IMG/VR virus record: IMGVR_UViG_3300009593_000015
Coordinates: 1-64,000 of that record
Length of the DNA: 64,000 bases
Reading direction: 5' to 3' (one strand)
From: a virus
Shown here: positions 1-64,000 of the stretch, in pieces
Layout: every line of letters begins with the position of its first letter
Position numbering within the stretch: position 1 is the first letter of the stretch
Notes under the pieces: model-generated
What the model saw: the letters and a program-made list of their open reading frames with translations, nothing else
What the model was told of the DNA's origin: nothing
The model's database searches: none
Translations under genes and position numbers: made by a program

Positions 1-162
1 ACTCAGACTATAGATCTGTCTACAGCTAATACAGTGGTTAAGGCAACATTTTCAAATTCTGCCACATTCAGTGCTAATGACGTAATTGGGATATCTGTCA
101 ATCCGACAAACAATCATGGCAGAATAAATATAACAGTTGTTTTTGAATTGCAGCCTTTCTAA
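1..162 (+). CDS. C-terminal end of a virion structural protein (partial)
   Basis: The first 53 codons are open in one frame and end at TAA 160-162; the start lies outside the window. The residues are rich in Thr, Asn, Ser and Val in alternating beta-strand patterns and end in a segment (NHGRINITVVFEL, then QPF) like the C-termini of tail-fibre or head-decoration proteins of marine tailed phages. There are no catalytic motifs. It lies one base before the broken iscA copy. Structural role is inferred from composition and the end motif only. Confidence 0.5.
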   Translation, partial: TQTIDLSTANTVVKATFSNSATFSANDVIGISVNPTNNHGRINITVVFELQPF

Positions 163-163
163 T

Positions 164-265
164 ATGATTACGTTAACTGAATTTGCTGCAAACAAAATTA
201 AAACACTTCTCGCCGAGAAAAAAGAACTTGCGGTTGCGGAGAGAGTTTCTCCATATAAGAACTAA
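164..265 (+). pseudogene. Broken first copy of the iscA/hesB Fe-S carrier gene
   Basis: The ATG and first 21 codons are nearly identical to the intact A-type carrier gene at 1605. The sequence then jumps to what corresponds to the last few codons of that gene. The join falls on the 8-base run AAAAAGAA (219-226), which occurs at both edges of the missing segment in the intact copy (1660-1667 and 1880-1887). About 220 bases are lost, which is not a multiple of three, so the tail is read out of frame: the CGCG cysteines are gone and a 33-residue peptide ends at TAA 263-265. The first conserved cysteine is also lost. It cannot be a working carrier. The leftover could still act as a translated leader for the gene at 274. 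Confidence 0.85.
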
Positions 266-303
266 TTATTATTATGAAGCATAAACTTATAATGGAAAAT
301 TGG
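164..303 (+). repeat. Diverged tandem copy of the iscA-to-leader cassette (partner 1605-1964)
   Basis: Bases 164-226 match 1605-1667 with about two mismatches, and bases 219-303 match 1880-1964 with a handful. The repeat begins at the iscA start codon, runs through its 3' end and the short spacer, and stops after the codons for the shared leader of the next gene (MKHKLIMENW). Beyond that the two downstream genes are unrelated. The repeat therefore joins the same carrier gene and leader to two different proteins. Confidence 0.85.
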
Positions 304-1563
304 CGACGGTTTTTGAAAGAAGCATCAGAAGCTGAAAATCAAGAAATATCACTTAAATTTTACAGAGATCCAACTGACAAAAGAGATTATGACAAGGAAC
401 CATTAACTGATCAAGAGATATCTTTACTTTCTAGTGATACTTTAAATGGCTTAATCGCCCGCAAAGCGTTGTTAATGCACATCTATGTTTACAGTGAGTT
501 GCCAGACATGTCTCCTGCTGTTAATAACATGGTTGTGGACACAGCAGAAGAATATGGAAAAGAAATATCAAAGAGAGCTGAAGAAGTGGATTGGAAACCA
601 GACTTTTCGGACAAAGAAAAAGAAGGCAAGCAAGAGACTCCTCCTCGTGCTGAGTATGTTCCATATCCTGACAATGAACATGGTCAAAATCCAGACTGCT
701 CCAGATTATCCGTCGATCCCTTGTCAGGCAACCCAAGAGACCCCAGTGTTGAATGGACATCTGAGGAATGTAGCGAAGAAGAAATGAGCAGAAATTGTTG
801 GGTCAATCTATTGACTTACAATATATTTCAAAGAAGGTCTGATCCGGTAGATATAGCTTTCACGTTCCTCAATATTAGCAATAGGTCTTACAAGGACGTG
901 TATTATGAAATATTAGACTCCTCAGGTTCTCCTGTTTCATATGAAGACCTATTTGAGCAGATGATGACGGAACAATTTGGAATAGATAAAGAATTTGATG
1001 GTGTTCCTGTCGGACTAATTCGTCACGAAGGCACTTTGGGCTTCCGACGAGTTTGGGAAACTGCGCGCTTCGATTCTCGCAGCGGAGAAAATTATCAGGG
1101 CGACCCCAATATTCATTATTCGTTTTGTCCAATTCCATCCCACTTGCATTCAAGTGAAACAAAACGAAAACTATCGACAGCACAAAAGGGCACAAAGCTA
1201 TTAATACCTTGGAAAGACCCATCTGGAGAGCCATATATGATCAGGTTCACACAAAAACCCAGTCACCCTTCTACTCCCGAACTTCCACCAGTACCAATAA
1301 ACGAATTGGGTAATCAAGGCATCGGTAGCAGAACGCTCGTAAGGGTTCCTACTGATTATTACGCTATAGACGCAGATCTTAGTGGTTTGTCAGATGACCA
1401 GTGGGATGAAATAGAATCATCACAAGAAAAATATATCCAAGCAAAAAAATCACCCTTCGTTGGCTTAAAGGTTGAAGATAGTCAAGTGATTGAGTATGAA
1501 GATTATAGTGAAGACGCTATAAAAGGATTTATGTGGAACTTCATGTTTACTATGCCTAGGTAA
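274..1563 (+). CDS. Unknown 429-residue protein with a capsid-targeting-like leader
   Basis: I do not recognise the body of this protein. It begins MKHKLIMENWRRFLKEA. From the second methionine (ATG 292) the first ten residues, MENWRRFLKE, have an aromatic at 4, Phe at 7, Leu at 8 and Glu at 10, like the T4 internal-protein leader MKTYQEFIAE. T4 leaders are cut by the prohead protease after (L/I)xE, here L-K-E. After an acidic linker to about residue 150 there is a mixed alpha/beta region with several Cys and Trp. There is no signal peptide or membrane segment. Both ATG 274 and ATG 292 are possible starts; no strong ribosome site decides. It follows the broken iscA copy by 8 bases. A role as virion-packaged cargo is inference. 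Confidence 0.6.
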   Translation: MKHKLIMENWRRFLKEASEAENQEISLKFYRDPTDKRDYDKEPLTDQEISLLSSDTLNGLIARKALLMHIYVYSELPDMSPAVNNMVVDTAEEYGKEISKRAEEVDWKPDFSDKEKEGKQETPPRAEYVPYPDNEHGQNPDCSRLSVDPLSGNPRDPSVEWTSEECSEEEMSRNCWVNLLTYNIFQRRSDPVDIAFTFLNISNRSYKDVYYEILDSSGSPVSYEDLFEQMMTEQFGIDKEFDGVPVGLIRHEGTLGFRRVWETARFDSRSGENYQGDPNIHYSFCPIPSHLHSSETKRKLSTAQKGTKLLIPWKDPSGEPYMIRFTQKPSHPSTPELPPVPINELGNQGIGSRTLVRVPTDYYAIDADLSGLSDDQWDEIESSQEKYIQAKKSPFVGLKVEDSQVIEYEDYSEDAIKGFMWNFMFTMPR

Positions 1564-1569
1564 TTATTT

Positions 1570-1598
1570 TTGACATCATCTTATTTGATTGGTATAAT
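1570..1598 (+). promoter_or_regulatory. Consensus sigma70 promoter for iscA
   Basis: TTGACA at 1570-1575 and TATAAT at 1593-1598 are separated by 17 bases: a full consensus match at both hexamers. The expected start of transcription (about 1604-1606) coincides with the iscA ATG at 1605, so the mRNA would be leaderless or nearly so. The promoter lies directly after the stop of the preceding gene and would be read by unmodified host RNA polymerase. Confidence 0.8.
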
Positions 1599-1604
1599 TA
1601 AAGT

Positions 1605-1919
1605 ATGATTACTTTAACCGAATTTGCTGCAAACAAAATTAAAACACTTCTCGCCGAGAAAAAAGAAACTGGAATCCGCGCTGGCGTACAAGGCGGCGGA
1701 TGTTCCGGTTTTACCTATCAATTAAAATTTGACAACCAAAAAGAAGGAGATAAAATAATAGAGAGTAATGGGGTCAATATTTACGTTGACCCTAAAAGTT
1801 ATTTATATCTAATGGGGACTGAAATCCATTTCGTTGATGAATTGAACCAATCTGGTTTTAAGTTTGTGAATCCAAACGCAAAAAGAACTTGTGGTTGCGG
1901 AGAGAGTTTCTCCATATAA
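1605..1919 (+). CDS. iscA: A-type iron-sulfur cluster carrier (IscA/HesB family)
   Basis: This 104-residue protein has the usual length and all three cluster-binding cysteines of the family: Cys33 in GGGCSGF, and Cys96 and Cys98 in the C-terminal CGCG. A-type carriers bind an Fe-S cluster in the cytoplasm and pass it to apo-enzymes. IscA/HesB-like genes are known in marine T4-like phages, where they may support Fe-S proteins of phage or host. The probable nuclease at 12187 carries a four-cysteine cluster pattern and is a possible client. It has its own consensus promoter whose expected start falls on the ATG. A broken second copy lies at 164. IscA, ErpA and SufA cannot be told apart here. Confidence 0.9.
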   Translation: MITLTEFAANKIKTLLAEKKETGIRAGVQGGGCSGFTYQLKFDNQKEGDKIIESNGVNIYVDPKSYLYLMGTEIHFVDELNQSGFKFVNPNAKRTCGCGESFSI

Positions 1920-1934
1920 AAACTAATTACTATT

Positions 1935-2420
1935 GTGAAGCATAAACTTATAATGGAAAATTGGAAAACCTTTCTAGAAAAAGAAGAGAAGAAAACAAAT
2001 ATATATTTTTCTGGAAAATGTACTAGATGTGATCCTGATACAGTTAGGAGCGACTACGATTTTTCCACCTGGGAAGCGACGAATGGTGAACTTATAATAA
2101 AACCACACACAGATAATAAAAAATATGAAGAATATGAAGGAAAACTTAATAAGATAATTGGCTTTTCAGCAGGAGCTACAGCGGCGATAAGGCTAAAGAA
2201 ATTCCACCTAAATGCAACACTGGTCCTTATAGACCCCTGGCTTCCAAGGCTTCCAAGAGATTATATAATACCTCCAGATGTGGAATATTACGGCACTAGT
2301 TGTTTTATCGCCAGAACCCCAAATAAAGAAAGGCTACAGAGATCTAAAAAAGAGTGCAAGCCAAAAGAGACAAAATTCGATCATCATATGAAGTATTTTA
2401 AAGATTATTTTGGTTTATGA
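1935..2420 (+). CDS. Small alpha/beta-hydrolase-like protein with capsid-targeting-like leader
   Basis: The start is GTG at 1935, or ATG at 1953 giving MENWKTFLEKEE. The leader is shared with the protein at 274 at DNA level. The remaining part of this 161-residue protein resembles a short alpha/beta hydrolase: a strand, then G-F-S-A-G at about residues 77-81, fitting a GxSxG nucleophile elbow, then strand LVLIDPWLP with an acidic residue, and a C-terminal His pair (FDHH) that could complete a Ser-Asp-His triad. It is about half the usual length, so it may be a minimal esterase/lipase or a non-catalytic relative; the substrate is unknown. It lies 15 bases after iscA and is probably co-transcribed with it. 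Confidence 0.55.
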   Translation: MKHKLIMENWKTFLEKEEKKTNIYFSGKCTRCDPDTVRSDYDFSTWEATNGELIIKPHTDNKKYEEYEGKLNKIIGFSAGATAAIRLKKFHLNATLVLIDPWLPRLPRDYIIPPDVEYYGTSCFIARTPNKERLQRSKKECKPKETKFDHHMKYFKDYFGL

Positions 2421-2455
2421 TTAAAAATAAGTTTGGAGTTATATAAAATAAAAAA

Positions 2456-3334
2456 ATGTTTCGACCTATTAGAAATCAGAGCCTTAAGCCGCTAATCGGA
2501 AACACGCCATTAATAAAAATCTCATCGCACATATACGCGAAACTAGAGACATACAATCCCGCAGGATCAGTAAAGGACAGGATGGTTTATTATGTAATTG
2601 AACGCGCCCGGATTTTTGGTAGAATAAACGAGAACAGTATTCTGTGTGAAGCAACGAGTGGAAATACTGGAATTTCGCTTTCGATGTTGGCGGCATCAAT
2701 GGGTCTGCAATGTGTTATATTTATGCCAAAAAACATGTCTCAAGAGAGGAAACAAATGATGAGTGTTTATGGTACTAAGATTATAGAAGCACCAGAGAAT
2801 GACTTTATTGGCGCAATTGCAATGAGAGATCAATATTTGTTAGCAAATGAAAATGCATGGTCACCGAAACAGTTCAGTAACCAACACAATATTTTGTGTC
2901 ATCAGACACAGACAGCACCAGAAATACACAAGCAGGCGATAGATACAAGACATAAATGGTCAGCGTTTGTCCACGGTTCCGGCACTGGTGGTACAATTGA
3001 GGGAGTAAGGAGATATATAATGAACAATAATTTAAAAACAAAAATTTGTTTAACGAGACCAGTAGAAGAAAATCATGGAATTCAGGGCATCTCAGACGGA
3101 AAGGATTTCTTATTCAACTCAGATACTGCTGACCGAATTATTGAGGTTTCAACAGAAGCATCGATTTCTCGGGCAAAAGATTTTATAAGAGAAACTGGAA
3201 TTTTGATAGGCATATCCTCAGGTGCAAATATTTTAGCATCCGAAAAATACGTAGAATCCATGAAGCCTGATGGTATAATAATAACAATGTTGTGTGATAG
3301 AGGGGAAAGATACATGTCAATTTACGACAAGTAA
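2456..3334 (+). CDS. cysK: Cysteine synthase (O-acetylserine sulfhydrylase, PLP-dependent)
   Basis: This 292-residue protein carries the diagnostic motifs of the CysK/CysM fold-II PLP family in order: GNTPL near residue 15, the PLP lysine in NPAGSVKDR (Lys40), TSGNTG (67-72) contacting substrate carboxylate, the phosphate-binding GSGTGGT (174-180), and GISSGAN (252-258). It should make L-cysteine from O-acetyl-L-serine and sulfide in the cytoplasm. It is slightly shorter than bacterial CysK (about 310-320). All catalytic motifs are intact, so activity is likely. CysK versus CysM (or a cystathionine beta-synthase-type enzyme) cannot be decided. It is an unusual gene for a phage and sits near an Fe-S carrier, where cysteine is the sulfur donor. 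Confidence 0.88.
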   Translation: MFRPIRNQSLKPLIGNTPLIKISSHIYAKLETYNPAGSVKDRMVYYVIERARIFGRINENSILCEATSGNTGISLSMLAASMGLQCVIFMPKNMSQERKQMMSVYGTKIIEAPENDFIGAIAMRDQYLLANENAWSPKQFSNQHNILCHQTQTAPEIHKQAIDTRHKWSAFVHGSGTGGTIEGVRRYIMNNNLKTKICLTRPVEENHGIQGISDGKDFLFNSDTADRIIEVSTEASISRAKDFIRETGILIGISSGANILASEKYVESMKPDGIIITMLCDRGERYMSIYDK

Positions 3335-3348
3335 AACTAATTAAAAGT

Positions 3349-5658
3349 ATGAAATATCTTAAAATTTTTAAAAAATTTCAAACATTCTTAAATGAACAGG
3401 AAAAAGAAAATTGTTCGGGAGTGGAAAACGTAGCTTGCCGCTGCGTTGACAACAGTCAAACTAATCTATCTATAGAACAGGTTCAGGAGTTTCTTAAAAA
3501 AATATATGGAACTGAAGAAGGTACAGGGTTGTCAATATCTTTTTCTGGAAAATTTGGCCACTCTGGCCCTGGAAACGCAGATGGGGTATGCGGCAAAGAG
3601 ACTAGAAATTTTATAATGAAATTTCAGACCGAAGCCGGCATTTGCGCTGACGCATGCGTCGGAACAGAAACAGAGGCTGCAATGAGAAAAAAAGATCCAA
3701 GTTTTTTTACTAGTCTGCCATCTGGCACTACATCATCCACCTCAACAGTGCCCCGAAGGCCGAGCACGAGCTTAAATTCAACTCAATCTACAAGTCAAGA
3801 CAATAGAAGAGATTCTGAAACCGGTGAAGGCCCCCTCTCAGCAACGCCCTCGATAATTGCTTCCTCTGGTGTCACAATATCCATCAAGGCCGCCAATCCA
3901 ACCCCTGGTGGTTATATTTCAGCAGGCCTTGGCAAAAATCACCATGGATATCAAGGAAAATTTGTAAAACCTAAGATATCAACAGACGACGCAGGTATGA
4001 TTAATGCCGTTAATTTTCAGGGCCCATTGAATTCTGCGAAGGGTATTACCGCTCAATCTCACAGAAAAAACACACAATGGGGAAACCCTGTTTTACTTTC
4101 TTTGCTTATAGCCGCATCTGCCCATGTTGTTAATTACGTAGTAAATAAGAAAGAGTCTTTCAAGACGTCGGATTCTATTGAACTTTGGAATGTTTCGAAA
4201 AAACACGGCGGGCCCCTATACAAGCACGCCGGTCACCAATCTGGGTTGGAGTGTGATATAGGCTTCTACAAAAAAAATGGAAGACCTGATATAGAAAGAA
4301 ATGCTGTTTTTTTAGAGTTCCTGTTAAGTCAAGAAGCTGTTGAATCTGTGCTACTCGACAAAACATCAGGTCCTGTTTCTGTTTCAAAGATGAGAGCATG
4401 GATTACGGCTAACAACTTGAAGGAAAAATTTCCAAAAGTCATGAATTCTAATAATAATTCCAAGCCACAATTAGCACCTGCTTCACCGGGTTCCCACGAC
4501 GATCATTATCACATAAGATGCCACTTTCCAGATGGTTCACCGTCAATGTCTGATTATACAAGAGATGAGAAGCTCGCGCAAAAATCAAATCAAATGCCCG
4601 GCGCACCAGTTTCTGCCAGAGGCGGCCCAAGAAAAGTTAAGATAAATGTCCAAAAGACCAAGAGGTACGGTTTCACAAAAAGATATCATTCCCTTCGGGA
4701 CAAAACAATAGACGAAATTATTAAACAATACGGACTCTCATTCTCTTTTACTTTCGGTGTGATAGACGGGGATAACGGCATGCCACAAATCTTAGAACAT
4801 CACAATCAAGAGTCTCCATTTACTGGGGCATCGATGCCTAAAACAATGGCAGCATTAGCACACTTGATAACATATAGTCCTAAGAATCCTGAAAATAAAA
4901 ATAATAAAAATTACAGCCCAGATAGTCAAATCAACGACTGTGAAGTAAAAGCTCTGTTAACTTATTGGAGTCGCGAAAGTGAAAAAAGAAATATCCCGCA
5001 AGGAGAAAAGTGTAAAAAATTTCATGATTCAAATTACACATTATCAGCCATCTCTGGTACTGACAGACGACGTAAAAAGCGCCGACGCAAATACGGATTC
5101 AGAAATAAACTTGGAGTGCTAAGTAAAAAGCAGATCAGAAAAGTTTCAGAAAAGTTTGGAATAACAAAAAAAAGTACTTTCACTTTCGGCGCAAATCACC
5201 AGACCAGCAAAGACATGTTTTTATTCTTCGCCGGTTTAGCCAGGATGGATCAAGAAAAACTATCAAAAATTGACCCTCTTTATACTCTTTACCATGGTGA
5301 TGCCTCAATCGGTGAACCCTCTTATAAAGAAGAGGTAAAGAGTTTAATAGCCATTCAAAAAATGAGAACATACTCAAGAAAAATGACATCCTCAGGTGCA
5401 ATGAGCATTAAGGGTTATAAGTCTTGGGGTAAAGGGGGATTAAGCAACGGGTCAGTCAATTTTGCATGGGTGGTAAGAGGTAGAGACGGCAGAACTTATG
5501 TGCTGTCGGTTTATTCTCTCTTAAAGTGGGAATACCCACTTCCGAAATCAGCATCTCAACAGGAGAAAGCAGATAGAGCAGCAAGGATATATAAAAATAA
5601 TTCTCATGGCTACGATCTAGTAAATGCAGTTTTATATAAATTAATGGAGAAAACATAA
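3349..5658 (+). CDS. Three-part murein enzyme: PG-binding domain, MepA-type endopeptidase, SxxK serine-hydrolase domain
   Basis: The protein has 769 residues. The N-terminus MKYLKIFKKFQTFLNEQE has a leader-like aromatic-x-x-FLxE and no signal peptide. Residues 40-117 fit a peptidoglycan-binding repeat (helix, DGVCGKETRNFIMKFQ, VGTETEAAM). A Ser/Thr/Pro linker follows (120-170). Residues 180-400 match penicillin-insensitive murein endopeptidase (M74, MepA): HAGHQSGLECD gives His296 and Asp303 in the MepA spacing, and HDDHYH gives His383, His386 and His388, the zinc and catalytic set. From about 440 to the end the chain has SMPK (Ser495-Lys498), a possible SxN-like site near 560, and KGG (695-697), the order of motifs in beta-lactamase/DD-carboxypeptidase folds. 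It should cut peptide cross-links in murein; the serine domain could trim D-Ala or be binding only. Its stop overlaps the next start (TAATG). Confidence 0.8.
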   Translation: MKYLKIFKKFQTFLNEQEKENCSGVENVACRCVDNSQTNLSIEQVQEFLKKIYGTEEGTGLSISFSGKFGHSGPGNADGVCGKETRNFIMKFQTEAGICADACVGTETEAAMRKKDPSFFTSLPSGTTSSTSTVPRRPSTSLNSTQSTSQDNRRDSETGEGPLSATPSIIASSGVTISIKAANPTPGGYISAGLGKNHHGYQGKFVKPKISTDDAGMINAVNFQGPLNSAKGITAQSHRKNTQWGNPVLLSLLIAASAHVVNYVVNKKESFKTSDSIELWNVSKKHGGPLYKHAGHQSGLECDIGFYKKNGRPDIERNAVFLEFLLSQEAVESVLLDKTSGPVSVSKMRAWITANNLKEKFPKVMNSNNNSKPQLAPASPGSHDDHYHIRCHFPDGSPSMSDYTRDEKLAQKSNQMPGAPVSARGGPRKVKINVQKTKRYGFTKRYHSLRDKTIDEIIKQYGLSFSFTFGVIDGDNGMPQILEHHNQESPFTGASMPKTMAALAHLITYSPKNPENKNNKNYSPDSQINDCEVKALLTYWSRESEKRNIPQGEKCKKFHDSNYTLSAISGTDRRRKKRRRKYGFRNKLGVLSKKQIRKVSEKFGITKKSTFTFGANHQTSKDMFLFFAGLARMDQEKLSKIDPLYTLYHGDASIGEPSYKEEVKSLIAIQKMRTYSRKMTSSGAMSIKGYKSWGKGGLSNGSVNFAWVVRGRDGRTYVLSVYSLLKWEYPLPKSASQQEKADRAARIYKNNSHGYDLVNAVLYKLMEKT

Positions 5659-6155
5659 TGAAGAAAGTTAGAATAAAAATAGTCGAATCAAATACATGCG
5701 ACCCATGTTCCGCCTCTGGAAAGTACCCAGCAGAAAACCCAGCATCTCCGGATTCTACAATGGACAAACACATGCACACTAGTGATTGTGAAAAGCCCCC
5801 TGTTGATTATAAAAATGCTACAAATGGCCAAGAGTCCAGAATGCACAGAACCACATTGGCTCATCTTGTGGCAGACGTAAAAGTATTGCTCGACCTAGTA
5901 AAAGACGAAGATGATCTTCCGGAGTGGCTTGAAACTAAAATAACGAAAGCGGGAGATTATATGTCTAGTGCTGCAAGATATGTAGCGGGGAATATTGCAA
6001 GAGATCAAGGACAGCTCGAAGAACAAGCTATCAAAATAACAGCCGACGTTGTAAAAGGTTTGATCGACAATTTGGAAGTATCGGCTTTAAACCAAGAAGC
6101 GCTTTCTAGTTTGTACGCTGCTTTAAGTGGATTATCTAGTACACAAACTTCTTGA
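5658..6155 (+). CDS. Small phage protein with a helical motif common in marine phages
   Basis: This 165-residue protein starts inside the stop of the murein enzyme (TAATG), so the two are translationally coupled. The N-terminus MKKVRIKIVES ends in I-V-E, a possible prohead-protease site. A Cys-rich stretch (CDPCSASG) follows. At about residues 79-110 is the acidic-then-amphipathic segment DDLPEWLETKITKAGDYMSS, a motif that recurs in small proteins of marine T4-like phages; its function is not established. The C-terminal half is predicted helical and could form a coiled coil. There is no signal peptide or membrane span. It might be another packaged protein or a partner of the murein enzyme; both are guesses. 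Confidence 0.6.
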   Translation: MKKVRIKIVESNTCDPCSASGKYPAENPASPDSTMDKHMHTSDCEKPPVDYKNATNGQESRMHRTTLAHLVADVKVLLDLVKDEDDLPEWLETKITKAGDYMSSAARYVAGNIARDQGQLEEQAIKITADVVKGLIDNLEVSALNQEALSSLYAALSGLSSTQTS

Positions 6156-6182
6156 CATTTTGTTAATCTTGTGATATAAATA
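6152..6182 (+). promoter_or_regulatory. Sigma70-type promoter for tilS, also a TATAAATA late-type box
   Basis: TTGACA (6152-6157) overlaps the TGA stop of the preceding gene. After 17 bases follows TATAAA (6175-6180), extending to TATAAATA, the T4 late-promoter consensus read with gp55-type sigma. The tilS ATG at 6190 lies only about 10 bases beyond the -10 box, so the transcript would have almost no leader. It could work early with host sigma70 and again late with the phage sigma encoded at 23819. Confidence 0.65.
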
Positions 6183-6189
6183 AAATATC

Positions 6190-6792
6190 ATGATTAGAAT
6201 TATTGGAAAAATACCCCCGAATGTTGTTATAGCCTGTTCGGGTGGAGTTGACAGCATGGTAGTGACACACTTTCTCCTACAGGGAAGGAGAAATGTTAAG
6301 TTAGCCTTCTTTAATCACGACACTCTACACAGTAAGCATGCCCAAAGATTCGTTGAAGAATTTGCGCAAGAAAAAAAACTTGATTTGTTTATTGGGGGCA
6401 TAAAAGGGGTGAAAGGTAAAAGGTCAATAGAAGAGTTTTGGAGAGACGAGCGATACAATTTTTTTAATAGGATATCTGCGGATTTTTTAATTACATGTCA
6501 TCATCTTGATGATGGAGTAGAAACGTGGATAATGTCGGCAATGCACGGCCGCTGTAAACTTATACCATACCAAAGAGGTAAAAATATATTTCGGCCCTTT
6601 TTGATGACTTCAAAGAAGACAATTAAGCAATACGCCGAAAATAAAAAATTAGATTGGGTAGAGGACCCGACAAATGCAAGGACAGAATATATTAGAAACC
6701 ACATTAGGCATACTATGATGCCAAACGTACTAAAGGTAAACCCAGGTATAAGAACTATGATAAGGAAAAAATTAATTGAAAGTTATTTATAA
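6190..6792 (+). CDS. tilS: tRNA(Ile)-lysidine synthase, minimal N-terminal form
   Basis: This 200-residue N-type ATP pyrophosphatase has the PP-loop SGGVDS (residues 17-22), the TilS signature HHLDDGVET (near 104-112), and the family-specific DPTNARTEYIRNHIRH followed by a VNPG segment. TilS converts C34 of tRNA-Ile2 (anticodon CAU) to lysidine so that it reads AUA and is charged with Ile. The protein consists of the catalytic domain alone; bacterial TilS proteins are commonly 300-450 residues with C-terminal domains that help bind tRNA. A matching CAU tRNA gene lies 634 bases downstream. Ten of the 19 Ile codons in tilS itself are ATA and none is ATC, in line with a need for AUA decoding. 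It is driven by the promoter at 6152. Confidence 0.9.
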   Translation: MIRIIGKIPPNVVIACSGGVDSMVVTHFLLQGRRNVKLAFFNHDTLHSKHAQRFVEEFAQEKKLDLFIGGIKGVKGKRSIEEFWRDERYNFFNRISADFLITCHHLDDGVETWIMSAMHGRCKLIPYQRGKNIFRPFLMTSKKTIKQYAENKKLDWVEDPTNARTEYIRNHIRHTMMPNVLKVNPGIRTMIRKKLIESYL

Positions 6793-6818
6793 TATAAGTA
6801 ATTTTATTTATTAGAAAA

Positions 6819-7373
6819 ATGTTACAAATTTTATTATTATCAAGCAGCTTCCTTTTAATGAACCCACTAGGGGTCTCTTGGAACAAAAAATATACAAATT
6901 ATCCACAAATAAGCGATTACAAGTATTATTATGGTAGTGTGCCATGGGGGCAAGTGGTATATATTGGAAAAGAAGACATATTGGGCATGGAGTCGGAGAT
7001 ACATTTATTATTTAGTAAGAAAAATTTATCAAAAGCCACGTTAATCCTTGGCCCCATTGGTATCAATGAATGGAATTGTCTGAGTAAATATGTAAAAGTA
7101 AGAAAAATACTAATTCGCAAATATGGAAAATTTAACTTTGTAAAAGAAATAAAAGATCCAGTGATAAAGGATTTGATAACCTCAAGCGCTTGTTATCCAA
7201 TATCTATCGGTCTACGAGAAATAGAAACACACTGGGAGACCAAAGACTACAGGATAAAACTTTCCTTGTTTGGTGAAGATAGGGACTTTTTTATAGAAAT
7301 AGATTATATGCATAAAAATAATAATTTACATCGACTAGAAAGTCAAAAAGATAAAATTATTAAAAAGTTTTAA
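6819..7373 (+). CDS. Probable secreted or membrane-anchored protein of unknown function
   Basis: The 184-residue protein starts with a hydrophobic stretch (LQILLLSSSFLLMNPLGV) that fits a signal peptide or anchor, though it has no basic residue before the core. The rest is an alpha/beta mix rich in Lys, Tyr and Ile with two Cys (about 89 and 126) and no motif I recognise. It lies 26 bases after tilS and upstream of the tRNA. If exported it would act in the periplasm or outer membrane, perhaps in host takeover or superinfection exclusion, but nothing in the sequence shows this. Confidence 0.55.
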   Translation: MLQILLLSSSFLLMNPLGVSWNKKYTNYPQISDYKYYYGSVPWGQVVYIGKEDILGMESEIHLLFSKKNLSKATLILGPIGINEWNCLSKYVKVRKILIRKYGKFNFVKEIKDPVIKDLITSSACYPISIGLREIETHWETKDYRIKLSLFGEDRDFFIEIDYMHKNNNLHRLESQKDKIIKKF

Positions 7374-7402
7374 TTGAAAAGTCGAATGACTTGTGATATT
7401 GT
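7374..7402 (+). promoter_or_regulatory. Possible promoter for the tRNA gene
   Basis: TTGAAA (7374-7379) and TATTGT (7397-7402) are 17 bases apart, five and four matches to the sigma70 consensus. The expected start, near 7409, is about 17 bases before the tRNA. The -35 box overlaps the end of the preceding gene, as at other promoters here. The surrounding bases are very AT-rich, so chance matches are likely. Confidence 0.35.
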
Positions 7403-7425
7403 AATATATATTACATGATATAAGA

Positions 7426-7499
7426 GGGCCTATAGCTCAATAGGTTAGAGCAGCGGTCTCATAAACCGCCGGTTCCTGGTTCGAACCCAGGTAGGCCCA
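7426..7499 (+). tRNA. tRNA with anticodon CAU, probably tRNA-Ile2 (AUA-reading)
   Basis: A full cloverleaf folds: acceptor GGGCCTA (7426-7432) with TAGGCCC (7492-7498), D arm GCTC/GAGC, anticodon arm GCGGT-CTCATAA-ACCGC, variable loop CGGTT, T arm CCTGG-TTCGAAC-CCAGG, discriminator A7499. CCA is not encoded. A CAU anticodon fits elongator Met, initiator Met or Ile2. The first acceptor pair is a proper G-C, so it is not a standard initiator. Pairs C4-G69 and C5-G68 are those known to mark tRNA-Ile2 for E. coli TilS, where elongator Met has U-A and A-U, and the anticodon loop CTCATAA equals that of E. coli tRNA-Ile2. With tilS next door, Ile2 is the best call. Confidence 0.9.
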
Positions 7500-7525
7500 C
7501 TATAGTTTTAAAAAGGAGTATAATT

Positions 7526-7702
7526 ATGATTGTAGAAAAACTAAAATCTATTCTAGATAGTCTTTGCGAAGCAGAGGAAGATGCTATTAAAAGCGAAGTT
7601 GGTAACAGCGCCGCCGGCCGCCGAGTGCGAAAACAGGCCATGGAAGCAATAAAAGCTTTAAAAGAATTGCGCGCCCTGATTTTGGAGGAATCTAAAAAAT
7701 GA
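7526..7702 (+). CDS. Small basic helical protein of the GRRVRK type
   Basis: This 58-residue ORF begins at ATG 7526 behind a good AGGAG (7514-7518) and ends at TGA 7700-7702, overlapping the ATG of the ClpP gene (ATGA). It is helical: an acidic N-terminal helix, then a basic SAAGRRVRKQAMEAIKALK helix rich in Ala, Lys and Arg. Similar short proteins with an AGRRVRK core occur in marine phages and are sometimes annotated histone H1-like. DNA binding is plausible from charge but unproven. It begins 27 bases after the tRNA and is probably on the same transcript. Confidence 0.8.
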   Translation: MIVEKLKSILDSLCEAEEDAIKSEVGNSAAGRRVRKQAMEAIKALKELRALILEESKK

Positions 7703-8337
7703 GAGATCAGTTTTGGGGCTCTGTCGAAGAGAAAGAAACTAGTGATCCAATTACTGTGGCACAATCATGTCAAGAAACACTTGGACATGCTTCTACAGAT
7801 TTCAATGTTGTAGATACTAGTCATAATAGAATATTTTTCTATTCAGGGGTAACTAGGCCAAAAATACTTCAATTAAATAAAAATATTTTTAACCTGAATG
7901 TTAATATGCTTTCCAAAACCGGCCCTCTGGAATATGAACCTCCTCCTATTAAGCTTCACATTAATAGTTACGGAGGTTCTGTGTTTGCAGGTTTGTCGGC
8001 ACTAGATTATATAAAAAATTCTAAAGTACCGGTGCATACAATTATAGATGGATGCGCCGCCTCAGCCGCTACTTTAATGTCATGTGTTGGCGCCCATCGC
8101 CAAATGCATAGAAATTCTTTCATGCTAGTCCATCAACTATCCGGCGCCATGTGGGGAAAATTCCAAGAAATGGAAGATGATTTTGAAAACTCAAAGATGC
8201 TTATGAATAAAATAAAAAACATCTACAGCGAGCATACAAAAATACCGAAGAGAGAAATGGATAAAATCTTAAAACATGATTTGTGGTGGGAAGCTGAAAA
8301 GTGTCTACAGTACGGATTAATAGACGAAATTATATAA
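7699..8337 (+). CDS. clpP: ClpP-like serine protease
   Basis: The 212-residue protein has the ClpP fold signature: INSYGGSVFAGL (substrate-binding GG), the nucleophile Ser122 in CAASAATLM, catalytic His145 in FMLVHQ, and Asp194 in KHDLWW before the C-terminal EYGL(V/I)D-like strand (QYGLIDEI). It is likely to form barrel-shaped peptidases with a Clp ATPase, here the host's because no ClpX/A is in the window. ClpP genes are known in cyanophages. The N-terminal 40 residues differ from bacterial ClpP and may replace the usual propeptide. It is translationally coupled to the small gene upstream. A head-maturation protease of the S14 type is an alternative, but the gene is far from capsid genes. 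Confidence 0.87.
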   Translation: MRDQFWGSVEEKETSDPITVAQSCQETLGHASTDFNVVDTSHNRIFFYSGVTRPKILQLNKNIFNLNVNMLSKTGPLEYEPPPIKLHINSYGGSVFAGLSALDYIKNSKVPVHTIIDGCAASAATLMSCVGAHRQMHRNSFMLVHQLSGAMWGKFQEMEDDFENSKMLMNKIKNIYSEHTKIPKREMDKILKHDLWWEAEKCLQYGLIDEII

Positions 8338-8339
8338 AT

Positions 8340-8660
8340 ATGAATATTTTTGAAAATATATTCGGTCCGGCAGAATCTCAAAAAATCAGATCACCCGAGG
8401 CCTCTTTGGAACTTATAAATACTTATATTGGTGATGATGTAGAAATTATGAATTTGACATCTCACAATCGATATGTCTATTTTGAGGGCAGAGATAATAT
8501 ATACCACTTTACAGTAAAGTTGCTTTCTTTGGGCTTTTTATCTAAATTAGGAAAAGACAATAGGGTAAAAAATGTTTTCTTCTCTGCCAGGCATGCCCCA
8601 CCAGGAGGAGGAGCAGATTCAATAACTCTTCGTCAAAAAATTTTAATAGAATATCACTAG
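8340..8660 (+). CDS. Small hypothetical protein after clpP
   Basis: ATG 8340 lies two bases after the clpP stop; a longer reading from 8301 would run inside clpP and is unlikely. The product has 106 residues (MNIFENIFGP...), with a strand-rich middle (YVYFEGRDNIYHFTVKLLSLGFLSKL) and a Gly/Pro turn near the end. I recognise no family. Tight spacing to clpP suggests one operon. It converges with the minus-strand protease gene, whose stop is one base away, with no hairpin between them. Confidence 0.65.
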   Translation: MNIFENIFGPAESQKIRSPEASLELINTYIGDDVEIMNLTSHNRYVYFEGRDNIYHFTVKLLSLGFLSKLGKDNRVKNVFFSARHAPPGGGADSITLRQKILIEYH

Positions 8661-8661
8661 A

Positions 8662-9402
8662 CTATATTTCTTTTATTTTTTTCTTGGTTTGCTTTATAAA
8701 CAATTTAAAAGATTTATAGTTTGTAATAAGGGTTAAATGTGGAAATTTTGGTGTAGAAGCAAATAAGACACCAACAATCTCATTTTTAGAATTCAACACC
8801 GCAGACCCTGAAGCTCCACCAGTGGCTGGAAAAGTCACTAAAGCAGACGACGCGTCAATATTGCCGCTAAAAATTCCTTCAAATATTGCAACACTTGGAA
8901 AGTGATATACGCCAAGGGGGGCGCCCATATATCTTAATCTCTCTCCTATGTCCGGTTTTTTAATGGAAATCTTTACTTTTTTTACTTCTAAGGTTGGAAC
9001 CCACAATACACAGTGATCACCACTTCCAGCGAAATCAACAAAACTTTTATTCAAAACCCAAGCTTGATGAGTATTACCTCTATAGTCTAATACTTTTATC
9101 GTTTGTAGATATTTATCTATTAAAGCTTTAGGTTGTGAATCACAAACGTGCCCGGCAGTAATTACCGTCATTAACTTCCTGTCTAAGTCAATCGCCATCC
9201 CACTTCCAGAATTGTAATATTGTCCTATTGGACAATTTTTATCTTTTTTGTCTTTGCAAGAGATTATTTTTATAGTATGTAGGATTTTTACAAAACTTTT
9301 GGACGGTGGAGTAATCGTTTTACTATTTACCCGAGAAACTGTGCAACAGTTGAGAAATAAAAAACAAAAAGTTAAAAATATTACTTGTTTTAATCTGTTC
9401 AT
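8662..9402 (-). CDS. Secreted trypsin-like serine protease, probable lipoprotein
   Basis: This is the only minus-strand gene in the window. The 246-residue protein starts with a signal peptide (MNRLK, then a hydrophobic core) ending in LNCC, compatible with lipid attachment at Cys19 or Cys20 although not a textbook lipobox. The chymotrypsin-fold triad is readable: His85 in ITAGHVC, Asp129 in GSGDHCVL, Ser198 in GGASGSAV. Two strands after the serine (EIVGVLFAS) fit the family. It would act in the periplasm or on the outer membrane. Its own orientation, export signal and position between operons fit a moron-type gene acting on the host envelope or on competing phage or bacterial proteins. The substrate is unknown. 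Confidence 0.85.
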   Translation of the reverse strand: MNRLKQVIFLTFCFLFLNCCTVSRVNSKTITPPSKSFVKILHTIKIISCKDKKDKNCPIGQYYNSGSGMAIDLDRKLMTVITAGHVCDSQPKALIDKYLQTIKVLDYRGNTHQAWVLNKSFVDFAGSGDHCVLWVPTLEVKKVKISIKKPDIGERLRYMGAPLGVYHFPSVAIFEGIFSGNIDASSALVTFPATGGASGSAVLNSKNEIVGVLFASTPKFPHLTLITNYKSFKLFIKQTKKKIKEI

Positions 9403-9450
9403 ATATAATAACTACTTTTAAAAAACATAAAAAATCAAAAAGGAGAAAAA

Positions 9451-9642
9451 ATGTTTTTATTTAATTTTGCCACAATATTGGTGTTGTTTACATCACAACA
9501 CATAGAAAAAACCAACAATTCAAAGTACTTTGAGTCTCTTGAATTGCAAAAATATAACGCGACTTTTCATTATGAAAAAAAAAATTATAACAAAATACCT
9601 ACACCTTTAATAAAAATTGATAAAATTTCTAATTATTACTGA
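9451..9642 (+). CDS. Very small probable exported protein
   Basis: The 63-residue ORF has a clear ribosome site (AGGAG at 9441-9445, six bases before ATG). Residues 1-15 are hydrophobic (FLFNFATILVLFTS) without a basic start, then a polar Lys/Asn/Tyr-rich tail. It is divergent from the protease gene, sharing a 48-base intergenic region. It could be a short membrane-anchored peptide. No family recognised; it is supported mainly by the ribosome site. Confidence 0.45.
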   Translation: MFLFNFATILVLFTSQHIEKTNNSKYFESLELQKYNATFHYEKKNYNKIPTPLIKIDKISNYY

Positions 9643-9648
9643 TATAAT
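9639..9648 (+). promoter_or_regulatory. Possible extended -10 promoter before phoH
   Basis: TATAAT at 9643-9648 is preceded by TG one base upstream (TGATATAAT), the extended -10 form that can work without a good -35. It overlaps the stop of the small gene upstream. Transcription would start near 9655, leaving a short leader with GGA before the TTG start of phoH. Confidence 0.4.
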
Positions 9649-9668
9649 AGATTAGAAAAGGAACGATT

Positions 9669-10985
9669 TTGGCCAAAAAAACTTACGTACTAGATACTAG
9701 CGTCTATCTTACCGATGCTAATTGTATTAAATCTTTTAAAAACAATGATATATTAATACCACTAAAGGTTTTAGAAGAGATAGATAAACACAAAAAAAGA
9801 CAAGACTTGGTTGGTGCACAAGCAAGAGCAACAATCAGAAAGTTAGATGAATTAAGATCTAAAGGATCCCTCTCAAAAGGGGTGAGAATAGAAAAGGGTC
9901 TAGGTCTAATAAAAGTAAAGTCATATAATCCACTGTGCCTACCAGATGATTTAGATTTGGATGACTCAGACAATCAGATTATTGCAACAGCACTCTCGGA
10001 AAAAGAAGCATTAGAGACAGTCACAAGAAAAATAGTAGTTGTCTCTAGAGATATAAATATGAGGGTGAAGTGTGACTCTTTGGGGCTGCTAACGGAAGAC
10101 TATCAAGTCGAACAAGTCGTAGAGTCATCAGAGGGTTTATACACTGGACGTTCAGAGGTCTTAATTGATGAACAAGAAATAGATAAATTTTATGAAGGTA
10201 AGGAGGTTTGGTTATCTAAAGAAGAGTTTTCTTTGAGTCCAAATCAGTTTGTGATGTTGATAGCGAATAGTAACCCTAAGAAATCGGCCCTAGCAAGATT
10301 TGTTGGTTATAATTCTCCATTAAAGAAAATATTAACCTCCAACAAAAAAATTTGGTCTACAACAGCAAGAAACAAGGAACAACAGTTTGCGTTGGAACTT
10401 TTGATGGATCCGATGGTTCCAGTTGTATCTCTTGTCGGAAAAGCCGGATCAGGCAAGACTTTATTGGCACTTGCTGCAGGCCTGGAGCAGACATTTCAGC
10501 AAAACATATATAAAAAAATAGTAGTAACAAAGCCAGTAGAACCAGTTGGTAAAGATATTGGGTTTCTTCCCGGAACCATGGAAGAGAAGATGATGCCATG
10601 GCTAGCGCCTATACAAGATAATTTGCAATTCCTAATGGGTGACCACCGAGCGACATTGGAGATGTACATCGAGAAAGGGCAAATAGAGGTAGAGGCGATG
10701 ACCTTCATTCGAGGAAGGTCTATCTCAAATGCGTTCATAGTTATCGACGAGGTTCAAAACATGACACAGCACGAAATAAAAACAGTCTTAACAAGAGTTG
10801 GTGAAGGTACTAAGATCGTCTTAACAGGAGATATAGAACAAATAGACAATGTTTATATTGATGCTACTAATAATGGGCTGTCATATGTGGTGGAAAGGTT
10901 AAAAAACGAATCAATCACTGGCCATGTGACTCTCTTAAAAGGAGAGAGATCAAAGGTAGCATCTCTTGCGGCAGTAAAACTATAA
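9669..10985 (+). CDS. phoH: PhoH-family ATPase with N-terminal PIN domain
   Basis: Translation begins at TTG 9669 (MAKKTYVLDTSV), preceded by AAGGA; no ATG is available near. Residues 1-150 form a PIN-type RNase domain (acidic Asp9 in VLDTSV, further Asp/Glu clusters such as LDDSDNQIIATA and SRD). The C-terminal half is a PhoH ATPase: Walker A GKAGSGKT (about 257-264), VTKPVEPVGKDIGFLPG, and Walker B FIVIDEVQNM (about 355). PIN-PhoH (PhoH2-type) proteins have ATP-dependent RNA helicase and ribonuclease activity. Most phage PhoH proteins carry only the ATPase domain, so the fused form is notable. It probably acts on RNA in the infected cell; the role in phages is unsettled. Confidence 0.87.
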   Translation: MAKKTYVLDTSVYLTDANCIKSFKNNDILIPLKVLEEIDKHKKRQDLVGAQARATIRKLDELRSKGSLSKGVRIEKGLGLIKVKSYNPLCLPDDLDLDDSDNQIIATALSEKEALETVTRKIVVVSRDINMRVKCDSLGLLTEDYQVEQVVESSEGLYTGRSEVLIDEQEIDKFYEGKEVWLSKEEFSLSPNQFVMLIANSNPKKSALARFVGYNSPLKKILTSNKKIWSTTARNKEQQFALELLMDPMVPVVSLVGKAGSGKTLLALAAGLEQTFQQNIYKKIVVTKPVEPVGKDIGFLPGTMEEKMMPWLAPIQDNLQFLMGDHRATLEMYIEKGQIEVEAMTFIRGRSISNAFIVIDEVQNMTQHEIKTVLTRVGEGTKIVLTGDIEQIDNVYIDATNNGLSYVVERLKNESITGHVTLLKGERSKVASLAAVKL

Positions 10986-11025
10986 AAAATAAAATAAAAA
11001 TACCAGGAAGTAAGTATTAAGTATC

Positions 11026-11298
11026 GTGAATAAAAATAAACTATCTCTTTTACAAGAAAAAGTACCATCAGAAACAGAACTGAAAGAAATCATAGTAAGC
11101 TATGTTGGAAAAACATTAAATCCAGAATCAGAAGAAATAACAATAGAACAAGTGATAGAGGTTTTTTCAAGAGAGTTCCCAGAATTCCTTTTGGCCATGG
11201 CAGAAGAAAATTGGATAAATGGATACACACAGGCGCTCAATGATGTCAATCATCAGAATCCGGGAAAAAATGAAAAATTACATCCAAGAAAAAAATAA
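11026..11298 (+). CDS. Small conserved marine-phage-type protein
   Basis: The start is GTG 11026 and the product has 90 residues. The central segment (IEVFSREFPEFLLAMAEENWINGYTQALNDV) is an amphipathic helix pair of a kind seen in short proteins of marine T4-like phages; the function is unknown. There are no cysteines, signal peptide or membrane span. The 3' end overlaps the next gene's probable start by 29 bases. It sits 40 bases after phoH and is likely on the same transcript. Confidence 0.65.
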   Translation: MNKNKLSLLQEKVPSETELKEIIVSYVGKTLNPESEEITIEQVIEVFSREFPEFLLAMAEENWINGYTQALNDVNHQNPGKNEKLHPRKK

Positions 11299-11938
11299 TA
11301 ATAAATTTTTTATAAATGGGATTAAAATTTCCATGAAAAGCAATCCATCGAACATTTCAGTTGGAGAAATAAAATCTTCTCTAACAAAAGCTATAGAAAA
11401 AATACCAGGGCATTTGTTGAAAAATTTAAATGCAATCAATATTGGTAATTTTTTAGAACTAAAAAAAAGGAAAATACAATCATTTTATAAAAATTCTTCA
11501 ATTTTTATGACAAGTGATTATGAAGATTCCGTAGATATGATTGATGACCTAGTTCATGAAGTAGCTCATTCGGTAGAGGAAATCTTCGGATCTGTAATAT
11601 ATTCAGACCAAGAGGTAGAAAAAGAGTTTTTAAATAAAAGAAAAAAGCTGTGGCGCACCTTAAGAGAAGCCGGCTTTGACGTTGAGCTTTCAAAATTTTT
11701 AAATCCGAATTATAATCAAGATTTTGATTTATTTTTATATAAAGAAGTGGGGTATGCTTTTTTACGCACTGCGACAAAGTCAGTTTTTTATTCACCATAT
11801 GGATCCACTTCTCTCAGAGAATATTTTGCGAATGGTTTCGAAGCATTTTTCATGAAAGAGGAAATAGCAAGGTTGAAAAAAATAAGCCCAGTTTTATATA
11901 AAAAAATGATCAATTTACTTGACATAGAAGGAGAATAA
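11270..11938 (+). CDS. Metallopeptidase-like protein with HEVAH zinc motif
   Basis: I place the start at ATG 11270 (MKNYIQEKNN), preceded by GGGAAAAA; the frame is open back to 11219, but earlier ATGs lie deeper inside the upstream gene. The 222-residue protein has HEVAH (His96, Glu97, His100), the HExxH zinc-peptidase core, in the helix DLVHEVAHSVEE. A later helix with REYFANGFEAFF supplies Glu residues that could be the third ligand, as in gluzincin and anthrax-lethal-factor-like folds found in several large phages. It has no signal peptide, so would act inside the cell or virion. Substrate unknown. Confidence 0.65.
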   Translation: MKNYIQEKNNNKFFINGIKISMKSNPSNISVGEIKSSLTKAIEKIPGHLLKNLNAINIGNFLELKKRKIQSFYKNSSIFMTSDYEDSVDMIDDLVHEVAHSVEEIFGSVIYSDQEVEKEFLNKRKKLWRTLREAGFDVELSKFLNPNYNQDFDLFLYKEVGYAFLRTATKSVFYSPYGSTSLREYFANGFEAFFMKEEIARLKKISPVLYKKMINLLDIEGE

Positions 11939-11947
11939 TAGTATTAT
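11919..11947 (+). promoter_or_regulatory. Likely sigma70 promoter at the head of the nuclease/glycan operon
   Basis: TTGACA (11919-11924) lies in the last codons of the metallopeptidase gene, and TATTAT (11942-11947) follows after 17 bases. The -10 box overlaps the ATG of the small gene at 11946, so an RNA from here (start near 11954) could not express that gene from its first codon but would serve the nuclease and the glycan genes downstream. Confidence 0.5.
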
Positions 11948-12248
11948 GTTTAATAAGAGTATAGAAATAAAAGACAATAAATTAATAATAACTGTAAGTA
12001 TTGAAAAAAGAAAATATATTTCTCAAGAAAGGAAGACTTTCAAGGAGGATATAACACTATTAATTCCAAAGGAATATCAAAGTAGAGTATCTTTGTTAAC
12101 CTCTCCGGTTCACAAAATATCTAACTTCACAAACAAGAATTGCAAAACTCATGGTGAATGGGTCTTTGAAATAGAAGATAAAAAAAATGAAACAACAAAA
12201 AAACCAACAAGAAGAAAAAGATCTCCTCAACGAACAAAAAAGAATTAG
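11946..12248 (+). CDS. Small hypothetical protein with a basic tail
   Basis: This 100-residue ORF starts at ATG 11946 with GGAG at 11930-11933. Its first 70 residues alternate as beta strands (SIEIKDNKLIITVSI), and the last 20 are a strongly basic Lys/Arg/Thr tail that may bind nucleic acid. The 3' end overlaps the nuclease ORF by 62 bases, a long overlap, so one of the two starts may be misjudged. No family recognised. Confidence 0.5.
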   Translation: MFNKSIEIKDNKLIITVSIEKRKYISQERKTFKEDITLLIPKEYQSRVSLLTSPVHKISNFTNKNCKTHGEWVFEIEDKKNETTKKPTRRKRSPQRTKKN

Positions 12249-13002
12249 CTTCTCTGAGTTCAAGAACTGGCGAGAGTGTCCGTATAGACATAAACTAATC
12301 CATATAGACAAGGTTCCATATTTTGAAAGCAATGAATTTACTGCTTTCGGAATCGCAATGCACGAGGCTTGCGAGAAAACCTTTCCAAAAAATAGAAAAA
12401 ATCTATACCAGGTTTTTCAGAAAAGCTTTGATTTAGAGTTAAAAAAAATAAAAAACAAATCTCTGAACCAAGACCTTGTGAGTGACATGTACATGCAGGC
12501 AAAAACAGTTTGCAAACAAATTGTTCCAAAAATAGACGAATATTTCGAAGAATATGAGGTCTTTTCTGTCGAAGAAGCTCTCTTTGAAAAAATAGATGAG
12601 TTTGATTCACACGGCCGTAGCTTTAAGGGGTTTGTAGATATGATATTGAAAACCCCGGATGGCAAATTTCACATCATAGATTGGAAAACTTGTTCCTGGG
12701 GATGGAACAGTAATAAGAAGAGTGACCCTATTACTAACTACCAGTTGACATATTATAAAAATTACTTCTCAAAGAAATACAATATAGAAGCAAAAAATAT
12801 CGATACATATTTTGTCCTTCTTAAAAGGACCGCGAAGAGGGAAAATGTAGAAGTGGTGAAGACAACTTCAGGGCTCAAAAAAACTGAAAACTCTTTAAAA
12901 CTTTTAGAAAATGCTGTTATAAATATAGAAAATAAAGTTTTTATTAAAAATAGACTTAATTGTAAATATTGCAAATTTTACAGGACAGAGCATTGTAGAT
13001 GA
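12187..13002 (+). CDS. PD-(D/E)XK nuclease of the RecB/Cas4 type with probable Fe-S cluster
   Basis: The 271-residue protein has the RecB-family nuclease layout: SFSEFKNWRECPYRHKL at the N-terminus, a helix with a His (AMHEAC), the metal-binding GFVDMIL then IIDWKT (Asp and Glu/Asp-x-Lys core), and motif QLTYYK. One cysteine in WRECPYR and three in the C-terminal CKYCKFYRTEHC match the four-cysteine iron-sulfur pattern of Cas4, AddB and related nucleases. It is probably a 5'-3' or structure-specific DNA exonuclease acting in replication or recombination. No CRISPR genes are near, so a phage recombination role is more likely than spacer capture. The ATG at 12187 overlaps the preceding gene; no closer start codon is obvious. 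Confidence 0.8.
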   Translation: MKQQKNQQEEKDLLNEQKRISFSEFKNWRECPYRHKLIHIDKVPYFESNEFTAFGIAMHEACEKTFPKNRKNLYQVFQKSFDLELKKIKNKSLNQDLVSDMYMQAKTVCKQIVPKIDEYFEEYEVFSVEEALFEKIDEFDSHGRSFKGFVDMILKTPDGKFHIIDWKTCSWGWNSNKKSDPITNYQLTYYKNYFSKKYNIEAKNIDTYFVLLKRTAKRENVEVVKTTSGLKKTENSLKLLENAVINIENKVFIKNRLNCKYCKFYRTEHCR

Positions 13003-14258
13003 CAAAAAGAAAAATATTAGTAATTGCAGATTCCCCGTTGGTGCCTTCCGGAGTAGGCACTCAGACAAAATATATGATAGACTCCTTGCTGAAAACCGGA
13101 GAGTACAAATTTTTATGTCTAGCCGGCGCCATTAAGCATAGAGATTATAGGACAATAAAAACAGAAGAGTGGGGTGATGATTGGTTAATCAAGCCAGTAG
13201 ATGGATACGGAAACCCTGAAATATTGAGAGCAGTAATAAGAGATTTCAAGCCAGATGTTTTATGGTTTATGACTGATCCTCGTTTTTACGTATGGTTATG
13301 GAAAATGGAAAATGAAATCCGGCCTTACGTACCAATGGTCTATTACCATGTATGGGACAATTATCCATATCCGATGTTTAATAAAAAATTCTACGATTCA
13401 AACGACATGGTTTGTACCATAAGTAAAGTAACAGACGATATAGTGAAGACAGTGTCCCCAGATATTATATCGAGAAGGGTTCCTCACACTGTTGATACAA
13501 ATATATTCAAGAAAACAGAGAACAAAAAAGAAGTTCAAAAATTTAGAAATTTTATTTGTAAAGGAAAAGAAAAAATGATTTTCTTTTGGAATAATAGGAA
13601 TGCAAGGAGAAAACAGCCCGGATCTTTAATTTATTGGTTTAAAGAATTCTTAGATATTGTAGGTCATGAAAACGCCTGCCTCCTGATGCACACAGAACCA
13701 AGAGATCCTCACGGGCAAGATTTGCAAGAAATTATTAATAATTTAAAACTCAACAAACACAATCAAGTCCTTCTTTCAACGGAAAAATTGCAACCTGATA
13801 AGTTAGCAAATCTATATTCCTCGGCAGATTGCACAATTAATATTTCAGATGCCGAAGGGTTTGGTTTAGCCACGCTAGAATCACTATCTTGTGAAACACC
13901 AATTATTGTGAATATGACAGGCGGTCTACAAGAGCAGGTAACAGACGGCACCTCTTGGTTTGGTATTGAGATTTACCCCTCCTCTAAGTCTGTCATAGGT
14001 TCGCAGGATGTCCCATATATATATGAAGATAGGATCAATGGAGAAGAGTTTGTTGGCAAATTAGTTGAATTTTATAACTTACCTAAAATAGAACGAGAAG
14101 AAATGGGAAAAAAAGGCAGAGATCACGTATTGAATAATTTTGGCATAGAACAGTATTGCGAAAACTGGAAAAAAGTTATGAATGACGTCATCGATCGATG
14201 CGGTTCTTGGGACACTAGAAAAGATTATAAAAGCTGGTACTTTGGAGAAATAAAATGA
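12999..14258 (+). CDS. GT-B glycosyltransferase (GT4-like), first of the glycan operon
   Basis: The 419-residue protein fits a two-domain GT-B enzyme. The N-terminal domain starts with strand ILVIADSP and a glycine loop (PSGVGTQTKYM); the C-terminal donor domain ends with DAEGFGLATLESLSCETPIIV followed by GG (about residues 283-310), the E-x7-E type nucleotide-sugar site of GT4. It should transfer a sugar from an NDP-sugar to a growing glycan in the cytoplasm. Donor and acceptor cannot be read. It overlaps the nuclease stop and the next gene by ATGA, indicating coupled translation. Confidence 0.85.
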   Translation: MTKRKILVIADSPLVPSGVGTQTKYMIDSLLKTGEYKFLCLAGAIKHRDYRTIKTEEWGDDWLIKPVDGYGNPEILRAVIRDFKPDVLWFMTDPRFYVWLWKMENEIRPYVPMVYYHVWDNYPYPMFNKKFYDSNDMVCTISKVTDDIVKTVSPDIISRRVPHTVDTNIFKKTENKKEVQKFRNFICKGKEKMIFFWNNRNARRKQPGSLIYWFKEFLDIVGHENACLLMHTEPRDPHGQDLQEIINNLKLNKHNQVLLSTEKLQPDKLANLYSSADCTINISDAEGFGLATLESLSCETPIIVNMTGGLQEQVTDGTSWFGIEIYPSSKSVIGSQDVPYIYEDRINGEEFVGKLVEFYNLPKIEREEMGKKGRDHVLNNFGIEQYCENWKKVMNDVIDRCGSWDTRKDYKSWYFGEIK

Positions 14259-15556
14259 AGATTTTACTAGAAGGACCAATTCTCACACAGTCCGGATACG
14301 GCGAACATACACGTTTAGTCTATAAATCTCTTAAACTAAATGATAAAAATAAAGTATATGTAAACCCTCTTCGATGGGGTAATACTACTTGGAGTTTGGA
14401 AGAAAATCCTGTAAATAAAAATATAGAAAAAGACATAAGAGCTTTGGGAGACATTTCCCTGAAAGCTCAAAAGGAAAATAGTGATACAAAATTTGATTTA
14501 CATGTGCATGTAGGAATTATAAATGAATTCGTTCCAAAAGCACTAAAAAGTATTTGCATAACTGCAGGTATAGAGACAGATAGGGTATCTGACGACTGGC
14601 TTTTGCGAACATACCAAAACCAGCCGTCAAAAATAATAGTCCCATCATCACACGCAGCAAACGGATTCTTAAATAGTCGACATGCCGTCTTAGAACCGAA
14701 AACTAACACCCAGCATGAAATTGGATATAACATGGATTGCCCAATGGAAATTATACCTTATCCTGTGAAAAAAGTCTCACCTGAAGATATAGATATTGAC
14801 TTAGAAACTGACTTCAATTTTCTTTCAATAGCTCTATCAGGCCCCAGAAAAAACTTAGAAGATTTGGTTCGTTGCTTTTTGGAAGAATTCAAAGATGAAT
14901 CCGTCGGCCTAGTACTCAAGACGGCAGGAGCAAATGGTTCGATTATTGACAGACACTTTACAATTGAAAGACTCGAAAAGCTGATCAGAAAAGACAAAAA
15001 TAGAAAATGTAAGATATATTTATTACACGGAGATTTATCCGAGAGTCAAATTCATTCCCTTTATCAAAGAGATGATATACATGCCTACGTTACTGCCACT
15101 CGCGGAGAGGGATATGGACTTCCAATATTTGAAGCAGCATATAGCGGAATGCCAGTTGTAGCAACAGACTGGTCAGGGCATTTAGATTTTCTTCAGGCTC
15201 CCTTTAAAGAGGGAGGAAAAGTAAAAATAAAAAAACTCTTCGCAAAAGTAAACTATAAATTAGAAAAAATACACCCATCAGCCGTGTGGGATAAAGTTCT
15301 CATAGCAGATTCAAAATGGGCCCAAATCGATGAATCTTCCCTTAAAAGACAAATGAGAAATGTACTAAAATCGCACGGAAGATATAAGAAGTGGGCAAAG
15401 GCACTACAAGAGTATATACTAGAAAACTACGAAGAAAAGAAAATTTTGAGAAAATTAGAAGAATCTTTGACAGGTAAATCGATGTTTTCTACAGAAATGC
15501 ATTATAAAAAATTAAACAAGAGAAAGCAAAGTTTAGAAATTTCAGGAACACTTTAA
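14255..15556 (+). CDS. Second GT-B glycosyltransferase (GT4-like)
   Basis: The 433-residue protein starts MKILLEGPILTQSGYGEHTR, the first strand and glycine loop of the GT4 fold, and has the donor-site segment TRGEGYGLPIFEAAYSGMPVVATDWSG split around residues 281-308. A short insertion (residues 145-155, PKTNTQHE) precedes the linker. It is a paralogue in fold of the preceding gene but clearly distinct, so the two probably add different sugars. It overlaps the first GT gene by four bases (ATGA) and is followed by 16 bases before the next gene. Confidence 0.85.
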   Translation: MKILLEGPILTQSGYGEHTRLVYKSLKLNDKNKVYVNPLRWGNTTWSLEENPVNKNIEKDIRALGDISLKAQKENSDTKFDLHVHVGIINEFVPKALKSICITAGIETDRVSDDWLLRTYQNQPSKIIVPSSHAANGFLNSRHAVLEPKTNTQHEIGYNMDCPMEIIPYPVKKVSPEDIDIDLETDFNFLSIALSGPRKNLEDLVRCFLEEFKDESVGLVLKTAGANGSIIDRHFTIERLEKLIRKDKNRKCKIYLLHGDLSESQIHSLYQRDDIHAYVTATRGEGYGLPIFEAAYSGMPVVATDWSGHLDFLQAPFKEGGKVKIKKLFAKVNYKLEKIHPSAVWDKVLIADSKWAQIDESSLKRQMRNVLKSHGRYKKWAKALQEYILENYEEKKILRKLEESLTGKSMFSTEMHYKKLNKRKQSLEISGTL

Positions 15557-15572
15557 ATTTTAGGAATAAATT

Positions 15573-16271
15573 ATGGAAGAAAATATAAAAAAAGAAAAAG
15601 ATATACCATTCAGTTTTTGCATCATAACAGATAATTCAGATGAAGCCATTCCAAGAATAGAGGAGACAATTGATTCAATCCGACTATTAAGGATACCAGA
15701 ATTTGAAATCTTAATAATAGGAGGCACCGGAAATAAAATCACCAGATCTGGCAGTAACATAAAAAAGATAGATTTTAATGAGTCTACAAAATCTGCTTGG
15801 CTAACTAAGAAGAAGAATACAATCGCAAAGCATTGCAAATATGAAAACATAGTCATGTTTCATGATTATTTCATTTTTCACTTTAGTTGGTACTTTTATT
15901 ACAAACAATTTTTTAACAAATATGAATATGATATATGTTGTAACCCTATTCTAATGATGGACGGAAGAAGAGATTACACTGACTGGCTTACTTGGGACCA
16001 CCCAACAATTGGCCAACAAATCAGCTTACCATATAGTGACTGGAAATATACTAAAAACCAATATGTTAGTGGTGGTTATTTTTTAGTTAAAAAACAGTTT
16101 TTGATTGATAACCCCTTCGATGAAAGCCTTGCCGCCGGCGACCCTGAAGATGTTGAGTGGAGCCTCCGAGTTAGAGATAAAGCAAAAATAATTTGTAACC
16201 CTTATTCTTACTGTAAGCAAACAAAGGAACATAGAAATCTAAGAGTAGATTTATGGAATAGATTATTATGA
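15573..16271 (+). CDS. GT-A glycosyltransferase (GT2-like)
   Basis: The 232-residue protein has the Rossmann start FSFCIITDNSDEAIPRIEETIDSI of family-2 transferases, a hydrophobic strand followed by FHDY where GT2 enzymes carry the metal-binding DxD, a glycine/acceptor region VSGGYFLVKKQ, and GDPEDVEWSLR, matching the conserved ED catalytic-base motif. A small, single-domain cytoplasmic enzyme without membrane spans. The DxD is reduced to H-D, so metal use may differ. ATGA overlap with the phosphatase gene downstream supports joint expression. Confidence 0.75.
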   Translation: MEENIKKEKDIPFSFCIITDNSDEAIPRIEETIDSIRLLRIPEFEILIIGGTGNKITRSGSNIKKIDFNESTKSAWLTKKKNTIAKHCKYENIVMFHDYFIFHFSWYFYYKQFFNKYEYDICCNPILMMDGRRDYTDWLTWDHPTIGQQISLPYSDWKYTKNQYVSGGYFLVKKQFLIDNPFDESLAAGDPEDVEWSLRVRDKAKIICNPYSYCKQTKEHRNLRVDLWNRLL

Positions 16272-16792
16272 TTAAATTAGTTATTTTAGATATTGATGGC
16301 GTCTTAACCGACGGCCGTAAATACTACAACGAATCCGGCATGCCTTTCGCAAAGACTTACTGTGATAAGGATTTTACTGCCATCAAGCGCCTTCGAGGCG
16401 CCGGAATCGATGTGTGTTTTCTATCGGGGGACGACTTTGTAAACAAGGCCATGGCCAAGAATAGAAATATTGATTTTTATTCAGCAAGAGGAAAAGACAA
16501 GGCAGACTTCATCCCAGAATTTGAGAGTAAGTATTCGACCCACAGGGCTCATATGGTATATATTGGTGATGACTTGTTTGATGCTAGTATGCTAAAAAAT
16601 GTGGGACACCCTTTTTGCCCAGCCGACGCGTGCTTGGATGTTAAGGAAATTTGCGGCGCGCGAAATATTTTGCAATCCCCCGGCGGTCACAACGTGATAA
16701 TGGAACTTACAAGGGTCCTTCTTGATCGAAAATGGGTTCCTGACGCCAGTATGAAACAAATCGAGAACCTGGATAAGGAAGAGAAGTTTTAA
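16268..16792 (+). CDS. HAD phosphatase of the KdsC type
   Basis: The 174-residue protein begins with the HAD nucleophile motif DIDGVLTDG (Asp8, Asp10), then FLSGDD (motif II), a Lys in KAMAK/GKDKADF (motif III), and VYIGDDLFDASML (motif IV). It has no cap insertion and its length is that of KDO-8-phosphate phosphatase KdsC (C0-type HAD). It should release phosphate from a sugar phosphate. In LPS pathways KdsC makes KDO; related enzymes serve NeuA-type sialic acid pathways. Here the neighbours suggest a sugar-phosphate step of the same operon, but the substrate is not readable. Confidence 0.8.
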   Translation: MIKLVILDIDGVLTDGRKYYNESGMPFAKTYCDKDFTAIKRLRGAGIDVCFLSGDDFVNKAMAKNRNIDFYSARGKDKADFIPEFESKYSTHRAHMVYIGDDLFDASMLKNVGHPFCPADACLDVKEICGARNILQSPGGHNVIMELTRVLLDRKWVPDASMKQIENLDKEEKF

Positions 16793-17499
16793 TGACCCCA
16801 CGGCCCCATCAAACCGGCCTGCTTTTAACTCACCTATTCGTCCGCCCGGGCCAAGAATACAAATTCCAAATGTTAAAATATGTAATAGATTTCTATAAAA
16901 ATATAGACAATAATTTTTTTATAGTCATTTCAGGCCACGGCCAGGTGCCACCAGAAGATATACAATCCCAGGTAGATGGGGTATACTGGGAACAACAGAT
17001 AGATGAACGCCAAATAGGCCGCGGCCACGCAAAGCTCTGCATAGAGGGGTTTAAGATATTAAAAAACAACAAAATAGACAATTGCATAAAGGCTAGATAT
17101 TGTGATGTTGTTCAAAATGTAAGTTTAATCACTAAAGCAATATCTCAAAATAAACTAATGTTTACTGAGCAAACGTGTTTAGCTGATAGGATGTTGGGTG
17201 ATCTACTAATGTCTGGCAATACAGAAGCTCTGTATGATCTATGGTCTATGTGTGATTGGGACTATTCTAAAAGTGGATTATATAATCTTTATGATAATTT
17301 AGAATCTTATGCAAGAAAGATAAATTTATCACCAAAGAAATACTTAGAGTGTAATTGTGTTTTTCACAAGCCAGAAGATCTATTGTGGTTTACGATTGAA
17401 CACAATTGGTCTCAGCACGAATCCACCCTTGTAGAGCCTTTGTGTGATAAGCATTTATGGGGAAGGAAATTAAATTATGAATACTATGGAGGTTTTTAA
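16792..17499 (+). CDS. Putative glycosyltransferase, WavE-like
   Basis: The 235-residue protein starts in the preceding stop (TAATG). It has a Rossmann-like N-terminal half, then CIKARYCDVV and TEQTCLADRMLGDLLMSG, which resemble the KxRxD and (S/A)D-x-hydrophobic-G segments of the WavE family of LPS-synthesis proteins. A similar protein with clearer motifs is at 21886. WavE is needed for LPS core synthesis in Vibrio and is thought to be a transferase. Call is tentative because similarity is read by eye. Confidence 0.5.
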   Translation: MTPRPHQTGLLLTHLFVRPGQEYKFQMLKYVIDFYKNIDNNFFIVISGHGQVPPEDIQSQVDGVYWEQQIDERQIGRGHAKLCIEGFKILKNNKIDNCIKARYCDVVQNVSLITKAISQNKLMFTEQTCLADRMLGDLLMSGNTEALYDLWSMCDWDYSKSGLYNLYDNLESYARKINLSPKKYLECNCVFHKPEDLLWFTIEHNWSQHESTLVEPLCDKHLWGRKLNYEYYGGF

Positions 17500-17509
17500 A
17501 TAAAAAATT

Positions 17510-18139
17510 ATGCCATTTATAAATCATACTCATAAGTTTGTATTTCTCGGCAATGCTCGATGTGCTAGTACAAGCATGTATCAAGAGATAGCAAAGAACT
17601 CGAAAGAAGATTCTACATCCTGGCCAGGAGGAATAGCTGCAAAACCTAATTCTTATCATATGGGTGTAAAAGAATTACTAAGAAAACACCCCTATACCGA
17701 GACATACTATAAATTTTGTTTTGTGAGGAACCCTTGGGATCGCTTTCTTTCATCATATAGAGAATTTAAAATGGATCGTCACTCCGAATGGAACTCTGAA
17801 ATAAAAACATTTAAAAGTTTTGAAGAGTTTTGTATTGGTTTTAGAGACACGTCTTTAGTTTCTGATATACATTTTGTGCCACTATATGATCAAATTTGTA
17901 GTTTTGAAAGCACAATGGCAATTGATTACGTCGCCAGATTTGAAAATTTAACAGAAGATTACGCAAATATAATGAAAGTACTCAACAAGCCACAGGAATT
18001 AAGCTTTCACTCTAGGCACCAGAAAGAAGAAAAGCACTATACAGAGAATTACACATCCAAAACTAGAGATATAATAGGCAAAATTTATAGCAAAGATATC
18101 GACGCTTTTAATTATTTTTTCCAAAAGGCAGATAGTTGA
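17510..18139 (+). CDS. Sulfotransferase, family 2-like
   Basis: The 209-residue protein has the PAPS 5'-phosphosulfate loop as FLGNARCASTSMY (about 12-24), the 3'-phosphate-binding strand-helix FVRNPWDRFLSSY (71-83), ARFENLTEDY, and the C-terminal HYTENYTSKTRDIIGKIYSKDIDAFNY typical of carbohydrate sulfotransferases. It should move sulfate from PAPS to a sugar hydroxyl. No PAPS synthesis genes are in the window, so PAPS would come from the host. No signal peptide, so it acts in the cytoplasm, on precursors of the glycan built by neighbouring genes or on a virion glycan. Confidence 0.85.
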   Translation: MPFINHTHKFVFLGNARCASTSMYQEIAKNSKEDSTSWPGGIAAKPNSYHMGVKELLRKHPYTETYYKFCFVRNPWDRFLSSYREFKMDRHSEWNSEIKTFKSFEEFCIGFRDTSLVSDIHFVPLYDQICSFESTMAIDYVARFENLTEDYANIMKVLNKPQELSFHSRHQKEEKHYTENYTSKTRDIIGKIYSKDIDAFNYFFQKADS

Positions 18140-18141
18140 CA

Positions 18142-18846
18142 ATGAGAGTCGCCCTGCTAGGAAAAAAATATAAAGACAAAATATATCACATAAAAAATTT
18201 AAGAAAAGGAGAGACCAACGTTTCTGATTTTTATAATGAGAGGTTAGGAGGAGCGCATAATTTCTTAAACAAAGAATCAGAAAACAATAATTTACTATTT
18301 GAACCTTTTTTAAGGGGCGAAAAAATAGCAACAATTATTAATGACAAAGAAGAGAGTACTAGAACCTCTTTCACCTATGAAGTGGAAGAGTCAAACATTA
18401 CAGGTGATGATATAGATAAGATTAACTCTGACTATGATTGGCTGCATGTGTGCTATATTGATGACATTGGCCCTTTACAATCGCTACAAAAAGTAAAAAT
18501 ACCTATCAGTTTGGACTTTTGCACTTTAACTCCTCGTTCTCGATATATGAATATTATAATGAGGTCTGAATTTGTATTTGATTCTAGGGAAAGGCTTAAC
18601 CTATATGACACATTAAAGTTTAAAAATCCTTTAATTTTGCATGACCCTTGCGGGGTAGATGTTAGAATATTGGGCGAAATAAAGCACTCGGCTAAAATGG
18701 TCCCAGTCCAGGGACTTTCAGTAAACGGCGCCGGCGACATGTTTGCTAAAAATTTTATTAAAAATTTTACAAAACATGGTATACTTAAATCATCAACAAT
18801 GGCCATGACGGAGACGACTAGCCAATTACTGAGGAGAAAACATTGA
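18142..18846 (+). CDS. PfkB-like sugar kinase (shortened)
   Basis: I take ATG 18142 (MRVALLGKKY), three bases after the previous stop; a TTG two codons earlier is less likely. The 234-residue protein has the PfkB/ribokinase signature SVNGAGDMFAKNFI near residue 195, holding the anion hole and catalytic Asp. The N-terminal part is shorter than in typical 300-residue PfkB kinases and the first signature is not clear, so this is a divergent or trimmed member. It would phosphorylate a sugar or sugar phosphate with ATP. Followed by a nucleotidyltransferase, the pair recalls the kinase plus nucleotidyltransferase logic of ADP-heptose synthesis, though the actual sugar is unknown. Confidence 0.68.
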   Translation: MRVALLGKKYKDKIYHIKNLRKGETNVSDFYNERLGGAHNFLNKESENNNLLFEPFLRGEKIATIINDKEESTRTSFTYEVEESNITGDDIDKINSDYDWLHVCYIDDIGPLQSLQKVKIPISLDFCTLTPRSRYMNIIMRSEFVFDSRERLNLYDTLKFKNPLILHDPCGVDVRILGEIKHSAKMVPVQGLSVNGAGDMFAKNFIKNFTKHGILKSSTMAMTETTSQLLRRKH

Positions 18847-20006
18847 AAAAACGATTTAATTTACTTTTACCCATTGCTGGAGCCGCAAAAAGGTTTTCAG
18901 ACGTGGGGTACACGATGCCAAAGCCACTTATTATGGCGAACAACAAACACATTATTGATTGGTCAATGGAATCAATGAAGCTTGACGAGTGTAACATTAC
19001 ATTTGTTGTGAGGGCAGAACATGTTTATAACTTTTCTATTGATGAAATTTTAAGACAAAAATTTGGAAAAGATGTAAATATAGTTGTTTTAGACAGGATG
19101 ACTAGAGGATCCGTCGAGACTTGTCTCAAGGCTAAGGAGTTTATTGACAATGATATGCCCCTAATTATTTACACACCTGACGTCTACTTTGAGAACCAAC
19201 TAGACCCTGCTTCTATAGATCCGGATTTAGATGGGTTTGTTCTAACATTTAAAGCTAACTCTCCAGCCCATAGCTATGTGAAGATGGGTGAAGATGGGTT
19301 CGCAACTAAGACAGCCGAAAAGGAAGTTATTTCACAAGATGCTGCGGTAGGGGTCTATCACTATAAAACAGGAAAAATGTTTATTAAATATGCAGAAGAA
19401 CTTATAGACGAAAACATAACCGTAAAGAATGAATTTTATTTGTGCCCTATGTACAACTTAATGATCAAAGACGGATTAAAAATAAAGACCAGATCTGCCG
19501 AAAAGATGCATGTACTGGGGACCCCTGCAGAATTAGAATTTTTTACTAATTATGTTGTTCAGCGCTTTGGCGAAAAGCCAGTTGCGTTATGTTGTGACCA
19601 TTCAGGTTATGAATTGAAGGAGGCTTCAAAAAAGCTTTTAGAGGATAATGGGGTTCCGTTTATTGATTTTGGAACCCTTATGAATAAAGATTGTGACTAT
19701 AACGATTATGTATCGCAGGCTATGATGGCCATAGAAACAAAGGTGTGTGATTTTGCAATGGGCTTCTGCCGCACCGGCCAGGGTGTAAATATGTTAGCAA
19801 ACACTTCGAAGCATATTCGAGGAGCTCTTGTTTTCGATGAGTATACGGCTGAACACTCAGTTAGGCATAACTGTGCAAACTTTTTCACAATACCAGAGAA
19901 GTACGTCTCAGAAGAAGAGTTAAACAATATGATCAAAGTATGGAAAGTGACCACGTTCGACGGCGGCCGCCACATGACAAGAATGAAGAAGACTATAGAG
20001 AATTAA
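18843..20006 (+). CDS. Fusion of a sugar nucleotidyltransferase and an RpiB/LacAB-type isomerase
   Basis: This gene starts with TTG 18843 overlapping the previous stop. Residues 1-240 form a hexose-1-phosphate nucleotidyltransferase: IAGAAKRFSDVGYTMPKPLI (a variant of the GxGxR...PKP loop) and YTPDVYFE with metal-binding Asp. From about 242 on it is an RpiB/LacAB isomerase: CCDHSGYELKEASKKLL, DYNDYV, GFCRTGQGVNMLAN (Cys near 309, the base position of RpiB) and TAEHSVRHNCANFF (His near 341). RpiB interconverts ribose/ribulose 5-phosphates; LacAB and allose relatives act on hexose phosphates. Both active sites look intact. I know of no standard enzyme with this order. It suggests one protein isomerising and activating a sugar. 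Confidence 0.85.
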   Translation: MKKRFNLLLPIAGAAKRFSDVGYTMPKPLIMANNKHIIDWSMESMKLDECNITFVVRAEHVYNFSIDEILRQKFGKDVNIVVLDRMTRGSVETCLKAKEFIDNDMPLIIYTPDVYFENQLDPASIDPDLDGFVLTFKANSPAHSYVKMGEDGFATKTAEKEVISQDAAVGVYHYKTGKMFIKYAEELIDENITVKNEFYLCPMYNLMIKDGLKIKTRSAEKMHVLGTPAELEFFTNYVVQRFGEKPVALCCDHSGYELKEASKKLLEDNGVPFIDFGTLMNKDCDYNDYVSQAMMAIETKVCDFAMGFCRTGQGVNMLANTSKHIRGALVFDEYTAEHSVRHNCANFFTIPEKYVSEEELNNMIKVWKVTTFDGGRHMTRMKKTIEN

Positions 20007-20017
20007 TATGAGAGATA
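20000..20017 (+). repeat. 18-base direct repeat, left copy (right copy 20758-20775)
   Basis: The bases from the end of the preceding gene through the ATG and third codon of the sulfotransferase gene are identical over 18 positions to 20758-20775, which span the start of the transketolase gene. The two copies flank the sulfotransferase gene exactly from start codon to start codon. Recombination between them would remove that gene cleanly. Confidence 0.75.
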
Positions 20018-20745
20018 GATTTGACGTCGAGAATGGTGATATAAAACAATTAGAAGCAAACCTGTTTAGAGAATATAACTTATTTTATATACATATTCCA
20101 AAAACAGGGGGAAACACAGTTTTAAGGACTCTTCGAAAAGAAGTGGGAGAAGACATTTCTGAAGATATCGATAACGAAAATCTTATTAGACGCTTCGGCG
20201 CCGAAAACAAAAGAGCGCATACAACAACCGATGAGCTGTTCACTAGTCATCTTAAGATGACAAAGGGATTTAAAAATACTTTAGACGACAATATTATGGT
20301 GTTTTCAACAGTTAGAAACCCATTCGACCGCGCCTATTCGCTTTATATGTGGTCAAAATATGGTATTGATAAAAATATTTTTAAAACCAGTGAATATAAT
20401 AAATTTTTCATGCGCATAAGCACTTTTGAACAATTTCTTGAAGATTCTCAAAAAGTTAATTATCCTTTATTTGAAATGTGTAAGCCCCAGAGCGACTGGT
20501 TATATGACAGTACCGGTCAAAAACTGTTCGATATAGCTTGTAAACTAGAAAACTTAAGAGAAGATATGAGCACTGTCTGCCAGCATGCTGGCATAAAAAT
20601 CAGATCTAATATGTTTAAGTATAAAATTAATATGAACCCCTTGAGAGGAAACCTGCATTATCATGATGCATATAATATGACAACTAAAAATATGGTCCAA
20701 GAAATTTACAAAAAAGACCTAGAGAATTTTAATTATGATTTTTAA
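20008..20745 (+). CDS. Second sulfotransferase
   Basis: The 245-residue protein carries the PAPS-binding IHIPKTGGNTV (27-39; PKTGG is the 5'-phosphosulfate loop) and STVRNPFDRAYSLY (100-113; 3'-phosphate motif), then a Lys/Glu region FDIACKLENLRED and the C-terminal HYHDAYNMTTKNMVQEIYKKDLENFNYDF family ending, split here for reference only. It is only distantly similar to the sulfotransferase at 17510 (the first loop differs, PKTGG against ARCAS), so the two probably sulfate different positions. The gene is bounded by an 18-base direct repeat and looks like an inserted cassette in the operon. Confidence 0.85.
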   Translation: MRDRFDVENGDIKQLEANLFREYNLFYIHIPKTGGNTVLRTLRKEVGEDISEDIDNENLIRRFGAENKRAHTTTDELFTSHLKMTKGFKNTLDDNIMVFSTVRNPFDRAYSLYMWSKYGIDKNIFKTSEYNKFFMRISTFEQFLEDSQKVNYPLFEMCKPQSDWLYDSTGQKLFDIACKLENLREDMSTVCQHAGIKIRSNMFKYKINMNPLRGNLHYHDAYNMTTKNMVQEIYKKDLENFNYDF

Positions 20746-20757
20746 AACAACGAGAAA

Positions 20758-20775
20758 GAATTAATATGAGAGATA
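20758..20775 (+). repeat. 18-base direct repeat, right copy (left copy 20000-20017)
   Basis: Identical to 20000-20017. It covers the end of the spacer and the first codons (MRD...) of the transketolase N-subunit gene. Both genes therefore begin with Met-Arg-Asp from the same DNA, although the proteins are unrelated. Confidence 0.75.
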
Positions 20776-21413
20776 TAGAATTAAACAAGAGGCTTTTAAA
20801 ATTGCTATACGACCACAACGAAGAACATGTGGGTAGTTGTTTTTCTTGCATAGATATAATTGATGATATCTTTTCTAAAAAGCACGAAGATGATATTTTT
20901 ATATTATCAAACGGCCATGCCGCATATGCTCTATATACTATATTAGAAAAGTATTACGATCATATCGACGCCGATGATCTTGTTAAAAAGCACGGTGGCC
21001 ACCCTAATTGGGATGAAGACAATCACATTTATTGCTCAACAGGGTCATTGGGTATGGGCATCATGATGGCCATCGGACGAGCTTTGGGAAACCCAAACAG
21101 AACAGTGCACGTTATGATTAGTGACGGAGAATCCACAGAGGGATCAGTGTGGGAAGCTCTTCGATTTATAGAAGAGAAGGGTGTTAAAAACATCGAAGTA
21201 CATGTGAACGCAAATGGGTATGCCTGTTATGACGAAATGGATGTTGATTATCTTGAAAGAAGATGTAAAGCTTTCTTGCCAAGAATTCATTACCACAGAA
21301 CAGAAAAAGAAACTTTTCCGTTCCCTTTCTTACATGGCATTGATGCACACTATTTAAAAATCAATGACCAACAATATAAAGAGGCTTTGGAGATTTTAAA
21401 TAATGAGTGTTAG
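20766..21413 (+). CDS. Transketolase N-terminal (TPP-binding) subunit
   Basis: The 215-residue protein matches the first third of transketolase: SNGHAAYALYTIL (with the TPP-phosphate His), KHGGHPNWD, GSLGMGIMMAIGRALG, and ISDGESTEGSVWEAL near residue 116, the GDG-type ThDP/metal motif (here SDG) with the EG-xxxEA continuation. It ends where the pyrimidine domain would start, and that domain is a separate overlapping gene. Split two-subunit transketolases are known in archaea and some bacteria, including glycan clusters. It should, with its partner, transfer two-carbon ketol units between sugar phosphates. It follows the RpiB fusion, pointing to pentose or heptose phosphate supply. Confidence 0.85.
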   Translation: MRDIELNKRLLKLLYDHNEEHVGSCFSCIDIIDDIFSKKHEDDIFILSNGHAAYALYTILEKYYDHIDADDLVKKHGGHPNWDEDNHIYCSTGSLGMGIMMAIGRALGNPNRTVHVMISDGESTEGSVWEALRFIEEKGVKNIEVHVNANGYACYDEMDVDYLERRCKAFLPRIHYHRTEKETFPFPFLHGIDAHYLKINDQQYKEALEILNNEC

Positions 21414-21882
21414 AAAAGTATTTGCAAAGTGCCTCTACGACGAGATGAAAGAAAATGAGAATATAGTCTTTGTTATAGGGGACTTGGGTTATAAACATTT
21501 CGATAAGATAAGAGAGGATTTTCCTGATCGGGTTCACAATCCCGGCGCAGCCGAGCAATTAATGCTAGGCATGGCTTGCGGTTTAGCAATGGAAGGTAAA
21601 ATACCAGTGTGTTATTCTATGACCCCTTTTATACTTTATCGGCCATTTGAGATCATAAGAACATATATTGATCATGAAAAAATACCAGTTATCTTAGCAG
21701 CCGGCGGCCGCGGCAAAGATTATGGCGCCGCAGGATTTTCTCACTGGGCAACTGACGACAAGGAACATTTATCGGGGTTTCATAATATAGAAAAGTCTTG
21801 GCCTTCAGAAGAAGAACTTGAAAGAAACTTCAGTGAAATTTTGAAATCTAAGACACCGCATTATATAAATTTATCAAGGTAG
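21403..21882 (+). CDS. Transketolase pyrimidine-binding subunit, lacking the C-terminal domain
   Basis: The 159-residue protein overlaps the N-subunit gene by 11 bases. It has the PYR-domain landmarks: FVIGDLGY, the catalytic Glu in NPGAAEQLMLGMACGLAMEG (about 49-64), CYSMTPFILYRPFEIIR, and a substrate-side His in GFSHWATDD. The sequence then stops: the third, C-terminal transketolase domain (about 120 residues) is missing, as also the case for some split enzymes is shortened ends; here it is essentially absent. PP and PYR domains are enough to bind TPP at their interface, so activity is possible. Dimer or tetramer with the 20766 product is expected. Confidence 0.8.
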   Translation: MSVRKVFAKCLYDEMKENENIVFVIGDLGYKHFDKIREDFPDRVHNPGAAEQLMLGMACGLAMEGKIPVCYSMTPFILYRPFEIIRTYIDHEKIPVILAAGGRGKDYGAAGFSHWATDDKEHLSGFHNIEKSWPSEEELERNFSEILKSKTPHYINLSR

Positions 21883-21885
21883 AAA

Positions 21886-22635
21886 ATGACAATAAACAAA
21901 AAAGACATAACTATAATAATTCAAGGCCCACTGAACAAGACAAGTTTAGATAAATTAGAACATTACGTTGAATTTGGAAAAATTATCGTATCTCACTGGG
22001 CGGAAGATTCCTTAGACCTTCAGCAACAACTTATAGAAGCACAAGTTAAATATTCTAACATAAGTTCTATCTCTTCAAGCGACCCTCCGGATCCATATGA
22101 TCATCCTGGTCTGATAGGTTCGGTACAAAAGAAGGATTATAGATACCATCAATTTCAATCCACGCACGAAGCTTTAAAAATATGCAAAACAAAATACGCG
22201 ATAAAAACAAGAAGTGATGAGTATTGGTTGGGTCTAGAGCCCTTGTTAGAAAAATTCTCAGAAGATGATAATAAAATGGTTACATCAAACGTTTTTTGTA
22301 AACCATATTACCCTCAGCCTTATCATATTTCTGATCACTTAATGCTGGCTAAGACAGACTTGTTTCTTGAGAGTCTAGAAATGATAGCTATAAACGAGAG
22401 AGAAACTTTAAATGTTGTAGCAACGGAATGTACTTTTGGGATTGGGTTTTTGCACGCAAAACACGGAGAAAAACTACCCACCAACAAGGAATCGTTTGAG
22501 AAAGATTTTGCATATGTCAACATAAACGAATTTAAAGGTTATCTTGTTAGATGGAATACACCCCCCCGCGGCCCAAAGTTAGTTTGGCAAAAGCCCGAAG
22601 GTCTAGAATATATGGGAGAAAATGGAGTTGTCTGA
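21886..22635 (+). CDS. WavE-family LPS-synthesis-type transferase
   Basis: The 249-residue protein shows the WavE pattern clearly: ITIIIQGPLNK at the start, IIVSHWAED, CKTKYAIKTRSDEYW (K-T-R-S-D), and HISDHLMLAKTDLF followed by a conserved acidic region (ATECTFG). WavE proteins occur in LPS outer-core loci, for instance in Vibrio, and are taken to be glycosyltransferases of GT-A type. It follows the transketolase subunit by three bases and precedes the GDPD-like gene by three. Likely adds a sugar to the glycan made by this operon. Confidence 0.75.
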   Translation: MTINKKDITIIIQGPLNKTSLDKLEHYVEFGKIIVSHWAEDSLDLQQQLIEAQVKYSNISSISSSDPPDPYDHPGLIGSVQKKDYRYHQFQSTHEALKICKTKYAIKTRSDEYWLGLEPLLEKFSEDDNKMVTSNVFCKPYYPQPYHISDHLMLAKTDLFLESLEMIAINERETLNVVATECTFGIGFLHAKHGEKLPTNKESFEKDFAYVNINEFKGYLVRWNTPPRGPKLVWQKPEGLEYMGENGVV

Positions 22636-22638
22636 AAA

Positions 22639-23103
22639 ATGAGAATAATTTCCCACCGAGGATGCCAAGAAGGCCCGAACAAAGAAATAGAAAATAATCC
22701 AAAACAAATCAGCAAGATGATCAACGAAGGGTTTGATGTTGAAATCGATGTATTTTGCGATGATAAAACAGGGTTTTATTTAGGACACGACTCACCAACT
22801 CATCGTGTCGATATAGACTTTCTTAAGACACCCGGCCTATGGTGTCACGCAAAAGACCCTCACTCGCTGTCAAACATGTTACAAAACAACATACATTGCT
22901 TCTGGCACCAGCAAGACGACTTTACGATAACTAGTAAAAACTATATTTGGGCTTATCCTGGAATTGAAACATCCGGAAAAAACACGGTAATGTTGTACCC
23001 TGAAAAGTACCCCGATATAGATTGTTTTAAATATTACGCTATTTGCACTGATTACCCATATGAATTTTTAAAAAAAAGGAGACAAGTTCATGAAATTATC
23101 TAA
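22639..23103 (+). CDS. Glycerophosphodiester phosphodiesterase-like protein
   Basis: The 154-residue protein contains GDPD-type active-site landmarks: SHRGCQEG (His6, Arg7), ENNPKQI (an EN pair), GFDVEIDVF (Glu/Asp metal ligands near 35-37) and GHDSPT (His50, Asp51). It is only about 60 per cent of a normal GDPD and lacks the later lysine region, but such short GDPD-like proteins are often found inside capsule and LPS loci. It may hydrolyse a phosphodiester-linked group, or process a phosphoglycerol substituent. It closes the operon; its 3' end overlaps the next gene by 14 bases. Confidence 0.72.
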   Translation: MRIISHRGCQEGPNKEIENNPKQISKMINEGFDVEIDVFCDDKTGFYLGHDSPTHRVDIDFLKTPGLWCHAKDPHSLSNMLQNNIHCFWHQQDDFTITSKNYIWAYPGIETSGKNTVMLYPEKYPDIDCFKYYAICTDYPYEFLKKRRQVHEII

Positions 23104-23296
23104 CCAAGCAATGGGAGCTATTATGATGGCTTTACAAAAATCACTTCTGGAGCAGACGGACATCACTCCAACACTCAAAGGTTTTATTTTTGAGCGAAAT
23201 GAGAATGAAGAGCTCATCGTTAGGAATCCTCCAACTTTTAAGATAGGAGAGGAAACCTTTACTCCAGAAATAAACAAAACAGCTGGTTCTGATTGA
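23090..23296 (+). CDS. Small conserved phage protein (MKLSNQAMGA type)
   Basis: This 68-residue ORF has a good AGGAG at 23078-23082 and starts inside the end of the GDPD-like gene. The N-terminal helix MKLSNQAMGAIMMALQKSLLEQ followed by ITPTLKGF and VRNPP is a pattern that recurs in short proteins of marine T4-like phages. Function unknown; cytoplasmic, no motif for catalysis. It begins the block of small genes that leads to the late sigma factor. Confidence 0.7.
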   Translation: MKLSNQAMGAIMMALQKSLLEQTDITPTLKGFIFERNENEELIVRNPPTFKIGEETFTPEINKTAGSD

Positions 23297-23544
23297 TGCC
23301 GGTATATTGTTATAGATGTGTTGACTGTTCGTGTGAATTCGAAATTAAACACAAAATGTCTTTCGATTCGCAGCTTTGTATAAAGTGTGAATCGGAGAAT
23401 ATATTTAAAGTACCAGCTCTTCTAAAAAAGAAGAGTCAGGTTTTTTCTTCACCTCGAACGGGGGCTATTGTAGACGAATATATTAAAGACACCAAAGAAG
23501 AAATAAAAAAAGAAAAGAAAAACATGAAGTTAAGAGAGGTGTAG
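23296..23544 (+). CDS. FmdB-type zinc-ribbon protein
   Basis: I start it at ATG 23296, overlapping the previous TGA (TGATG). The 82-residue product begins MPVYCYRCVDCSCEFEIKH and has CIKCES near residue 36: two cysteine pairs making a zinc ribbon of the FmdB/CxxC regulatory type (MPxYxYRC start). The tail is Lys/Glu-rich coiled coil. FmdB-like ribbons are common in large phages beside transcription genes and may contact RNA polymerase or nucleic acid; no direct role is known. Confidence 0.72.
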   Translation: MPVYCYRCVDCSCEFEIKHKMSFDSQLCIKCESENIFKVPALLKKKSQVFSSPRTGAIVDEYIKDTKEEIKKEKKNMKLREV

Positions 23545-23547
23545 AAC

Positions 23548-23850
23548 ATGTGGTTTTGGTTTTTTGTGTTTAGTTTTTTAATAAACATATTGTCGCTTTT
23601 TTATGTTAGATGGCTTTTGAGATCATTGGCAATAATAAATGAAGACGTCGCAAGTGCAAATGAAATAATATTAAATTTTACTCTTCATACGAAAAGTATT
23701 TATGAGATGGAAATGTTTTACGGAGATGAGACTCTTAAGTCTCTCATCGATCACGCGACAGAAGTATCTAAGCGTCTTGAGGACCTAGATCTTCTTTTGG
23801 ACGAAACAGGAGATTCAAGTGATAAAGAAGAAGAGAAAAAAGAGAACTAA
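23548..23850 (+). CDS. Small single-span membrane protein
   Basis: The 100-residue protein has one N-terminal transmembrane helix (WFWFFVFSFLINILSLFYV), then RWLLRSLAIINEDVASANEII and a helical region EMFYGDETLKSLIDHA, ending in an acidic tail. Short proteins with YVRWLL...LAIINED and FYGDETL occur in marine T4-like phages near the late sigma gene. N-terminus probably outside or in the membrane with the acidic part in the cytoplasm. A holin role is not supported: one span and a large soluble tail. The 3' end overlaps the sigma-factor gene by 32 bases. Confidence 0.7.
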   Translation: MWFWFFVFSFLINILSLFYVRWLLRSLAIINEDVASANEIILNFTLHTKSIYEMEMFYGDETLKSLIDHATEVSKRLEDLDLLLDETGDSSDKEEEKKEN

Positions 23851-24514
23851 AAACAATTATTTTACAAAAGTTCATGAAGATGCCATAGTAAAATATGCGT
23901 CTTCATCTAGTCGTCAAGAAAAATCAGAATTATACATGAAACTTATTCAACCGGCCTTTGATGAGATGGTTAATAAAATAATTTTTACTTATAAATTCAA
24001 CAATCTTCCGAATATAGATTATCTTAGGGATGATTGTAAGATATGGTTGACAACTATTCTCGATAAATATGACCCAAATAAGGGATCAAAGGCATTCTCA
24101 TATTTTTCAGTGGTGACAAAAAACTGGTTTATTCACAAAGTGAAGAAAAATTCTAAACAACTGAGAAGAGAATCCTCTTATGAGGAAATAGTTTCACGAG
24201 GAGGATCCGACTCACTGGGGACATCATCCAATATCGCCGATTACGCATCGCAACGCGAAGAAATGGAATTTTGGTCTTCTCTCTTGGAACAAATTGAAAA
24301 ATGGGATACAGGAAATTTAAAGACAAACGAGAAAGCAGTTTTACAGGCTGTTAAGGTTTTGTTAACAAATGTTGATGATATTGAAATTTTTAACAAAAAG
24401 GCAGTATACCTTTATTTGAGAGAACTCACTGGCTTAAATACAAAGCAGGTTGTAAACAATTTGAACAAATTGAGAGAAAAATATAGAATATTTAAAACAA
24501 AATGGGACAGGTAA
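23819..24514 (+). CDS. gp55: Late-transcription sigma factor (T4 gp55-like)
   Basis: The start is GTG 23819. The 231-residue protein resembles the gp55-type sigma of T4-like phages: basic N-terminus, a region-2-like core (LIQPAFDEMVNKIIFTYKF...DPNKGSKAFSYFSVVTKNWFIHKVKK) with the conserved PxKGSKAFSYFS-type segment that contacts the -10 box, and a C-terminal helical tail. It would direct host RNA polymerase to late promoters of TATAAATA type. It sits directly upstream of the 35-kb virion gene block that it should activate. A TATAAATA box is present before tilS. Confidence 0.8.
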   Translation: MIKKKRKKRTKNNYFTKVHEDAIVKYASSSSRQEKSELYMKLIQPAFDEMVNKIIFTYKFNNLPNIDYLRDDCKIWLTTILDKYDPNKGSKAFSYFSVVTKNWFIHKVKKNSKQLRRESSYEEIVSRGGSDSLGTSSNIADYASQREEMEFWSSLLEQIEKWDTGNLKTNEKAVLQAVKVLLTNVDDIEIFNKKAVYLYLRELTGLNTKQVVNNLNKLREKYRIFKTKWDR

Positions 24515-24541
24515 TAATTTTTTATTATTTCTAATTAATGT

Positions 24542-24856
24542 ATGACAAAAAACACAAAATCTTTAGAGAAATTTATTGAAAGGGCTACAAAAAACGTGAC
24601 CGATGACCGTGCTGCAACTCAAACTTTGCTTATGAGTTTGATGAAATATATGCAGTCCGGCGATGACCGACATAGAGAGTTCGGCCTAATTGCGGCCAAA
24701 TACCTTGAAACGCTCCAAAGATCAAACGAGCAGCTTGTAAAAATAGCAGCCTTAGTCCAAAAAGAGGCTAAATCAACTGAAGGGATTACCGAACAGGACA
24801 AGAATGATCTGTTTGACTTAATAAATTCAAAAGGACAAAAAACGGATAAACAATGA
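24542..24856 (+). CDS. Small conserved helical phage protein
   Basis: The 104-residue protein is all helical: DDRAATQTLLMSLMKYMQ, then EFGLIAAKYLETLQRSNEQLVKIAALVQK. The YLETLQRSNEQLVK helix is a pattern I associate with short proteins of marine T4-like phages lying ahead of tail genes. A small-terminase or scaffold-like role could be guessed from position, but no motif proves it. It overlaps the next gene by four bases (ATGA), so it belongs with the virion operon. Confidence 0.6.
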   Translation: MTKNTKSLEKFIERATKNVTDDRAATQTLLMSLMKYMQSGDDRHREFGLIAAKYLETLQRSNEQLVKIAALVQKEAKSTEGITEQDKNDLFDLINSKGQKTDKQ

Positions 24857-25530
24857 GTCAAGAAGATAAAGATAATAGATCATTAGGGATCCAAAACCAA
24901 ACATCAAATCCAGCACCAGAATCGACATTAATAAGCCCCAGAGGCTTGGTGAGTCCGGTTGAAAAAGTCATTTCGGCTATAAAAGAGGTCAGACAATCAC
25001 AAGCAATAAACTCAAAAGCCGCAGAAACTATGATAGGAGTAGTCCTAATGACTAGTCCCCCCCTCTCTCTTTCGGTTGATTCTTTCGCTGCAATCTACCC
25101 TAAAAATACTAGTTTTTTTAAAAGTGTCGTACAGAAAGATGGCAAAGCAATAAATCCTAAAAAGGATGCATCTGTGATTAGAGCCTACTGTTATATACCA
25201 GAAATATCTGGCTCCCTGCCGTTTCCAGATTTGAAAAAGCTGCACCAATTCTTATCGCTGTGGAATGAGTCAGACATTCCAAAAGATTCTGGCAAGCATG
25301 AAGAATATTATGTAAATAGGGAAAAAAGTATAATAAAGATGTACCCGGATTTATATAAAGAATTTAAGAAGGTGGTGATGCACCCTATCTTCTACAAATA
25401 TGTAGAAAGGCCAATTACTATCAGTCCACTTCAGTTTGTGTCGTTAAGTTTTACAAAAGATTTTGATACTTATCACACCGGAGTAATTGGGGAAGTATAC
25501 GGAGACTTCTTAAGAGTATCCCAAGAATAA
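24853..25530 (+). CDS. Virion-associated protein of unknown role
   Basis: The 225-residue protein begins with a polar, Ser/Pro-rich 40-residue stretch, followed by a helical segment (VEKVISAIKEVRQSQAI) and a mostly beta region ending in YHTGVIGEVYGDFLRVSQ. No enzyme motif or membrane span. Being first in the tail gene block, between the small helical protein and the GTG-started gene, suggests a tail or baseplate part. Family not recognised. Confidence 0.5.
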   Translation: MSQEDKDNRSLGIQNQTSNPAPESTLISPRGLVSPVEKVISAIKEVRQSQAINSKAAETMIGVVLMTSPPLSLSVDSFAAIYPKNTSFFKSVVQKDGKAINPKKDASVIRAYCYIPEISGSLPFPDLKKLHQFLSLWNESDIPKDSGKHEEYYVNREKSIIKMYPDLYKEFKKVVMHPIFYKYVERPITISPLQFVSLSFTKDFDTYHTGVIGEVYGDFLRVSQE

Positions 25531-25561
25531 CACAGCGCACACACAATATAAGGAGAAAAAA

Positions 25562-26647
25562 GTGTCACAAGGACAAGATAAATCAAAAAACAGGAATCAT
25601 ATACCATGGCCCAATTCTCTAAATACGGGAAGAGGTAACACGCCACTTGAAGAGCCTGTCCCTAAATATTTGTCTCGTAAGGGAGATGGAATCATATTGC
25701 CGCCTGTTGACAACAACGCGGCCATAATACTTGGGAGAGACAGAAATCCTTTCGGTCCACCACGCTCTCGGGTTCCACATGGATCTGAAGAGGATCCAAA
25801 TAATCCAAAAGCATCACGAAGCGAAGTTTCAGGTTTCTCAGACCACATGGGCGCCGGAGCGATTGATATCGTCGTTGGCCGCGGCGCCCCATTCGCGCTC
25901 GAAATGTTACAACACGATATGTTTCCTCAGGGATTACCACCTCTTTACACCACGCGCAAACCAGACGAAATCGGCGCAAAGAAATTGACATCCGGCAACC
26001 ACCCGGGGCACATTATGGATGCTGCAAGAATTTATATGTCTCAAATGTGTCAAATAGATGATTACTTTAAAATAAAAAAAGTAAAAACAGAATTTGAAAA
26101 AGGTAAAACAACCACATCAATAAAAGAAGACAAGGGCCCTTGCAGCGCTATTATGTTAAAGGCTGATAAGTTGCGAATGCATTCAAGAAGAGATGTCTAT
26201 ATTATTGCCGGCGGAGATCCTTTAACAACTAGGGATTCAAATAATAACGAAATAACAGAATCAGGTAAGATACATCTAGTATCTACAAACGCGAAAATAA
26301 AAGAAAAAAGAGGCGCCTCGCCGGCAGTGAGATACAATGAGTTGAAGAGTTGCTTAAAGGAAATAACAAAGAGCTTGCAAGACTCACTAGAAGTGTTAAA
26401 TACATTCATTTTTTGGCAAATGAAAGTTAACGCGGCCTGTGCCAACGCAGTTTATGGAACAGGTGTAGGTATGACGACATCTAATCCTATTTCTCAGGCA
26501 GTTGAGAAAATATCAACGATTGCAAATACAAAAGATTTACTACAAATACACGCTATGAAAACATATAATATACCAAAAATCGAATTAAACTATTTAACAG
26601 ATGGGGGAGAAAAATGTATGGCTAGCAGAAATGTTACGCTAAACTAA
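25562..26647 (+). CDS. Probable baseplate or tail-spike protein
   Basis: The start is GTG 25562 behind AAGGAGAAAA. The 361-residue protein has a proline-rich N-terminus, a central segment DHMGAGAIDIVVGRGAPFA and later KADKLRMHSRRDVYIIAGG, short strands with Gly turns, and IHLVSTNAKIK. Such repeated (K)IHLVS and DVYIIAGG strands are like the OB and beta-spiral parts of phage spike or lysozyme-less gp5-type proteins, but I cannot confirm homology. Position just before the giant tail protein fits a central baseplate or spike role. Confidence 0.5.
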   Translation: MSQGQDKSKNRNHIPWPNSLNTGRGNTPLEEPVPKYLSRKGDGIILPPVDNNAAIILGRDRNPFGPPRSRVPHGSEEDPNNPKASRSEVSGFSDHMGAGAIDIVVGRGAPFALEMLQHDMFPQGLPPLYTTRKPDEIGAKKLTSGNHPGHIMDAARIYMSQMCQIDDYFKIKKVKTEFEKGKTTTSIKEDKGPCSAIMLKADKLRMHSRRDVYIIAGGDPLTTRDSNNNEITESGKIHLVSTNAKIKEKRGASPAVRYNELKSCLKEITKSLQDSLEVLNTFIFWQMKVNAACANAVYGTGVGMTTSNPISQAVEKISTIANTKDLLQIHAMKTYNIPKIELNYLTDGGEKCMASRNVTLN

Positions 26648-26659
26648 GAAAAAAACAAG

Positions 26660-29600
26660 ATGTCAGATATAGAACAAGTTTACAAATTAGAAATTAGAGA
26701 CACTGATCAAGATAGTATAACTTTTACCCCAAGAATTTTTGGAGAAGTTGGTAAAGATATAGTCGCTATTAAGTTATCGTTAGGTACTCTTGTTGATATT
26801 GCTGGGGTCATCAGTCAGGGCCCCAACGCGTCTTCAGATCGCACTCAACCCTTGGACCCAAATGGGTGGTTTGATTGTACAACTGGGCAGCAAGTGTCAA
26901 TTGAGCAGGCTGCAACTTTTGATTCTAAGATGCAAACTGCATTAACTAATTTTCAATTGAAAAATCAGTTCTTAATTATCTCTTACCTGTTCAGTAAATA
27001 TGCGGTACCTGGGATTGTAAATTCAGTAGGAGAGAATTATAATTCTAATTCAGAGCAGGATCAGGCGAGATACTTGGCAACGGCGTTATCCCAGCTTGAG
27101 TCGGTCGATCTATTATTTGAATCTGAAATAGGAAATTTGGGAGAAGCCACAATTGCAGTTATGCACGGTTGGGTACCGCATACTAGCGCCGCCAATACAA
27201 ATTATTACCACACAGGAGCGCTGCTGGATAGCCTCAATACCGACGCATCAACGATTGTTGATATTGTTCCTTATGAAATTCTTCGTCTCCTTGCAGAAGG
27301 TCACATGGGTCAAACCATTGAGGACTTGCAAAACGCCGGCCTCATAAGGGAGTTCTCACACGAACCTCTATCGTATTCAAGTCGGTACCTTGAGGATTAT
27401 CTTAAATCTGTCCCTGAGGCATCAAGGTGGCTCGGTTCTGATGGTATACCAAACTTCGAATATGGTTATGTAATATATAACACAATCAACGATCAGGAGA
27501 ATAGTAGCCTTTATAATTCAACCATAATAACAATAAAAAACTACAAAGGAAAAAGTCTTGACGAAAGAGTCGTGTCGCAAGAGGAGAAATTAGGGAGACT
27601 AAGAAGGGTTTTTTACCCAGATCCATTTTCAACGGAAGATCCATTTTATATAAGCCAGAATATAACTGGGCTCTATTTCGAAACAGATTTCATATTAGAT
27701 TCCCAAGGTCCATTGCCAACAATGGAGGAAGAGGTGATAAAACAAATAGAGGAATCCGCTTTAGATCACATGTTAACTTTGACAAATAAGCCTCGTTTGT
27801 GGTTTTTGTCCACTGGTGATGATTCAACAATGAAGATATGGTTTGGAGAAGACGAAAAAATCATGCCATCACATAACGGGCAGTTTCCTGAATTTTCCAA
27901 CCGGAGCTCCGACCAGATAAAAAGACAAATTCCTAAATTTTCAGAAATATGGGAAAAAATAGAAGACATAAAAAAAGATTTAAACCTACTTCCAGAGACA
28001 GCTTTCGGTGCTGCTAATGACTACATCCAAGCACGACGAGAAGTGCTTTTAAATAATTTAGAATCTCTAGAAAACGATTTCGCACAAGAGCCGACACTAG
28101 AAGAAAAAAAACAAAGCTTTATTGTTTTAGGTACACAGGAATCAATTTTTGAAAATACCTCACCTGAATCAGAAGGTCTAGACCCTCCAATTGCTGCGAA
28201 CTGGAGAATTCTCGAAGGCTTCGGATCAGAACCACCTCTTGTAAGATTCATAGAATACAAGACGCCAACTTTACGTCCAGGTCAAAGATACCGAGCTATG
28301 TTAGAATTCAGCACTCGAAAATTAGATTCTATTGTTTCGGGGGTATTGCCAGTAGCAGAACAGCCAGAAGAACCAGGCCCGCCCGATGCAGATGGTGAAG
28401 ACCTTTGTATTACGGGCAACACAGACGAAACCCTGAGAACTCTAGAAGAATATAGAGTCCACGCTAGAAAAAAGAGAAGAGAAGTAGTAAGACAACTTAG
28501 GGAAGAATTCAAACAAGAGCCAGCTCTCCGAGGGTCTAACAACATTACTCGTGGGCAAATTGGTCCCTTCGATTTAAACCGAGCCCTAAACCAATTAATG
28601 GGATTTGACATTAATGGAGCATCAGACTATGAATATACGAAAGGGGTATTATCTCGACTCGGCGACGTCGGCGCAGCGGCCATGGAAAAACTAGGCATGC
28701 TCGATACCGATATAGATTATTTTAACAGTATTGCAAATGATACGAACAAAGAATTAGCGAAAAAAGATGCTAAAGGAAAGCCTCAAAAAAACGTAATAAG
28801 AATAACCCTAGAAGAATTAGAAGAAAGAACTAACACAATAGTAAAAGATTTACAGGAGTCTAGTGAGATCGTTTCATCGGAAGGTATTGCTTTTAAAAAG
28901 GGTAGTTCGTTCAACGCATCAAAAGAATCTGGATTAGTAAAACAGTTTTACACGCAGATGAAGGACCTAGTTCTCAACGCTGCAGCTGAGCGTTATGGTG
29001 CCGGCGTCGCGCACGCCATGTCTGTGAACCCTGATAAAGCGCTCGTGATGTTAGAGTTCCAAACGACCACTTCTAAGGGTCCAAATCCGCACATGGGCCC
29101 TGATTTTGGAAAGAAAATTATATCCTTTGGAATTGCACTACCGGAAAAATTTAAAATAAAAGGAAAACTATGGCCCTACGCATATAGACCATCGGACAAG
29201 GTCCCCGGTGGAGCAATTATGCCAAATTTTCTCAAAAAAGGATCCGCAACACCAGAAAAAATAAAGCTTTATCGTGGTAAAATTAAAAACTCAAAATCAC
29301 TCGGGCGCGCCCGAACAGTTAATTATATTAGTAATATATACGAAATGACAGGCCTGTTAACAGATAAGCCAAATGAGATAATATCAGTTTTTGATGATGG
29401 CAGGGGAAGTTGTAAAGATTTGGGGATTAATTTAGATAAAAAATTAGCCTCTTCTTATGTGGCTAACTTCACAACAGGAGTGCAAGTTGAACACCCACCT
29501 GGCGCCCCAAGTGGTTTTTCTTGGAAAAAGTTTGGAAAAGACAATTTTGTAGATCCTGCTAAAGACTGGGCAAAGACCAGCGCCAAAAACTGGGAAAATT

Positions 29601-32600
29601 CTTGGAATGATACATTCGATGAACAAGAGGCTCTACAGATGCTTGGAGATATGTGTACTTTAGAAGATTTGTATAGAGAATTTTTCGATAAACTTGACTT
29701 AGTGTCGCTTCTTTGTGACTGGCTGAAATGTATCAGGTTACCTAATTTTAATTTAAAGCTTCCTAGTTTTTACCTACCTCCACTTCCAAGTATTCCAATA
29801 CTGGGTTTGTATGGTGCCATGATTAAATTTTTTATGGAAAATTTAAAACAAATATTGATTAGAATAATCTGTACATTTGTCAGGACGATCATTGATAAGC
29901 TTGCTATACCATTTTGTGAGGAACAGCTGCGAGAATTCATGGCTGCCGGCTCGCTTAGTGGGTCTCCAATAATGGATGAGGCTCTAGCTGAAGCGCTCTT
30001 GAATACTGGCGTGCCAAAAGAAAAAACAGAACAAGCAAAGACATTTTTTGATGACGTAGCTAGTATAACAACTGGGCAAGAATTGTGCCACCTTTTGACT
30101 GGAAAATCACTAGACGCCGCGACCATGAAAATGATACAAAGACTGTTGGAGAAAAACGACCTTCAAAATGATCTGGACACTCAAGAATCGCTGATGAATT
30201 ATTTTGACCTTCTCGGAACTTTCCTTCCAGATGGTTTGTGTGAGGAGTTGCAAAATTCAACATCACTGCCGGTACCCAAGGATTGTTTAGAAATATCCGG
30301 ATACCTGCACAGTATCAGAAATCGACTTCAAACTGGTGACGGCTCGCTAAGCGACGAAGAAATAGAAGAAGTGCTCCAAATGGCGAAGGAAGAGATGAAC
30401 AATCGAAAAGCCGACTTGGAGGCACTTTCTGGAAACAACATTGGAAGCTTGCTTCCTGAAACTTATGCTCCTGGTAACCCAGATGCTATCATCTCGTCTT
30501 ATCCTGACTTCTTAAAAGAGCGTATCGATCAAACTGCAAAAGACTCTTTTACTGCGGCAAGAATGGATTATATTAATGCAATGGATAGTTATATTCCATC
30601 CCTCTCTATTGCAGCACCAGCGACTCCGCGCGCCGGTACGGACCGCTATAATGATATTCAAAATTTAGAATTCGAAGCAGCAACAGCACAACTTGCTCTC
30701 TATAGTCAGGGAGTACACTCTAGTAGAGTATTCGCCCAAAGAAACACTTTATCAAAACTGGGCCTCCCACCAGAAACAACAGCAGAAGAATTAGAGGAAA
30801 TAAGAGACAAAGGTCTTATACTTCACGATTTGGCTAAATCTTTAAAATCTTGGATAACAAGAAGTCAAAACATCTCTTCTGCGTACTCGCGAGAAAACGG
30901 GGGCCCCTCTCTAGGGTATATACGCGGATCCTTGACCCGGTCTCATCGATCCAATTTTGTCCCGGCCATGGGCCCAGACTTTCATCAACATATAGAATTC
31001 TTGGACAAAATCTTGTTAACGAGTACTGACGGTACCCGTGATGGAAACACGATGTACACTCATGACGTCGGTAGTAGACAAGACCCAAACCCGTTCTTTG
31101 GAGATGAAAATGAAGAAATAAGAGAGAAGATAACTAATCTTGTAAATGCCTTAAGGGTACAATTCAATTCCGGCGCAGCCGCCGATCTGTACGGCGCGGG
31201 ATGGGGATCATCTGCCTTGGAATGGCTAGATTTCCGCTTTAACCTCCATAGCGGCGACGCCGCACTCTTTGCGCATCAAGGGTCGGGTATTCCCGACCCT
31301 CTCGGTCAACCAGGCGCTTGGTCTCAGTTAGGAATAGAACCTTTTGATCTTACCCTCGAACAGCTTTCTTTTATTTATGTTTTAACTACGCCCAAATCTG
31401 ATCCGACTTATTATTCTCAAGGCACCCGGACGGAACTTGGAAGGCACATGGAGAACACATTCGAAAACCTTTTTTATATTGAGAAAGGTTACGTGGGGGG
31501 TATTCTCGGCGAGTTCGATCCCTTCGACGAGCTTATAACTAGGTTCGCAGCCATTGAAACACTCAAAGTAGAGCTTGGTGAGAAATTATATTACGCAAAT
31601 TGGAAAAACGAACACACCGGTTCAAGATATTCTGACCGAAACTCCACCGCAGTGGTCGACCGAGAGCCCGGTTGGCTTGGTCAATTTAAATGGACTGACG
31701 ATGGTACCAATTGGTGGAACCCCTTCCTCGAAAACATGAGACAGTATAGGTCCATTAATCTAGAGGATACTATTGAAGTAATGAGAATGCTTTTGAAAGA
31801 GTATATAAGTAAAACAGGGTATTTTCCTGATGAAGTTGTGGACTTAGGGAAAGATATTTCATACGAAGACTTTCTCACTGAAATGCGCAATCAATGGGGT
31901 TCAACTTACTCTGCCAATTCCAATATCCTGGACCAATATTGCTGGGGCGCCGACGGTTTCTCGAAAAACACTCTTGCCGGCAAGCCGGATAAACTTTGGA
32001 CAAGCGCCTGGGCAGTTTATGACAAGTTTCGAGGTAGATATTTCGATGGCGACGACAGACGCGCCCGGAATAAAGCCGATAAGCTCTGGCTCTGGAATCC
32101 AAATATCGATAGTGAAGATGGAAACTACACGGAAGAGCAGTTCGTGGACAACTGGATCGGCGCCGCGCTGAAAACAGAAGAAATGGGTATTGAGTGGAAT
32201 CATGAGTTAAGGTCTCTTAAAGTCTTGGATGCTATAATACACCTCACTGATCCGATTCGAGATCCTTATTCTGCCGCAATACGATCTATGGATGAAATCG
32301 GCGGGGTGTCTTGGTATAATACTTTATTGCTTTTTTCTGTATTTGAGACAGAATCTGTACCTTTTGATGATGACCGTGATAAAACTCACAAAGTCTTTAA
32401 AAGAGCAAAATTACCAAACAGAAGAAGAGAAGACCAAAGAGAGGAATGGAACCCCTACAAACCTTTTGTAAGTTACTACAGAAGGATCCCTTCAGAAGGG
32501 ACAGTACACGATTATGTTCAAGGTGATAGATCCTTTCAGTATGTTTCTGTTGGTTCGTTAGATGTGCCGACGTTCATCCAAAAGGGGGCAGTATATGATA

Positions 32601-35600
32601 ATGTTTTTAATAAAATCATAGATACGGATCCCTACCCTATAGAAACTTCCTATGCGCCGTACAGAGTGTTTCACGAATCTTTCAATGACCCGCTTGATAA
32701 ATCTGAATACGCCATGATTGTACCAGCTTTTGTCTCAAGCGCTGAATTGACGTCAGACTTTATGGTGGAAAAGTTTATAACAGAGTTATCTACAACATCC
32801 GCCGCGCGCATCTCCGCTGCGTACGACGCGTCGATAACCACCGTTGGCGAAGTCGTGGATTTTTTCTCCGGTGGCCAGGTAAGAGACCAAATTAACAGGC
32901 GTAAACGCGCCGCGATACGTAGGAGCAACGCCCGGATCAGGAGTCAACAAGAGAATCTCAGAGATACTATAGAAGCTCAGCAAGCCTTTGCTGTCGTCGC
33001 AATTGATCAAACCGAGGCTTTCCTACGCGCCAAATACCTTCGAGATTATCCGAGTAATCACCCCGAACGACTGGCTAGGGATGGAAAATGGACTGGTTCG
33101 GATAACACATCAACGCATGCTGTGGAAATTTTTGAGAATCTACAGATAATCATCGAGAGGAATGCAACCTTGAATCCAGACGAGGATTACCTTGGAGATT
33201 TATTAATTAATGTCATGGGCGCCCTGAGTGACATCATTAGAAATGAACCACATAGGGCTTATGGGGCTCTTAGGACCATGGCCTCCGGAGAGGCCGGCCT
33301 TTACAAGGTTATGGACCCTGTAATTGACGAAGATGAAATGGTTCCGATATTTCCAATTAGTATGCAAGATGCATCCATAGAACCCACAAAATGGATGCAA
33401 CATTCATACAATACCTTAAGCGCAATGGCGCTTGCCGTTCACGGAGGGGTCCCAGACTTCTTTGAACACGAGGTCAATCAGCCACTCCGCGATGCAGAAA
33501 AAGAGGTTTTGACCAATGAAGAATTGATGGCCAGATTCGTAGATTGGAGATTGCAAGGAAAAACCGCGGCAAAAACAATAAGTCAAATATGCACCAGCCT
33601 CTCAAACAGTGTTAATAATCCAAATTTAATAAAATTCACCACAGATAGAGTGAAATACCTTTCAGATATTGTGACAAGGGGAATAGAATATCGTCCCAAC
33701 TTTGTAACAGAAAGACACCTTCTGATGTTGGACAAGGTTCTCAGAGATACACCTGTTTTCAGCGCAGATAGAAATAAGATCAATCTGGGAGTTCAATTTG
33801 GTCAATATCAACCTCAAGTTTCTATGGAGGAAATCCCTGCAGAAAAACAATTTGATAGGTATACTGTAACGGTAAAAAGTGATTTTCACTTGAGGATGTC
33901 AAACCAAAACATTCAACCAAAAAGTTTTCAAATGTGTGAGTTTCTCCCGCCAAGCCTTATAAATAATAATGGAACAGATAGAGGAGAAGGTCGCGAGCAT
34001 CCCTGGGATCCTTCTTCTGTAAGATATTTTTCGAAAAGAGAAGCCTTCTCTGAATTGGGCGCTGCAGCCCTGCGCTCAGCTGGAGTAAATGGCAATATCA
34101 GCCATATAAAAGATCTGCTATATGAGGATGCATACATAAATATTCGAGACTCTATTTTTTCTAGTTTCTCATCGATGATATCTGAATCTAAACTTTTCGA
34201 CCTAGAATATGCACAAAACATAGACGCACGACTCTCCGCGGATCCGATATATCAAGAAGAGTGTGTCAAGAACAGGTATGGTCTAGTTGAGTCAGCTGTG
34301 CTTTCATATAATAAGACAATCATTAATACTGCCTATGACGAAATAATGAAAGAGATGTCCGATCCTAAAAACTCACCTTTTAACAGGGATTTCGACGACC
34401 CACATCCACTAGAACTAGCCCTCCAATCAATATCTTTAAAAGCTTTCGTTAGAATTTGTCTTATAGACACTCTTTTCAAAGGAGGTTTAGCCTATTCAAT
34501 ATGGGACATAGAACCGATAGTTTCAGAACAAATATTCAAAGATTATGTTTATGAACACGTTTTTAGAGAACTTACATCGTCACGATTCTTCGCATCAAAG
34601 TGGAAGCAAATAATTGAAAGAACGGTTGGAATAACAAACCCAACAGCCGCGCTGAAAAAACTATTAGAATTGGAAATGGTTAAACTTCCAGACTATTCCA
34701 AGCAGGTTTTCAACTTTTCCGCAGAAGATAAAGAAAAAGATTATTACAATTGGATAACATCTCATTCAGAAACTATACCGTTTAAAAAATTATATTTTAC
34801 AGCCAACATTAATTATGATAATACTTCATGGCGAATTGCCAACCTTCCGGAAAGTAATACGGCCCGGGCATTTGCCGAAAGCTTAGGCGAAGACGTTGAC
34901 TTTATGAGCATACATCTATCGGAGCTACCTCCTGGTGACGGTCTCATCGTAGAAAATTATATACGACTTTCTGGTGAAATCGTAGAAAAAGCCAATGACA
35001 TTTGGAAAAAGATGTTTTCTCAAATAGGAGATGACCCCGGAGCGCGCCACCAGATATACGAAGTCTGCAAGGAGCGCCGCACCCGCGAAGGCGGCAGAAC
35101 TGGTACCAGTCACGTCGATCCCCAATTCGCGAATGATAGGGGCCTGTTACCAACAGGCGCCTTGTTAGATTGGTGCAACGACACCCACTTGCGGTCCGTC
35201 GGCTTCGGGCCCGCTAATCTCTCCACCCGGGTTGATGTGCCAGAAACTTACCAAATAAGAGAAGGTGACTCTTTAGTGGTGTCTCCTTATGATTTTGATA
35301 TGTATTTGGCTTTCTTATGTTATTGTTTGACTAGGCCCGAATTTGAAAATTTGATAAATAATTCAACTATTCACCATGGCTCAAGAATTTCGGTAACAAC
35401 AAGGAATCAGCAAATAGTAGATCAGTTAACTCTGGCTCCAGACATTAGAAGAAAAAGTTTTTTGGAGAAATCTTTTCTTTTTGTCGTGCGATCCAGCGGA
35501 GCCGACGATGAAGATCGCGCCATTGAACTACCAGAATGGCAAATTGCCAAGCTACCTTTGGCAAATTATGAACACGAGCTAAGATTAGAAGATTGTGGAT

Positions 35601-36622
35601 ATCCATCTGGAAACTTATTTGCTGATGAACAAATATTATCCATTGAATTTCAAAGCACAAACAGTCAGAGACCAATACACACCGACTACGTAACGAATGC
35701 GTTTTTCGACTCTCAATCATATAAAAATGTCACTGAACATATTTTTCCGCTAAGACGATTCCTTGCTATAAACTCTATTTTCGCAACTAGTATCATATCT
35801 GGATACAATGGTATGCCTACTTTATTTGATTCGGTAAAAACATCCATTGCGTTTGTCGCAGAAGTGGCCTCGACACCATCATCACAGCAGACAAATTTGA
35901 TTCAAGTCACGCCGGAACAGTTTATGTCCACGGTTCAAAAAAATTGGCCATCCCATCCACACTCTGCCGATTGTTTTGACTTCCCGCTACCTGGGGGTGA
36001 ATTTTTTAAGAAATTTATTGAAGATTTGTGGAAACTTATAAAGCAGTTGCCATCAATCCTGTTCAGGGGTGTGGCAAATCAACTTGATCCAGCGTATAAA
36101 GAGATGAGACAACATTATCTAAATTGTGACATTAAAAATTTAGATTGGGATGGCATAAGAATATTGTCAATGGATGCCACAAAGAACCAGGGCTTAGTAA
36201 ATGGATTATATTTTCCAGATGGAAACATAGAAGCTAACAAAGGGAAAGGCAAAGCTTCTTATGTACCGATTGTACCTTCGATTGTGTTGGACTATCAAGC
36301 ATCGCTTGCCCATCTGATGATAGGGGAGGCCGAACCATTAGGTAGAACTGTTGCAAGGACTATAACTTATGCTTTTAATGGAATGGCCCCGTTCTTCGAC
36401 CTCTCGATGGCCTTTCAAGTCCCTTGTGCTGGTATAAATGAAGACTGGTGGAACGATGCTAAATTTGATATTGGAAAATGGGGCCGTTACGGACACCCGC
36501 TAAGTCCATTCACCATCATGGCGCTAAGTACTCCTCAATTAGAGTCTGACAAAAAGTTAAAGAGACCAAATTGTGTCCAGGGCCGCGAAAATCTGGCTAA
36601 ACTAGATGAATGTGATGAATAA
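26660..36622 (+). CDS. Giant 3320-residue virion protein, probably baseplate-associated
   Basis: This is one uninterrupted 9.96-kb reading frame, the largest gene here. The N-terminus (SDIEQVYKLEIRDTDQDSITFTP) is polar beta-rich; long helical stretches occur around residues 450-480, 590-630 and 740-790. A hydrophobic helical segment lies near 1026-1080 (PLPSIPILGLYGAMIKFF, then ILIRIICTFVRTIIDKL) and another hydrophobic one near 3120-3140 (LWKLIKQLPSILF). No known catalytic motif stands out. The placement immediately before gp25 and gp6 genes suggests a baseplate hub, wedge or tape-measure-related role. It is too long for a tape measure of an ordinary tail. No stop or frame change interrupts it. 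Function is unknown beyond virion structure. Confidence 0.7.
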   Translation: MSDIEQVYKLEIRDTDQDSITFTPRIFGEVGKDIVAIKLSLGTLVDIAGVISQGPNASSDRTQPLDPNGWFDCTTGQQVSIEQAATFDSKMQTALTNFQLKNQFLIISYLFSKYAVPGIVNSVGENYNSNSEQDQARYLATALSQLESVDLLFESEIGNLGEATIAVMHGWVPHTSAANTNYYHTGALLDSLNTDASTIVDIVPYEILRLLAEGHMGQTIEDLQNAGLIREFSHEPLSYSSRYLEDYLKSVPEASRWLGSDGIPNFEYGYVIYNTINDQENSSLYNSTIITIKNYKGKSLDERVVSQEEKLGRLRRVFYPDPFSTEDPFYISQNITGLYFETDFILDSQGPLPTMEEEVIKQIEESALDHMLTLTNKPRLWFLSTGDDSTMKIWFGEDEKIMPSHNGQFPEFSNRSSDQIKRQIPKFSEIWEKIEDIKKDLNLLPETAFGAANDYIQARREVLLNNLESLENDFAQEPTLEEKKQSFIVLGTQESIFENTSPESEGLDPPIAANWRILEGFGSEPPLVRFIEYKTPTLRPGQRYRAMLEFSTRKLDSIVSGVLPVAEQPEEPGPPDADGEDLCITGNTDETLRTLEEYRVHARKKRREVVRQLREEFKQEPALRGSNNITRGQIGPFDLNRALNQLMGFDINGASDYEYTKGVLSRLGDVGAAAMEKLGMLDTDIDYFNSIANDTNKELAKKDAKGKPQKNVIRITLEELEERTNTIVKDLQESSEIVSSEGIAFKKGSSFNASKESGLVKQFYTQMKDLVLNAAAERYGAGVAHAMSVNPDKALVMLEFQTTTSKGPNPHMGPDFGKKIISFGIALPEKFKIKGKLWPYAYRPSDKVPGGAIMPNFLKKGSATPEKIKLYRGKIKNSKSLGRARTVNYISNIYEMTGLLTDKPNEIISVFDDGRGSCKDLGINLDKKLASSYVANFTTGVQVEHPPGAPSGFSWKKFGKDNFVDPAKDWAKTSAKNWENSWNDTFDEQEALQMLGDMCTLEDLYREFFDKLDLVSLLCDWLKCIRLPNFNLKLPSFYLPPLPSIPILGLYGAMIKFFMENLKQILIRIICTFVRTIIDKLAIPFCEEQLREFMAAGSLSGSPIMDEALAEALLNTGVPKEKTEQAKTFFDDVASITTGQELCHLLTGKSLDAATMKMIQRLLEKNDLQNDLDTQESLMNYFDLLGTFLPDGLCEELQNSTSLPVPKDCLEISGYLHSIRNRLQTGDGSLSDEEIEEVLQMAKEEMNNRKADLEALSGNNIGSLLPETYAPGNPDAIISSYPDFLKERIDQTAKDSFTAARMDYINAMDSYIPSLSIAAPATPRAGTDRYNDIQNLEFEAATAQLALYSQGVHSSRVFAQRNTLSKLGLPPETTAEELEEIRDKGLILHDLAKSLKSWITRSQNISSAYSRENGGPSLGYIRGSLTRSHRSNFVPAMGPDFHQHIEFLDKILLTSTDGTRDGNTMYTHDVGSRQDPNPFFGDENEEIREKITNLVNALRVQFNSGAAADLYGAGWGSSALEWLDFRFNLHSGDAALFAHQGSGIPDPLGQPGAWSQLGIEPFDLTLEQLSFIYVLTTPKSDPTYYSQGTRTELGRHMENTFENLFYIEKGYVGGILGEFDPFDELITRFAAIETLKVELGEKLYYANWKNEHTGSRYSDRNSTAVVDREPGWLGQFKWTDDGTNWWNPFLENMRQYRSINLEDTIEVMRMLLKEYISKTGYFPDEVVDLGKDISYEDFLTEMRNQWGSTYSANSNILDQYCWGADGFSKNTLAGKPDKLWTSAWAVYDKFRGRYFDGDDRRARNKADKLWLWNPNIDSEDGNYTEEQFVDNWIGAALKTEEMGIEWNHELRSLKVLDAIIHLTDPIRDPYSAAIRSMDEIGGVSWYNTLLLFSVFETESVPFDDDRDKTHKVFKRAKLPNRRREDQREEWNPYKPFVSYYRRIPSEGTVHDYVQGDRSFQYVSVGSLDVPTFIQKGAVYDNVFNKIIDTDPYPIETSYAPYRVFHESFNDPLDKSEYAMIVPAFVSSAELTSDFMVEKFITELSTTSAARISAAYDASITTVGEVVDFFSGGQVRDQINRRKRAAIRRSNARIRSQQENLRDTIEAQQAFAVVAIDQTEAFLRAKYLRDYPSNHPERLARDGKWTGSDNTSTHAVEIFENLQIIIERNATLNPDEDYLGDLLINVMGALSDIIRNEPHRAYGALRTMASGEAGLYKVMDPVIDEDEMVPIFPISMQDASIEPTKWMQHSYNTLSAMALAVHGGVPDFFEHEVNQPLRDAEKEVLTNEELMARFVDWRLQGKTAAKTISQICTSLSNSVNNPNLIKFTTDRVKYLSDIVTRGIEYRPNFVTERHLLMLDKVLRDTPVFSADRNKINLGVQFGQYQPQVSMEEIPAEKQFDRYTVTVKSDFHLRMSNQNIQPKSFQMCEFLPPSLINNNGTDRGEGREHPWDPSSVRYFSKREAFSELGAAALRSAGVNGNISHIKDLLYEDAYINIRDSIFSSFSSMISESKLFDLEYAQNIDARLSADPIYQEECVKNRYGLVESAVLSYNKTIINTAYDEIMKEMSDPKNSPFNRDFDDPHPLELALQSISLKAFVRICLIDTLFKGGLAYSIWDIEPIVSEQIFKDYVYEHVFRELTSSRFFASKWKQIIERTVGITNPTAALKKLLELEMVKLPDYSKQVFNFSAEDKEKDYYNWITSHSETIPFKKLYFTANINYDNTSWRIANLPESNTARAFAESLGEDVDFMSIHLSELPPGDGLIVENYIRLSGEIVEKANDIWKKMFSQIGDDPGARHQIYEVCKERRTREGGRTGTSHVDPQFANDRGLLPTGALLDWCNDTHLRSVGFGPANLSTRVDVPETYQIREGDSLVVSPYDFDMYLAFLCYCLTRPEFENLINNSTIHHGSRISVTTRNQQIVDQLTLAPDIRRKSFLEKSFLFVVRSSGADDEDRAIELPEWQIAKLPLANYEHELRLEDCGYPSGNLFADEQILSIEFQSTNSQRPIHTDYVTNAFFDSQSYKNVTEHIFPLRRFLAINSIFATSIISGYNGMPTLFDSVKTSIAFVAEVASTPSSQQTNLIQVTPEQFMSTVQKNWPSHPHSADCFDFPLPGGEFFKKFIEDLWKLIKQLPSILFRGVANQLDPAYKEMRQHYLNCDIKNLDWDGIRILSMDATKNQGLVNGLYFPDGNIEANKGKGKASYVPIVPSIVLDYQASLAHLMIGEAEPLGRTVARTITYAFNGMAPFFDLSMAFQVPCAGINEDWWNDAKFDIGKWGRYGHPLSPFTIMALSTPQLESDKKLKRPNCVQGRENLAKLDECDE

Positions 36623-36664
36623 TGCCAAAAACACACTATTTATTTTAAAATATAGGAAAACAAG

Positions 36665-37192
36665 ATGTCAATTCTAAATGATATAATATCTTCAAAAGCG
36701 AAAGGAATCATAAAGACTCAGCAGCAGCCTAGCTTTCCGTTAAGGTATGATGCTAAATATGGTCCTTATACTCCAATTACTTCAATAGAAGAGTCATACA
36801 AAAAAGACTTTATAAACCTTCTCTTGACGAGCCCCGGTGAATGGCCGATGCAACCAGGCCTCGGAGTCGGACTAAAGCATTATCTGTTTGAGTTTAGGGG
36901 GTCCGAAAAGTTAAACAATTTAGCACCAGAGATAAAATACCAATTAAAAACAAATTTACCAGTAGTAGATTTGTTGGGATTAAAATTCGACTATAACGAT
37001 AATGATATTGATAAGAACAAAGTTAGAATAATTCTGGCATATACAATCTTGGAAACCTCAAGGCATGTAACTTCTTTTGGTCTTACACCCTCTTCAACTG
37101 TGGCGATCGAAGAAATAGAAAGTTCAAGAATTCAAGCTGCTGATTTATTTAATAGGAGGAATAGTATCATAAGCTCTGTAGACGAGCTGTGA
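36665..37192 (+). CDS. gp25: Baseplate wedge protein, gp25/GPW family
   Basis: The 175-residue protein has the gp25-lysozyme-fold signature LLLTSPGEWPMQPGLGVGLKHYLFEF (about 48-73; only parts quoted here matter: TSPGE, PGLGVGL and YLFE), which in T4 gp25 and P2 W builds the conserved baseplate wedge core near the sheath attachment. It is somewhat longer than T4 gp25 (132 residues), with an N-terminal extension and a C-terminal helical tail. Next to the gp6 gene, as in contractile tails generally. Confidence 0.85.
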   Translation: MSILNDIISSKAKGIIKTQQQPSFPLRYDAKYGPYTPITSIEESYKKDFINLLLTSPGEWPMQPGLGVGLKHYLFEFRGSEKLNNLAPEIKYQLKTNLPVVDLLGLKFDYNDNDIDKNKVRIILAYTILETSRHVTSFGLTPSSTVAIEEIESSRIQAADLFNRRNSIISSVDEL

Positions 37193-37204
37193 GAATAATA
37201 AAAA

Positions 37205-39016
37205 ATGACCGAAAATAACAGAGGACTACAAAATACAGAATACTTAAGTGTTACTTTTGAAGAGATAAAACAAAAATTATTAGAAAGGGCCGAAACCTAT
37301 TATCCTGATACCTATAGGGATTTTAATAAAAGCAGTTTTGGATCTCTTATGTTCGACCTCGTAGCTATGGTCGGTGAGCAATTGAATTTTTACGCTCAGT
37401 TTGTCGCAAATGAAGGATTTATAGAATATGCAAGAACAGGAATAGGTCTCACTACTGGGGCGAGAAGATATAATGTTACACTTGGGAATACGGCCCCTCG
37501 CGGTTATGTAACTCTTCAACTCCCAATGGTAGTTTCCGAAGACCAAATAACCCCGGATCCAACAGGAAAGTATTCTTTCTTGAAAGGAGCCTTAGCTACA
37601 GGTCCAGGAAATGCGGTGGTGGAACTACAAGAAGATGTTATCATAGACCCCTCGATTGAGTTGTCCCATGGAAAAATAACCACATCCTTTAATCCCGATG
37701 GGTCCCGTCCGTTGGTATATTTTGTAGAAAAACAGTGTCCTGCAATTGCAGGGCAAATACAAACTTTTGTTGTGGATATTGAAAAATATAGTAATTTTCT
37801 TTCAATAGAGGTCCCTGATCGCTCATGTACAGATATTCTAAGTATAATAGATTCGGAGGGCAATAGGTACTATCAAGTAGATAGTCTGGGAATAAACTCA
37901 ATAGAAATAGGACTCAGATATACTAATTCGGATAGTGGCCAAGAAGTTGAAAAAATGATAGATTTACCGGTCCCTAGGAGGTTCTCGGTTAAAGAAGAGG
38001 GGGAGGCAAAATTTATAGAGTTTGGATACGGCTCAGAAGACACGTTGAAACTTATAGATACGCCCGCAAAATCTTCAGAATACTTCTTAGACAAACAAGG
38101 TCACCAGCATCCGTTGTCAAAAGAAGTGACCCCTGGCAAGCGACTTCAAAACGACAAATATGGAGTATCACCAAGCAACACTACTCTGACAATAGTATAT
38201 AGGTCTAACACGAGCGACAACTCTAATATATCGATAGGAGAAATAAGCACTATTCAATCCGCAGAAATAGTGTTTGATGATGAAGTTGGCTTCGGCGAGG
38301 CTAATATGCAATTTGTTAGGAATAATATTTCTTGTACCAACAATGAACCATTTAATGGAGTTGTCAGATATCAGTCAACAAAAGAAATAGCCTTAACGTG
38401 CCAAGCTGCAGCAGGCGCCCAGGCCCGGGCTGTGACAGAAAAAGACCTAGTCTCTATGTGCTATGTTATGCCTCCGCAGTTTGGCAAAATTACAAAAGCA
38501 TCAGTGCACAGAGACTCAGAAGGGTTGAGAAAAATGTTGAATCTGTATTGTATTTCAGAAGACTCCGAACAAAATCTGGAAGCAGCATCGATGCTGATGA
38601 AAGAAAATTTAAAAAAATGGATAAACTCAGTTAAAATGATGACAGATAGGATAGATATCTTTGACGCTAAAATATTGAATTTAAATCTGTTTTTAGATAT
38701 AACTCTTAGAGATGAAGCAGACGTACAGTCTGCTGTTCCACGTATCAGAGAATTTTTATATAATGAAATTAATCTGACTAGGCCGGAAATTGGACAACAC
38801 TTCTCCATAGGAGAAATAGAGAGAATATTGACAAAAATGCCTATCATACAGAGAATCAACAGGGTTCAAGTGGGTGTCAAAAACGGAAAGGGGTATTCTA
38901 GTGTGAGATATGATATTATGCCAAACGCAGCGCCAGACGGCTCAACAATTTACATGCCAGAAGATTTCATTTGGGAAATAAAAAACCCAACAGATATTAC
39001 AGGAATTATTAAATAA
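37205..39016 (+). CDS. gp6: Baseplate wedge protein, gp6/J family
   Basis: The 603-residue protein begins like gp6/baseplate J proteins: a helix EEIKQKLLERAETYYPD, then SSFGSLMFDLVAMVGEQLNFY (the FG-x2-hydrophobic and N-x-Y signature) and GFIEYARTGIGLTTGARRYN. The C-terminal part holds DIFDAKILNLNLFLDITLRD and FLYNEINLTRPEIGQHFSIGEIERIL, the beta-alpha domain that joins wedges into the inner ring. It should form gp6-type dimers with the gp25 product. It overlaps the next gene by one base (TAATG). Confidence 0.85.
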   Translation: MTENNRGLQNTEYLSVTFEEIKQKLLERAETYYPDTYRDFNKSSFGSLMFDLVAMVGEQLNFYAQFVANEGFIEYARTGIGLTTGARRYNVTLGNTAPRGYVTLQLPMVVSEDQITPDPTGKYSFLKGALATGPGNAVVELQEDVIIDPSIELSHGKITTSFNPDGSRPLVYFVEKQCPAIAGQIQTFVVDIEKYSNFLSIEVPDRSCTDILSIIDSEGNRYYQVDSLGINSIEIGLRYTNSDSGQEVEKMIDLPVPRRFSVKEEGEAKFIEFGYGSEDTLKLIDTPAKSSEYFLDKQGHQHPLSKEVTPGKRLQNDKYGVSPSNTTLTIVYRSNTSDNSNISIGEISTIQSAEIVFDDEVGFGEANMQFVRNNISCTNNEPFNGVVRYQSTKEIALTCQAAAGAQARAVTEKDLVSMCYVMPPQFGKITKASVHRDSEGLRKMLNLYCISEDSEQNLEAASMLMKENLKKWINSVKMMTDRIDIFDAKILNLNLFLDITLRDEADVQSAVPRIREFLYNEINLTRPEIGQHFSIGEIERILTKMPIIQRINRVQVGVKNGKGYSSVRYDIMPNAAPDGSTIYMPEDFIWEIKNPTDITGIIK

Positions 39017-40113
39017 TGTCTATAAAAAGATTTTTTGCAACAAAGGACAACACCATCACGAACGCATATAAGGAAAACCTCGCTTCAACTGCTTCGTATT
39101 CAAACATGGGTGCATCTGATATACTTGAACTATTCTCTATATATGCACAAGCGACAACATCTTCTGTGGAAAAATCAAGAATTTTATTGCAATTTTCGAC
39201 TAGCGAGTTATCAGAAGCCCGATCCTCAGGTGCCCTCCCCGCATCCGGATCGGTTTCGTTTAAATTGAAATTATTTAACGCAACACATTCCGAAACTATA
39301 CCAAAAAACTATACAATTTCCTCTCATGTCTTATCTAAGGAGTGGGACGAGGGAGTTGGCTTAGACATGGATGATTATTCAGATCTGGATGCAAGCAACT
39401 GGATATCTTCTAGTTTCGAATCATCATGGTCTACCCCCGGTGGCGATTTTACAACTGGCAGCTATGAGGGTTCCTGTATTGTTTCGAAAGGGACCGAAGA
39501 TTTAGAGATCGATATTACTTCTACAGTTGAAGCTTGGTTAGCGGAAGCAATAGACAATCATGGAATAATTTTAAAATTATCAGGCTCTCTAGAGACAGGG
39601 GATCAGAAGCGGTCTTATTATACAAAGCGCTACTTTGCGCGCGGCTCAGAGCATTTTTTCAAGCGCCCGGTATTGGAAGCCCAGTGGGACTCATCGACAC
39701 AAAATACGTCATCTTTGCCAAGCCCATATTCGCAAGCGGATAACTACGTGTTTAACATAACGAATCTCAAGAAAAAATATAAAACTCACGAAAAAACAAA
39801 AATGAAAGTCTATACTAGAAACAAAAACTGGCAGCCGAACATATACGCAAAGGCTAGTATATTTGCTCCTGTTGATATAGTCGACGAAGCTTATTACAAA
39901 ATCACAAGAGTTGCTGATAACTTGGAGATAGTGCCATATTCACACAATAAGAGTCCATCTTTCTCTAAAATGTCCTACAATTCAAGCGGGTCTTTTTTTG
40001 ATTTGGACATGTCTCTCTTGGCTCCAAACTATTTATACGAGGTAAAATTTTTGAGAAAGACCGGAAGCATGCATATTGAACAAGAGGAAAGCTTTAGATT
40101 TAGAGTAGAATAA
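39016..40113 (+). CDS. Tail protein with a DNRLRE-like beta-sandwich
   Basis: The 365-residue protein contains, at residues 50-230, a domain resembling DNRLRE: SRILLQFSTSEL, then LKLFNATHSETIPKNYTI, EWDEGVG, EDLEIDITSTVEAWL and GIILKLSG, the strand order of these lectin-like sandwich domains. The rest is beta-rich without catalytic motifs. It lies between gp6 and the LamG-bearing gene and is probably a wedge or peripheral baseplate component touching the cell surface. Domain call is by eye. Confidence 0.6.
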   Translation: MSIKRFFATKDNTITNAYKENLASTASYSNMGASDILELFSIYAQATTSSVEKSRILLQFSTSELSEARSSGALPASGSVSFKLKLFNATHSETIPKNYTISSHVLSKEWDEGVGLDMDDYSDLDASNWISSSFESSWSTPGGDFTTGSYEGSCIVSKGTEDLEIDITSTVEAWLAEAIDNHGIILKLSGSLETGDQKRSYYTKRYFARGSEHFFKRPVLEAQWDSSTQNTSSLPSPYSQADNYVFNITNLKKKYKTHEKTKMKVYTRNKNWQPNIYAKASIFAPVDIVDEAYYKITRVADNLEIVPYSHNKSPSFSKMSYNSSGSFFDLDMSLLAPNYLYEVKFLRKTGSMHIEQEESFRFRVE

Positions 40114-42737
40114 TGACAACTAAAAAAAACAAAAGAAAAGAAAAATTTTTAGAAACTTTTAAAAAAAGTAAAGTAAATGAAAAGACCGGATTAATTTCGA
40201 AAAAAATAGAGTCTGATACCTTGGCATCAGAATTCGATAAATATTCGAAAACATATAGACCTTCGGTGCGGATAGAAAAACCTGAAGATTTTTGCTTCTT
40301 TGGTAGTGCACAGCAATATTACCTTCGATCTTATGATTATATTTCAAACTATTATCCCTTTGATGGGACAAGGGAGGGGGTGATAAAGTGGCATAAAGAC
40401 GCATCTACCGTTGACTTAGCGATGTTCCGTCAAGCTTGGCCCAGCACAGTTGGCCATTTGAAGCTCGATTATTCGGAAAAAGTATTTTTCTATGCGGGCC
40501 CGAATAAAATTCCAGAATCGGAATTCACAGCAAAAAATATAAAATCAGAACCGGGGATATTGATTGATCCTAAAATTGGAAGCACAATAGAATTTTGGCT
40601 AAAAAAAGATTCTTTCGATAAAATAAATTACCCACAAGAAACCATTACTCATATTGGGACGTATCCTGGGAAAGAGGTATCCTCAAAATCAAGCGAAATA
40701 AAAATTTTCTTATCTTCAGATTCTGGCAGTCCTTTTTATATAAATTATAAGTCGGGAAATTCTTCAGTCAATAATGTGCAAATTGGTTCAAGTGCCGTTA
40801 CTGATTCGGCTATTGCGGATTCAAAATGGCATCATTATGCGTTTAAATTTTGGAAATCAGATTCTTTGCTTTATATAAAATTGTTTATTGATGGTAAGCC
40901 TGATTCTATAAAGAGTGTATCCTTCGGAGATACAATAGAGGTAAAGAGTTTCCTGGCCGGCTCGATAGGGGGTAACATGTCTTCTTCTTCTGGGAACCTA
41001 TCAGCATCAATAGATGAATTTAGATTCTGGAAGGGTCAGAGATCGACCAGGGAAATAGCAAGATTCTTTGATAAGAAGATTTATGCTTCGCATGCCGCGG
41101 AGAGCGAATACACCACTCGGTTGGGGGTTTATTACAGATTTAATAAGATTAAGGTAGGAGATATAAATTCTGATAGCTTAATTATCGACCACTCTGGTCA
41201 TGAAATTTTCGGAAGAATACAAAATTATAATGAAAATTCAAAAATTGAGCAGTCTGCGATTACGTTATCCGAAACTAGTGAAAACATCGAGTCCCCCGAC
41301 CCGATATTGGATCGAAGAGCTGAAGCTGTTATATCACTTGAGGAGAGTTTTAATAGCATTGCGAAATCTTACGATGAAAATAACCAGAGCATGTTGCAGA
41401 GGTTCATCCCGGAATGGGCAAGAGAAGAAATTCAAAACTCCTCTGCGGATAACCCTTCAGAATTTCAGGTTTTACTTCATCTTTTGTCTTCTGAATTTGA
41501 TGAAATAAAGGTATTTTTAGATTCGATATCAACTGATTACGTCCCTAACTGGCAAGAAACAAACCAAATCATCGCTCCCACGCCAGAAGCTTCAGGGTCG
41601 GTGTCTGTAAATTATGCAGATAATATATACATTGGGTGCAAAGACGACGGCCTACCATCATACAGAGGAAGCGGGTACCGAGGGGACAGGTATCAGAGAC
41701 AAATGAAAGCTGCCGGTTTGATGTATAAGAAGTTGTTTCAAAAGTCATATAAACTAGAAGATGATGTAGAGGGGACCCAGGATTTTATTTCGGCCGATTT
41801 ATTAGTTGAAGAAGCAAGACACGCATTTGAGCAGCGACTTGCATCAGAGGCTCCAAGCTTAATGAAAGCTAAGGGGACACAATCATCTCTTGATAGATTG
41901 TATGAGACTCTTGGCCACAATAACACTGACATAACAGATATGCACCTTATACCAGAAGAAGACTTATTGTTAGAGGACAGTAAAGTAGAAGCTCACACAT
42001 CTACAATGAGTTCTGTCAGTTTTGTGGACAATAACGAAGGCACTCTATTTATGGCAGCCTCAGCAGACGATGAAAGGACGCACATGGAGTCGGATTCTTC
42101 GCATAATTCGAGAGAGTACACCTTTGAAGGTTCTTATATTATGCCATCTCAGGAGGTTTATTCTTTTGAAAACAAGGAGACTAGCCTATTCGGGTGCAGA
42201 GAAGTAGAGGGTATAAAAAACAATCTCACTCAGACTTCTCCAGACGATGCTAACTTTACAGCTGTAGTAGAAAAACAGAATCTTGAGTCAAAAAGAGCAA
42301 GATTTGTACTCAAGTCACCAGCACTTTTGTCAAGTGACATACAGACACAATATTTTAACAATGTTTATGATAATTCTAGGTGGAATATATCGGTAAGAAT
42401 AAGAAAAACATCGGCAGAACCATTCATAGAGACCACTTCTGAATCTTATGAAGTTTCGTTCCAAGGGTACAATTATGTTCAAGATTCACTAGTCCAAGCA
42501 TTTCAGAAGGTCTCTCCAATATCTAAAAGCGAGTATGACGATTTCAAAGACTCTTACAAAACTGTGTTTTTAGGAGCAGCCCGCGAAAATATTACAGGAT
42601 CCGTATTAATAAAATCAGACGTGAAAATGTTAACATTCAGCGCTTGGCAAGCCGCTCTGTCTGACGGAGAGCTTAAATTAAGAGCCCAAAACCCACTTGT
42701 AAGTGGAGGTTCGTTAACCCATATGTTGGAAAGGTAG
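40113..42737 (+). CDS. Virion protein with a LamG/concanavalin-like domain
   Basis: The 874-residue protein has a laminin-G/concanavalin-type domain at about residues 140-330: STIEFWLKKD, KWHHYAFKFW (the typical WHHYAF strand), LFIDGKPD and SIDEFRFWKGQRSTREI. Such domains bind carbohydrates or form adhesive shells in phage tail proteins. The second half is mixed, with acidic helical segments (residues 420-500, 560-620) and beta regions near the end. It starts inside the gp6-neighbour stop (TAATG). Likely a baseplate-attached adhesin or wedge periphery. Confidence 0.65.
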   Translation: MTTKKNKRKEKFLETFKKSKVNEKTGLISKKIESDTLASEFDKYSKTYRPSVRIEKPEDFCFFGSAQQYYLRSYDYISNYYPFDGTREGVIKWHKDASTVDLAMFRQAWPSTVGHLKLDYSEKVFFYAGPNKIPESEFTAKNIKSEPGILIDPKIGSTIEFWLKKDSFDKINYPQETITHIGTYPGKEVSSKSSEIKIFLSSDSGSPFYINYKSGNSSVNNVQIGSSAVTDSAIADSKWHHYAFKFWKSDSLLYIKLFIDGKPDSIKSVSFGDTIEVKSFLAGSIGGNMSSSSGNLSASIDEFRFWKGQRSTREIARFFDKKIYASHAAESEYTTRLGVYYRFNKIKVGDINSDSLIIDHSGHEIFGRIQNYNENSKIEQSAITLSETSENIESPDPILDRRAEAVISLEESFNSIAKSYDENNQSMLQRFIPEWAREEIQNSSADNPSEFQVLLHLLSSEFDEIKVFLDSISTDYVPNWQETNQIIAPTPEASGSVSVNYADNIYIGCKDDGLPSYRGSGYRGDRYQRQMKAAGLMYKKLFQKSYKLEDDVEGTQDFISADLLVEEARHAFEQRLASEAPSLMKAKGTQSSLDRLYETLGHNNTDITDMHLIPEEDLLLEDSKVEAHTSTMSSVSFVDNNEGTLFMAASADDERTHMESDSSHNSREYTFEGSYIMPSQEVYSFENKETSLFGCREVEGIKNNLTQTSPDDANFTAVVEKQNLESKRARFVLKSPALLSSDIQTQYFNNVYDNSRWNISVRIRKTSAEPFIETTSESYEVSFQGYNYVQDSLVQAFQKVSPISKSEYDDFKDSYKTVFLGAARENITGSVLIKSDVKMLTFSAWQAALSDGELKLRAQNPLVSGGSLTHMLER

Positions 42738-42809
42738 CTCAAAAAATGAAAAATTTGAATATTTATAGAAGCACAAGAAGTATAATTTTTATTTTAAAGA
42801 GGGGCAATA

Positions 42810-45800
42810 ATGTCTAACAAAGAGAGGTCACATCTTGAAAACTGTATTTTTAGAATACAGTTTTCAGAGTTGAATCAATTAAAAGATAGTACACCATTCA
42901 TCGTCAAAGACGAATCGGGCGGAGACCATCTTATACAAAACTATGGCAATGATCATCCAAACTATAAATATAACTTCAAATCAATGGGGTTCTCCAATAA
43001 GATAGAAAAAGTAATTCAAGAAGAAAAGATATCACATGTAAGACAGACACCGATAGCAAGTATAAAAGGTTTAGATCAGGTAAGCGTAAGAGACTCCAAG
43101 CATGAAAAGTTCATTCCGATAACAAAATCAAGTGTTAATATATTTTCATTTGAAAAGAGTGTATTTCAGGCTATATCAAGAGACATGCTTAATTTCATAT
43201 CAGGAGTGAAAAGTTTTAATAATTTAATAGGAGAGCCAGTCAATAAATATAGGAAAAATTATAAATTATTGAACCACGTAAGAGAGAGGTACTTTTCAAA
43301 CGTTCTCAGCGAGCCTGATTTCGAAAGATATTTGAATTATTACAAATGGGTTGACGCGTCATTTGGGTATCTGCTTAAGCAAATGGTCCCGGCGTCTGCA
43401 TTTTCTAATACTGGGATAGAAGATGTGATTGAATCTCATGCTTTCGAGAGAAATAAATATGATTACAAGTATAACCGTTTCGAGCGTAAAGAACCAATAC
43501 TGGAAACAAGTATATTATCAATTAACGAACTTCTATATGATTGGGAACATGGCCACGGCTCTCAAAACGAAAATGAGCATTGCCTGTGGCAACAAGATAG
43601 AAAAACAAGAGAAGAAGAAAACAGAGAAACTATAAGAAAAGTGTTGACAACGGTAGTAACCGGGTCAGGCGAAAAACTAGCCAGAAATTATGTTTTAAGA
43701 AATCTTGTAAAGCCGTACAAACACGATTCTTCGCGTCAGTTGAGCTTAAAAATTGGTCACAACCGGCAAGCTAATAAGATTAAAGATTTATACAAAATAA
43801 TAAATACAGGTAAAGAGATAACAATCAATTCAGAAGATATATACGAGTTCAAGAGGTGTGATGATATAATCAATCCACAAAAGGATAAAATTTATACAGC
43901 TAAAACAAACACTTCAGATACAGATGGTTACCTGGACGCAGATCTCGATTTAATTTTGCCTTTAAATTTCTATAGTTCTTCTGTTGGGGTTGATTTTTCT
44001 GAATTTAAGCAAAATTTAAAAATCACGAACAACCTAGAGATGAAGGAATCGTTTGATTCTGTCGCTACATACTTGTTTGATCAAGGCGCGCCTCATCGAA
44101 ACGTAAAAATAGGTACACCTAGTGATAATCGACCTGAGGCGTATGAGATATCATCATCTCCTGAGAAGTTGGTTATTAAGAGTCCTGCAAGTGGGCCTAA
44201 GTCTCTTTTTCACAAAGGTCATCTTGGCAATAGGCTTTATAGACTATCAAACACAAAAACGCAGATTTCAGACACGCAGGTTTTAGTTCAAGGTAATTAT
44301 TCAAAAGATTATGAAATTGTCATGACAAATGGCAGAAATCAAAACAACAATTTCCTAACAGAAAACGAGGGCCGCGGCCTGACAGGTTCTCTGAGTCCTT
44401 CGGGTTGGCTCAGTGGTCTTGTAGATTTTGAGGTGCCCAGCAGACCAAAGAGAGAGCATGTTATTGTTAATCGTTTCTCTGCGATAGGCTCTCCGGACAC
44501 CTCCGGGAAGTATGGTTTAGACAGAGTTTCAGAAGAGCATTCGGTATATAACACAGTAAATTATCGAAGTTTACTAGTCAGGGGCGTCTACAACACTTTA
44601 TCGAAAGAAAGATCAGAGCAATTCGGTTTTCGATCCGGATCAGAAACACAAGGATCGATACACAAGACAAACAGAAATTATAATAGGTTTACTGGATCTT
44701 ACGGAAAGGAAGTTACTCCTGACAACTTCTTTGCGACACATCAGATACCGCATCATGATTTCGGATACTCATGGATTACGGCCTCTGCCAATGAAAATGT
44801 GTATTCATTTCTCAATAGAAACGGAAACATATCACACCAACACAGTTTTGAAGTATCAGGTAGTTTAAAATCTTCTGAGACCATATTATTCCTAACAGCT
44901 AGTGTCTTGGGTACAGACAGTCAGCCGGCTGGCCCCTATTATGCGATTGAAAACACAGACCTCGCGCTGCCTCCGTGGAGCCCTGTATCTTTTGTGGGGC
45001 TCAATACAGTAATTCAGGAACCAATCTCTGCCGATTTAAATCACTTGGGCTTCCCAATGGGGACCCCCTTCGGAAGAACCGACGTTGATATATCCACGTT
45101 AGCTGGCTCCCGCGTAATGACAAATATAGACGGTTATTATGAATATTATCTTAATAACGATACCTTGGCAGGGATCCAGTCCCCACATACAGATCTCGCT
45201 TCTGGTTTAAATTCTCTCATATTAAAGCGTCAAGGCCCTTACGGCTGGCCAACGTGGAAACAGGTGAGAGCCTCACATAACCCGATAGTGAGAAACCACC
45301 GAAGAAATAATATAATATCAGCTGTGTTCAGGGGTACAACGCCATTTCCTTCTTGTTATCCCGGTACAAGTTTTGAATATCAAAACACGAATGAGAACAA
45401 AAATACCATTACGAATAGGAGAGTTGTTAAAAACTATGACGAGATATTAGCAACATGCAAGTTCAACCCAATTACGGTGAGTCGACACACATATCGAACC
45501 GAGACTGGAATAGAATTTTTGATGGAACATCTACAGCTCCCTGTTAATGTTCCACAATGGGCATTAGCTTTGATGTGGTGGAACGACGAGTTCTTACATG
45601 AGTTTATAACAAAGACTGAATCGTTAAACACAGTACTACAACTTCCTAGTATCTCCATGAGAGTACCTCTCCAAAATACTGTTACGGGATACGCAAACCA
45701 AGATATGGCAGATGATTTTTTCTTTAAAGAAAAATCAATACTAAACACAACAAACATTGGAATAATAAATAGCTTCATCAAAACTGAAGCCAATAATGCT

Positions 45801-48800
45801 GATTCTACATTTCTTGAGGTGAATTATATAGAGACAATCTATCCTAGAGAGATTAATACATTTACCAAAGAGGCTAGAAATAGAGAGTTGTTTGACTTTT
45901 TTGGGTGGAATTCAAACAGAACAAAGAGAGAATTGACCTTATCTGGAAATATAACTTATGGTGATTGGATTTGGTCTACAACAGTCTGGCCGGGTGTCAA
46001 TCTGTTTACTTTTTCGTTAGAGTCTCCGACCCAACTAGAGGTAGATTTTGAAAAAAGCTATTTCAATTCATATGAAAAAATAGATAGGTTATACTTTCCA
46101 AACACCGCAAGCGAATATTCTGAAAATCTAAAAACAAGTAAATGGGTACTCGACTCGCGCAAAGACTATTCATCTTTACCAACAGAAATTACAAACCCTA
46201 GAAGCTGGGTTCAGATCGATGCAACCAAGCCGGGTTCGTTAGTGTCGCGAGCTCAGATGCAGACAGGTATTCTGCAAAACGAATTTAGTATGTTCCCGCT
46301 CGGCGGAAACGCTCTTAGGGGTCAACCTCCCTTTGCACCAGTATACAACAGGAGAATCCCACAAGAATATCTTTCTTCTAGTACAAGGAGGGTTCTTCTC
46401 GCTGGAGAAGCAAAGTGGGAAACACCTGAGCCCGCCCCAGGTACAACAGGTCCTTTTTTGGACGAATATGAGGAGTTTCAGAAAGAGGCACGCTTAGTGG
46501 GACAACAATATTCACTCATACCAGAATTTACCATCTCTAGGTATATTGAAGATATATATGCTTCTGGAAACTTCACAACCCCATCTGTAGGGGATGACTT
46601 TTTGCAATTAACAGGAGCAGTGTACCACAGTTCATCAGGGGAAGTATCAATAGGTACTCAATTTTTCAAAACTTATTCAAATTCGGATTTTATGAAATAT
46701 TTTCAACCTTTCAAAGATAATATAACGGAAAACGGCTTTGACTTGTCCGCTGGAAAACTGTCACTAAGGTGCACAGCTGTAAAAAGGTTGCTGCCATATA
46801 GAGGCTTTTACCCAGCAGAAAGAGCGGTTCAAATTGTCGATATTTTTCAAAAGAATTATTTAAGCGAAGGTACATATGAGATCGATTATTTGCAGAACGG
46901 GTTTTTAACAGAGCAGAAAGCAAAAGATTCACTAAAGATAAAAATAAATAACACGAAAGCGAAGGTGTCAAAGCCTCTATTTTCACCCGGAGTGCTTTTT
47001 AATTCTATTAAATCTGGGCTAGCAGTAGATTATCCACTCTTCCAATCGAACACTGACACCTATAGGCAGGGGCTGATTGATAATTCAGTATCAACACACA
47101 CTGAGCCATTTGATGTATATAACTATTTGGATTCCCCTGGTGATTTATGTTATACAGGATCTTTGATAAATAATACCGCAGACTTGGGTATACCAAGAAT
47201 TAAAGGGGTAGTCCCAAGGCGAGTAACATTTGAAGATTTGCTAGATCCAGTTAGGTTATTCGGCCAAACAATATTTGAAAATGAGCCACACTCAAGTGCA
47301 AGTTTCCTATACGGTACGCCACTAAATTATGTGATTAGAGAGGATCAGCCAAAGTTTGGAACCTTAGATTCAGATTATGTCCGTCTTGGAAATACATTAA
47401 ATTTTAGACAAAATTATCAATCTTCTGTAGAATCTTTGAGAGGATATACGAGCGCTATACATAACTTTGCATCGGAAACCGTTAAATTTTTTCTGGAGGA
47501 CGAATCGCTGCAAACTGCAATTTCACTACCATCTAGGCCAACACTTCAATCCGGTACAGACTACAAGATGAGAGTATATGTTAACAATAGAAAAACAGTC
47601 ATGTATGACAGGCATTCTGCTTTTGGTCCCCCGGTAGACGACGCCGACACGCCGGTTATTTCCTATGGGGACGATGTTAAGACCCCTGGAGCTCAAGCAT
47701 CAGGGTCAGTTGCTTTCCGCGGCGCAATGGTGACAGCACTACGAAGCGGCGGCAGTGCCAGTGGAGGAGAAGAAATAGTAATTACGGATTACGAAAATAC
47801 AACAATTAATTATACATTTTTTAGCGGATCTAGTAACAAAACCGGCGACGTTGTCGGTACCGATCCATATGCAGTGGCAGTAGAGATCACAGATGCAGGT
47901 TCTGAGGCCGATTTATTGGTCCAAGCCATGAACGCCGATGGCCACAAAGACACAATCAGTAAGAGTATAACAACTGGATTCGAGGGCATGAGCTTTCTTA
48001 GTGACTTTTATACCGTAGTGTTACACCAATCAGCCACTGGTTCTGCTGGGAACAAGGATATGCAGGGCACTTCTGCTATTGACAGTTATGTTGTTGGTCT
48101 TCTAGGGGGAGTAGATCAGGTTTTAAATCCACTATTAAAAAGTACTAGTACGATAAAGTCTGGCTCGCATGGTCACTTGCCTTATGTCCCGCCATTCCTA
48201 GATCCGGAAACCGCACCGTATGCACAGATCTCCTTCACACCGGGACAAACAAGAGAATACACAATTCCAGAAATAATTGAAGGAATGCAAGTATCTTATT
48301 ATAATATGCCACCTCCAGATAATTCTAACACAAATACAAATTATCGTGAAGCAATGGTGTTGTCCGCAAGTATAAATTTTAATAATTCAGTTTTACTATA
48401 TGGTGATAACTACGTTCACCTAGGTTCCGCGACAGGAGAAAAAACAATAGTAAACAATCCAGACCCGACTCTTTATAGGTGGGTAATGCAGCCAAAATGG
48501 GAAACTCCAATAATAGATTTTATGGACGCAAAAGTTACAGCTTTGGATTTATCGACCGAAAAGGAGGAATATGTCCAACACTCGCCATGGAAGAACAGGT
48601 ACCAAACTGACTATTATAAAGAGATTAACGAATCCAAAACTCTATATTTAACATCTTCTACTGGCATGTGGCATCAACATGGAAGCCCAACAGTACTGGA
48701 TCCAAATAAAGGATATTACCTGACAATTGTTGGAGCATCTGAAACAACAGGGAAACAAACAATAGGAAACCTTGCAGAAAAAGTTGGATTCATCAGCGGC

Positions 48801-50123
48801 TATGCCAATAATCCAATTCCAGCATCCCTTACTTACTCGGTGCCACAAGAAGCCCAGCCATTTAGGTCTCTAGAACTCGGCCGAGTTGCAAAAGAGAAAG
48901 TCATCAGCGAAGCAGTTGTTGCTATTCCTTATTATTTAACAGATGATTGTGATATGAAGTTTTTTCCCATGAGAGAAGACATGATGCTCGCAGCGACTCA
49001 AAAGAACGCCATGGCCCGCGAAGAATATGTTAACTTGACTAGGCTAGCCGGGACAGATCAGGAAAGAAAAAATATAAAAAATGAATACGAAAAGTTTTTC
49101 GAATCAGTAGGCCTTGAGTCTATAGACGCCGCGGCGTACCAGATGAGAATGATGGACAAGTATATATTGCCACCGCAGTTTGATTTTCTGAGAAATTCAG
49201 AAATTGATCCATATGTTTCTTATATTTTTCAGTTTAAGGCTACTTTGAGCAGAGAAGATCTTTCAGAAATTTGGCAAAATTTATATCCGTCAACCAATCG
49301 CCCCGGAAGACCAGCTGATAGTATTTCGACAACACAACATTCAAATCCCCTGAAGGATGAAATAAAATCGGACATTGAGTATATTACCCATATATTGAAT
49401 CATTCGCGTGCCCCGTTTATAAAAGGGAAGCCATCTTTGTACCGAGATCCAGAAACCTTTCTAGAGAATGATGTTAGGTGGCTAATCTTTAAAGTAAAAT
49501 ACAGGGCCGAAGGGCACTATTCGAATGTAATAAAAAATTCCATAACAGATTTAGATGAAGATATCATGGAGATTTCAGCGTCCCGAACATTCGGCCCGGG
49601 CCCGACTTACGGAAAAATGGGAGACCCAGTTGAAAATGAAGAGTTGTTTTCTAATTATTCATACAATTGGCCATATGATTTCTTTTCAATAATAGAGATG
49701 ATCAAAGTAGAAAGTAAAGTAGACTTCTTGACAACAAAAGAAAACATTCAAACCACAGCGCGCCTCAGTAGTGAAACTGCATCGCCGTCTTCTCCTCTTT
49801 CGGACACAATAAACGCCGCAGAGCAAGTTTATAGCAACAATGTAAGCGACATAACACAAAACTTAAACAGCACAGTGTTGAATAACATAGTCTCAAGGGA
49901 GTTGATAAAATCAGATTCAGAAATTTCTTCTACGCCTGGTGTCCTTGATATACCAGTGGCCTCTGGGTTTTCGATAAAGAAAGACACGGAGACTATTTTT
50001 CTAAATGGTCAATTATTAGTGGCAGGTTCAGGCAACGACTACGTAGTATCAGGAAACAGGATAACATTTTCGCAAGATTTAGAAATAAATGATAATGTGC
50101 AAGTTTCTTACATAAGAGAATAA
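42810..50123 (+). CDS. Giant 2437-residue virion protein, possible tail-fibre or baseplate component
   Basis: The single 7.3-kb frame follows a 72-base spacer with TATAAT (42781-42786) and AGAGGGG before ATG. The sequence is largely polar and beta-rich; the stretch around 1630-1720 (SGSVAFRGAMVTALRSGGSASGG and on) is a Gly/Ser/Thr-rich repeat-like region, and the C-terminus TETIFLNGQLLV, SGNDYVVSGNRITF, INDNVQVSYIRE is the strand-turn pattern common at the ends of phage fibre proteins. No enzyme motif found. It may be a long fibre or a multi-domain baseplate scaffold. Confidence 0.65.
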   Translation: MSNKERSHLENCIFRIQFSELNQLKDSTPFIVKDESGGDHLIQNYGNDHPNYKYNFKSMGFSNKIEKVIQEEKISHVRQTPIASIKGLDQVSVRDSKHEKFIPITKSSVNIFSFEKSVFQAISRDMLNFISGVKSFNNLIGEPVNKYRKNYKLLNHVRERYFSNVLSEPDFERYLNYYKWVDASFGYLLKQMVPASAFSNTGIEDVIESHAFERNKYDYKYNRFERKEPILETSILSINELLYDWEHGHGSQNENEHCLWQQDRKTREEENRETIRKVLTTVVTGSGEKLARNYVLRNLVKPYKHDSSRQLSLKIGHNRQANKIKDLYKIINTGKEITINSEDIYEFKRCDDIINPQKDKIYTAKTNTSDTDGYLDADLDLILPLNFYSSSVGVDFSEFKQNLKITNNLEMKESFDSVATYLFDQGAPHRNVKIGTPSDNRPEAYEISSSPEKLVIKSPASGPKSLFHKGHLGNRLYRLSNTKTQISDTQVLVQGNYSKDYEIVMTNGRNQNNNFLTENEGRGLTGSLSPSGWLSGLVDFEVPSRPKREHVIVNRFSAIGSPDTSGKYGLDRVSEEHSVYNTVNYRSLLVRGVYNTLSKERSEQFGFRSGSETQGSIHKTNRNYNRFTGSYGKEVTPDNFFATHQIPHHDFGYSWITASANENVYSFLNRNGNISHQHSFEVSGSLKSSETILFLTASVLGTDSQPAGPYYAIENTDLALPPWSPVSFVGLNTVIQEPISADLNHLGFPMGTPFGRTDVDISTLAGSRVMTNIDGYYEYYLNNDTLAGIQSPHTDLASGLNSLILKRQGPYGWPTWKQVRASHNPIVRNHRRNNIISAVFRGTTPFPSCYPGTSFEYQNTNENKNTITNRRVVKNYDEILATCKFNPITVSRHTYRTETGIEFLMEHLQLPVNVPQWALALMWWNDEFLHEFITKTESLNTVLQLPSISMRVPLQNTVTGYANQDMADDFFFKEKSILNTTNIGIINSFIKTEANNADSTFLEVNYIETIYPREINTFTKEARNRELFDFFGWNSNRTKRELTLSGNITYGDWIWSTTVWPGVNLFTFSLESPTQLEVDFEKSYFNSYEKIDRLYFPNTASEYSENLKTSKWVLDSRKDYSSLPTEITNPRSWVQIDATKPGSLVSRAQMQTGILQNEFSMFPLGGNALRGQPPFAPVYNRRIPQEYLSSSTRRVLLAGEAKWETPEPAPGTTGPFLDEYEEFQKEARLVGQQYSLIPEFTISRYIEDIYASGNFTTPSVGDDFLQLTGAVYHSSSGEVSIGTQFFKTYSNSDFMKYFQPFKDNITENGFDLSAGKLSLRCTAVKRLLPYRGFYPAERAVQIVDIFQKNYLSEGTYEIDYLQNGFLTEQKAKDSLKIKINNTKAKVSKPLFSPGVLFNSIKSGLAVDYPLFQSNTDTYRQGLIDNSVSTHTEPFDVYNYLDSPGDLCYTGSLINNTADLGIPRIKGVVPRRVTFEDLLDPVRLFGQTIFENEPHSSASFLYGTPLNYVIREDQPKFGTLDSDYVRLGNTLNFRQNYQSSVESLRGYTSAIHNFASETVKFFLEDESLQTAISLPSRPTLQSGTDYKMRVYVNNRKTVMYDRHSAFGPPVDDADTPVISYGDDVKTPGAQASGSVAFRGAMVTALRSGGSASGGEEIVITDYENTTINYTFFSGSSNKTGDVVGTDPYAVAVEITDAGSEADLLVQAMNADGHKDTISKSITTGFEGMSFLSDFYTVVLHQSATGSAGNKDMQGTSAIDSYVVGLLGGVDQVLNPLLKSTSTIKSGSHGHLPYVPPFLDPETAPYAQISFTPGQTREYTIPEIIEGMQVSYYNMPPPDNSNTNTNYREAMVLSASINFNNSVLLYGDNYVHLGSATGEKTIVNNPDPTLYRWVMQPKWETPIIDFMDAKVTALDLSTEKEEYVQHSPWKNRYQTDYYKEINESKTLYLTSSTGMWHQHGSPTVLDPNKGYYLTIVGASETTGKQTIGNLAEKVGFISGYANNPIPASLTYSVPQEAQPFRSLELGRVAKEKVISEAVVAIPYYLTDDCDMKFFPMREDMMLAATQKNAMAREEYVNLTRLAGTDQERKNIKNEYEKFFESVGLESIDAAAYQMRMMDKYILPPQFDFLRNSEIDPYVSYIFQFKATLSREDLSEIWQNLYPSTNRPGRPADSISTTQHSNPLKDEIKSDIEYITHILNHSRAPFIKGKPSLYRDPETFLENDVRWLIFKVKYRAEGHYSNVIKNSITDLDEDIMEISASRTFGPGPTYGKMGDPVENEELFSNYSYNWPYDFFSIIEMIKVESKVDFLTTKENIQTTARLSSETASPSSPLSDTINAAEQVYSNNVSDITQNLNSTVLNNIVSRELIKSDSEISSTPGVLDIPVASGFSIKKDTETIFLNGQLLVAGSGNDYVVSGNRITFSQDLEINDNVQVSYIRE

Positions 50124-50144
50124 TTATAATATGGAGCCAAAAAT

Positions 50145-50999
50145 ATGACTTTTTTCGATCAAAAACAGGAGGTGATAGACGTCACGTTAACACAATTTGG
50201 AAAAGAATTGTTTTCGCGAGGCGCTTTCCGACCAGCTTTTTATCAATTTTTTGATGATGGTATATTGTACGATTCTAACTATGCAGACATAGAGGAGACT
50301 CAAAACGAAGCTGAGGTCCGGATCCTCAAAAACACTCCTAGACTTAAAACACCTCACTTAACTTTTTCGGTAAACGAGAGATACAGCATAGAAGAAAAGG
50401 AAATCGAATCCGGAGAAAGAGGGAGGTTTGAAACTCTTCGCCGGTTCGCGGCGCCGGATATACAAGATAGGATACTTCTATATCCCCTCGCTAGTCAAGA
50501 GATTTCAAACCAAAATATAGCAAAGTTTGATATTTTGTCACTAGAGGCGCCTATAGAAGAAGTTATAAATTTAAGCTCTACGGAAAAAGGAATTCAGAAA
50601 AATACACCAACCCTGCGCATGTCGCCAAAGTATCGCTTACTGGAAGAGAGAAAAGATCTACTTCCAGAAGAAAGACAAACTATAATAACTAAAGAAGATT
50701 TTGTAGATCTAATGTCGGAAGAGATAACATTTTCAGATAATTCAAAGTTAATAGTGGATACTCAAAATATAGTAATTGACATAGAGGAATTGAATTGCTT
50801 TGATGGCCCCGGCAACTTTTATTTAAACATATACGAGGTTTCAAACAACGATTCCGGAAATACCGAGAGGGTAATAAGAAAAATAGATTCCATGGAAATG
50901 GCCGAAAGATTTTTCAAATTCAGAAAAGATAAAGAAATTGAAAAATACAAAATGAAAGAGGCTCACGAAAAAAATTATCAAAAGAGAGGTAAAAATTAA
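50145..50999 (+). CDS. Virion protein with a shared N-terminal module (FFDQKQEVIDVTLT)
   Basis: The 284-residue protein begins TFFDQKQEVIDVTLTQFGKEL and RGAFRPAFYQFFDDGILYD. The same module starts the protein at 57132 (AFLDNSGDIILDAVLTDLGRK), with the pattern F-D-x5-(I/V)-(L/I)-D-x2-LT-x2-G-(K/R). This module recurs in marine T4-like virion proteins and is probably an attachment domain. The rest is helical and charged, ending in a long Lys/Glu-rich tail. No catalytic motif. It abuts the next gene with no gap. Confidence 0.6.
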   Translation: MTFFDQKQEVIDVTLTQFGKELFSRGAFRPAFYQFFDDGILYDSNYADIEETQNEAEVRILKNTPRLKTPHLTFSVNERYSIEEKEIESGERGRFETLRRFAAPDIQDRILLYPLASQEISNQNIAKFDILSLEAPIEEVINLSSTEKGIQKNTPTLRMSPKYRLLEERKDLLPEERQTIITKEDFVDLMSEEITFSDNSKLIVDTQNIVIDIEELNCFDGPGNFYLNIYEVSNNDSGNTERVIRKIDSMEMAERFFKFRKDKEIEKYKMKEAHEKNYQKRGKN

Positions 51000-53900
51000 A
51001 TGCCATTCCAGTCAGAATCAGCATCTTATGGTGTCAGCGTATTACCAATAATAACCACAAAAAAGATACATTTATCTTCTAAGGAAAAAACAATTAAAGT
51101 TGATTTCTGTTTGAACTTACCAGCTTCCGCCTTCGCACACCACGCTGTCGTAAACGCAGACATTGCAGAAATGTATTATTTTTATTTCGTTGTTTTAACT
51201 GAAGAACAGTCTGGGTTAATACCTCTTTTAAAGAACCCGGACACCCGAGGTCGTGCAATTAAAAGAATTTATCTCGGCCATGAAGACGATATTTTTCAAG
51301 AGGGCGCAATAAAAAAAATCAGTTTCAAAGAGGTACTAGAGAATCACAAAACATTGCAATATAACACAACTGATCTGTCAAATGATTATAATAATGAATT
51401 TAGATCTTCGACTACCATTGAATATACTCCTGCTCATCTCGCCGAACAACGTAAGATCCCCTACGAGGACATAAAGACGGATAAACTCTGTATGGTATGC
51501 TTCATAGACATTGACTTGGTCCAAGATTCTAGCATGGGAAACAATACGATACATTATGATTTGCTGCTTGAGAGGTCTTCTTCAACTGGTCGCTTAGACA
51601 TTCCAAAAACAATAAACAGTTTCTATGTCAACCACCCAGGATCTTCTGATGATGCATCCGTTGCCGCCGGCGCAAGTAACATAAGGCCATACTACGGACC
51701 TACTCATTATCACGCACCAGACCCATCTGATCCTGAGGCTTATGTCGGCTGGATGGCCGGCCACATCGACGGAGAAATGGGACCGCGCTTAGAACTGGTA
51801 GAGACGCCAAATTATAAGATAACTTCGGACTTGAAAATTTATGAATCTCAAGCAGATGCTACCCAGACCGGTCATCACGGGTCAATTGGTCCTTCCTGGG
51901 CTAATGATAGACTTTTGCCGACATCGAATTTAAAAAATGAAATCAGACACAATAATTTAGCAAAAGATGTTAACCAGCTCCTGGAAGACGCGAGAAGGTA
52001 TTACGCGGCCAACGCTCTCAGGGTTCCGAATATAGTGGACTACGAATCACAAGAAATGTCATTTGTAAATTATGTAGCAGACCCACAAAGTTCAGATAAT
52101 CGTCCCATGGGTCATTCGCACCATGGCTTCGCCATCAGTATAGATTTTTTAGAAATAGTTAAACACCGATCTCGACTCGGGTATTTGCTGGATATTCATT
52201 CTCAAAATGAAAGTGAAAATTTTATATTTGAGAGTATTTTTAAGAGTAGAATAAAACACATATCCTTTTTCCGCCAACGCGCTGTCAATGTTCCTTATGA
52301 AATAAATGAAAGACAGGGCAAAATTTATTCTAAATATGACGAAAATGAATACGGTGATTATATAATATCATCTTCAGATTTTGCAGTCTTCGCTAGTCCC
52401 GGTGGTTCCGGGCAAAATAGAATACTTAATGCCACTTCAGAGCTAGGTTCATTAGAAGAGGTTGAGATATTACAGTCAGCACCACCAGAACTGCAACGCC
52501 CGGATGGACTCATCATGATCCCTCCCCCTAAACATTCCAGACAGTTTATTGTCCGAGATAGAGATTTGTTCCATAATATAAATTATGGTAAATACACCTA
52601 TACAGTTAAGATAATTTTAGAAGATGGGATAGAGAAAACAATAAATGACATGTTAATCAGAAACAATATGATATTATCTAATTATGAAAAATTTTTGTTT
52701 TCGGCTTCAATCCCGTTGAACCCATCTTCTGATGAAAATTCATACGAAGGAGGATATGATTATGCAACAGAATCTTTTACGCTCTCCTTTCGATCTGACT
52801 TGGTAAATAACCAGACCGCTTCAGCAGTATGTACTTTATATGGCAGAATGAAAGCGTTTTTAACGGGAGTTGAGGAGTGGAGAATACGGCCAGAAGTTGA
52901 AGAATTAAAAAGAAAATTAAACCTAAACTCAGGAAAACTTCAAGATTTTTTGCAATTTAATCAAATTTTAAAAGAAATGAACAACATGATAAAATCTATT
53001 TTATCATCGGGGGTTGACCTAGCTTCTCCCCGTCCGATCGAAAACTTCAAGAGCTCAATAGAGAATGTAAAAGGCGCGAATCTAAAATCTATAGAAATAG
53101 TGGCAAAGACAAACGTCATTTCGGAAGCGATATCAGAAGGTACAATCGTTGAAGATTTTAACCCTCGTCCACGACGGCTGCCAAACTTCTTGTCTTTCGA
53201 AGATTTCCGCGATTCATTAGGCGATGTGTTTGATGGTGGTTTTATCCTGCCAACGCAATTTTTAACTCTAGTGGGTTCCTCTTATGATACGTCATCCAGT
53301 GGACTTGCAACCGCGGGTCTTAGCAAAAAGGACGCCGAACTAGAAAAAAAATCAAAATCAACAACAAAAAAGATACCAAAACCTAAAGGTACATCGAACA
53401 TTGTACTTAATATAAAATCTTATAATCGCATGTCCAAGATTAAAAAGTCAAACAATAATGTTAAAATTAATTTTCTTTTACAATCTCAAAATGATAATTT
53501 CGATCCTGAATCCGGAGTGGCTGATTCTGATAGGCCTATGTCATATTATCCTTTGGCATCTCAAAGGTATTTCGGAGGACTGGCCATGGGCGTTAGTAAC
53601 GGTTCTTCGTTTAATTTTCGAGGAAATGGATCGATTAGGGACCTCACTGAAGCACTTGATTACACGGATTCAAACTTAAGTGACGAGGTGAAAAAAGTGA
53701 TATGTGATTCGGTATACAAACAAGACGATCGCGATCATTTCTTGGGGGAAATAGAAAGAAGATATGAAGAGTTGTCAGAATTAAGAGACACTCTGGGTTC
53801 TTTTTACGATTTCGCACACAGTTTACTTACAGTTAATAAGAATTTGTTAGATTTTTCAAATGAAAACATAAGTTTTCAGGACAAGTTTGAAGATAACGTG

Positions 53901-54143
53901 GGACCCTCTATCCGTACGGGTTTTGTGACTTCGGATATTTTCAAGCAGCGCCGCCGGCGCCCTTCAATATTGTGTCCCGGAAGCCCACCAAGACCAGTAA
54001 ACCTTATGCAAACTCGAATTATCCCTCCACCAGCACCAGAGGTACAATATGAAGAGGGGATTAAGAGGGTGGTGTGCATCAAAATGAAAGAATATAACAA
54101 CACAAACACATCAGTTAATGATGTGGTTTTCCTGGAGGTTTAA
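51000..54143 (+). CDS. Large virion protein (1047 residues)
   Basis: The ATG directly follows the previous stop. The N-terminal 130 residues are beta-rich (GVSVLPIITTKKIHLS, DFCLNLPASAF). Further sections include a coiled-coil candidate near 635-680 (EELKRKLNLNSGKLQDFLQF) and a helical patch near 900-960 (DEVKKVICDSVY and on). The C-terminal 40 residues are proline-rich then strand (GIKRVVCIKM). There is no enzyme motif or membrane span. It belongs with the tail genes by position; family not recognised. Confidence 0.6.
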   Translation: MPFQSESASYGVSVLPIITTKKIHLSSKEKTIKVDFCLNLPASAFAHHAVVNADIAEMYYFYFVVLTEEQSGLIPLLKNPDTRGRAIKRIYLGHEDDIFQEGAIKKISFKEVLENHKTLQYNTTDLSNDYNNEFRSSTTIEYTPAHLAEQRKIPYEDIKTDKLCMVCFIDIDLVQDSSMGNNTIHYDLLLERSSSTGRLDIPKTINSFYVNHPGSSDDASVAAGASNIRPYYGPTHYHAPDPSDPEAYVGWMAGHIDGEMGPRLELVETPNYKITSDLKIYESQADATQTGHHGSIGPSWANDRLLPTSNLKNEIRHNNLAKDVNQLLEDARRYYAANALRVPNIVDYESQEMSFVNYVADPQSSDNRPMGHSHHGFAISIDFLEIVKHRSRLGYLLDIHSQNESENFIFESIFKSRIKHISFFRQRAVNVPYEINERQGKIYSKYDENEYGDYIISSSDFAVFASPGGSGQNRILNATSELGSLEEVEILQSAPPELQRPDGLIMIPPPKHSRQFIVRDRDLFHNINYGKYTYTVKIILEDGIEKTINDMLIRNNMILSNYEKFLFSASIPLNPSSDENSYEGGYDYATESFTLSFRSDLVNNQTASAVCTLYGRMKAFLTGVEEWRIRPEVEELKRKLNLNSGKLQDFLQFNQILKEMNNMIKSILSSGVDLASPRPIENFKSSIENVKGANLKSIEIVAKTNVISEAISEGTIVEDFNPRPRRLPNFLSFEDFRDSLGDVFDGGFILPTQFLTLVGSSYDTSSSGLATAGLSKKDAELEKKSKSTTKKIPKPKGTSNIVLNIKSYNRMSKIKKSNNNVKINFLLQSQNDNFDPESGVADSDRPMSYYPLASQRYFGGLAMGVSNGSSFNFRGNGSIRDLTEALDYTDSNLSDEVKKVICDSVYKQDDRDHFLGEIERRYEELSELRDTLGSFYDFAHSLLTVNKNLLDFSNENISFQDKFEDNVGPSIRTGFVTSDIFKQRRRRPSILCPGSPPRPVNLMQTRIIPPPAPEVQYEEGIKRVVCIKMKEYNNTNTSVNDVVFLEV

Positions 54144-54149
54144 TGTAAA

Positions 54150-57056
54150 GTGACTGAAGAAAACAACAACCCATGTCAAGCGCCCGCCTTGCCACACGCA
54201 AGTGGATCCGGCGAGCTGCCTGTACCTGAATTAGAGGGCTTTCAATTTGACCCCCCTAAGTTCCCGAATCTAGAACCCACTTTTCCAGGCAACCCAGTTG
54301 CTAGGAGGTGTATTATGGTGCCTAGGTATCTATCTTATGGTGTCCACTCGCGCAGTACCATAATCACCGGCAATGGTACCGACGAGTCCCCGGATAGAGC
54401 TGACAACCCGCGCTTAACTAACAGCAACCCTGACAGGAATCCACAGAGCTATGACGCTTTAAGGTTTTTGTTGAAAAAGGTGTATGATTTTGAATACACT
54501 GGTAATAAAAATTTTGTAGCCAACCCATCACCTGAGGAAAATCAACGCGTAAACACATATACTTGGCTTTCTGATTCACCCCCGGTTGATATAGTTTTAT
54601 CTAAGCTTGGTACACAGCTGCCTCCGCCCGGATTCCCCCAACAACAACACCCGACATTAATGGTTTCAGTACTGATGCCTGGAAATGCAGTTCGGAGCAG
54701 GTGGAATGTTGAGCTCTTCGAAAATGACTTCGTCCGGCAAAAACCAGAAATTTTTGACTTTTATCTTCAGATGATAAATTTAAAATTCGGACACAATGGT
54801 GAAGTGCGCGAGACTAGTCCCTGGTATGTTGACACTTCCTTTTCTGCACCCGCGGCTTTTTTTGCTAAAGAGGCCGACGGCCTAAACTTAAGACTGCCAG
54901 AAACAGTGTCGATGCAAACATTTATACCAAACATGTTAACATATGATGACACCGGAGCTGACTATAACAATCTTTACAATGAAGGTACAAGAGATCCGAT
55001 TCTCAAAAAAAGCTTATATGAAAGGTATTCTATTGAGTTCGACGGCCGCCCAGATTATTGTAACTTTTCAGGGGACGTTTTTCAGGGGGATATGGATTCT
55101 GGTAACTCTGCAGTAACTGTACATAAATTTCCAGCTGATAAAATATCAAAACTAAACTCGATCACGGCCATGGCCACGCCGCCACCGGGACAAACAGAGT
55201 TCAGTTCCTTTCAGAGAATTTTCGAATCAGAATATAAATATTATACAAAAATTTCATTTGATATAAACCACGAAAGCCCTATCGCCGCGAAACTGAAAGA
55301 GAAGAATCTTGACCACTTACTAATGGGCGTCATAGATATAGAATCACCCTCAAAAGATCAAATCTTTACGCAGTTTTTAGATGAAAGGGTACAGAATTTT
55401 ACAGGCGTTTCAGACAATGATGGAACTCATTTGAACACGCGACCAAATTGTTATCCAAGAGATATAAGACATCAATTAATGAAATATCTAAACCCAGATC
55501 ACCCCCATAGTCATACAGATCGTATGGAATTCGTACTAGACCCAGCAACTTACCCTTTATCATTCAAACATGAAGATGGTTGGCTTGCAGAATTCGAGTC
55601 ATTATTTGGACAGTGGAACCCAATGCTTTACACTATGCAGCACTGGGGCTGTACTTCACAGTTTCATAGTTGGCTTAGTGAATACATGTTAGATAAACAT
55701 CCACAATTTATTGGGAAAATGAAAGAAGACTTAAGTTATTCAGAAGTCCTTGCCTATCGGCTCGAAAAGAGAGATGCATCATCAGGGGAAGTCATACAGA
55801 ATTTTTATTTCTTTAACGATCCAGAGACGGAAAAAATTAACTTTATCGATACACAGGTTAGTTTTGGAAGTAAATATACATACTCAATATATGTTATAAA
55901 TTTTGTCCGCGGACTGAAATACCGCTACAGACCTAGGAAAGATCCAATAAGGAGGAACATTTCAAGGTCATCTCACTTGAACCCCGAAACCGGCAGCGGC
56001 CTTATGTTCGAGTTTTTAATTGATCAAATGGTGCACGATCATATTATCGAAACCCCTTATCATCAACAGGATCTGTTAGTAGCTGATGCTCCGCCGTTAC
56101 CGCCAGACGTAACATTTTTACCATGGGAGACATTATCTGAAGATTTGGCATTATTCTGGTTTACTCCTAGAATTGGCGAATACCGAGAACAGCCAATAGC
56201 TATTTTGGAGGGAGACCAGGAAGTGATAGAAAGGATGAAGCTAGCACAAAACGCTAGCTACGGAGGGTTCGCGTTAGCTAACTCGGAAATCCTTTACAGG
56301 TCTGATTCGGACCCGACACACTACGAAATGTTTGTTTTGGATAGCCCACCGCTTAGTTACCATGATTTCTTGCACGCTCGACACACTGAGACGACGATAT
56401 CCTCTCCAACGATGTTGAAGAGAGTTCAACCAAATCAAGATTATTACATCACATTCAGGGCCCGAGATCTCGGAGGTATTTCACAACCAACAAAAGTCTT
56501 CAGGTTTAGAATTAGTAGTTTTGGAGACGGCATTGAACATGAAATAGAGGAATATATATTCCCGCAGCCATCTATGGATTATTTGATGGAGTTTAATCAA
56601 ATGTTGGAAATAATGCCAAATTCTGAACAAACCGCAATAAATTTTGAAAATTCTGAAACCTACCCGAACCAGTCAGAAGATATCTCAGAATTTATGAAAA
56701 CAACAAGAGGTACAACTGGTCTTTCTTTGGGCTCAGGACCGCAAGAAGATTCTGTGTGGGACAAAACATATATATTTGAAATAATATCATCCCAAACTGG
56801 AAAAAAAGTAAAGATAGAGGCTACTTGGTCACAAATAGTGGATGGCAACCTGCCAGGATCTGAAGAGCTCATGTCTGGATTTACCCTGCGCACCGGCTGC
56901 TACGAGCCAGAAAGAAAGTTTATCTACCGGAGTAATAGAGAAGATGCTGATAGTGCTATCGGAGAGTCTATAAGCAGGGCAATAGACGAAACAAGTGACT
57001 CGTTGCCATCTAGAAGGGGAAGCAGATATTCTAGAGACAGCGAAAACTACGAATAG
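54150..57056 (+). CDS. Large virion protein (968 residues) with possible Ig/Fn3-like sections
   Basis: The start is GTG 54150. The N-terminus is proline-rich; the middle has strand-rich sections such as VSFGSKYTYSIYVINF and LPPDVTFLPWETLSEDLALFWF, which look like fibronectin-III-type edges, a common decorative module of tail proteins. The end is Ser/Arg-rich and acidic (SDSLPSRRGSRYSRDS). No catalytic site is seen. It is followed by the longest spacer of the structural block. Function beyond virion part is unknown. Confidence 0.6.
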   Translation: MTEENNNPCQAPALPHASGSGELPVPELEGFQFDPPKFPNLEPTFPGNPVARRCIMVPRYLSYGVHSRSTIITGNGTDESPDRADNPRLTNSNPDRNPQSYDALRFLLKKVYDFEYTGNKNFVANPSPEENQRVNTYTWLSDSPPVDIVLSKLGTQLPPPGFPQQQHPTLMVSVLMPGNAVRSRWNVELFENDFVRQKPEIFDFYLQMINLKFGHNGEVRETSPWYVDTSFSAPAAFFAKEADGLNLRLPETVSMQTFIPNMLTYDDTGADYNNLYNEGTRDPILKKSLYERYSIEFDGRPDYCNFSGDVFQGDMDSGNSAVTVHKFPADKISKLNSITAMATPPPGQTEFSSFQRIFESEYKYYTKISFDINHESPIAAKLKEKNLDHLLMGVIDIESPSKDQIFTQFLDERVQNFTGVSDNDGTHLNTRPNCYPRDIRHQLMKYLNPDHPHSHTDRMEFVLDPATYPLSFKHEDGWLAEFESLFGQWNPMLYTMQHWGCTSQFHSWLSEYMLDKHPQFIGKMKEDLSYSEVLAYRLEKRDASSGEVIQNFYFFNDPETEKINFIDTQVSFGSKYTYSIYVINFVRGLKYRYRPRKDPIRRNISRSSHLNPETGSGLMFEFLIDQMVHDHIIETPYHQQDLLVADAPPLPPDVTFLPWETLSEDLALFWFTPRIGEYREQPIAILEGDQEVIERMKLAQNASYGGFALANSEILYRSDSDPTHYEMFVLDSPPLSYHDFLHARHTETTISSPTMLKRVQPNQDYYITFRARDLGGISQPTKVFRFRISSFGDGIEHEIEEYIFPQPSMDYLMEFNQMLEIMPNSEQTAINFENSETYPNQSEDISEFMKTTRGTTGLSLGSGPQEDSVWDKTYIFEIISSQTGKKVKIEATWSQIVDGNLPGSEELMSGFTLRTGCYEPERKFIYRSNREDADSAIGESISRAIDETSDSLPSRRGSRYSRDSENYE

Positions 57057-57057
57057 C

Positions 57058-57103
57058 TTGACAAATAAAAAGAATTATTCTTTAGTAAAATACTATTTAC
57101 TAA
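57058..57103 (+). promoter_or_regulatory. Spacer with TTGACA and two adjacent AT-rich inverted repeats
   Basis: After the stop of the preceding gene come TTGACA (57058-57063), a 7-base inverted repeat with one-base centre (AAAGAAT/ATTCTTT, 57069-57083), and an 8-base inverted repeat with six-base loop (TTAGTAAA 57082-57089, TTTACTAA 57096-57103). No -10 box with normal spacing follows. The region leads to the 57132 gene, which has AAGGAG. It may be a promoter with operator, an RNA-processing site or a weak terminator; stems are A/T-only, so a strong terminator is unlikely. Confidence 0.45.
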
Positions 57104-57131
57104 TGATTTTAAAGATAAAAGGAGCACCATA

Positions 57132-58172
57132 ATGGCATTTTTGGACAATTCAGGAGATATTATACTAGATGCAGTATTAACTGACCTAGGTAGAAAGCGG
57201 ATGGCAGCAGGTAATTTCAACATTGCAAAATTCGCTCTTGGAGATGAAGAGGTAAATTATGAGCTTTGGAACAGTGAAGATGCGAGGGGCTCTGCTTTTT
57301 ATGACCTAGAGATTATGCAAACACCAATTCTAGAGGCATTTACTAGTGATCAATCATTAATGAAGTCTAGATTAGTTACGCTTGTGGACGATAGCTTGCT
57401 GTACATGCCAATAATGAGAGTTAATGACCGTTCAGGAACAAAACATAGCAAATATGCAACTTATAACGGTTTTTACCTGTCAGCCGACACGAGAACTTTC
57501 GACTTAGACAACCGCGAAAATTTAACCAATGCAAACACAGAAGGTTTTCTCCGAGGGACTCGCGGATTTTCTGGTCCGACTAGTCACGTATGTATAGACC
57601 AAGGAATCGATGCTGGGGATTCAAACATGACAATCGCTGATGGCATGTCAGGAGAATTATTAGAGAGGGCGTATATTGTGAAGGTCGACCATCGCCTGCT
57701 TGTGCTTGACGGTTTTGTGGGGGTAGCTGACAACAATGAGTACGTCACATTAAGAGAACAATTTATAGACGATGACGGTATTGCAACTTACTATATAGTA
57801 GATTCCCAGAACAGATCGCCTATCTCAGGCCCACGCGATCAAATAGGGGACAGAGAGAGGCACCTAATCAACGAAGCAGGAAGAGATTCTACAAGATTAG
57901 GAGTAATCCAGGCAAAGGAGAAGTTTTCAGGTCCCCTGGGAAGCGTTCTTCGATTGTCCCCTAGAGCATCAGTTCATGTAGCTAGAGGGGACTCGCTGTT
58001 TACTGAAATTGGAAACTTTACTAACGCGGAGGCAGATAAAATAGCCATGCGCGGTGGGACCATAGATGAATACCATTTTATTGACACTGTTATGTCAATA
58101 TCCGGAGCAACGACTGGGTTTTCAGTAGATGTTCCAATAAGGATAATAAAAGGGACCAAGTTTAATCAATAA
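57132..58172 (+). CDS. Virion protein with shared N-terminal module (FLDNSGDIILDAVLT)
   Basis: The 346-residue protein starts behind AAAAGGAG with AFLDNSGDIILDAVLTDLGRKRM and GNFNIAKFALGDEEVNY, the same module as the protein at 50145 but otherwise different. The remainder is beta-rich with Asp/Gly turns (DDGIATYYIVDSQN, GATTGFSVDVPI). No catalytic motif. After the long spacer it begins a set of three tail-associated genes with similar ribosome sites (AGGAGAAA or AAGGAG), so it may be expressed at higher level. Probably a tail fibre connector or baseplate attachment protein. Confidence 0.6.
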   Translation: MAFLDNSGDIILDAVLTDLGRKRMAAGNFNIAKFALGDEEVNYELWNSEDARGSAFYDLEIMQTPILEAFTSDQSLMKSRLVTLVDDSLLYMPIMRVNDRSGTKHSKYATYNGFYLSADTRTFDLDNRENLTNANTEGFLRGTRGFSGPTSHVCIDQGIDAGDSNMTIADGMSGELLERAYIVKVDHRLLVLDGFVGVADNNEYVTLREQFIDDDGIATYYIVDSQNRSPISGPRDQIGDRERHLINEAGRDSTRLGVIQAKEKFSGPLGSVLRLSPRASVHVARGDSLFTEIGNFTNAEADKIAMRGGTIDEYHFIDTVMSISGATTGFSVDVPIRIIKGTKFNQ

Positions 58173-58203
58173 AATATAACGATACCAAGATTAGGAGAAA
58201 AAA

Positions 58204-59307
58204 ATGGCAATTTCGTTTAAAACAATAACTCAAAACGACAAAACGACCTCAAGAACACTGCTTCATGAGGCTATTCCAATTACAGGAAGCCTTATAGTGG
58301 GCTCTTATGCCACAGGTTCAGACGGCCGTGGCACAAACATTAAGACATTCTCACATGGGATGTTTCAATCAATATATGATTATCCATACACTAGTTCATC
58401 GGCGAACCACATCTTTGATGTTACATGGGGTTACAGCTCCGCTTCGTCCATAGACGGAGTATTAGAGGGCAGTCAGATCAAGGGAGCAGTGACAGAGCAG
58501 GATAGCAAGAAAAAGAATTTATATTCTCAAATGGCCCAGGTTCTATCTGGATATGATATGAACGGTACTGTACGACCTTTTGATTTTGATGGCAAACACG
58601 ACTCTGGGATCAAAATAGGCGCCGCAGCCTTTTTGACTTTTTCTAGATTATTAGTAAAAGACGAAATAAAGAAGGGTAGCTTTTCGTTGACACTCGGCGC
58701 TGCTGATTCATATGGAGATCCGTTTAACTCCACATTCACTCTTACAGACACCCGCGCAACGAGTTCTTATCATACAAACTCCCCCGCGGGAGAATATGGC
58801 ATACTATATACGGGATCTTCAGAGGCCCCAGGCGACAGTCGCGGCCTGATTTTTTATCAAGCTGGGGTAGTGGTTCTTCCTTTACCGTCAACGGCGATCG
58901 CTGGCGCCACAGCAACGGCCCAGTGGATATCCAACAGCTCTGGTATAACAAACAAGCTAGATGTCCTGAAATCAAAAAATATTGATTCTTTTTCAGACGG
59001 CTTTTTGAGAAGAGTTCAAAATATTCAGTTTAATAATACGACAGAATTAAACTCAACGATATACTTCTGCAGAGCCAACAACACAGAATTCAACTACAGC
59101 TCAAATTCAACATACTTATCAGGAAGCAAGATAAGAGTCAAGACTGATCCAGGCACCCGCGAAGAACTAAACCTGCCAAGATCATATGTAACAACTGTAG
59201 GCTTGTACTCTCACGACAATGAACTAATGGCTGTTGCAAAACTATCGGAACCGATCAGAAAAGACCCAACAAATGAGCTGAATTTGAGAGTTAGACTGGA
59301 TTACTAA
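58204..59307 (+). CDS. Tail protein, paralogue of the next gene
   Basis: The 367-residue protein has a ribosome site TTAGGAGAAAAAA. It is beta-rich with many Ser/Thr and Gly. The C-terminus YVTTVGLYSHDNELMAVAKL, PIRKDP and NLRVRLDY matches that of the next gene (YISKIGIYDKGKNLIAIATL, PVKKTE, FKIGIDF), as do FNYSSNSTYLSG and FNFSSNPTFVEK just before. The pair are thus duplicated and diverged. Similar protein ends occur in baseplate-proximal proteins of marine myoviruses. No enzyme motif. Confidence 0.6.
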   Translation: MAISFKTITQNDKTTSRTLLHEAIPITGSLIVGSYATGSDGRGTNIKTFSHGMFQSIYDYPYTSSSANHIFDVTWGYSSASSIDGVLEGSQIKGAVTEQDSKKKNLYSQMAQVLSGYDMNGTVRPFDFDGKHDSGIKIGAAAFLTFSRLLVKDEIKKGSFSLTLGAADSYGDPFNSTFTLTDTRATSSYHTNSPAGEYGILYTGSSEAPGDSRGLIFYQAGVVVLPLPSTAIAGATATAQWISNSSGITNKLDVLKSKNIDSFSDGFLRRVQNIQFNNTTELNSTIYFCRANNTEFNYSSNSTYLSGSKIRVKTDPGTREELNLPRSYVTTVGLYSHDNELMAVAKLSEPIRKDPTNELNLRVRLDY

Positions 59308-59309
59308 AA

Positions 59310-60494
59310 ATGAAATTTAAAAGGTTTGAGCCCAAAGATTTGATCTACAATACTATTGTGACCAAACCTGAATATAGTATCATAGTCAACAGCAACACCA
59401 CCTACCTGCAAAAAGAAAGATTAGTGTCCGGAACTTTCGACAACAAGATAAAACATATCGAATCGGGAGAAATAAGTCTTCACGAATTGAACATAAATAG
59501 ACCTGAAGATTCTCTAATATATTCGTTCATACAAAAAGACAGTACCAGATATGCCTCGAAGACGATTAGTACAAGCAATTTTGATGATATTTCCCAGTTT
59601 GCTTATGGTCACACCATAACTCAATCATACCCAGTAACGGCCCGCGTCAATAGAATATACATACCCCAAGGTCAAGAAAAGAGCTCTTCTCTTGGTGAAG
59701 CTCATGCTAACAAAAAATACGTTAGGTCACTTAAAAATGTGATTAACAGTCAGGGTGATTTTTCTTATGGTCTAGAGTATGATGACCTCGGCACATCTGA
59801 AGTAAACATGATTTGTGTTCCTGGTATTTTTTATGGATCCTCTATAAACAAGGGCAGTATAAGATTAAGGTATACTATCACTGGAAGTTTGTTGGCAGAA
59901 GCCAGAGATATTAACAAAAATGGAAAACTAATACAAACTCAGGGCCCTACTACTGGTAGCGTCGTAGGAAAAGTGATTTATAACCAAGGGCTACTATTGT
60001 TGACCGATACTACGACGCTAAACGATAGTTATGATGATTGTTATAAACACCCAACCATTCGATCACGCCCTAGTTGGGTAAATTTTGGAACAGGCTTAGA
60101 GCAGGTGGGGGAAAAATTAGATCATGGAAGCGTCACAGGATCAACTTATAGTATTAATTTCAAAGGTACAAACAAGATCCCTACTCTAACAATGTATACT
60201 TATGCAGAACAGAATGAGTTTAACTTCTCTTCTAATCCGACATTTGTTGAAAAGAGTGATCTTCCAAAATATGACCACTCTTCTTCATATTTTCTTGAGG
60301 TCGGCCGCAAGATAAAGAAAATCAACAAATCACCATATTACGACCACGAGGAGGATTTTGAAAACACAACATACATTTCCAAGATAGGTATTTATGATAA
60401 AGGCAAAAACTTGATTGCAATTGCAACTTTAGCAAACCCTGTGAAAAAGACAGAAAAAAGAGATTTTATGTTTAAGATAGGCATAGATTTCTAA
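59310..60494 (+). CDS. Tail protein, paralogue of the preceding gene
   Basis: The 394-residue protein starts two bases after its paralogue. Both have a beta-rich body and the shared C-terminal pattern described for 58204; N-terminal halves differ, this one beginning MKFKRFEPKDLIYNT. Tandem paralogues of this kind usually occupy related positions in a baseplate ring or fibre. No catalytic residues are evident. It is the last gene of the virion block; the replication block begins six bases later. Confidence 0.6.
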   Translation: MKFKRFEPKDLIYNTIVTKPEYSIIVNSNTTYLQKERLVSGTFDNKIKHIESGEISLHELNINRPEDSLIYSFIQKDSTRYASKTISTSNFDDISQFAYGHTITQSYPVTARVNRIYIPQGQEKSSSLGEAHANKKYVRSLKNVINSQGDFSYGLEYDDLGTSEVNMICVPGIFYGSSINKGSIRLRYTITGSLLAEARDINKNGKLIQTQGPTTGSVVGKVIYNQGLLLLTDTTTLNDSYDDCYKHPTIRSRPSWVNFGTGLEQVGEKLDHGSVTGSTYSINFKGTNKIPTLTMYTYAEQNEFNFSSNPTFVEKSDLPKYDHSSSYFLEVGRKIKKINKSPYYDHEEDFENTTYISKIGIYDKGKNLIAIATLANPVKKTEKRDFMFKIGIDF

Positions 60495-60500
60495 AGGAAA

Positions 60501-61103
60501 ATGTCTTTATCGGATCGAAAAAGAAAATTCCTCACTTTTAAATATCAATCTCTTCGGAAAGAAAGAGAAGAATGTGACTCAATCATGTCTCTGATTACGC
60601 AAGAGGTTTATGATTTATATTCTAAAAACTTTAAAGGAAATTCACCCGCAAAAGATCAAAATGATGAAAGATCAGCTCAACTTGCGCAGTTTGTGCCACA
60701 AGAACAATTTAAAAAACCAGACGAAAATAAAAAAAATCCCCAAGACCCGGAAATTAAAAAAGTATTTAGAAGAATAGCTCTCAAAATCCACCCAGATAAA
60801 CTAATAAATTGCACAAAAAAAGAAAAACAAGAAAAAATTAAACTATACCAAAAGGCAACCCTCGCAGCTGAGAACAATGACTTATTAACATTGTCAGAGA
60901 TCGCAATAGGCTTGGGACTCACCCCTCCAGCATTTTCTCAACAAGCGACAGAATTTATAGAAGAAAAAATAAAAACTTTAAAAAAAGAAATAGAAAGTAT
61001 ACAATCGACATTGATGTGGAATTGGTATTTTACAGAAAAAAAAGAACTAAAAGACAAAATTTTAAAAAAACTATTTGAAATCATACATGAAAAAAGAAAA
61101 TAA
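60501..61103 (+). CDS. J-domain-like protein (DnaJ HPD motif)
   Basis: The 200-residue protein contains DPEIKKVFRRIALKIHPDKLIN (residues 82-103 in part), with the HPD triplet at 97-99 between two helices, the J-domain core that stimulates Hsp70 ATPase. The J domain is preceded by a helical, charged N-terminus and followed by a helix with leucines. It may recruit host DnaK to phage assembly or replication proteins. There is no Gly/Phe region, zinc finger or C-terminal client domain. It overlaps the resolvase gene by 17 bases. Confidence 0.72.
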   Translation: MSLSDRKRKFLTFKYQSLRKEREECDSIMSLITQEVYDLYSKNFKGNSPAKDQNDERSAQLAQFVPQEQFKKPDENKKNPQDPEIKKVFRRIALKIHPDKLINCTKKEKQEKIKLYQKATLAAENNDLLTLSEIAIGLGLTPPAFSQQATEFIEEKIKTLKKEIESIQSTLMWNWYFTEKKELKDKILKKLFEIIHEKRK

Positions 61104-61638
61104 AACAATTCTGGGGCTTGATATCTCGACCTCTATTACTGGCGCCACAGTAATCGAACAGGGAAAGATAATCGAAACATTCGTGTGGGATACAAGAAAC
61201 AAGAAATACTTCCCAACCCTGTATGAGAAGGCAATGCTTATAAAGCAGAACCTTCTTGGCATTCAAGTACAACACGAGATAGATGAGATATTTATAGAAC
61301 AGTCGCTTCAGTCTTTCCGTTCGGGATTCTCCTCAGCAAAAACCTTATCGACATTATCCAGGTTTAATGGTATAGTATCTTGGTTATGTTACGAGAATTT
61401 TCGAATACAGCCGCAGATGATCGCCGCGTCATCAGCACGAAAGAAGGCCGGCGTAGGGATCAAGAGAGGTGAGAACTCTAAAGAAAAAGTTCTTCAATTT
61501 GTTCTTGACAACTTCCCCCAAATTGAGATACAATATACAAAGCATGGAAATCCTAAACCCGGGATGTACGATCTATGCGACAGTATTATAATAGCACTCG
61601 CGGGAGACAAAGTTGTCGGAGAAACTAAAGTTACTTAA
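61087..61638 (+). CDS. RuvC-like Holliday-junction resolvase
   Basis: I start at ATG 61087 (MKKENKTILGLDIST); an upstream TTG is possible. The 183-residue protein has the RNase-H-fold resolvase core: Asp12 in GLDISTSITG, Glu71 in EIFIEQSL, and a C-terminal YDLCDSIIIA with Asp162 and Asp165. A basic loop (SARKKAGVGIKRGENSKEK) would contact DNA. It should cut branched DNA before packaging, a job done in T4 by the unrelated gp49. It overlaps the primase start by 26 bases. Confidence 0.8.
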   Translation: MKKENKTILGLDISTSITGATVIEQGKIIETFVWDTRNKKYFPTLYEKAMLIKQNLLGIQVQHEIDEIFIEQSLQSFRSGFSSAKTLSTLSRFNGIVSWLCYENFRIQPQMIAASSARKKAGVGIKRGENSKEKVLQFVLDNFPQIEIQYTKHGNPKPGMYDLCDSIIIALAGDKVVGETKVT

Positions 61639-62530
61639 AAGGGCCCTCGGCCGCTGCTGGTCTAATGATGACGAACACCAGTTTCATTGTCCAAAGTGTG
61701 ACCACCGTAAACTTAAATTATCAATCAACATAGACAAAGACGTATTTAAGTGTTGGATATGTGATTATTCCGGCACAAAGATATCTCCACTTATTCGCAG
61801 GTTCGCACCGGCTTACTATGCAGATTGGCGCAGCCTCGCAGGTGAAGTGGATCTCTCAAAATATGACGTTATCTTCGCAGACCATACACCAGAGCCCCCA
61901 CAGATCATTGACCTGCCAGAGAACTTCCAAACTTTGACCGGCAAAAAAACAAGCATAAAGAGGCGGCCCCTTAATTATCTTTATTCTCGCGGATTCACAG
62001 ATAGAGATATACTAACTTGGAAGATTGGCTTTTGTAATTATGGAGAATATCAGGATAGGGTTATCATTCCTAGTTTTGATGACGATGGCAACGCCAACTT
62101 CTTTGTGGCGAGGTCATATACAGACGACTGGATGAAATACAAGAATCCAAGAGTCAGCAAGGATATTATCTTCAATGACTTAAACATCGACTGGGACGAT
62201 GATGTGATATTAGTCGAGGGTGTGTTCGATGCAATGAAGTGCAAGAACGCTGTGCCACTACTTGGCTCGACCCTGAGAGAGACTTCAAGGCTGTTCCAAA
62301 AGATATGTGAACGCAAATCGGATATATACTTAGCCTTGGATGAAGATGTCAAGGGAAAAGAGTTCGGGATAGCAAAGAAATTAAGAGAGTACGGAATCAG
62401 GGTTAGATCTATTGACGTCAGCGGCTATTCAGATGTTGGAGAGATGCCACAAAAGGTGGTAGAACAGCGAAAATTAAATGCGGACATTGTTTCGGATTTA
62501 GACTATTTACATTATAAACTTGACTTTTAA
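61613..62530 (+). CDS. DNA primase with zinc ribbon and Toprim domain
   Basis: The start appears to be TTG 61613 (MSEKLKLL); no ATG or GTG is available before the zinc motif. The 305-residue protein has CPKC (26-29) and CWIC (47-50), the primase zinc ribbon, then a core RPLNYLYSRGFTDRDILTWKIG, and a Toprim domain with DVILVEGVFDAMK (Glu near 201) and LALDEDVKG (Asp-x-Asp near 241). It resembles the gp61-type primases of T4-like phages. It primes lagging-strand synthesis with a helicase not encoded in the window. The overlap with the resolvase suggests co-translation. Confidence 0.85.
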   Translation: MSEKLKLLKRALGRCWSNDDEHQFHCPKCDHRKLKLSINIDKDVFKCWICDYSGTKISPLIRRFAPAYYADWRSLAGEVDLSKYDVIFADHTPEPPQIIDLPENFQTLTGKKTSIKRRPLNYLYSRGFTDRDILTWKIGFCNYGEYQDRVIIPSFDDDGNANFFVARSYTDDWMKYKNPRVSKDIIFNDLNIDWDDDVILVEGVFDAMKCKNAVPLLGSTLRETSRLFQKICERKSDIYLALDEDVKGKEFGIAKKLREYGIRVRSIDVSGYSDVGEMPQKVVEQRKLNADIVSDLDYLHYKLDF

Positions 62531-62540
62531 GGAGATCAAA

Positions 62541-62711
62541 ATGGAAATCACAAAAAGAAGACTAAAGGAAATCATTGCAGAAGAAATGAATCACTTAGCA
62601 GAGACAGGCGATCTTAATATGATCACCGAAGCAGAAAAGAAGGCATTCGCCATTATACTTGAAAAGCTTACTCCAAAGCAATTGGAAGAGATAGGCCTTA
62701 AAAGGGTTTGA
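62541..62711 (+). CDS. Small protein with leader-like N-terminus (MEITKRRLKEIIAEE)
   Basis: ATG 62541 has AAGGAG six bases upstream, better than the in-frame ATG 21 bases earlier. The 56-residue protein begins MEITKRRLKEIIAEEMN, an amphipathic helix ending in I-A-E, the T4 prohead-protease consensus. Similar starts (basic, then IIxEE) recur on unrelated short proteins of marine phages. The rest (KKAFAIILEKLTPKQLEEIG) is another helix. It could be a packaged internal peptide or a replication accessory, by position. Confidence 0.6.
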   Translation: MEITKRRLKEIIAEEMNHLAETGDLNMITEAEKKAFAIILEKLTPKQLEEIGLKRV

Positions 62712-62712
62712 T

Positions 62713-63156
62713 ATGAAAAAATCAGAACTCATTAAGATTATAAAAGAAGAGGCAGACTTTGTGCTAAAGGAGCTCTACATGGTGGATAGCCCAGTGGAAA
62801 TTGGAGCACAAGCAAACCTTCAGACTGCCTTGAAGTCCAAAAACAAACAAAAAATTGAAAGAGCAATTGAACATATCAAGAGCCTTGGCCAAGGCCAGGG
62901 CACGGTTTCATCTGCCGCCCTTGCTATAGCTGGCGCGCTCACTGGTGCCACTGCAGCAGAGGCCTTATTTGCAATCAAGCTAGCGCTTCAGGATATGTCT
63001 ACAATGGCATTCATGAGAATTTACAAACTCTTGCCAGCAGGCATTCAAAACACTCTCTTCACATCAGTCCGCGATTCAATCTCGTCAACCGGCAAGGGAG
63101 GCGATGCAATGCGTCAGGTGTTCATCGAAATGTCGAAAATCCTCCAAAAAACTTGA
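62713..63156 (+). CDS. Small protein with leader-like N-terminus and a hydrophobic Ala-rich helix
   Basis: The 147-residue protein starts one base after the previous stop. MKKSELIKIIKEEADFV again has a short basic helix ending in I-K-E-E. Later residues 80-105 form an Ala/Gly-rich hydrophobic helix (SSAALAIAGALTGATAAEAL) that could insert in a membrane or pack in a capsid. Its TGA overlaps the -35 box of the downstream promoter. No family recognised. Possible cargo in the same sense as the genes at 274-5658. Confidence 0.6.
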   Translation: MKKSELIKIIKEEADFVLKELYMVDSPVEIGAQANLQTALKSKNKQKIERAIEHIKSLGQGQGTVSSAALAIAGALTGATAAEALFAIKLALQDMSTMAFMRIYKLLPAGIQNTLFTSVRDSISSTGKGGDAMRQVFIEMSKILQKT

Positions 63157-63181
63157 CACCCCCACCAAACCCTGCTATACT
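63153..63181 (+). promoter_or_regulatory. Strong sigma70 promoter with extended -10, for the gp47-like gene
   Basis: TTGACA (63153-63158) overlaps the preceding TGA stop. After 17 bases is TATACT (63176-63181), with TG one base upstream (TGCTATACT), an extended -10. The predicted RNA starts near 63188 and has GGAG at 63203-63206 before ATG 63212. It fits early expression by the host polymerase. Confidence 0.75.
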
Positions 63182-63211
63182 TAGAACATAACAATTATTC
63201 ATGGAGAATAA

Positions 63212-64000
63212 ATGAGATTTGCTCATATTGCGGATACACACATCCGAAATCTAAAATATCACTTCGAATACAAAGAAGTATTCAAACAATTATATAAATC
63301 ACTAAAAGAAGAGAAAGTAGACTACATTATCCACTGCGGAGACATCGCGCACACCAAGACACAAATCTCTCCAGAGTTTGTGGATATGTGCAGAGACTTC
63401 TTTCAAAACCTTGCGGCCATTGCACCAACCTATATCATCCTAGGTAATCACGACGGCAACCTTCGCAACGGCTCTAGGCAAGACGCTCTTTCGCCTATTG
63501 CAAAGGCAATCAGTGACCCAAACCTCATCCTGTTGAAAAACGCCGGCGAGACAAAAATTAACGACAAGTTTTGTTTAAATGTTTTATCTGTATTTGATGA
63601 GGAAAACTGGACTGAACCAACAGACTACAGCCTAATTAACATAGCATTATATCACGGCGCTATTGATAAATCTAAAACAGACAGCAACTGGACACTAGGC
63701 GGCGACCATAGTATCGAAATTTTTGAAGAGTTTGATTTTGCTTTTCTTGGGGACATACACAAAACACAACAACTAGATAAGGAAGGTCGAATCTGGTATG
63801 CTGGTTCCACAGTTCAACAAAATTTTGGTGAGTCACTGGACAAGGGCTACCTCCTATGGGATATTGAAGATAGGGATAATTTTTCCAACAGGCTCATTAC
63901 CTTTAATAATCCAAAACCTTTCATTACTCTTACTTTAAGCGAGAAGGGTAACTTACCCAGGCATAAACCACCAGAAGGGGCCCGCCTCAGAATTGTATCA
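63212..64000 (+). CDS. gp47: SbcD/Mre11-type nuclease subunit, T4 gp47-like (partial at 3' end)
   Basis: 263 codons are read before the window ends. The calcineurin-like metallophosphoesterase motifs are all present: IADTHI (8-12; D-x-H), CGDIAH (GD), GNHDGN, and LYHG plus GDIHK further on. This pattern is that of SbcD and T4 gp47, the nuclease of the SbcCD/gp46-gp47 recombination complex that resects DNA ends and degrades host DNA. A gp46-like ATPase partner would be expected downstream, outside the window. It has a strong promoter of its own. The C-terminal part is missing only because of the window edge. Confidence 0.88.
   Translation, partial: MRFAHIADTHIRNLKYHFEYKEVFKQLYKSLKEEKVDYIIHCGDIAHTKTQISPEFVDMCRDFFQNLAAIAPTYIILGNHDGNLRNGSRQDALSPIAKAISDPNLILLKNAGETKINDKFCLNVLSVFDEENWTEPTDYSLINIALYHGAIDKSKTDSNWTLGGDHSIEIFEEFDFAFLGDIHKTQQLDKEGRIWYAGSTVQQNFGESLDKGYLLWDIEDRDNFSNRLITFNNPKPFITLTLSEKGNLPRHKPPEGARLRIVS

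Follow-up and report, generated by a model that had tools for sequence, protein, structure and literature searches.

A short N-terminal leader similar to the T4 capsid targeting sequence on unrelated proteins of uncultured phages

Why would neighboring phage genes with otherwise unrelated products begin with the same few residues? The question is raised by three ORFs of the IMG/VR record IMGVR_UViG_3300009593_000015, of which positions 1–64,000 (the window, i.e., the whole stretch of 64,000 nt that was analyzed) were studied here; the full record is a fragment of 78 kb. An earlier note, based on the letters of the window, had interpreted the common start as a capsid targeting sequence (CTS). 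This interpretation proved largely right, as an S77 prohead protease was found, the leader follows the register of T4 IPIII, its cargo is unrelated and counterparts appear in mass spectrometry (MS) data of the T4-like cyanophage S-CREM2.

Leader genes of the window and their cargo

The ORF check of the window recovered the three genes as first described (Table 1), designated here by their start positions 274, 1935, and 3349. Their leaders are 16 residues each, within the 10–19 residues of a T4-type propeptide, and have an identical register. With the start Met as residue 1, the aromatic/Phe targeting pair is W10/F13 in 274 and 1935 and F10/F13 in 3349, so the notion of three neighboring genes with a common leader holds for both length and register. 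The hydrophobic-x-Glu site reads FLKE in 274 and FLNE in 3349, while 1935 (FLEKE) lacks an exact [LI]xE and is the weakest match, as had been noticed before. Scanning the N-termini of the 75 predicted window genes for aromatic-x-x-[FY]-[LIVM]-x-E (rate of 0.0025 in internal 24-aa windows), as formerly proposed, gave two exact matches versus ~0.2 expected. This excess is only modestly above chance, and it is the comparative data that make the case decisive.

Table 1. Features of the leader loci in the window
Feature	Position	Strand	Details
Duplicated "IscA + leader" unit, IscA remnant internally deleted	164..304	+	Arms 164-226 and 229-304
Type-1 leader, cargo 1	274..321	+	MKHKLIMENWRRFLKE; predicted cut after E16
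Cargo 1, leader-bearing 429 aa protein of no assigned function	274..1563	+	ATG start
Intact IscA/ErpA-type Fe-S carrier gene	1605..1919	+	PF01521, E-value = 9e-23; between both MENW-leader genes
Type-1 leader, cargo 2	1935..1982	+	MKHKLIMENWKTFLEK; no exact LxE
Cargo 2, leader-bearing 161 aa protein	1935..2420	+	GTG start; GFSAG motif only, without family match
Divergent type-1 leader, cargo 3	3349..3396	+	MKYLKIFKKFQTFLNE; predicted cut after E16
Cargo 3, leader-bearing 769 aa protein	3349..5658	+	ATG start
Candidate additional cargo with a different short leader	5658..6155	+	MKKVRIKIVE; relatives end KITE, NIAE
Type-2 leader protein	62541..62711	+	MEITKRRLKEIIAEE start
Type-2-like leader protein	62713..63156	+	MKKSELIKIIKEE start

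Concerning the cargo, IMG/VR relatives of the 274 protein match its leader only (residues 1-17 to 1-32), and no relatives of 3349 and 1935 at the whole-protein level were found in viral contigs. The 1935 protein had been proposed to be an alpha/beta hydrolase, which is unsupported; the GFSAG string is its sole feature, with no Pfam family at E-values up to 1 and no convincing PDB match. The 3349 protein consists of the leader, a PG_binding_1 domain, a putative Peptidase_M74-like murein endopeptidase and a C-terminal SxxK/KGG domain. Peptidase_M74 (MepA) matches the middle part with an E-value of 1.9e-5 and 24.9 bits, against a curated Pfam cut-off of 25. This part contains metal-binding-type motifs (HxxGxxxD and HxxHxH-like), namely HQSGLECD at residue 296 and HDDHYH at 383, the types of motif that provide the metal ligands in MepA. 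The C-terminal domain (GASMPK at 493, GKGG at 694) is shared with a MENW-leader protein from another phage. AlphaFold2 models of this domain and of 1935 had mean pLDDT values of 36.5 and 34.4, respectively, too low for use.

The two leaders at 62541 and 62713, formerly grouped with those of the three genes, are real, but constitute a distinct N-terminal family.

Conservation of the leader and its likeness to T4 head cargo

In IMG/VR, at least 222 distinct proteins, which blastp sorts into ~127 unrelated cargo clusters, begin with the leader MK(x)LI-MENWxxFLxE; they belong to uncultured, mostly marine-type phages with up to 10 leader genes per phage. The profile was built on 110 unrelated cargo clusters selected on ENW/ESW, 222 proteins in 127 clusters being the enlarged set. 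Information in this profile reaches 4.2 bits for W, 3.1 for F, 2.5 for L and 3.5 for E, and conservation ends at the Glu (0.9 bits at the next residue, about 0.3 beyond). The second targeting place is F/Y in 104/110 cargos of this ENW/ESW-selected profile, and hydrophobic-x-Glu is exact in 97/110, or in 100 allowing a one-residue shift. Among 39 leaders that had not been chosen through the search motif, 35 have [LIVMF]xE within 11 residues (34 when the FLE match of 1935 is subtracted) versus a 15% background.

Mutagenesis of the T4 IPIII CTS revealed that positions 4 and 7 govern targeting and positions 8 and 10 processing (PMC9026906). The conserved W4, F7, L8, and E10 of the leader fall exactly on these targeting (4, 7) and processing (8, 10) positions, and thus the likeness to MKTYQEFIAE that the earlier note had pointed out holds position by position against IPIII. 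The T4 sites MKTYQEFIAE/A (IPII/IPIII) and FLTE/A (gp23), the slash marking the cut, were verified in sequence. Like IPI, IPII, and IPIII, the leader has a 10-residue core with an aromatic residue at 4, Phe at 7, Ile/Leu at 8 and Glu at 10; in T4 the leader is cleaved by gp21 and, as here, one leader serves unrelated, exchangeable cargo. Unlike the T4 internal proteins, it has an N-terminal extension of 4–6 residues, MK(HK)LI, and Trp at 4, belongs to an uncultured lineage with ~127 cargo families and up to 10 per phage, and its cleavage is predicted. The head propeptides of SPN3US and phiKZ are longer and have another cleavage motif than the leader presented here. Many head-packaged proteins of these phages are reported to be cleaved by the phage prohead protease (PMC5694885, PMC10052503). 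The T4 Alt ADP-ribosyltransferase is also a packaged enzyme with a short propeptide cut by gp21 (PMC9026906), although its leader differs from the present one, and no Alt homologue was detected among the scanned window proteins. The P1 antirestriction proteins DarA/Hdf are reported to be associated with the head (PMC12810830), as is predicted for the leader cargo.

No match was obtained for the 20-residue leader by tblastn in isolate phages, and consequently no cultured bearer of the exact leader was found, although tblastn can overlook queries of this length. SAM-lyase homologues in isolates have differing leaders, nearly all of which end with hydrophobic-x-E right before a conserved SSLSR-like sequence (MENWQRFLVE/SSLSR, MQFKQYILGE/SSLSR, MKTFKEFLEE/SSLSR, ...SLEE/SSLSR; slashes mark the junction). 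By terminase, the closest isolates are Flavobacterium phage immuto and Microcystis phage Mel-JY01 (42–45% identity), the latter encoding the homologue with MQFKQYILGE/SSLSR.

A gp21-like prohead protease had been predicted elsewhere in the genome, and a Peptidase_S77 (PF03420, E-value = 2e-31) is located at 73.6–74.3 kb of the same record, beyond the window; it also matches the PHROG head maturation protease (E-value = 9e-56). The head cluster is of T4 type (TerL-portal-protease-scaffold-MCP) and the MCP cleavage site is conserved, LLRE/A aligning with FLTE/A of T4 gp23. Of the 14 records with the leader that are at least 135 kb long, 13 have S77, compared with a base rate of 4/10 in random large viral records. 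Many random large S77 contigs lack the type-1 leader, which indicates that it is lineage-specific. In several relatives, leader genes lie between portal and protease or adjoin the protease. An adjacency of the leader cluster to the major capsid gene was considered and dropped, as the 78-kb record is a fragment whose ends are not joined.

Destination of the cargo

We conclude, with a probability of roughly 0.88, that the leader is equivalent to the CTS of the T4 internal proteins and that its cargo is packaged, freed by the S77 cut and ejected with the DNA. For this phage we infer docking, cleavage, packaging and injection as follows. During head assembly, the precursor would dock on the prohead scaffold core through its leader residues, chiefly those at CTS positions 4 (Trp/Phe) and 7 (Phe); the S77 protease would then cut after (L/I/V)xE, releasing the cargo inside the capsid, and at the next infection the cargo would be ejected along with the DNA. 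The cargo would consist of interchangeable effectors that act early in infection; those of the window are two unassigned proteins (274, 1935) and a peptidoglycan enzyme (3349). Several points count against this reading: 1935 has no exact LxE, delivery to the cytoplasm would be unusual for a murein enzyme, most leader cargo has no known function, the leader is lineage-specific, and the S-CREM2 test described below has small counts. PADLOC gave four matches on the cargo set, to candidate or named systems.

An unlikely though appreciable alternative is that the cargo is packaged without being injected and serves prohead assembly, as T4 IPIII does in part; IPIII loss slows head assembly (PMC9026906) and some leader genes lie inside the head operon. 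However, the cargo includes SAM lyase, NUDIX, kinase, zeta-toxin-like kinase and nucleotidyltransferase, i.e., enzymes with cytoplasmic substrates, and up to 10 different leader genes occur per genome.

The leader could also send proteins to another virion site (tail, baseplate) or to an infection compartment instead of the capsid interior, which would suit the peptidoglycan-active cargo of 3349 and the one cargo with LysM. We regard this as quite improbable, since both the residue register and the cleavage motif match the core system of T4 heads, leader genes are found beside portal and protease, and the S-CREM2 counterparts were considered possibly encapsulated in the capsid by the authors of that study. 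In that phage, the strict motif, fixed a priori, occurs in 3/52 MS-detected virion proteins versus 0/167 others (p = 0.013), and in 3/28 when only non-structural or unknown detected proteins are counted (p = 0.003), the test having small counts of three proteins. These are a SAM hydrolase, an APH-like kinase, and a cytidylyltransferase, with leaders MKDFDSFLEE, MKRFDAFLTE, and MKNFSSFLTE. SAM-lyase and cytidylyltransferase cargo also occurs with MENW leaders, although the wording of the S-CREM2 leaders differs; the accessible part of that study reports no leader. By eye, further MS-detected S-CREM2 proteins appear CTS-like (MKDLHSFLTE, MQTFSMFFSE).

It is very improbable that the common start serves only at the level of DNA or translation (recombination cassette, ribosome-binding leader), with no peptide function. 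This reading draws on the leaders of 274 and 1935, which share DNA in a duplicated unit, as had been noticed: 229-304 and 1890-1965 are identical at 71/76 positions, and the homology stops at the Trp codon, inside the leader. Homology resumes upstream in a second arm (164-226 versus 1605-1667, 61/63 identical), which identifies the common block as a duplication of an "IscA gene + leader" unit with an internal deletion in its left IscA copy. The intact IscA/ErpA-type gene has no leader itself. In the related contig L254, a PALP gene directly follows IscA, with no leader gene in between. Against a DNA element, the spacing is kept in divergent leaders, and across the 110 cargos codons vary synonymously while residues are fixed (Leu CTT/CTC/TTA/TTG/CTA; Arg AGA/CGA/CGC/CGT; Glu GAA/GAG), a free usage which implies that the peptide is under selection.

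Finally, a chance resemblance to the T4 CTS, to which the two exact window motifs might have pointed, is refuted by the controls, as the type-1 leader occurs in 0/3,638 ORFs of a random sample of viral contigs, the reversed pattern in none of 25 records, and the strict pattern nowhere in 257 Gb of prokaryote genomes versus at least 119 viral stretches.

A proposed cargo platform in a T4-like lineage

In a search of mostly open-access journal papers, a T4 review was the sole article to mention both capsid targeting sequences and cyanophages. Proteins injected before a phage's own synthesis are normally learnt only via proteomics of cultured phages. We consider it somewhat probable that a large uncultured, mostly marine T4-like lineage has an open cargo platform, in which a conserved leader and at least one interchangeable type (MKITKxxLKQIIKEEL), on well over 100 protein families, deliver up to ten or more effectors per virion (SAM lyase, kinases, NUDIX, peptidoglycan enzymes), the N-terminal tag being a searchable label for injected effectors. 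With such a leader, candidate injected effectors for counter-defence and host take-over could be catalogued from uncultured viromes, and the leader itself may serve as a ready-made tag to package test proteins in these phages.

Leaders in the window and the DNA around them

The viral record is linear and 78,250 bp long, and the window is its first 64 kb. Near the window's left end, three ORFs (274, 1935 and 3349, named by their start positions) begin with leaders in one common register, matching or resembling a core MENWxxFLxE (the MENW leader; divergent in 3349), past which the proteins (cargo) are mutually unrelated, confirming the three unrelated neighbours with a common leader that the earlier note had described. 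Its claim that two of these genes share leader DNA is likewise borne out for 274 and 1935, through two homologous arms, and the homology ends at the Trp codon. These two arms show a tandem duplication of an "IscA gene + leader" unit, the left IscA copy being a remnant whose middle was lost by internal deletion after duplication. In the related contig L254, the same PALP gene comes immediately after IscA without an intervening leader gene, and therefore leader genes come and go.

Positions of the features (L, fetched viral loci; L002 is part of the same record and L210 is S-CREM2)
Feature	Position	N-terminus	Remark
ORF 274	274	MKHKLIMENWRRFLKE	leader of 16 residues
ORF 1935	1935	MKHKLIMENWKTFLEK	GTG start; leader of 16 residues
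ORF 3349	3349	MKYLKIFKKFQTFLNE	leader of 16 residues
Arm 1	164-226 vs 1605-1667		61/63 identical
Arm 2	229-304 vs 1890-1965		71/76 identical
IscA + leader units	164-304; 1605-1967
PALP enzyme	2456-3334		cysteine-synthase-like; adjoins leader genes
Conserved-domain protein	5658-6155		LPEWLExKITKAGDYMSSAARYI
PP-loop protein	6190-6792		TilS-like; adjoins leader genes
Probable surface-sugar cluster, by eye	12999-23103		glycosyltransferase, nucleotidyltransferase and sulfotransferase-like genes in a row
Single 3,320-aa ORF	26660-36622		structural region
Protease	73.6-74.3 kb of record		Peptidase_S77
Conserved gene directly after protease	L002:10260-10658 (record 74260-74658)	MKKSELKSIIKECVKEVLFEEG	type-2-like leader; head core protein position
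Small head-cluster gene	L002:10643-10906 (record 74643-74906)		ribosomal-protein-S21-like (PHROG E 1e-4); also in relatives and Mel-JY01
S-CREM2 gp12	L210:7704-10313	contains RFASFMAE then A	leader-like with longer extension
Cargos, ADP-ribosyltransferase-like by eye	L073:2348-2764; L036:1776-2891	LYHAS/VYHYTS starts	no Pfam match

The leaders of two further ORFs pointed out earlier, at 62541 and 62713, are real, but they resemble a second type, MK(I/L)TKxxLKQIIKEEL, and not the MENW type. Starts of this second type were carried by 56 proteins of the fetched loci, while the control ORFs had none, and their genes often lie in tandem within the head cluster. Since other loci carry the conserved domain of the 5658 protein after a short ...IxE start, after a type-2 start (L087) and within a MENW-leader protein (L030), the leader types may be interchangeable, which is a lead and not a result.

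Spread of the leader and its cargo

The MENWxxF-L-x-E DNA pattern was found in at least 119 stretches of IMG/VR, while the 274 protein as query led to ten loci with similarity confined to its first 16 to 32 residues. Across the fetched loci the leader is carried by 222 distinct proteins of approximately 127 cargo clusters (blastp, E 1e-3), with up to 10 leader genes in a single phage. It was present in 0 of 3,638 ORFs of randomly sampled viral contigs, reversed-pattern controls had no matches in 25 records, and a stricter pattern gave at least 119 matches in viral contigs and none in the prokaryote genome collection.

Pfam analysis of 109 leader proteins revealed zeta-toxin-like kinases, NUDIX, SAM lyase, PAP2, protein kinase, a 2H-phosphoesterase-type domain, nucleotidyltransferase and GNAT, each on one or two proteins; most of the 109 had no Pfam family. 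The 3349 protein consists of the leader, PG_binding_1, a Peptidase_M74-like domain (24.9 bits, cut-off 25; HQSGLECD and HDDHYH motifs intact) and a C-terminal SxxK...KGG domain. In another phage, a MENW-leader protein has this C-terminal domain as well (E 5e-10), which supports the divergent 3349 leader as a putative equivalent of the MENW leader. The proposed alpha/beta hydrolase identity of 1935 is unsupported, a GFSAG string being its sole basis.

Among the MENW-leader proteins is a SAM lyase (PF23780, E 9e-14). The N-termini of its isolate homologues differ greatly, but nearly all of them end in hydrophobic-x-E immediately before a conserved SSLSR-like start; examples are MQFKQYILGE in Mel-JY01, MKTFKEFLEE in marine AG-345 viruses and MKTYKEFIQDIQE in P-TIM68, the last being close to the T4 capsid-targeting sequence (CTS).

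Head genes and virion proteins

The T4 prohead protease (gp21) counterpart predicted earlier is present in the record (Peptidase_S77, E 2e-31; PHROG head maturation protease, E 9e-56), accompanied by terminase, portal, scaffold-like and major capsid genes arranged as in T4. Flavobacterium phage immuto and Microcystis phage Mel-JY01 are the closest isolates by terminase. When nine capsid proteins are aligned, LLRE/A of the major capsid protein (slash, known or predicted cleavage point) matches the T4 gp23 cleavage site FLTE/A. S77 was detected in 13 of the 14 leader-bearing records of at least 135 kb, a co-occurrence that is supportive and not decisive because 4 of 10 randomly sampled large records also have S77 (the leader being in none of those four).

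For the T4-like cyanophage S-CREM2, proteomics detected 52 proteins in purified virions (PMC10665884). The motif aromatic-x-x-[FY]-[LIVM]-x-[ED], taken from the earlier note, occurs within residues 1 to 24 of 3 of these 52 proteins vs 0 of 167 others (p 0.013; p 0.003 when restricted to the 28 non-structural or unknown virion proteins), one of the three, the SAM hydrolase, having been met before the test and thus not blind. The other two are an APH-like kinase and a cytidylyltransferase, and the three classes are matched among MENW-leader proteins by SAM lyase, protein-kinase-like and cytidylyltransferase-like proteins. S-CREM2 gp12, annotated as CRISPR-associated endonuclease Cas9/Csn1, was also detected in the virions.

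Leader anatomy and proposed function

In a profile of 110 unrelated cargos aligned on Trp, information content reaches 4.2 (W), 3.1 (F/Y), 2.5 (L) and 3.5 (E) bits, W and EN being fixed by search selection and F, L and E selected in part; after Glu it falls sharply to 0.9, 0.3 and 0.2 bits. A fairer judge of F, L and E is the set of 39 leaders outside the search patterns, where [LIVMF]xE lies within 11 residues in 35 (34 excluding the FLE match of 1935), compared with 15% of background windows. With altered spacing, LxE often recurs a few residues downstream. Leader codons vary synonymously, therefore selection acts on the leader peptide.

With the Met of MENW as position 1, the key residues fall at 4, 7, 8 and 10. 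These are the same positions as in the CTS of the T4 internal protein IPIII, where targeting is governed by residues 4 and 7, and processing by 8 and 10 (PMC9026906). The T4 record contains MKTYQEFIAE/A and SFLTE/A. In several relatives, leader genes adjoin the protease or lie between portal and protease, the place of T4 core proteins 67 and 68. By analogy with T4, where Asp at CTS position 10 leaves a protein targeted but uncleaved (PMC9026906), the 1935 protein may be targeted yet uncleaved.

The leader is most likely a T4-type capsid-targeting sequence. For this phage we infer, beyond sequence and gene content, that it would dock the cargo precursor on the scaffold core, that the S77 protease would cleave after LxE and that the cargo would be ejected together with the DNA.

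Follow-up and report, generated by a model that had tools for sequence, protein, structure and literature searches.

A gene at positions 3349–5658 of the stretch of viral DNA analysed here (the window, 64,000 nucleotides) encodes a 769-aa protein that joins a capsid-targeting-like leader, a peptidoglycan-binding domain, a MepA-type metallopeptidase and an SxxK serine-enzyme domain. The protein is probably a murein hydrolase that is packaged in the virion head, processed by a protease and equipped with two wall-cutting chemistries. The window is part of G000, a virus record of 78,250 bases; the virus is marine, infects bacteria and belongs to a T4-like lineage. An earlier reading, made from the letters of the DNA alone, had described the open reading frame and its murein-active domains. 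Strand, ATG start and length were as claimed, and every residue that it quoted was found at its claimed position when the sequence was read out (HQSGLECD, aa 296–303; HDDHYH, aa 383–388; FTGASMPK, aa 491–498; KGG, aa 695–697). Its view of two enzymes in one chain is also supported, for the M74 (MepA-type) domain by family score and active-site residues and for the serine domain by the fold of a homologue, and the chemistry of the murein domains is plausible as judged from sequence. What that reading overlooked is the leader at the N-terminus, which moves the likely place of action from that of an endolysin to that of virion cargo. The features of the gene are as follows:

3349..5658, + strand: 769-aa protein (leader, PG-binding domain, M74 peptidase, class-A-fold SxxK domain); open reading frame with ATG start
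3349..3396, + strand: N-terminal leader MKYLKIFKKFQTFLNE, aa 1–16, capsid-targeting-like; spacing of the T4 IPII/IPIII leader, and the leader of the M74 protein of record G009
3550..3684, + strand: PG_binding_1, aa 68–112; Pfam E 1.7e-4
3709..3918, + strand: Ser/Thr/Pro-rich linker, aa 121–190, 50% S+T+P; by composition
4060..4545, + strand: Peptidase_M74 / MepA-like metallopeptidase, aa 238–399; Pfam E 1.9e-5, NCBIfam MepA E 1.4e-5
4234..4257, + strand: HxxxxxxD motif, H296–D303; invariant relative to E. coli MepA and phage homologues L006 and L012
4495..4512, + strand: HxxHxH motif, H383/H386/H388; invariant relative to the same three proteins
4666..5655, + strand: SxxK serine-enzyme domain, aa 440–769; leave-one-out HMM, homologue modelled with a class A beta-lactamase fold
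4831..4842, + strand: S495-x-x-K498, predicted nucleophile and base; GASMxK invariant in 6/6 family members
4963..4965, + strand: Y539, candidate motif-2 residue in place of Ser130/Tyr150; invariant in 6/6, role inferred
5431..5439, + strand: K695-G-G, beta-3 motif equivalent to KTG/KSG; GKGG invariant in 6/6

The leader of the window protein (aa 1–16) has the form F10-QT-F13-L14-N-E16, i.e., aromatic-xx-F-L-x-E, with Phe where the usual leader of the lineage has Trp. It aligns with the leader of the M74 protein of G009, MKIKELTKKWDKFLSE, which is followed by QEEE; in the window protein, cleavage is predicted by analogy after LNE16, with QEKE next. The T4 internal proteins IPII and IPIII start with MKTYQEFIAE followed by A, as read from the T4 record, and share with the window leader the aromatic-xx-aromatic-[LI]-x-E spacing. 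In the T4 leader, residues 4 and 7 serve targeting, residues 8 and 10 serve processing by gp21, and gp21 cuts after [LI]xE (PMC9026906). The window leader resembles the T4 capsid-targeting sequence in a short motif, and both this brevity and the Phe for Trp weaken the case for packaging. Two further genes upstream of the window gene carry such leaders:

274..1563, + strand: leader-tagged protein (MKHKLIMENWRRFLKE), 429 aa; by its leader
1935..2420, + strand: leader-tagged protein (MKHKLIMENWKTFLEKE), alpha/beta-hydrolase-like with GFSAGA; by motif only

The hydrolase-like protein had no Pfam match, and its counterpart in G009 lies directly upstream of the M74 gene. IscA/HesB-like (1605–1919) and cysteine-synthase-like (2456–3334) genes of the window both adjoin these cargo genes, and NifU/IscU-like ORFs are present in relatives L003, L015, L017 and L042, making up a sulfur/iron-sulfur set.

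The same type of leader recurs throughout the lineage. The pattern W..[FY][LIV].E was seen 28 times in N-terminal zones of PhoH loci against 0.86 expected from its rate in protein interiors, a 33-fold enrichment; as these genes are related across the loci, its nominal p-value makes the case look stronger than it is. The reversed pattern gave 0 matches and the shifted one a two-fold excess; a looser leader expression was likewise enriched two-fold only. A cluster of 20 apparent leader hits (L028 type) proved to be a false match and was dropped, and a weak Pfam match to Pertus-S4-tox (E 0.13) was judged to be noise. Scanning viral contigs with the pattern retrieved 164 different ORFs with the tag, which blastp grouped into 101 clusters, and the alignment of the 101 representatives is conserved in MKLIMENWRxFLxE only. 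This portable leader is thus carried by approximately 100 unrelated protein families on marine T4-like viral contigs (loci L003–L234). Domains recognised in the tagged proteins include Nudix, zeta toxin-type kinase, protein kinase, LysM, GIY-YIG, HNH, LigT, GNAT and nucleotidyltransferase, and ART-like proteins are also among the tagged families; Nudix, kinase, GNAT and LysM domains are of the kind expected of cargo. At the nucleotide level, 106 of 130 viral matches to the leader pattern were true gene starts, as were 0 of 31 matches in bacterial and archaeal genomes totalling 257 Gb. Since the viral loci had been selected by the leader pattern, the fair figure here is this count of contexts and not abundance. 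Flavobacterium phage immuto, the closest cultured relative by terminase (45%), had no W-type leader genes within the 150 kb read, and no report of the leader sequence was found in the open-access literature.

A protease that may process such leaders is encoded by the same virus. G000 carries a gp21-type S77 prohead protease (PF03420, E 2e-31, G000:73751-74173), and an S77 protease was found in only 17 of the 30 leader-bearing records tested (G000 included, many of them fragments), though in 10 of 12 when records above 150 kb are counted. The major capsid protein of G000 contains LLRE59-A, a matching LxE site, which by analogy appears to stand where the propeptide of gp23 ends. Another N-terminus, MKKSELxxIIKE, marks a gene flanked by those of the prohead protease and the scaffold as well as cargo-region genes of relatives, and may be another targeting leader. 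Genes with this recurrent N-terminus are located as follows:

62713–63156 of the window: MKKSELxxIIKE gene
12260–12661 of L002 (G000 74260–74661): MKKSELxxIIKE gene

We infer packaging, leader cleavage, DD-peptidase activity and timing from these data and propose the following course of events. The 16-residue leader would target the window protein to the scaffolding core of the prohead, where the gp21-type protease would cut it off after L-N-E16, and the mature protein would be delivered together with DNA. It would then bind peptidoglycan via PG_binding_1 and cut the cross-link peptides with its MepA-type zinc endopeptidase. The second cutter would be an acyl-serine DD-peptidase of class A fold with S495 as the nucleophile, K498 as the base, K695-GG, and Y539 as a probable proton shuttle. 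The wall would be attacked either upon entry or in the early phase of host take-over. T4 internal proteins end up in the cytoplasm, a compartment free of murein; delivery of that kind would bring the enzyme to no substrate, and periplasmic release, or action at a later stage or at lysis, would be needed. On a wider scale, we see about an even chance that the approximately 100 families form one cargo system of uncultured marine T4-like phages. Proteins sharing a capsid-targeting tag would then be loaded into the head, processed there and injected, and the triple-domain murein hydrolase of the window would be one of them.

Alternatively, the protein could be a conventional lysis endolysin that acts late and from inside, its leader being incidental. 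A PG-binding part combined with a catalytic domain is the classic endolysin make-up, the PG-binding part matches endolysin PHROGs, and the G000 record is fragmentary. However, relatives hold a leaderless endolysin beside the leader-tagged M74 protein: in L006, the two adjoin, and the leaderless GH25+PG_binding protein, by its sequence a plausible lysis enzyme, points to a lysis pool separate from the tagged one. In addition, the window leader aligns with the tag of some 100 unrelated families, and neither a signal peptide nor a holin neighbour was recognised. An endolysin with an incidental leader is therefore a possible but unlikely reading. At the position of the window gene, the close relative L003 has a PG_binding + GDSL-like protein (4487–6238).

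It is distinctly improbable that the protein is a lysin of the tail or baseplate, digesting the wall from the tail tip in the manner of T4 gp5. Virion-associated lysins are common and the record holds many tail-type structural ORFs, but the gene lies in a variable cargo region near PhoH, outside the baseplate cluster, its product has no tail-related domain that we could find, and its leader is of the type borne by T4 head proteins.

The N-terminal domain scores count somewhat against the head-packaged hydrolase that we favour. Taken alone, the Pfam scores of PG_binding_1 (22.2 bits, just below the curated cut-off of 23) and Peptidase_M74 (24.9 bits, just below the cut-off of 25) are marginal. 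The PG-binding part is also matched by phrog_2649 (endolysin) over aa 70–116 with E 4.8e-6. At the active site, the M74 assignment is well supported because the residues are invariant: H293, H296, Q297, G299, D303, H383, H386, H388 and R390 are identical in the window protein, MepA of E. coli MG1655 and two phage homologues. This series includes all five residues earlier quoted as the MepA set (H296, D303, H383, H386 and H388), so that the window domain and E. coli MepA have their five H/D metal-site positions in common. The rest of the sequence is very divergent from MepA (BLASTP aligned a stretch of only 12 residues), and the window domain, with its marginal Pfam score, is part of a phage fusion.

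The serine domain (aa 440–769) had no usable match in Pfam, PHROGs, NCBIfam or PDB sequences, whether searched alone or as three- and six-sequence profiles, and Pfam Beta-lactamase2 gave no match to the record at E<=10. Homologues were sought starting from 80 loci of the same lineage, taken by their PhoH gene. The first was found by a whole-record search in G009 (27% identity, E 7.9e-7), and L089/L094, L232/L234, L236 and L235/L237 followed from DNA patterns of the motifs and a three-sequence profile, giving five homologues in marine viral contigs and, with the window protein, a family of six. A scan with a WGKGG pattern added no members, a conserved-motif pattern found no bacterial relative in genome contigs, and no relative was found in cultured phages. 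In leave-one-out HMM searches, all six members scored well clear of the decoys, and even the weakest, the window protein, reached E 3.2e-16; identities to one member of the family range from 23 to 60%. The family boundary agrees with the domain start at residue 440 implied by the sequence-only reading.

Residues invariant in all six members are, in window numbering, G470, G493-A-S495-M-x-K498, A502, E532, Y539, G614, N616, Q618, F626, E662, G694-K-G-G697, S720 and Y722. The SxxK and KGG motifs singled out earlier are thus not due to chance; the possible SxN-like site suggested along with them finds no support as a conserved element, as no SxN is common to the six members. One option offered earlier for the C-terminal domain was a degenerate binding module, which would here have the PBP/beta-lactamase fold, and the missing SxN motif and Glu166 would agree with it. 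The invariance of Ser, Lys and KGG makes such a module very improbable, and Tyr539, N616/Q618 and S720/Y722 are likewise retained down to 23% identity.

The fold was assessed by structure prediction. AlphaFold modelling of the window domain itself from two sequences reached a pLDDT of 39; class A beta-lactamases topped its Foldseek list without significance, and this result was discarded as proof. The L236 domain, modelled from six sequences, reached a pLDDT of 84.6 and a pTM of 0.88. Foldseek comparison of this model with the PDB gave 294 matches at E<=0.001, the best being class A beta-lactamases (BEL-1, E 1.5e-7), and VIA-align superimposed 204 residues on a TEM-type chain with Z 20.4, an rmsd of 2.7 A and 12% identity, SHV and TEM enzymes being listed throughout. 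SxxK (S29–K32) stands at the start of the equivalent of the second helix (31–44), and KGG lies within strand 207–214 (beta-3). The expectation that residues 440–769 adopt this fold is hence borne out by a homologue (class A, Z 20), while the model of the window domain itself was of too low a quality to speak to it. Since the window domain belongs to the same family (E 3.2e-16), the fold is carried over to it by homology, and the modelling supports a PBP/beta-lactamase (class A) fold of the window domain.

The motif-2 position is occupied by Ser130 in class A and by Tyr150 in class C enzymes. As placed by the model, Tyr539 would lie at the end of helix alpha-4, near this position. The omega-loop Glu166 (ExxLN) is missing in 6/6 members, and class A Ser130 has no conserved equivalent in the family. 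Together with the invariance of Tyr539, this speaks against a beta-lactamase and in favour of an acyl-serine DD-peptidase or an esterase: judging by its conserved residues, the domain is probably a DD-peptidase-like acyl-serine enzyme (or an esterase). With TEM, SHV and BEL-1 it has in common the fold (Z 20), SxxK and K[T/S/G]G, but identity is 12–17% and Tyr539 occurs without a conserved equivalent of Ser130 or Glu166. The same phage SxxK DD-peptidase-type fold is seen in BFVD entry A0A6J7WTF8, an S11-like protein of an uncultured Caudovirales virus (Foldseek E 4.7e-5), which is shorter (236 aa) and annotated as S11. A phage-borne beta-lactamase shielding infected cells from beta-lactams can practically be dismissed: the fold is that of class A, but ExxLN is present in 0/6 members, Ser130 is not conserved, and the domain is fused to or adjoins murein peptidases.

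Among the loci found, only the window gene fuses an M74 and a serine domain, a pairing that was met nowhere else in this analysis and for which no report was found in the open-access literature. In G009, the two parts are separate genes of one cassette (serine domain, L086 5908-6954; M74 protein, L086 from 11677), which additionally encodes LysM and M15_3 proteins. The serine gene of L089 shares four bases with an ORF whose HKAGNAFD...HID signature looks M15-like, a reading from the motif only, as the ORF had no Pfam match. An alpha/beta-hydrolase-like part with HSAGG, again a motif reading only, follows the serine domain in L232/L234. The leader stands directly before the catalytic domain in the serine homologues L236 (MKLLLENWEEFLNE) and L083 (MKLIMENWRQFIIE). 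The serine domain also occurs inside a protein of >1100 aa (L235 1-3336, L237 3-2078), which is possibly a polyvalent protein.

T4 IPI-III and Alt likewise combine a short aromatic-xx-F-[IL]-x-E leader with a gp21-type protease, and their tag, too, sits on unrelated, variable cargo genes (PMC9026906). The window lineage differs from T4 in that its leader is mostly of the W-type (MKLIMENWRxFLxE) and spread over ~100 families, packaging being deduced here from genes. Polyvalent proteins, which are virion-packaged and, like the window protein, multidomain with a predicted role in breaching peptidoglycan, have DD-peptidase or lysozyme domains proposed to help DNA across the wall; in the accessible parts of that work, DD-peptidase domains are confined to a small subset, and neither the pairing of M74 with a class A fold nor a leader like the capsid-targeting sequence is named (PMC5512222). 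The murein hydrolase motif of the TM4 tape measure is that of a virion enzyme aiding entry, as proposed here, but belongs to a tail protein and to other folds (PMC1796659).

The analysis thus adds an SxxK serine-enzyme family missed by standard profiles. We know of no T4 internal-protein cargo that is murein-active; if our reading is true, the T4-type head can act as a carrier of murein hydrolases. The tag system reaches further as a lead than the window protein itself: the leader provides a sequence rule for listing proteins possibly injected by marine phages of a large uncultured group, whose injected proteome would, if the rule is true, be predictable from sequence.

Several other genes of the window were noted. 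The protein encoded at 5658–6155 overlaps the stop of the lysin gene, belongs to a family (MHRTTLAHLVAD) kept at this place in most relatives and has a third type of N-terminus, MKKVRIKIVES. A trypsin-like secreted protease or lipoprotein is encoded on the minus strand at 8662–9402, with a homologue in L011 (8992–9756, minus strand). Glycosyltransferase, sulfotransferase-like, nucleotidyltransferase/isomerase, HAD and split transketolase-like ORFs form a long run at 12999–23103, as if serving surface sugars or glycosylation. Very long structural-type ORFs stand amid baseplate-like genes at 26660–36622 (3320 aa) and 42810–50123 (2437 aa).

Follow-up and report, generated by a model that had tools for sequence, protein, structure and literature searches.

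A short phage TilS and a nearby tRNA-Ile2(CAU) form a probable AUA-decoding cassette in a marine myophage and its relatives

A marine myophage with a portal and terminase of the T4 type probably carries a two-gene cassette for AUA decoding, composed of a TilS enzyme and the phage's own tRNA-Ile2(CAU). The stretch of DNA analyzed here, referred to as the window, comprises 64,000 of the 78,250 bases of the linear IMG/VR fragment IMGVR_UViG_3300009593_000015 (Table 1). An earlier note on this DNA had proposed that the phage supplies both the tRNA and the modifying enzyme for AUA, and this is supported by the conserved linkage of the two genes, the class of the tRNA, the intact catalytic residues of an enzyme with the TilS fold, and the enrichment of AUA codons. 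The pair would be a clear case of a phage that provides a tRNA, makes it useful by modification, and has a codon use that fits.

Table 1. Features of the tilS-tRNA locus, in window positions.
Feature	Coordinates	Strand	Basis or remark
Sigma-70-like promoter TTGACA-N17-TATAAA	6152..6180	+	9 nt 5' of tilS ATG; sequence
tilS, 200 aa, ATG start, N-terminal PP-loop domain alone	6190..6792	+	TIGR02432, PF01171, AF2, Foldseek
Strand + PP-loop, residues 12-22, ending in SGGVDS (17-22)	6223..6255	+	Invariant in 56 aligned phage TilS
184-aa ORF (family F23), function unassigned, between tilS and tRNA	6819..7373	+	Homologues in L016, L017, L018
16-nt perfect palindrome TGTAATATATATTACA	7400..7415	.	Sequence; just 5' of tRNA
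tRNA-Ile2(CAU), positions 1-73 (A73)	7426..7499	+	ARAGORN (7426-7500), nearest bacterial tRNAs, compensatory changes
ClpP-like protease, outside the pair, first gene of conserved downstream block	7699..8337	+	Profile matches, gene order

Elsewhere the window holds two very large ORFs, of 3320 aa (26660-36622) and 2437 aa (42810-50123), the latter with no Pfam match above its cut-off. A single ORF of 1032 aa that begins inside the window (L002:3212-6310; record positions 63212-66310) matches an SbcD-like family over residues 1-362 and an SbcC-like family over residues 292-1030 and is an apparent fusion of the two subunits.

The gene at 6190-6792 encodes a catalytic-domain homologue of TilS, for which lysidine synthesis is predicted from the sequence. 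The description of the product as a minimal TilS was confirmed. The 200-aa protein has the PP-loop motif SGGxDS and scored 129.9 bits (E = 1e-37) against TIGR02432 (lysidine_TilS_N), above the cut-off of 93.6; it also matched PF01171 (E = 1.4e-36), while a PHROGs search gave no TilS family match. When its AlphaFold2 model (pLDDT 96, pTM 0.90) was compared with the PDB in Foldseek, the best matches were structures of Aquifex aeolicus TilS (2e21/1wy5), among them its complexes with AMPPNP and with ATP and lysine (2e21, 2e89). The TM-score of the predicted structure was 0.83 when normalized to the query and about 0.54 when normalized to the target, which is longer. With phmmer, the protein aligned to residues 26-223 of A. 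aeolicus TilS (1wy5), which constitute the catalytic domain. Residues R113, D137, E140, and R205 of the A. aeolicus enzyme, which we take from the structural literature on TilS to be functionally important catalytic residues, correspond to R88, D108, E111, and R173 of the window protein. These four residues are invariant in 56 aligned phage TilS, as are S17, G18, G19, D21, and S22.

The C-terminal domains are missing, as had been claimed: coverage is limited to the catalytic domain, and the alignment stops at A. aeolicus residue 223, with neither the CTD1 of types I and II nor the CTD2 of type I present. A search of seven tilS phage records, two of them 190 kb long and three others 288-642 kb, detected neither of the C-terminal TilS families PF11734 and PF09179. 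All 139 complete viral TilS ORFs encode 190-236 aa. Of the 80 nearest bacterial relatives, 78 have a complete ORF, and in 66 of these it encodes 400-500 aa. The viral TilS form a single group separate from the bacteria in the TilS tree (SH-aLRT 98). TilS matches labeled as Acinetobacter "phage" were set aside; they adjoin rho and polA and look like bacterial contamination. The known TilS types reach the tRNA through one or two C-terminal domains (PMC12514573), and the phage enzyme is therefore a form outside types I and II. These domains are thought to let TilS tell tRNA-Ile2 from tRNA-Met, and a large group of phages manages without them, so the CTD-free phage TilS offers a minimal system for asking how lysidine specificity arises. 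The absence of CTD1 and CTD2, which make the tRNA contacts of the known types, also counts against the proposed cassette.

ARAGORN found one tRNA in the 64-kb window, at 7426-7500 (+), with anticodon CAT and the label Met; a tRNA search of the last 18 kb of the record found none. The expected CAU tRNA is thus present after tilS, at a distance of 633 nt (634 in the earlier note). Judged by its sequence, the tRNA(CAU) at 7426-7499 is intact and belongs to the Ile2 class. Reference CAU tRNAs from seven bacterial genomes and E. coli were sorted into fMet, eMet, and Ile2 types. The identity of the window tRNA was 0.81 to Ile2 (of Marinimicrobia and Flavobacterium), 0.76 to Ile-GAU, and 0.73 to eMet. 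In addition to CAU, it has five of the six features of the Ile-type identity set (A73, C4-G69, U12-A23, A37, and A38); the sixth, C29-G41, is G-C in the window tRNA and C-G in some clade members. It is very improbable that this is an elongator tRNA-Met and that TilS has its target elsewhere. The ARAGORN label and the CTCATAA loop, which is common to elongator tRNA-Met, would agree with such an identity, but the higher identity to both isoleucine tRNAs and the five Ile features speak against it, and position 4 is G, A, or U in the sampled bacterial eMet tRNAs.

The pairs C4-G69 and C5-G68 and the loop CTCATAA had been put forward as matching tRNA-Ile2 and not elongator tRNA-Met. All three are present, but the loop cannot discriminate because the elongator tRNA-Met of E. 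coli has it too; the acceptor stem does discriminate. The same two pairs had been described as features that TilS needs. E. coli TilS, which belongs to type I and touches the acceptor stem with its CTD2 (PMC12514573), does use them as determinants, but they cannot work in the same way here because the window TilS has no CTD. The acceptor pairs also vary among the tilS-linked phage tRNAs, with U5-G68 in L012 and U4-A69 in L080. Being variable and read by an absent domain, they were dropped as deciding evidence.

Among 18 tRNAs of the set, 96.8% of cells were paired, and both partners had changed in eight pairs of the acceptor, anticodon, and T arms (55 cells with such two-sided change versus 17.8 in shuffles), indicating that the fold is under selection. 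The 3' CCA is not encoded in the window tRNA but is encoded in about half of its relatives. In L068 (10884-10956), the tRNA is near-identical to the clade tRNAs, yet TilS identity to the window protein is only 44%; this likeness may reflect tRNA transfer or convergence.

An alignment-driven scan of IMG/VR yielded 448 contigs with a TilS relative, whereas a protein-only scan of viral contigs for TilS gave no match. All 24 nearest viral relatives (TilS 60-73% identical) have an Ile2-class CAU tRNA 26-31 nt past the tilS match, with no other tRNA in any of the 24 fetched loci. When 13 clade contigs (76-191 kb) were searched whole, the CAU tRNA was behind tilS in every one, and the only two extra CAU-pattern matches (G007 and G023) were not tRNA-like. 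The block 3' of the tRNA (ClpP-like, F1, trypsin-like, and PhoH) is conserved in the clade, while the genes 5' of tilS differ in nearly every phage. The F23 ORF, for which a Pfam search gave no match at E ≤ 0.1, follows the tRNA in L016-L018 and lies between tilS and the tRNA in the window. The wider gap of the window is therefore most simply explained by a local rearrangement that swapped this order. The hypervariable gene block (window 1-6190; L009-L032) stops exactly at tilS, which may mark an insertion hot spot.

It is unlikely that the linkage is inherited hitchhiking within one syntenic block, with no functional coupling of the two genes. The conserved downstream block means that a single ancestral event covers all 24 relatives; however, the genes upstream turn over, families F23, F27, F36, and F38 enter after the tRNA, a gene separates tilS from the tRNA only in the window, and the adjacency recurs in other TilS lineages. 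In those lineages, CAU tRNAs account for 9 of the 18 tRNAs within 300 nt of tilS versus 9 of 236 farther off (Fisher P = 1.7e-7, with tRNAs counted regardless of relatedness). Parsimony requires at least seven switches between adjoining and non-adjoining states on the TilS tree, although only one is forced by the starred branches alone. Two loci, L042 and L080, hold several CAU tRNAs, the tilS-adjoining copies being 30 and 74 nt downstream, respectively. In L080, the adjoining copy is the Ile2-like one and not an fMet- or eMet-like one. In L042, it is neither the fMet-like nor the other copy; its Ile2 and eMet identities are tied at 0.78, and it is putatively assigned to Ile2 because its anticodon arm is similar to the one in E. 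coli tRNA-Ile2. In L064 (+61 nt) and L098 (+68 nt), the position of the CAU tRNA after tilS is taken by a tRNA-Ser with anticodon ACT (A34).

That the two genes adjoin so strictly in a clade this divergent, and that they do so repeatedly elsewhere, points to a role in which they act together in this lineage. It is nevertheless a serious possibility, though not one we favor, that the phage TilS mainly acts on the host tRNA-Ile2 and that the phage tRNA, as an independent addition, could be modified by host TilS. T4-like phages carry tRNA-Ile2 and depend on host TilS in this way (PMC1524935), and lysidine has been found on a vibriophage tRNA(CAU), according to a review (PMC13191261). Two tilS phages, G010 (249 kb) and G014 (139 kb), have no CAU tRNA in the sequence searched, and many others have none adjoining tilS, which counts against the cassette; such phages may modify the host tRNA-Ile2. 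Action on host tRNA does not account for the repeated adjacency as readily, and it is compatible with the cassette reading. In part of the phage TilS group, enzyme and presumed substrate travel together.

A promoter site with at least 10 of 12 matches was found within 60 nt 5' of tilS in 11 of 25 clade members (null, 2%). The tilS promoters of the clade usually end 6 nt before the ATG, compared with 9 nt in the window. In about ten genomes (L009-L012, L016-L020, and the window), a strong sigma-70-like promoter stands 6-9 nt before the tilS ATG, and the tilS message is consequently predicted to be leaderless or nearly so. In relatives with the 26- to 31-nt gap, the tilS promoter would read into the tRNA, so that the two would be co-transcribed.

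The promoters also bear on the host, for which the Bacteroidota are a doubtful candidate. The nearest terminase is that of Flavobacterium phage immuto (45%), and many Flavobacteriia are among the nearest bacterial TilS. However, Bacteroidota have their own promoter type and make weak use of SD sequences, whereas the phage has TTGACA/TATAAT promoters and SD-like sites 5' of 15 of 36 genes (null, 10%), which argues against such a host. Phage immuto itself encodes, by annotation, a 104-aa putative TiaS (tRNA-Ile2 C34 agmatinyltransferase; L300:12262-12576, MW353175.1).

The isoleucine codons of tilS are 10 ATA, 9 ATT, and 0 ATC, exactly as first counted. AUA makes up 0.50 of the isoleucine codons in the window and 0.48 over 78 kb. 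The ATA count over all phage genes, proposed earlier as a check, was above the expectation from base composition, estimated from fourfold sites as A/(A+C+T); the observed/expected ratios were 1.17 in the window and 1.14 over 78 kb. The clade median of this ratio is 1.10 versus 0.63 in tilS phages without an adjoining CAU tRNA (MWU P = 2e-12, with genomes taken as independent of phylogeny). Comparison values are 0.57 for T4, 0.68 for phage immuto, and 0.46-0.87 for sampled bacterial genomes. The contrast between phage and host is direct for Pseudomonas jumbo phage MIJ3 only, which uses 39.6 AUA per 1000 codons (32 annotated genes), compared with 0.9 per 1000 in P. aeruginosa and none in its highly expressed genes (PMC12514573). 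For adjoining pairs outside the clade the median ratio is 0.69, so AUA enrichment goes with this clade and not with adjacency itself; that most other adjoining lineages are not enriched weighs against the cassette.

In the proposed mechanism, the tRNA would be transcribed with anticodon CAU, and the phage TilS would use ATP and lysine to convert C34 to lysidine, switching the tRNA from a methionine acceptor that reads AUG to an isoleucine acceptor that reads AUA. This is the reaction known for TilS (PMC11938285); that the phage enzyme performs it, that the phage tRNA is its substrate, and that the phage benefits are predictions. TilS is slow in vitro, at 0.03-4 per minute (PMC12514573), so an added tRNA without added enzyme could remain unmodified, and co-supply would solve this. 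Enzyme and substrate together would raise AUA decoding where the slow TilS and scarce tRNA-Ile2 of the host serve few AUA codons, and the co-supplied TilS would keep surplus CAU tRNA from staying unmodified and charged with methionine. Specialization of the enzyme for the phage tRNA is plausible. More tentatively, and with more doubt than confidence, the phage enzymes may be a third TilS class, made up of the catalytic domain only, for which the anticodon arm is the sole point of tRNA recognition. Enzymes of this class would have evolved together with a tRNA dedicated to them and transcribed with them, and the resulting near-orthogonal pair would free AUA decoding in the phage from dependence on the host.

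Phage tRNAs that counter anticodon nucleases are an established theme. The cassette could accordingly be a counter-defense and not a codon adaptation, replacing tRNA-Ile2 or lysidine lost in infection through host tRNA cleavage or anti-phage tRNases, in keeping with the hypervariable block that tilS borders. We consider it improbable, since no defense or counter-defense gene was noticed alongside in a non-systematic inspection, and since decoding explains the AUA enrichment directly.

Phage TilS and phage tRNA-Ile2 have each been reported before; within the open-license PubMed Central literature, the conserved pair and the CTD-free class are the new part, as no description was found there of a conserved tilS-tRNA-Ile2 unit, of its link to AUA, or of a CTD-free class. 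TilS has been reported in Pseudomonas jumbo phages MIJ3/PA5oct (PMC6892783) and in pelagimyophage group A (PMC7029224); the passages on it in these two papers do not tie it to a phage tRNA, AUA usage, or domain loss. The MIJ3 TilS (203 aa, 39% identical to that of the window) belongs to the same phage TilS group, but its gene lies about 7-10 kb from the two CAU tRNAs of that phage, which are like E. coli tRNA-Ile2 in the anticodon arm, whereas the window pair is separated by far less. The TilS of phage RsoM2USA, whose best match is Rickettsiella (PMC8504454), is also virus-encoded but, at 349 aa, longer than the short form. Bacterial TilS, both type I (E. coli and Geobacillus) and type II (Aquifex and M. 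smegmatis), share the PP-loop domain, catalytic residues, and fold with the phage enzyme but are mostly about twice its length, the phage form being the catalytic domain alone. The giant-virus TilS (Dasosvirus) is likewise virus-encoded but has 696 aa and is not of the short form. We know of no phage TilS in T4-like phages. A tRNA-Ile2(CAU) has long been reported in them (PMC1524935), so that they resemble the window in encoding an AUA-decoding tRNA, but they use the host enzyme.
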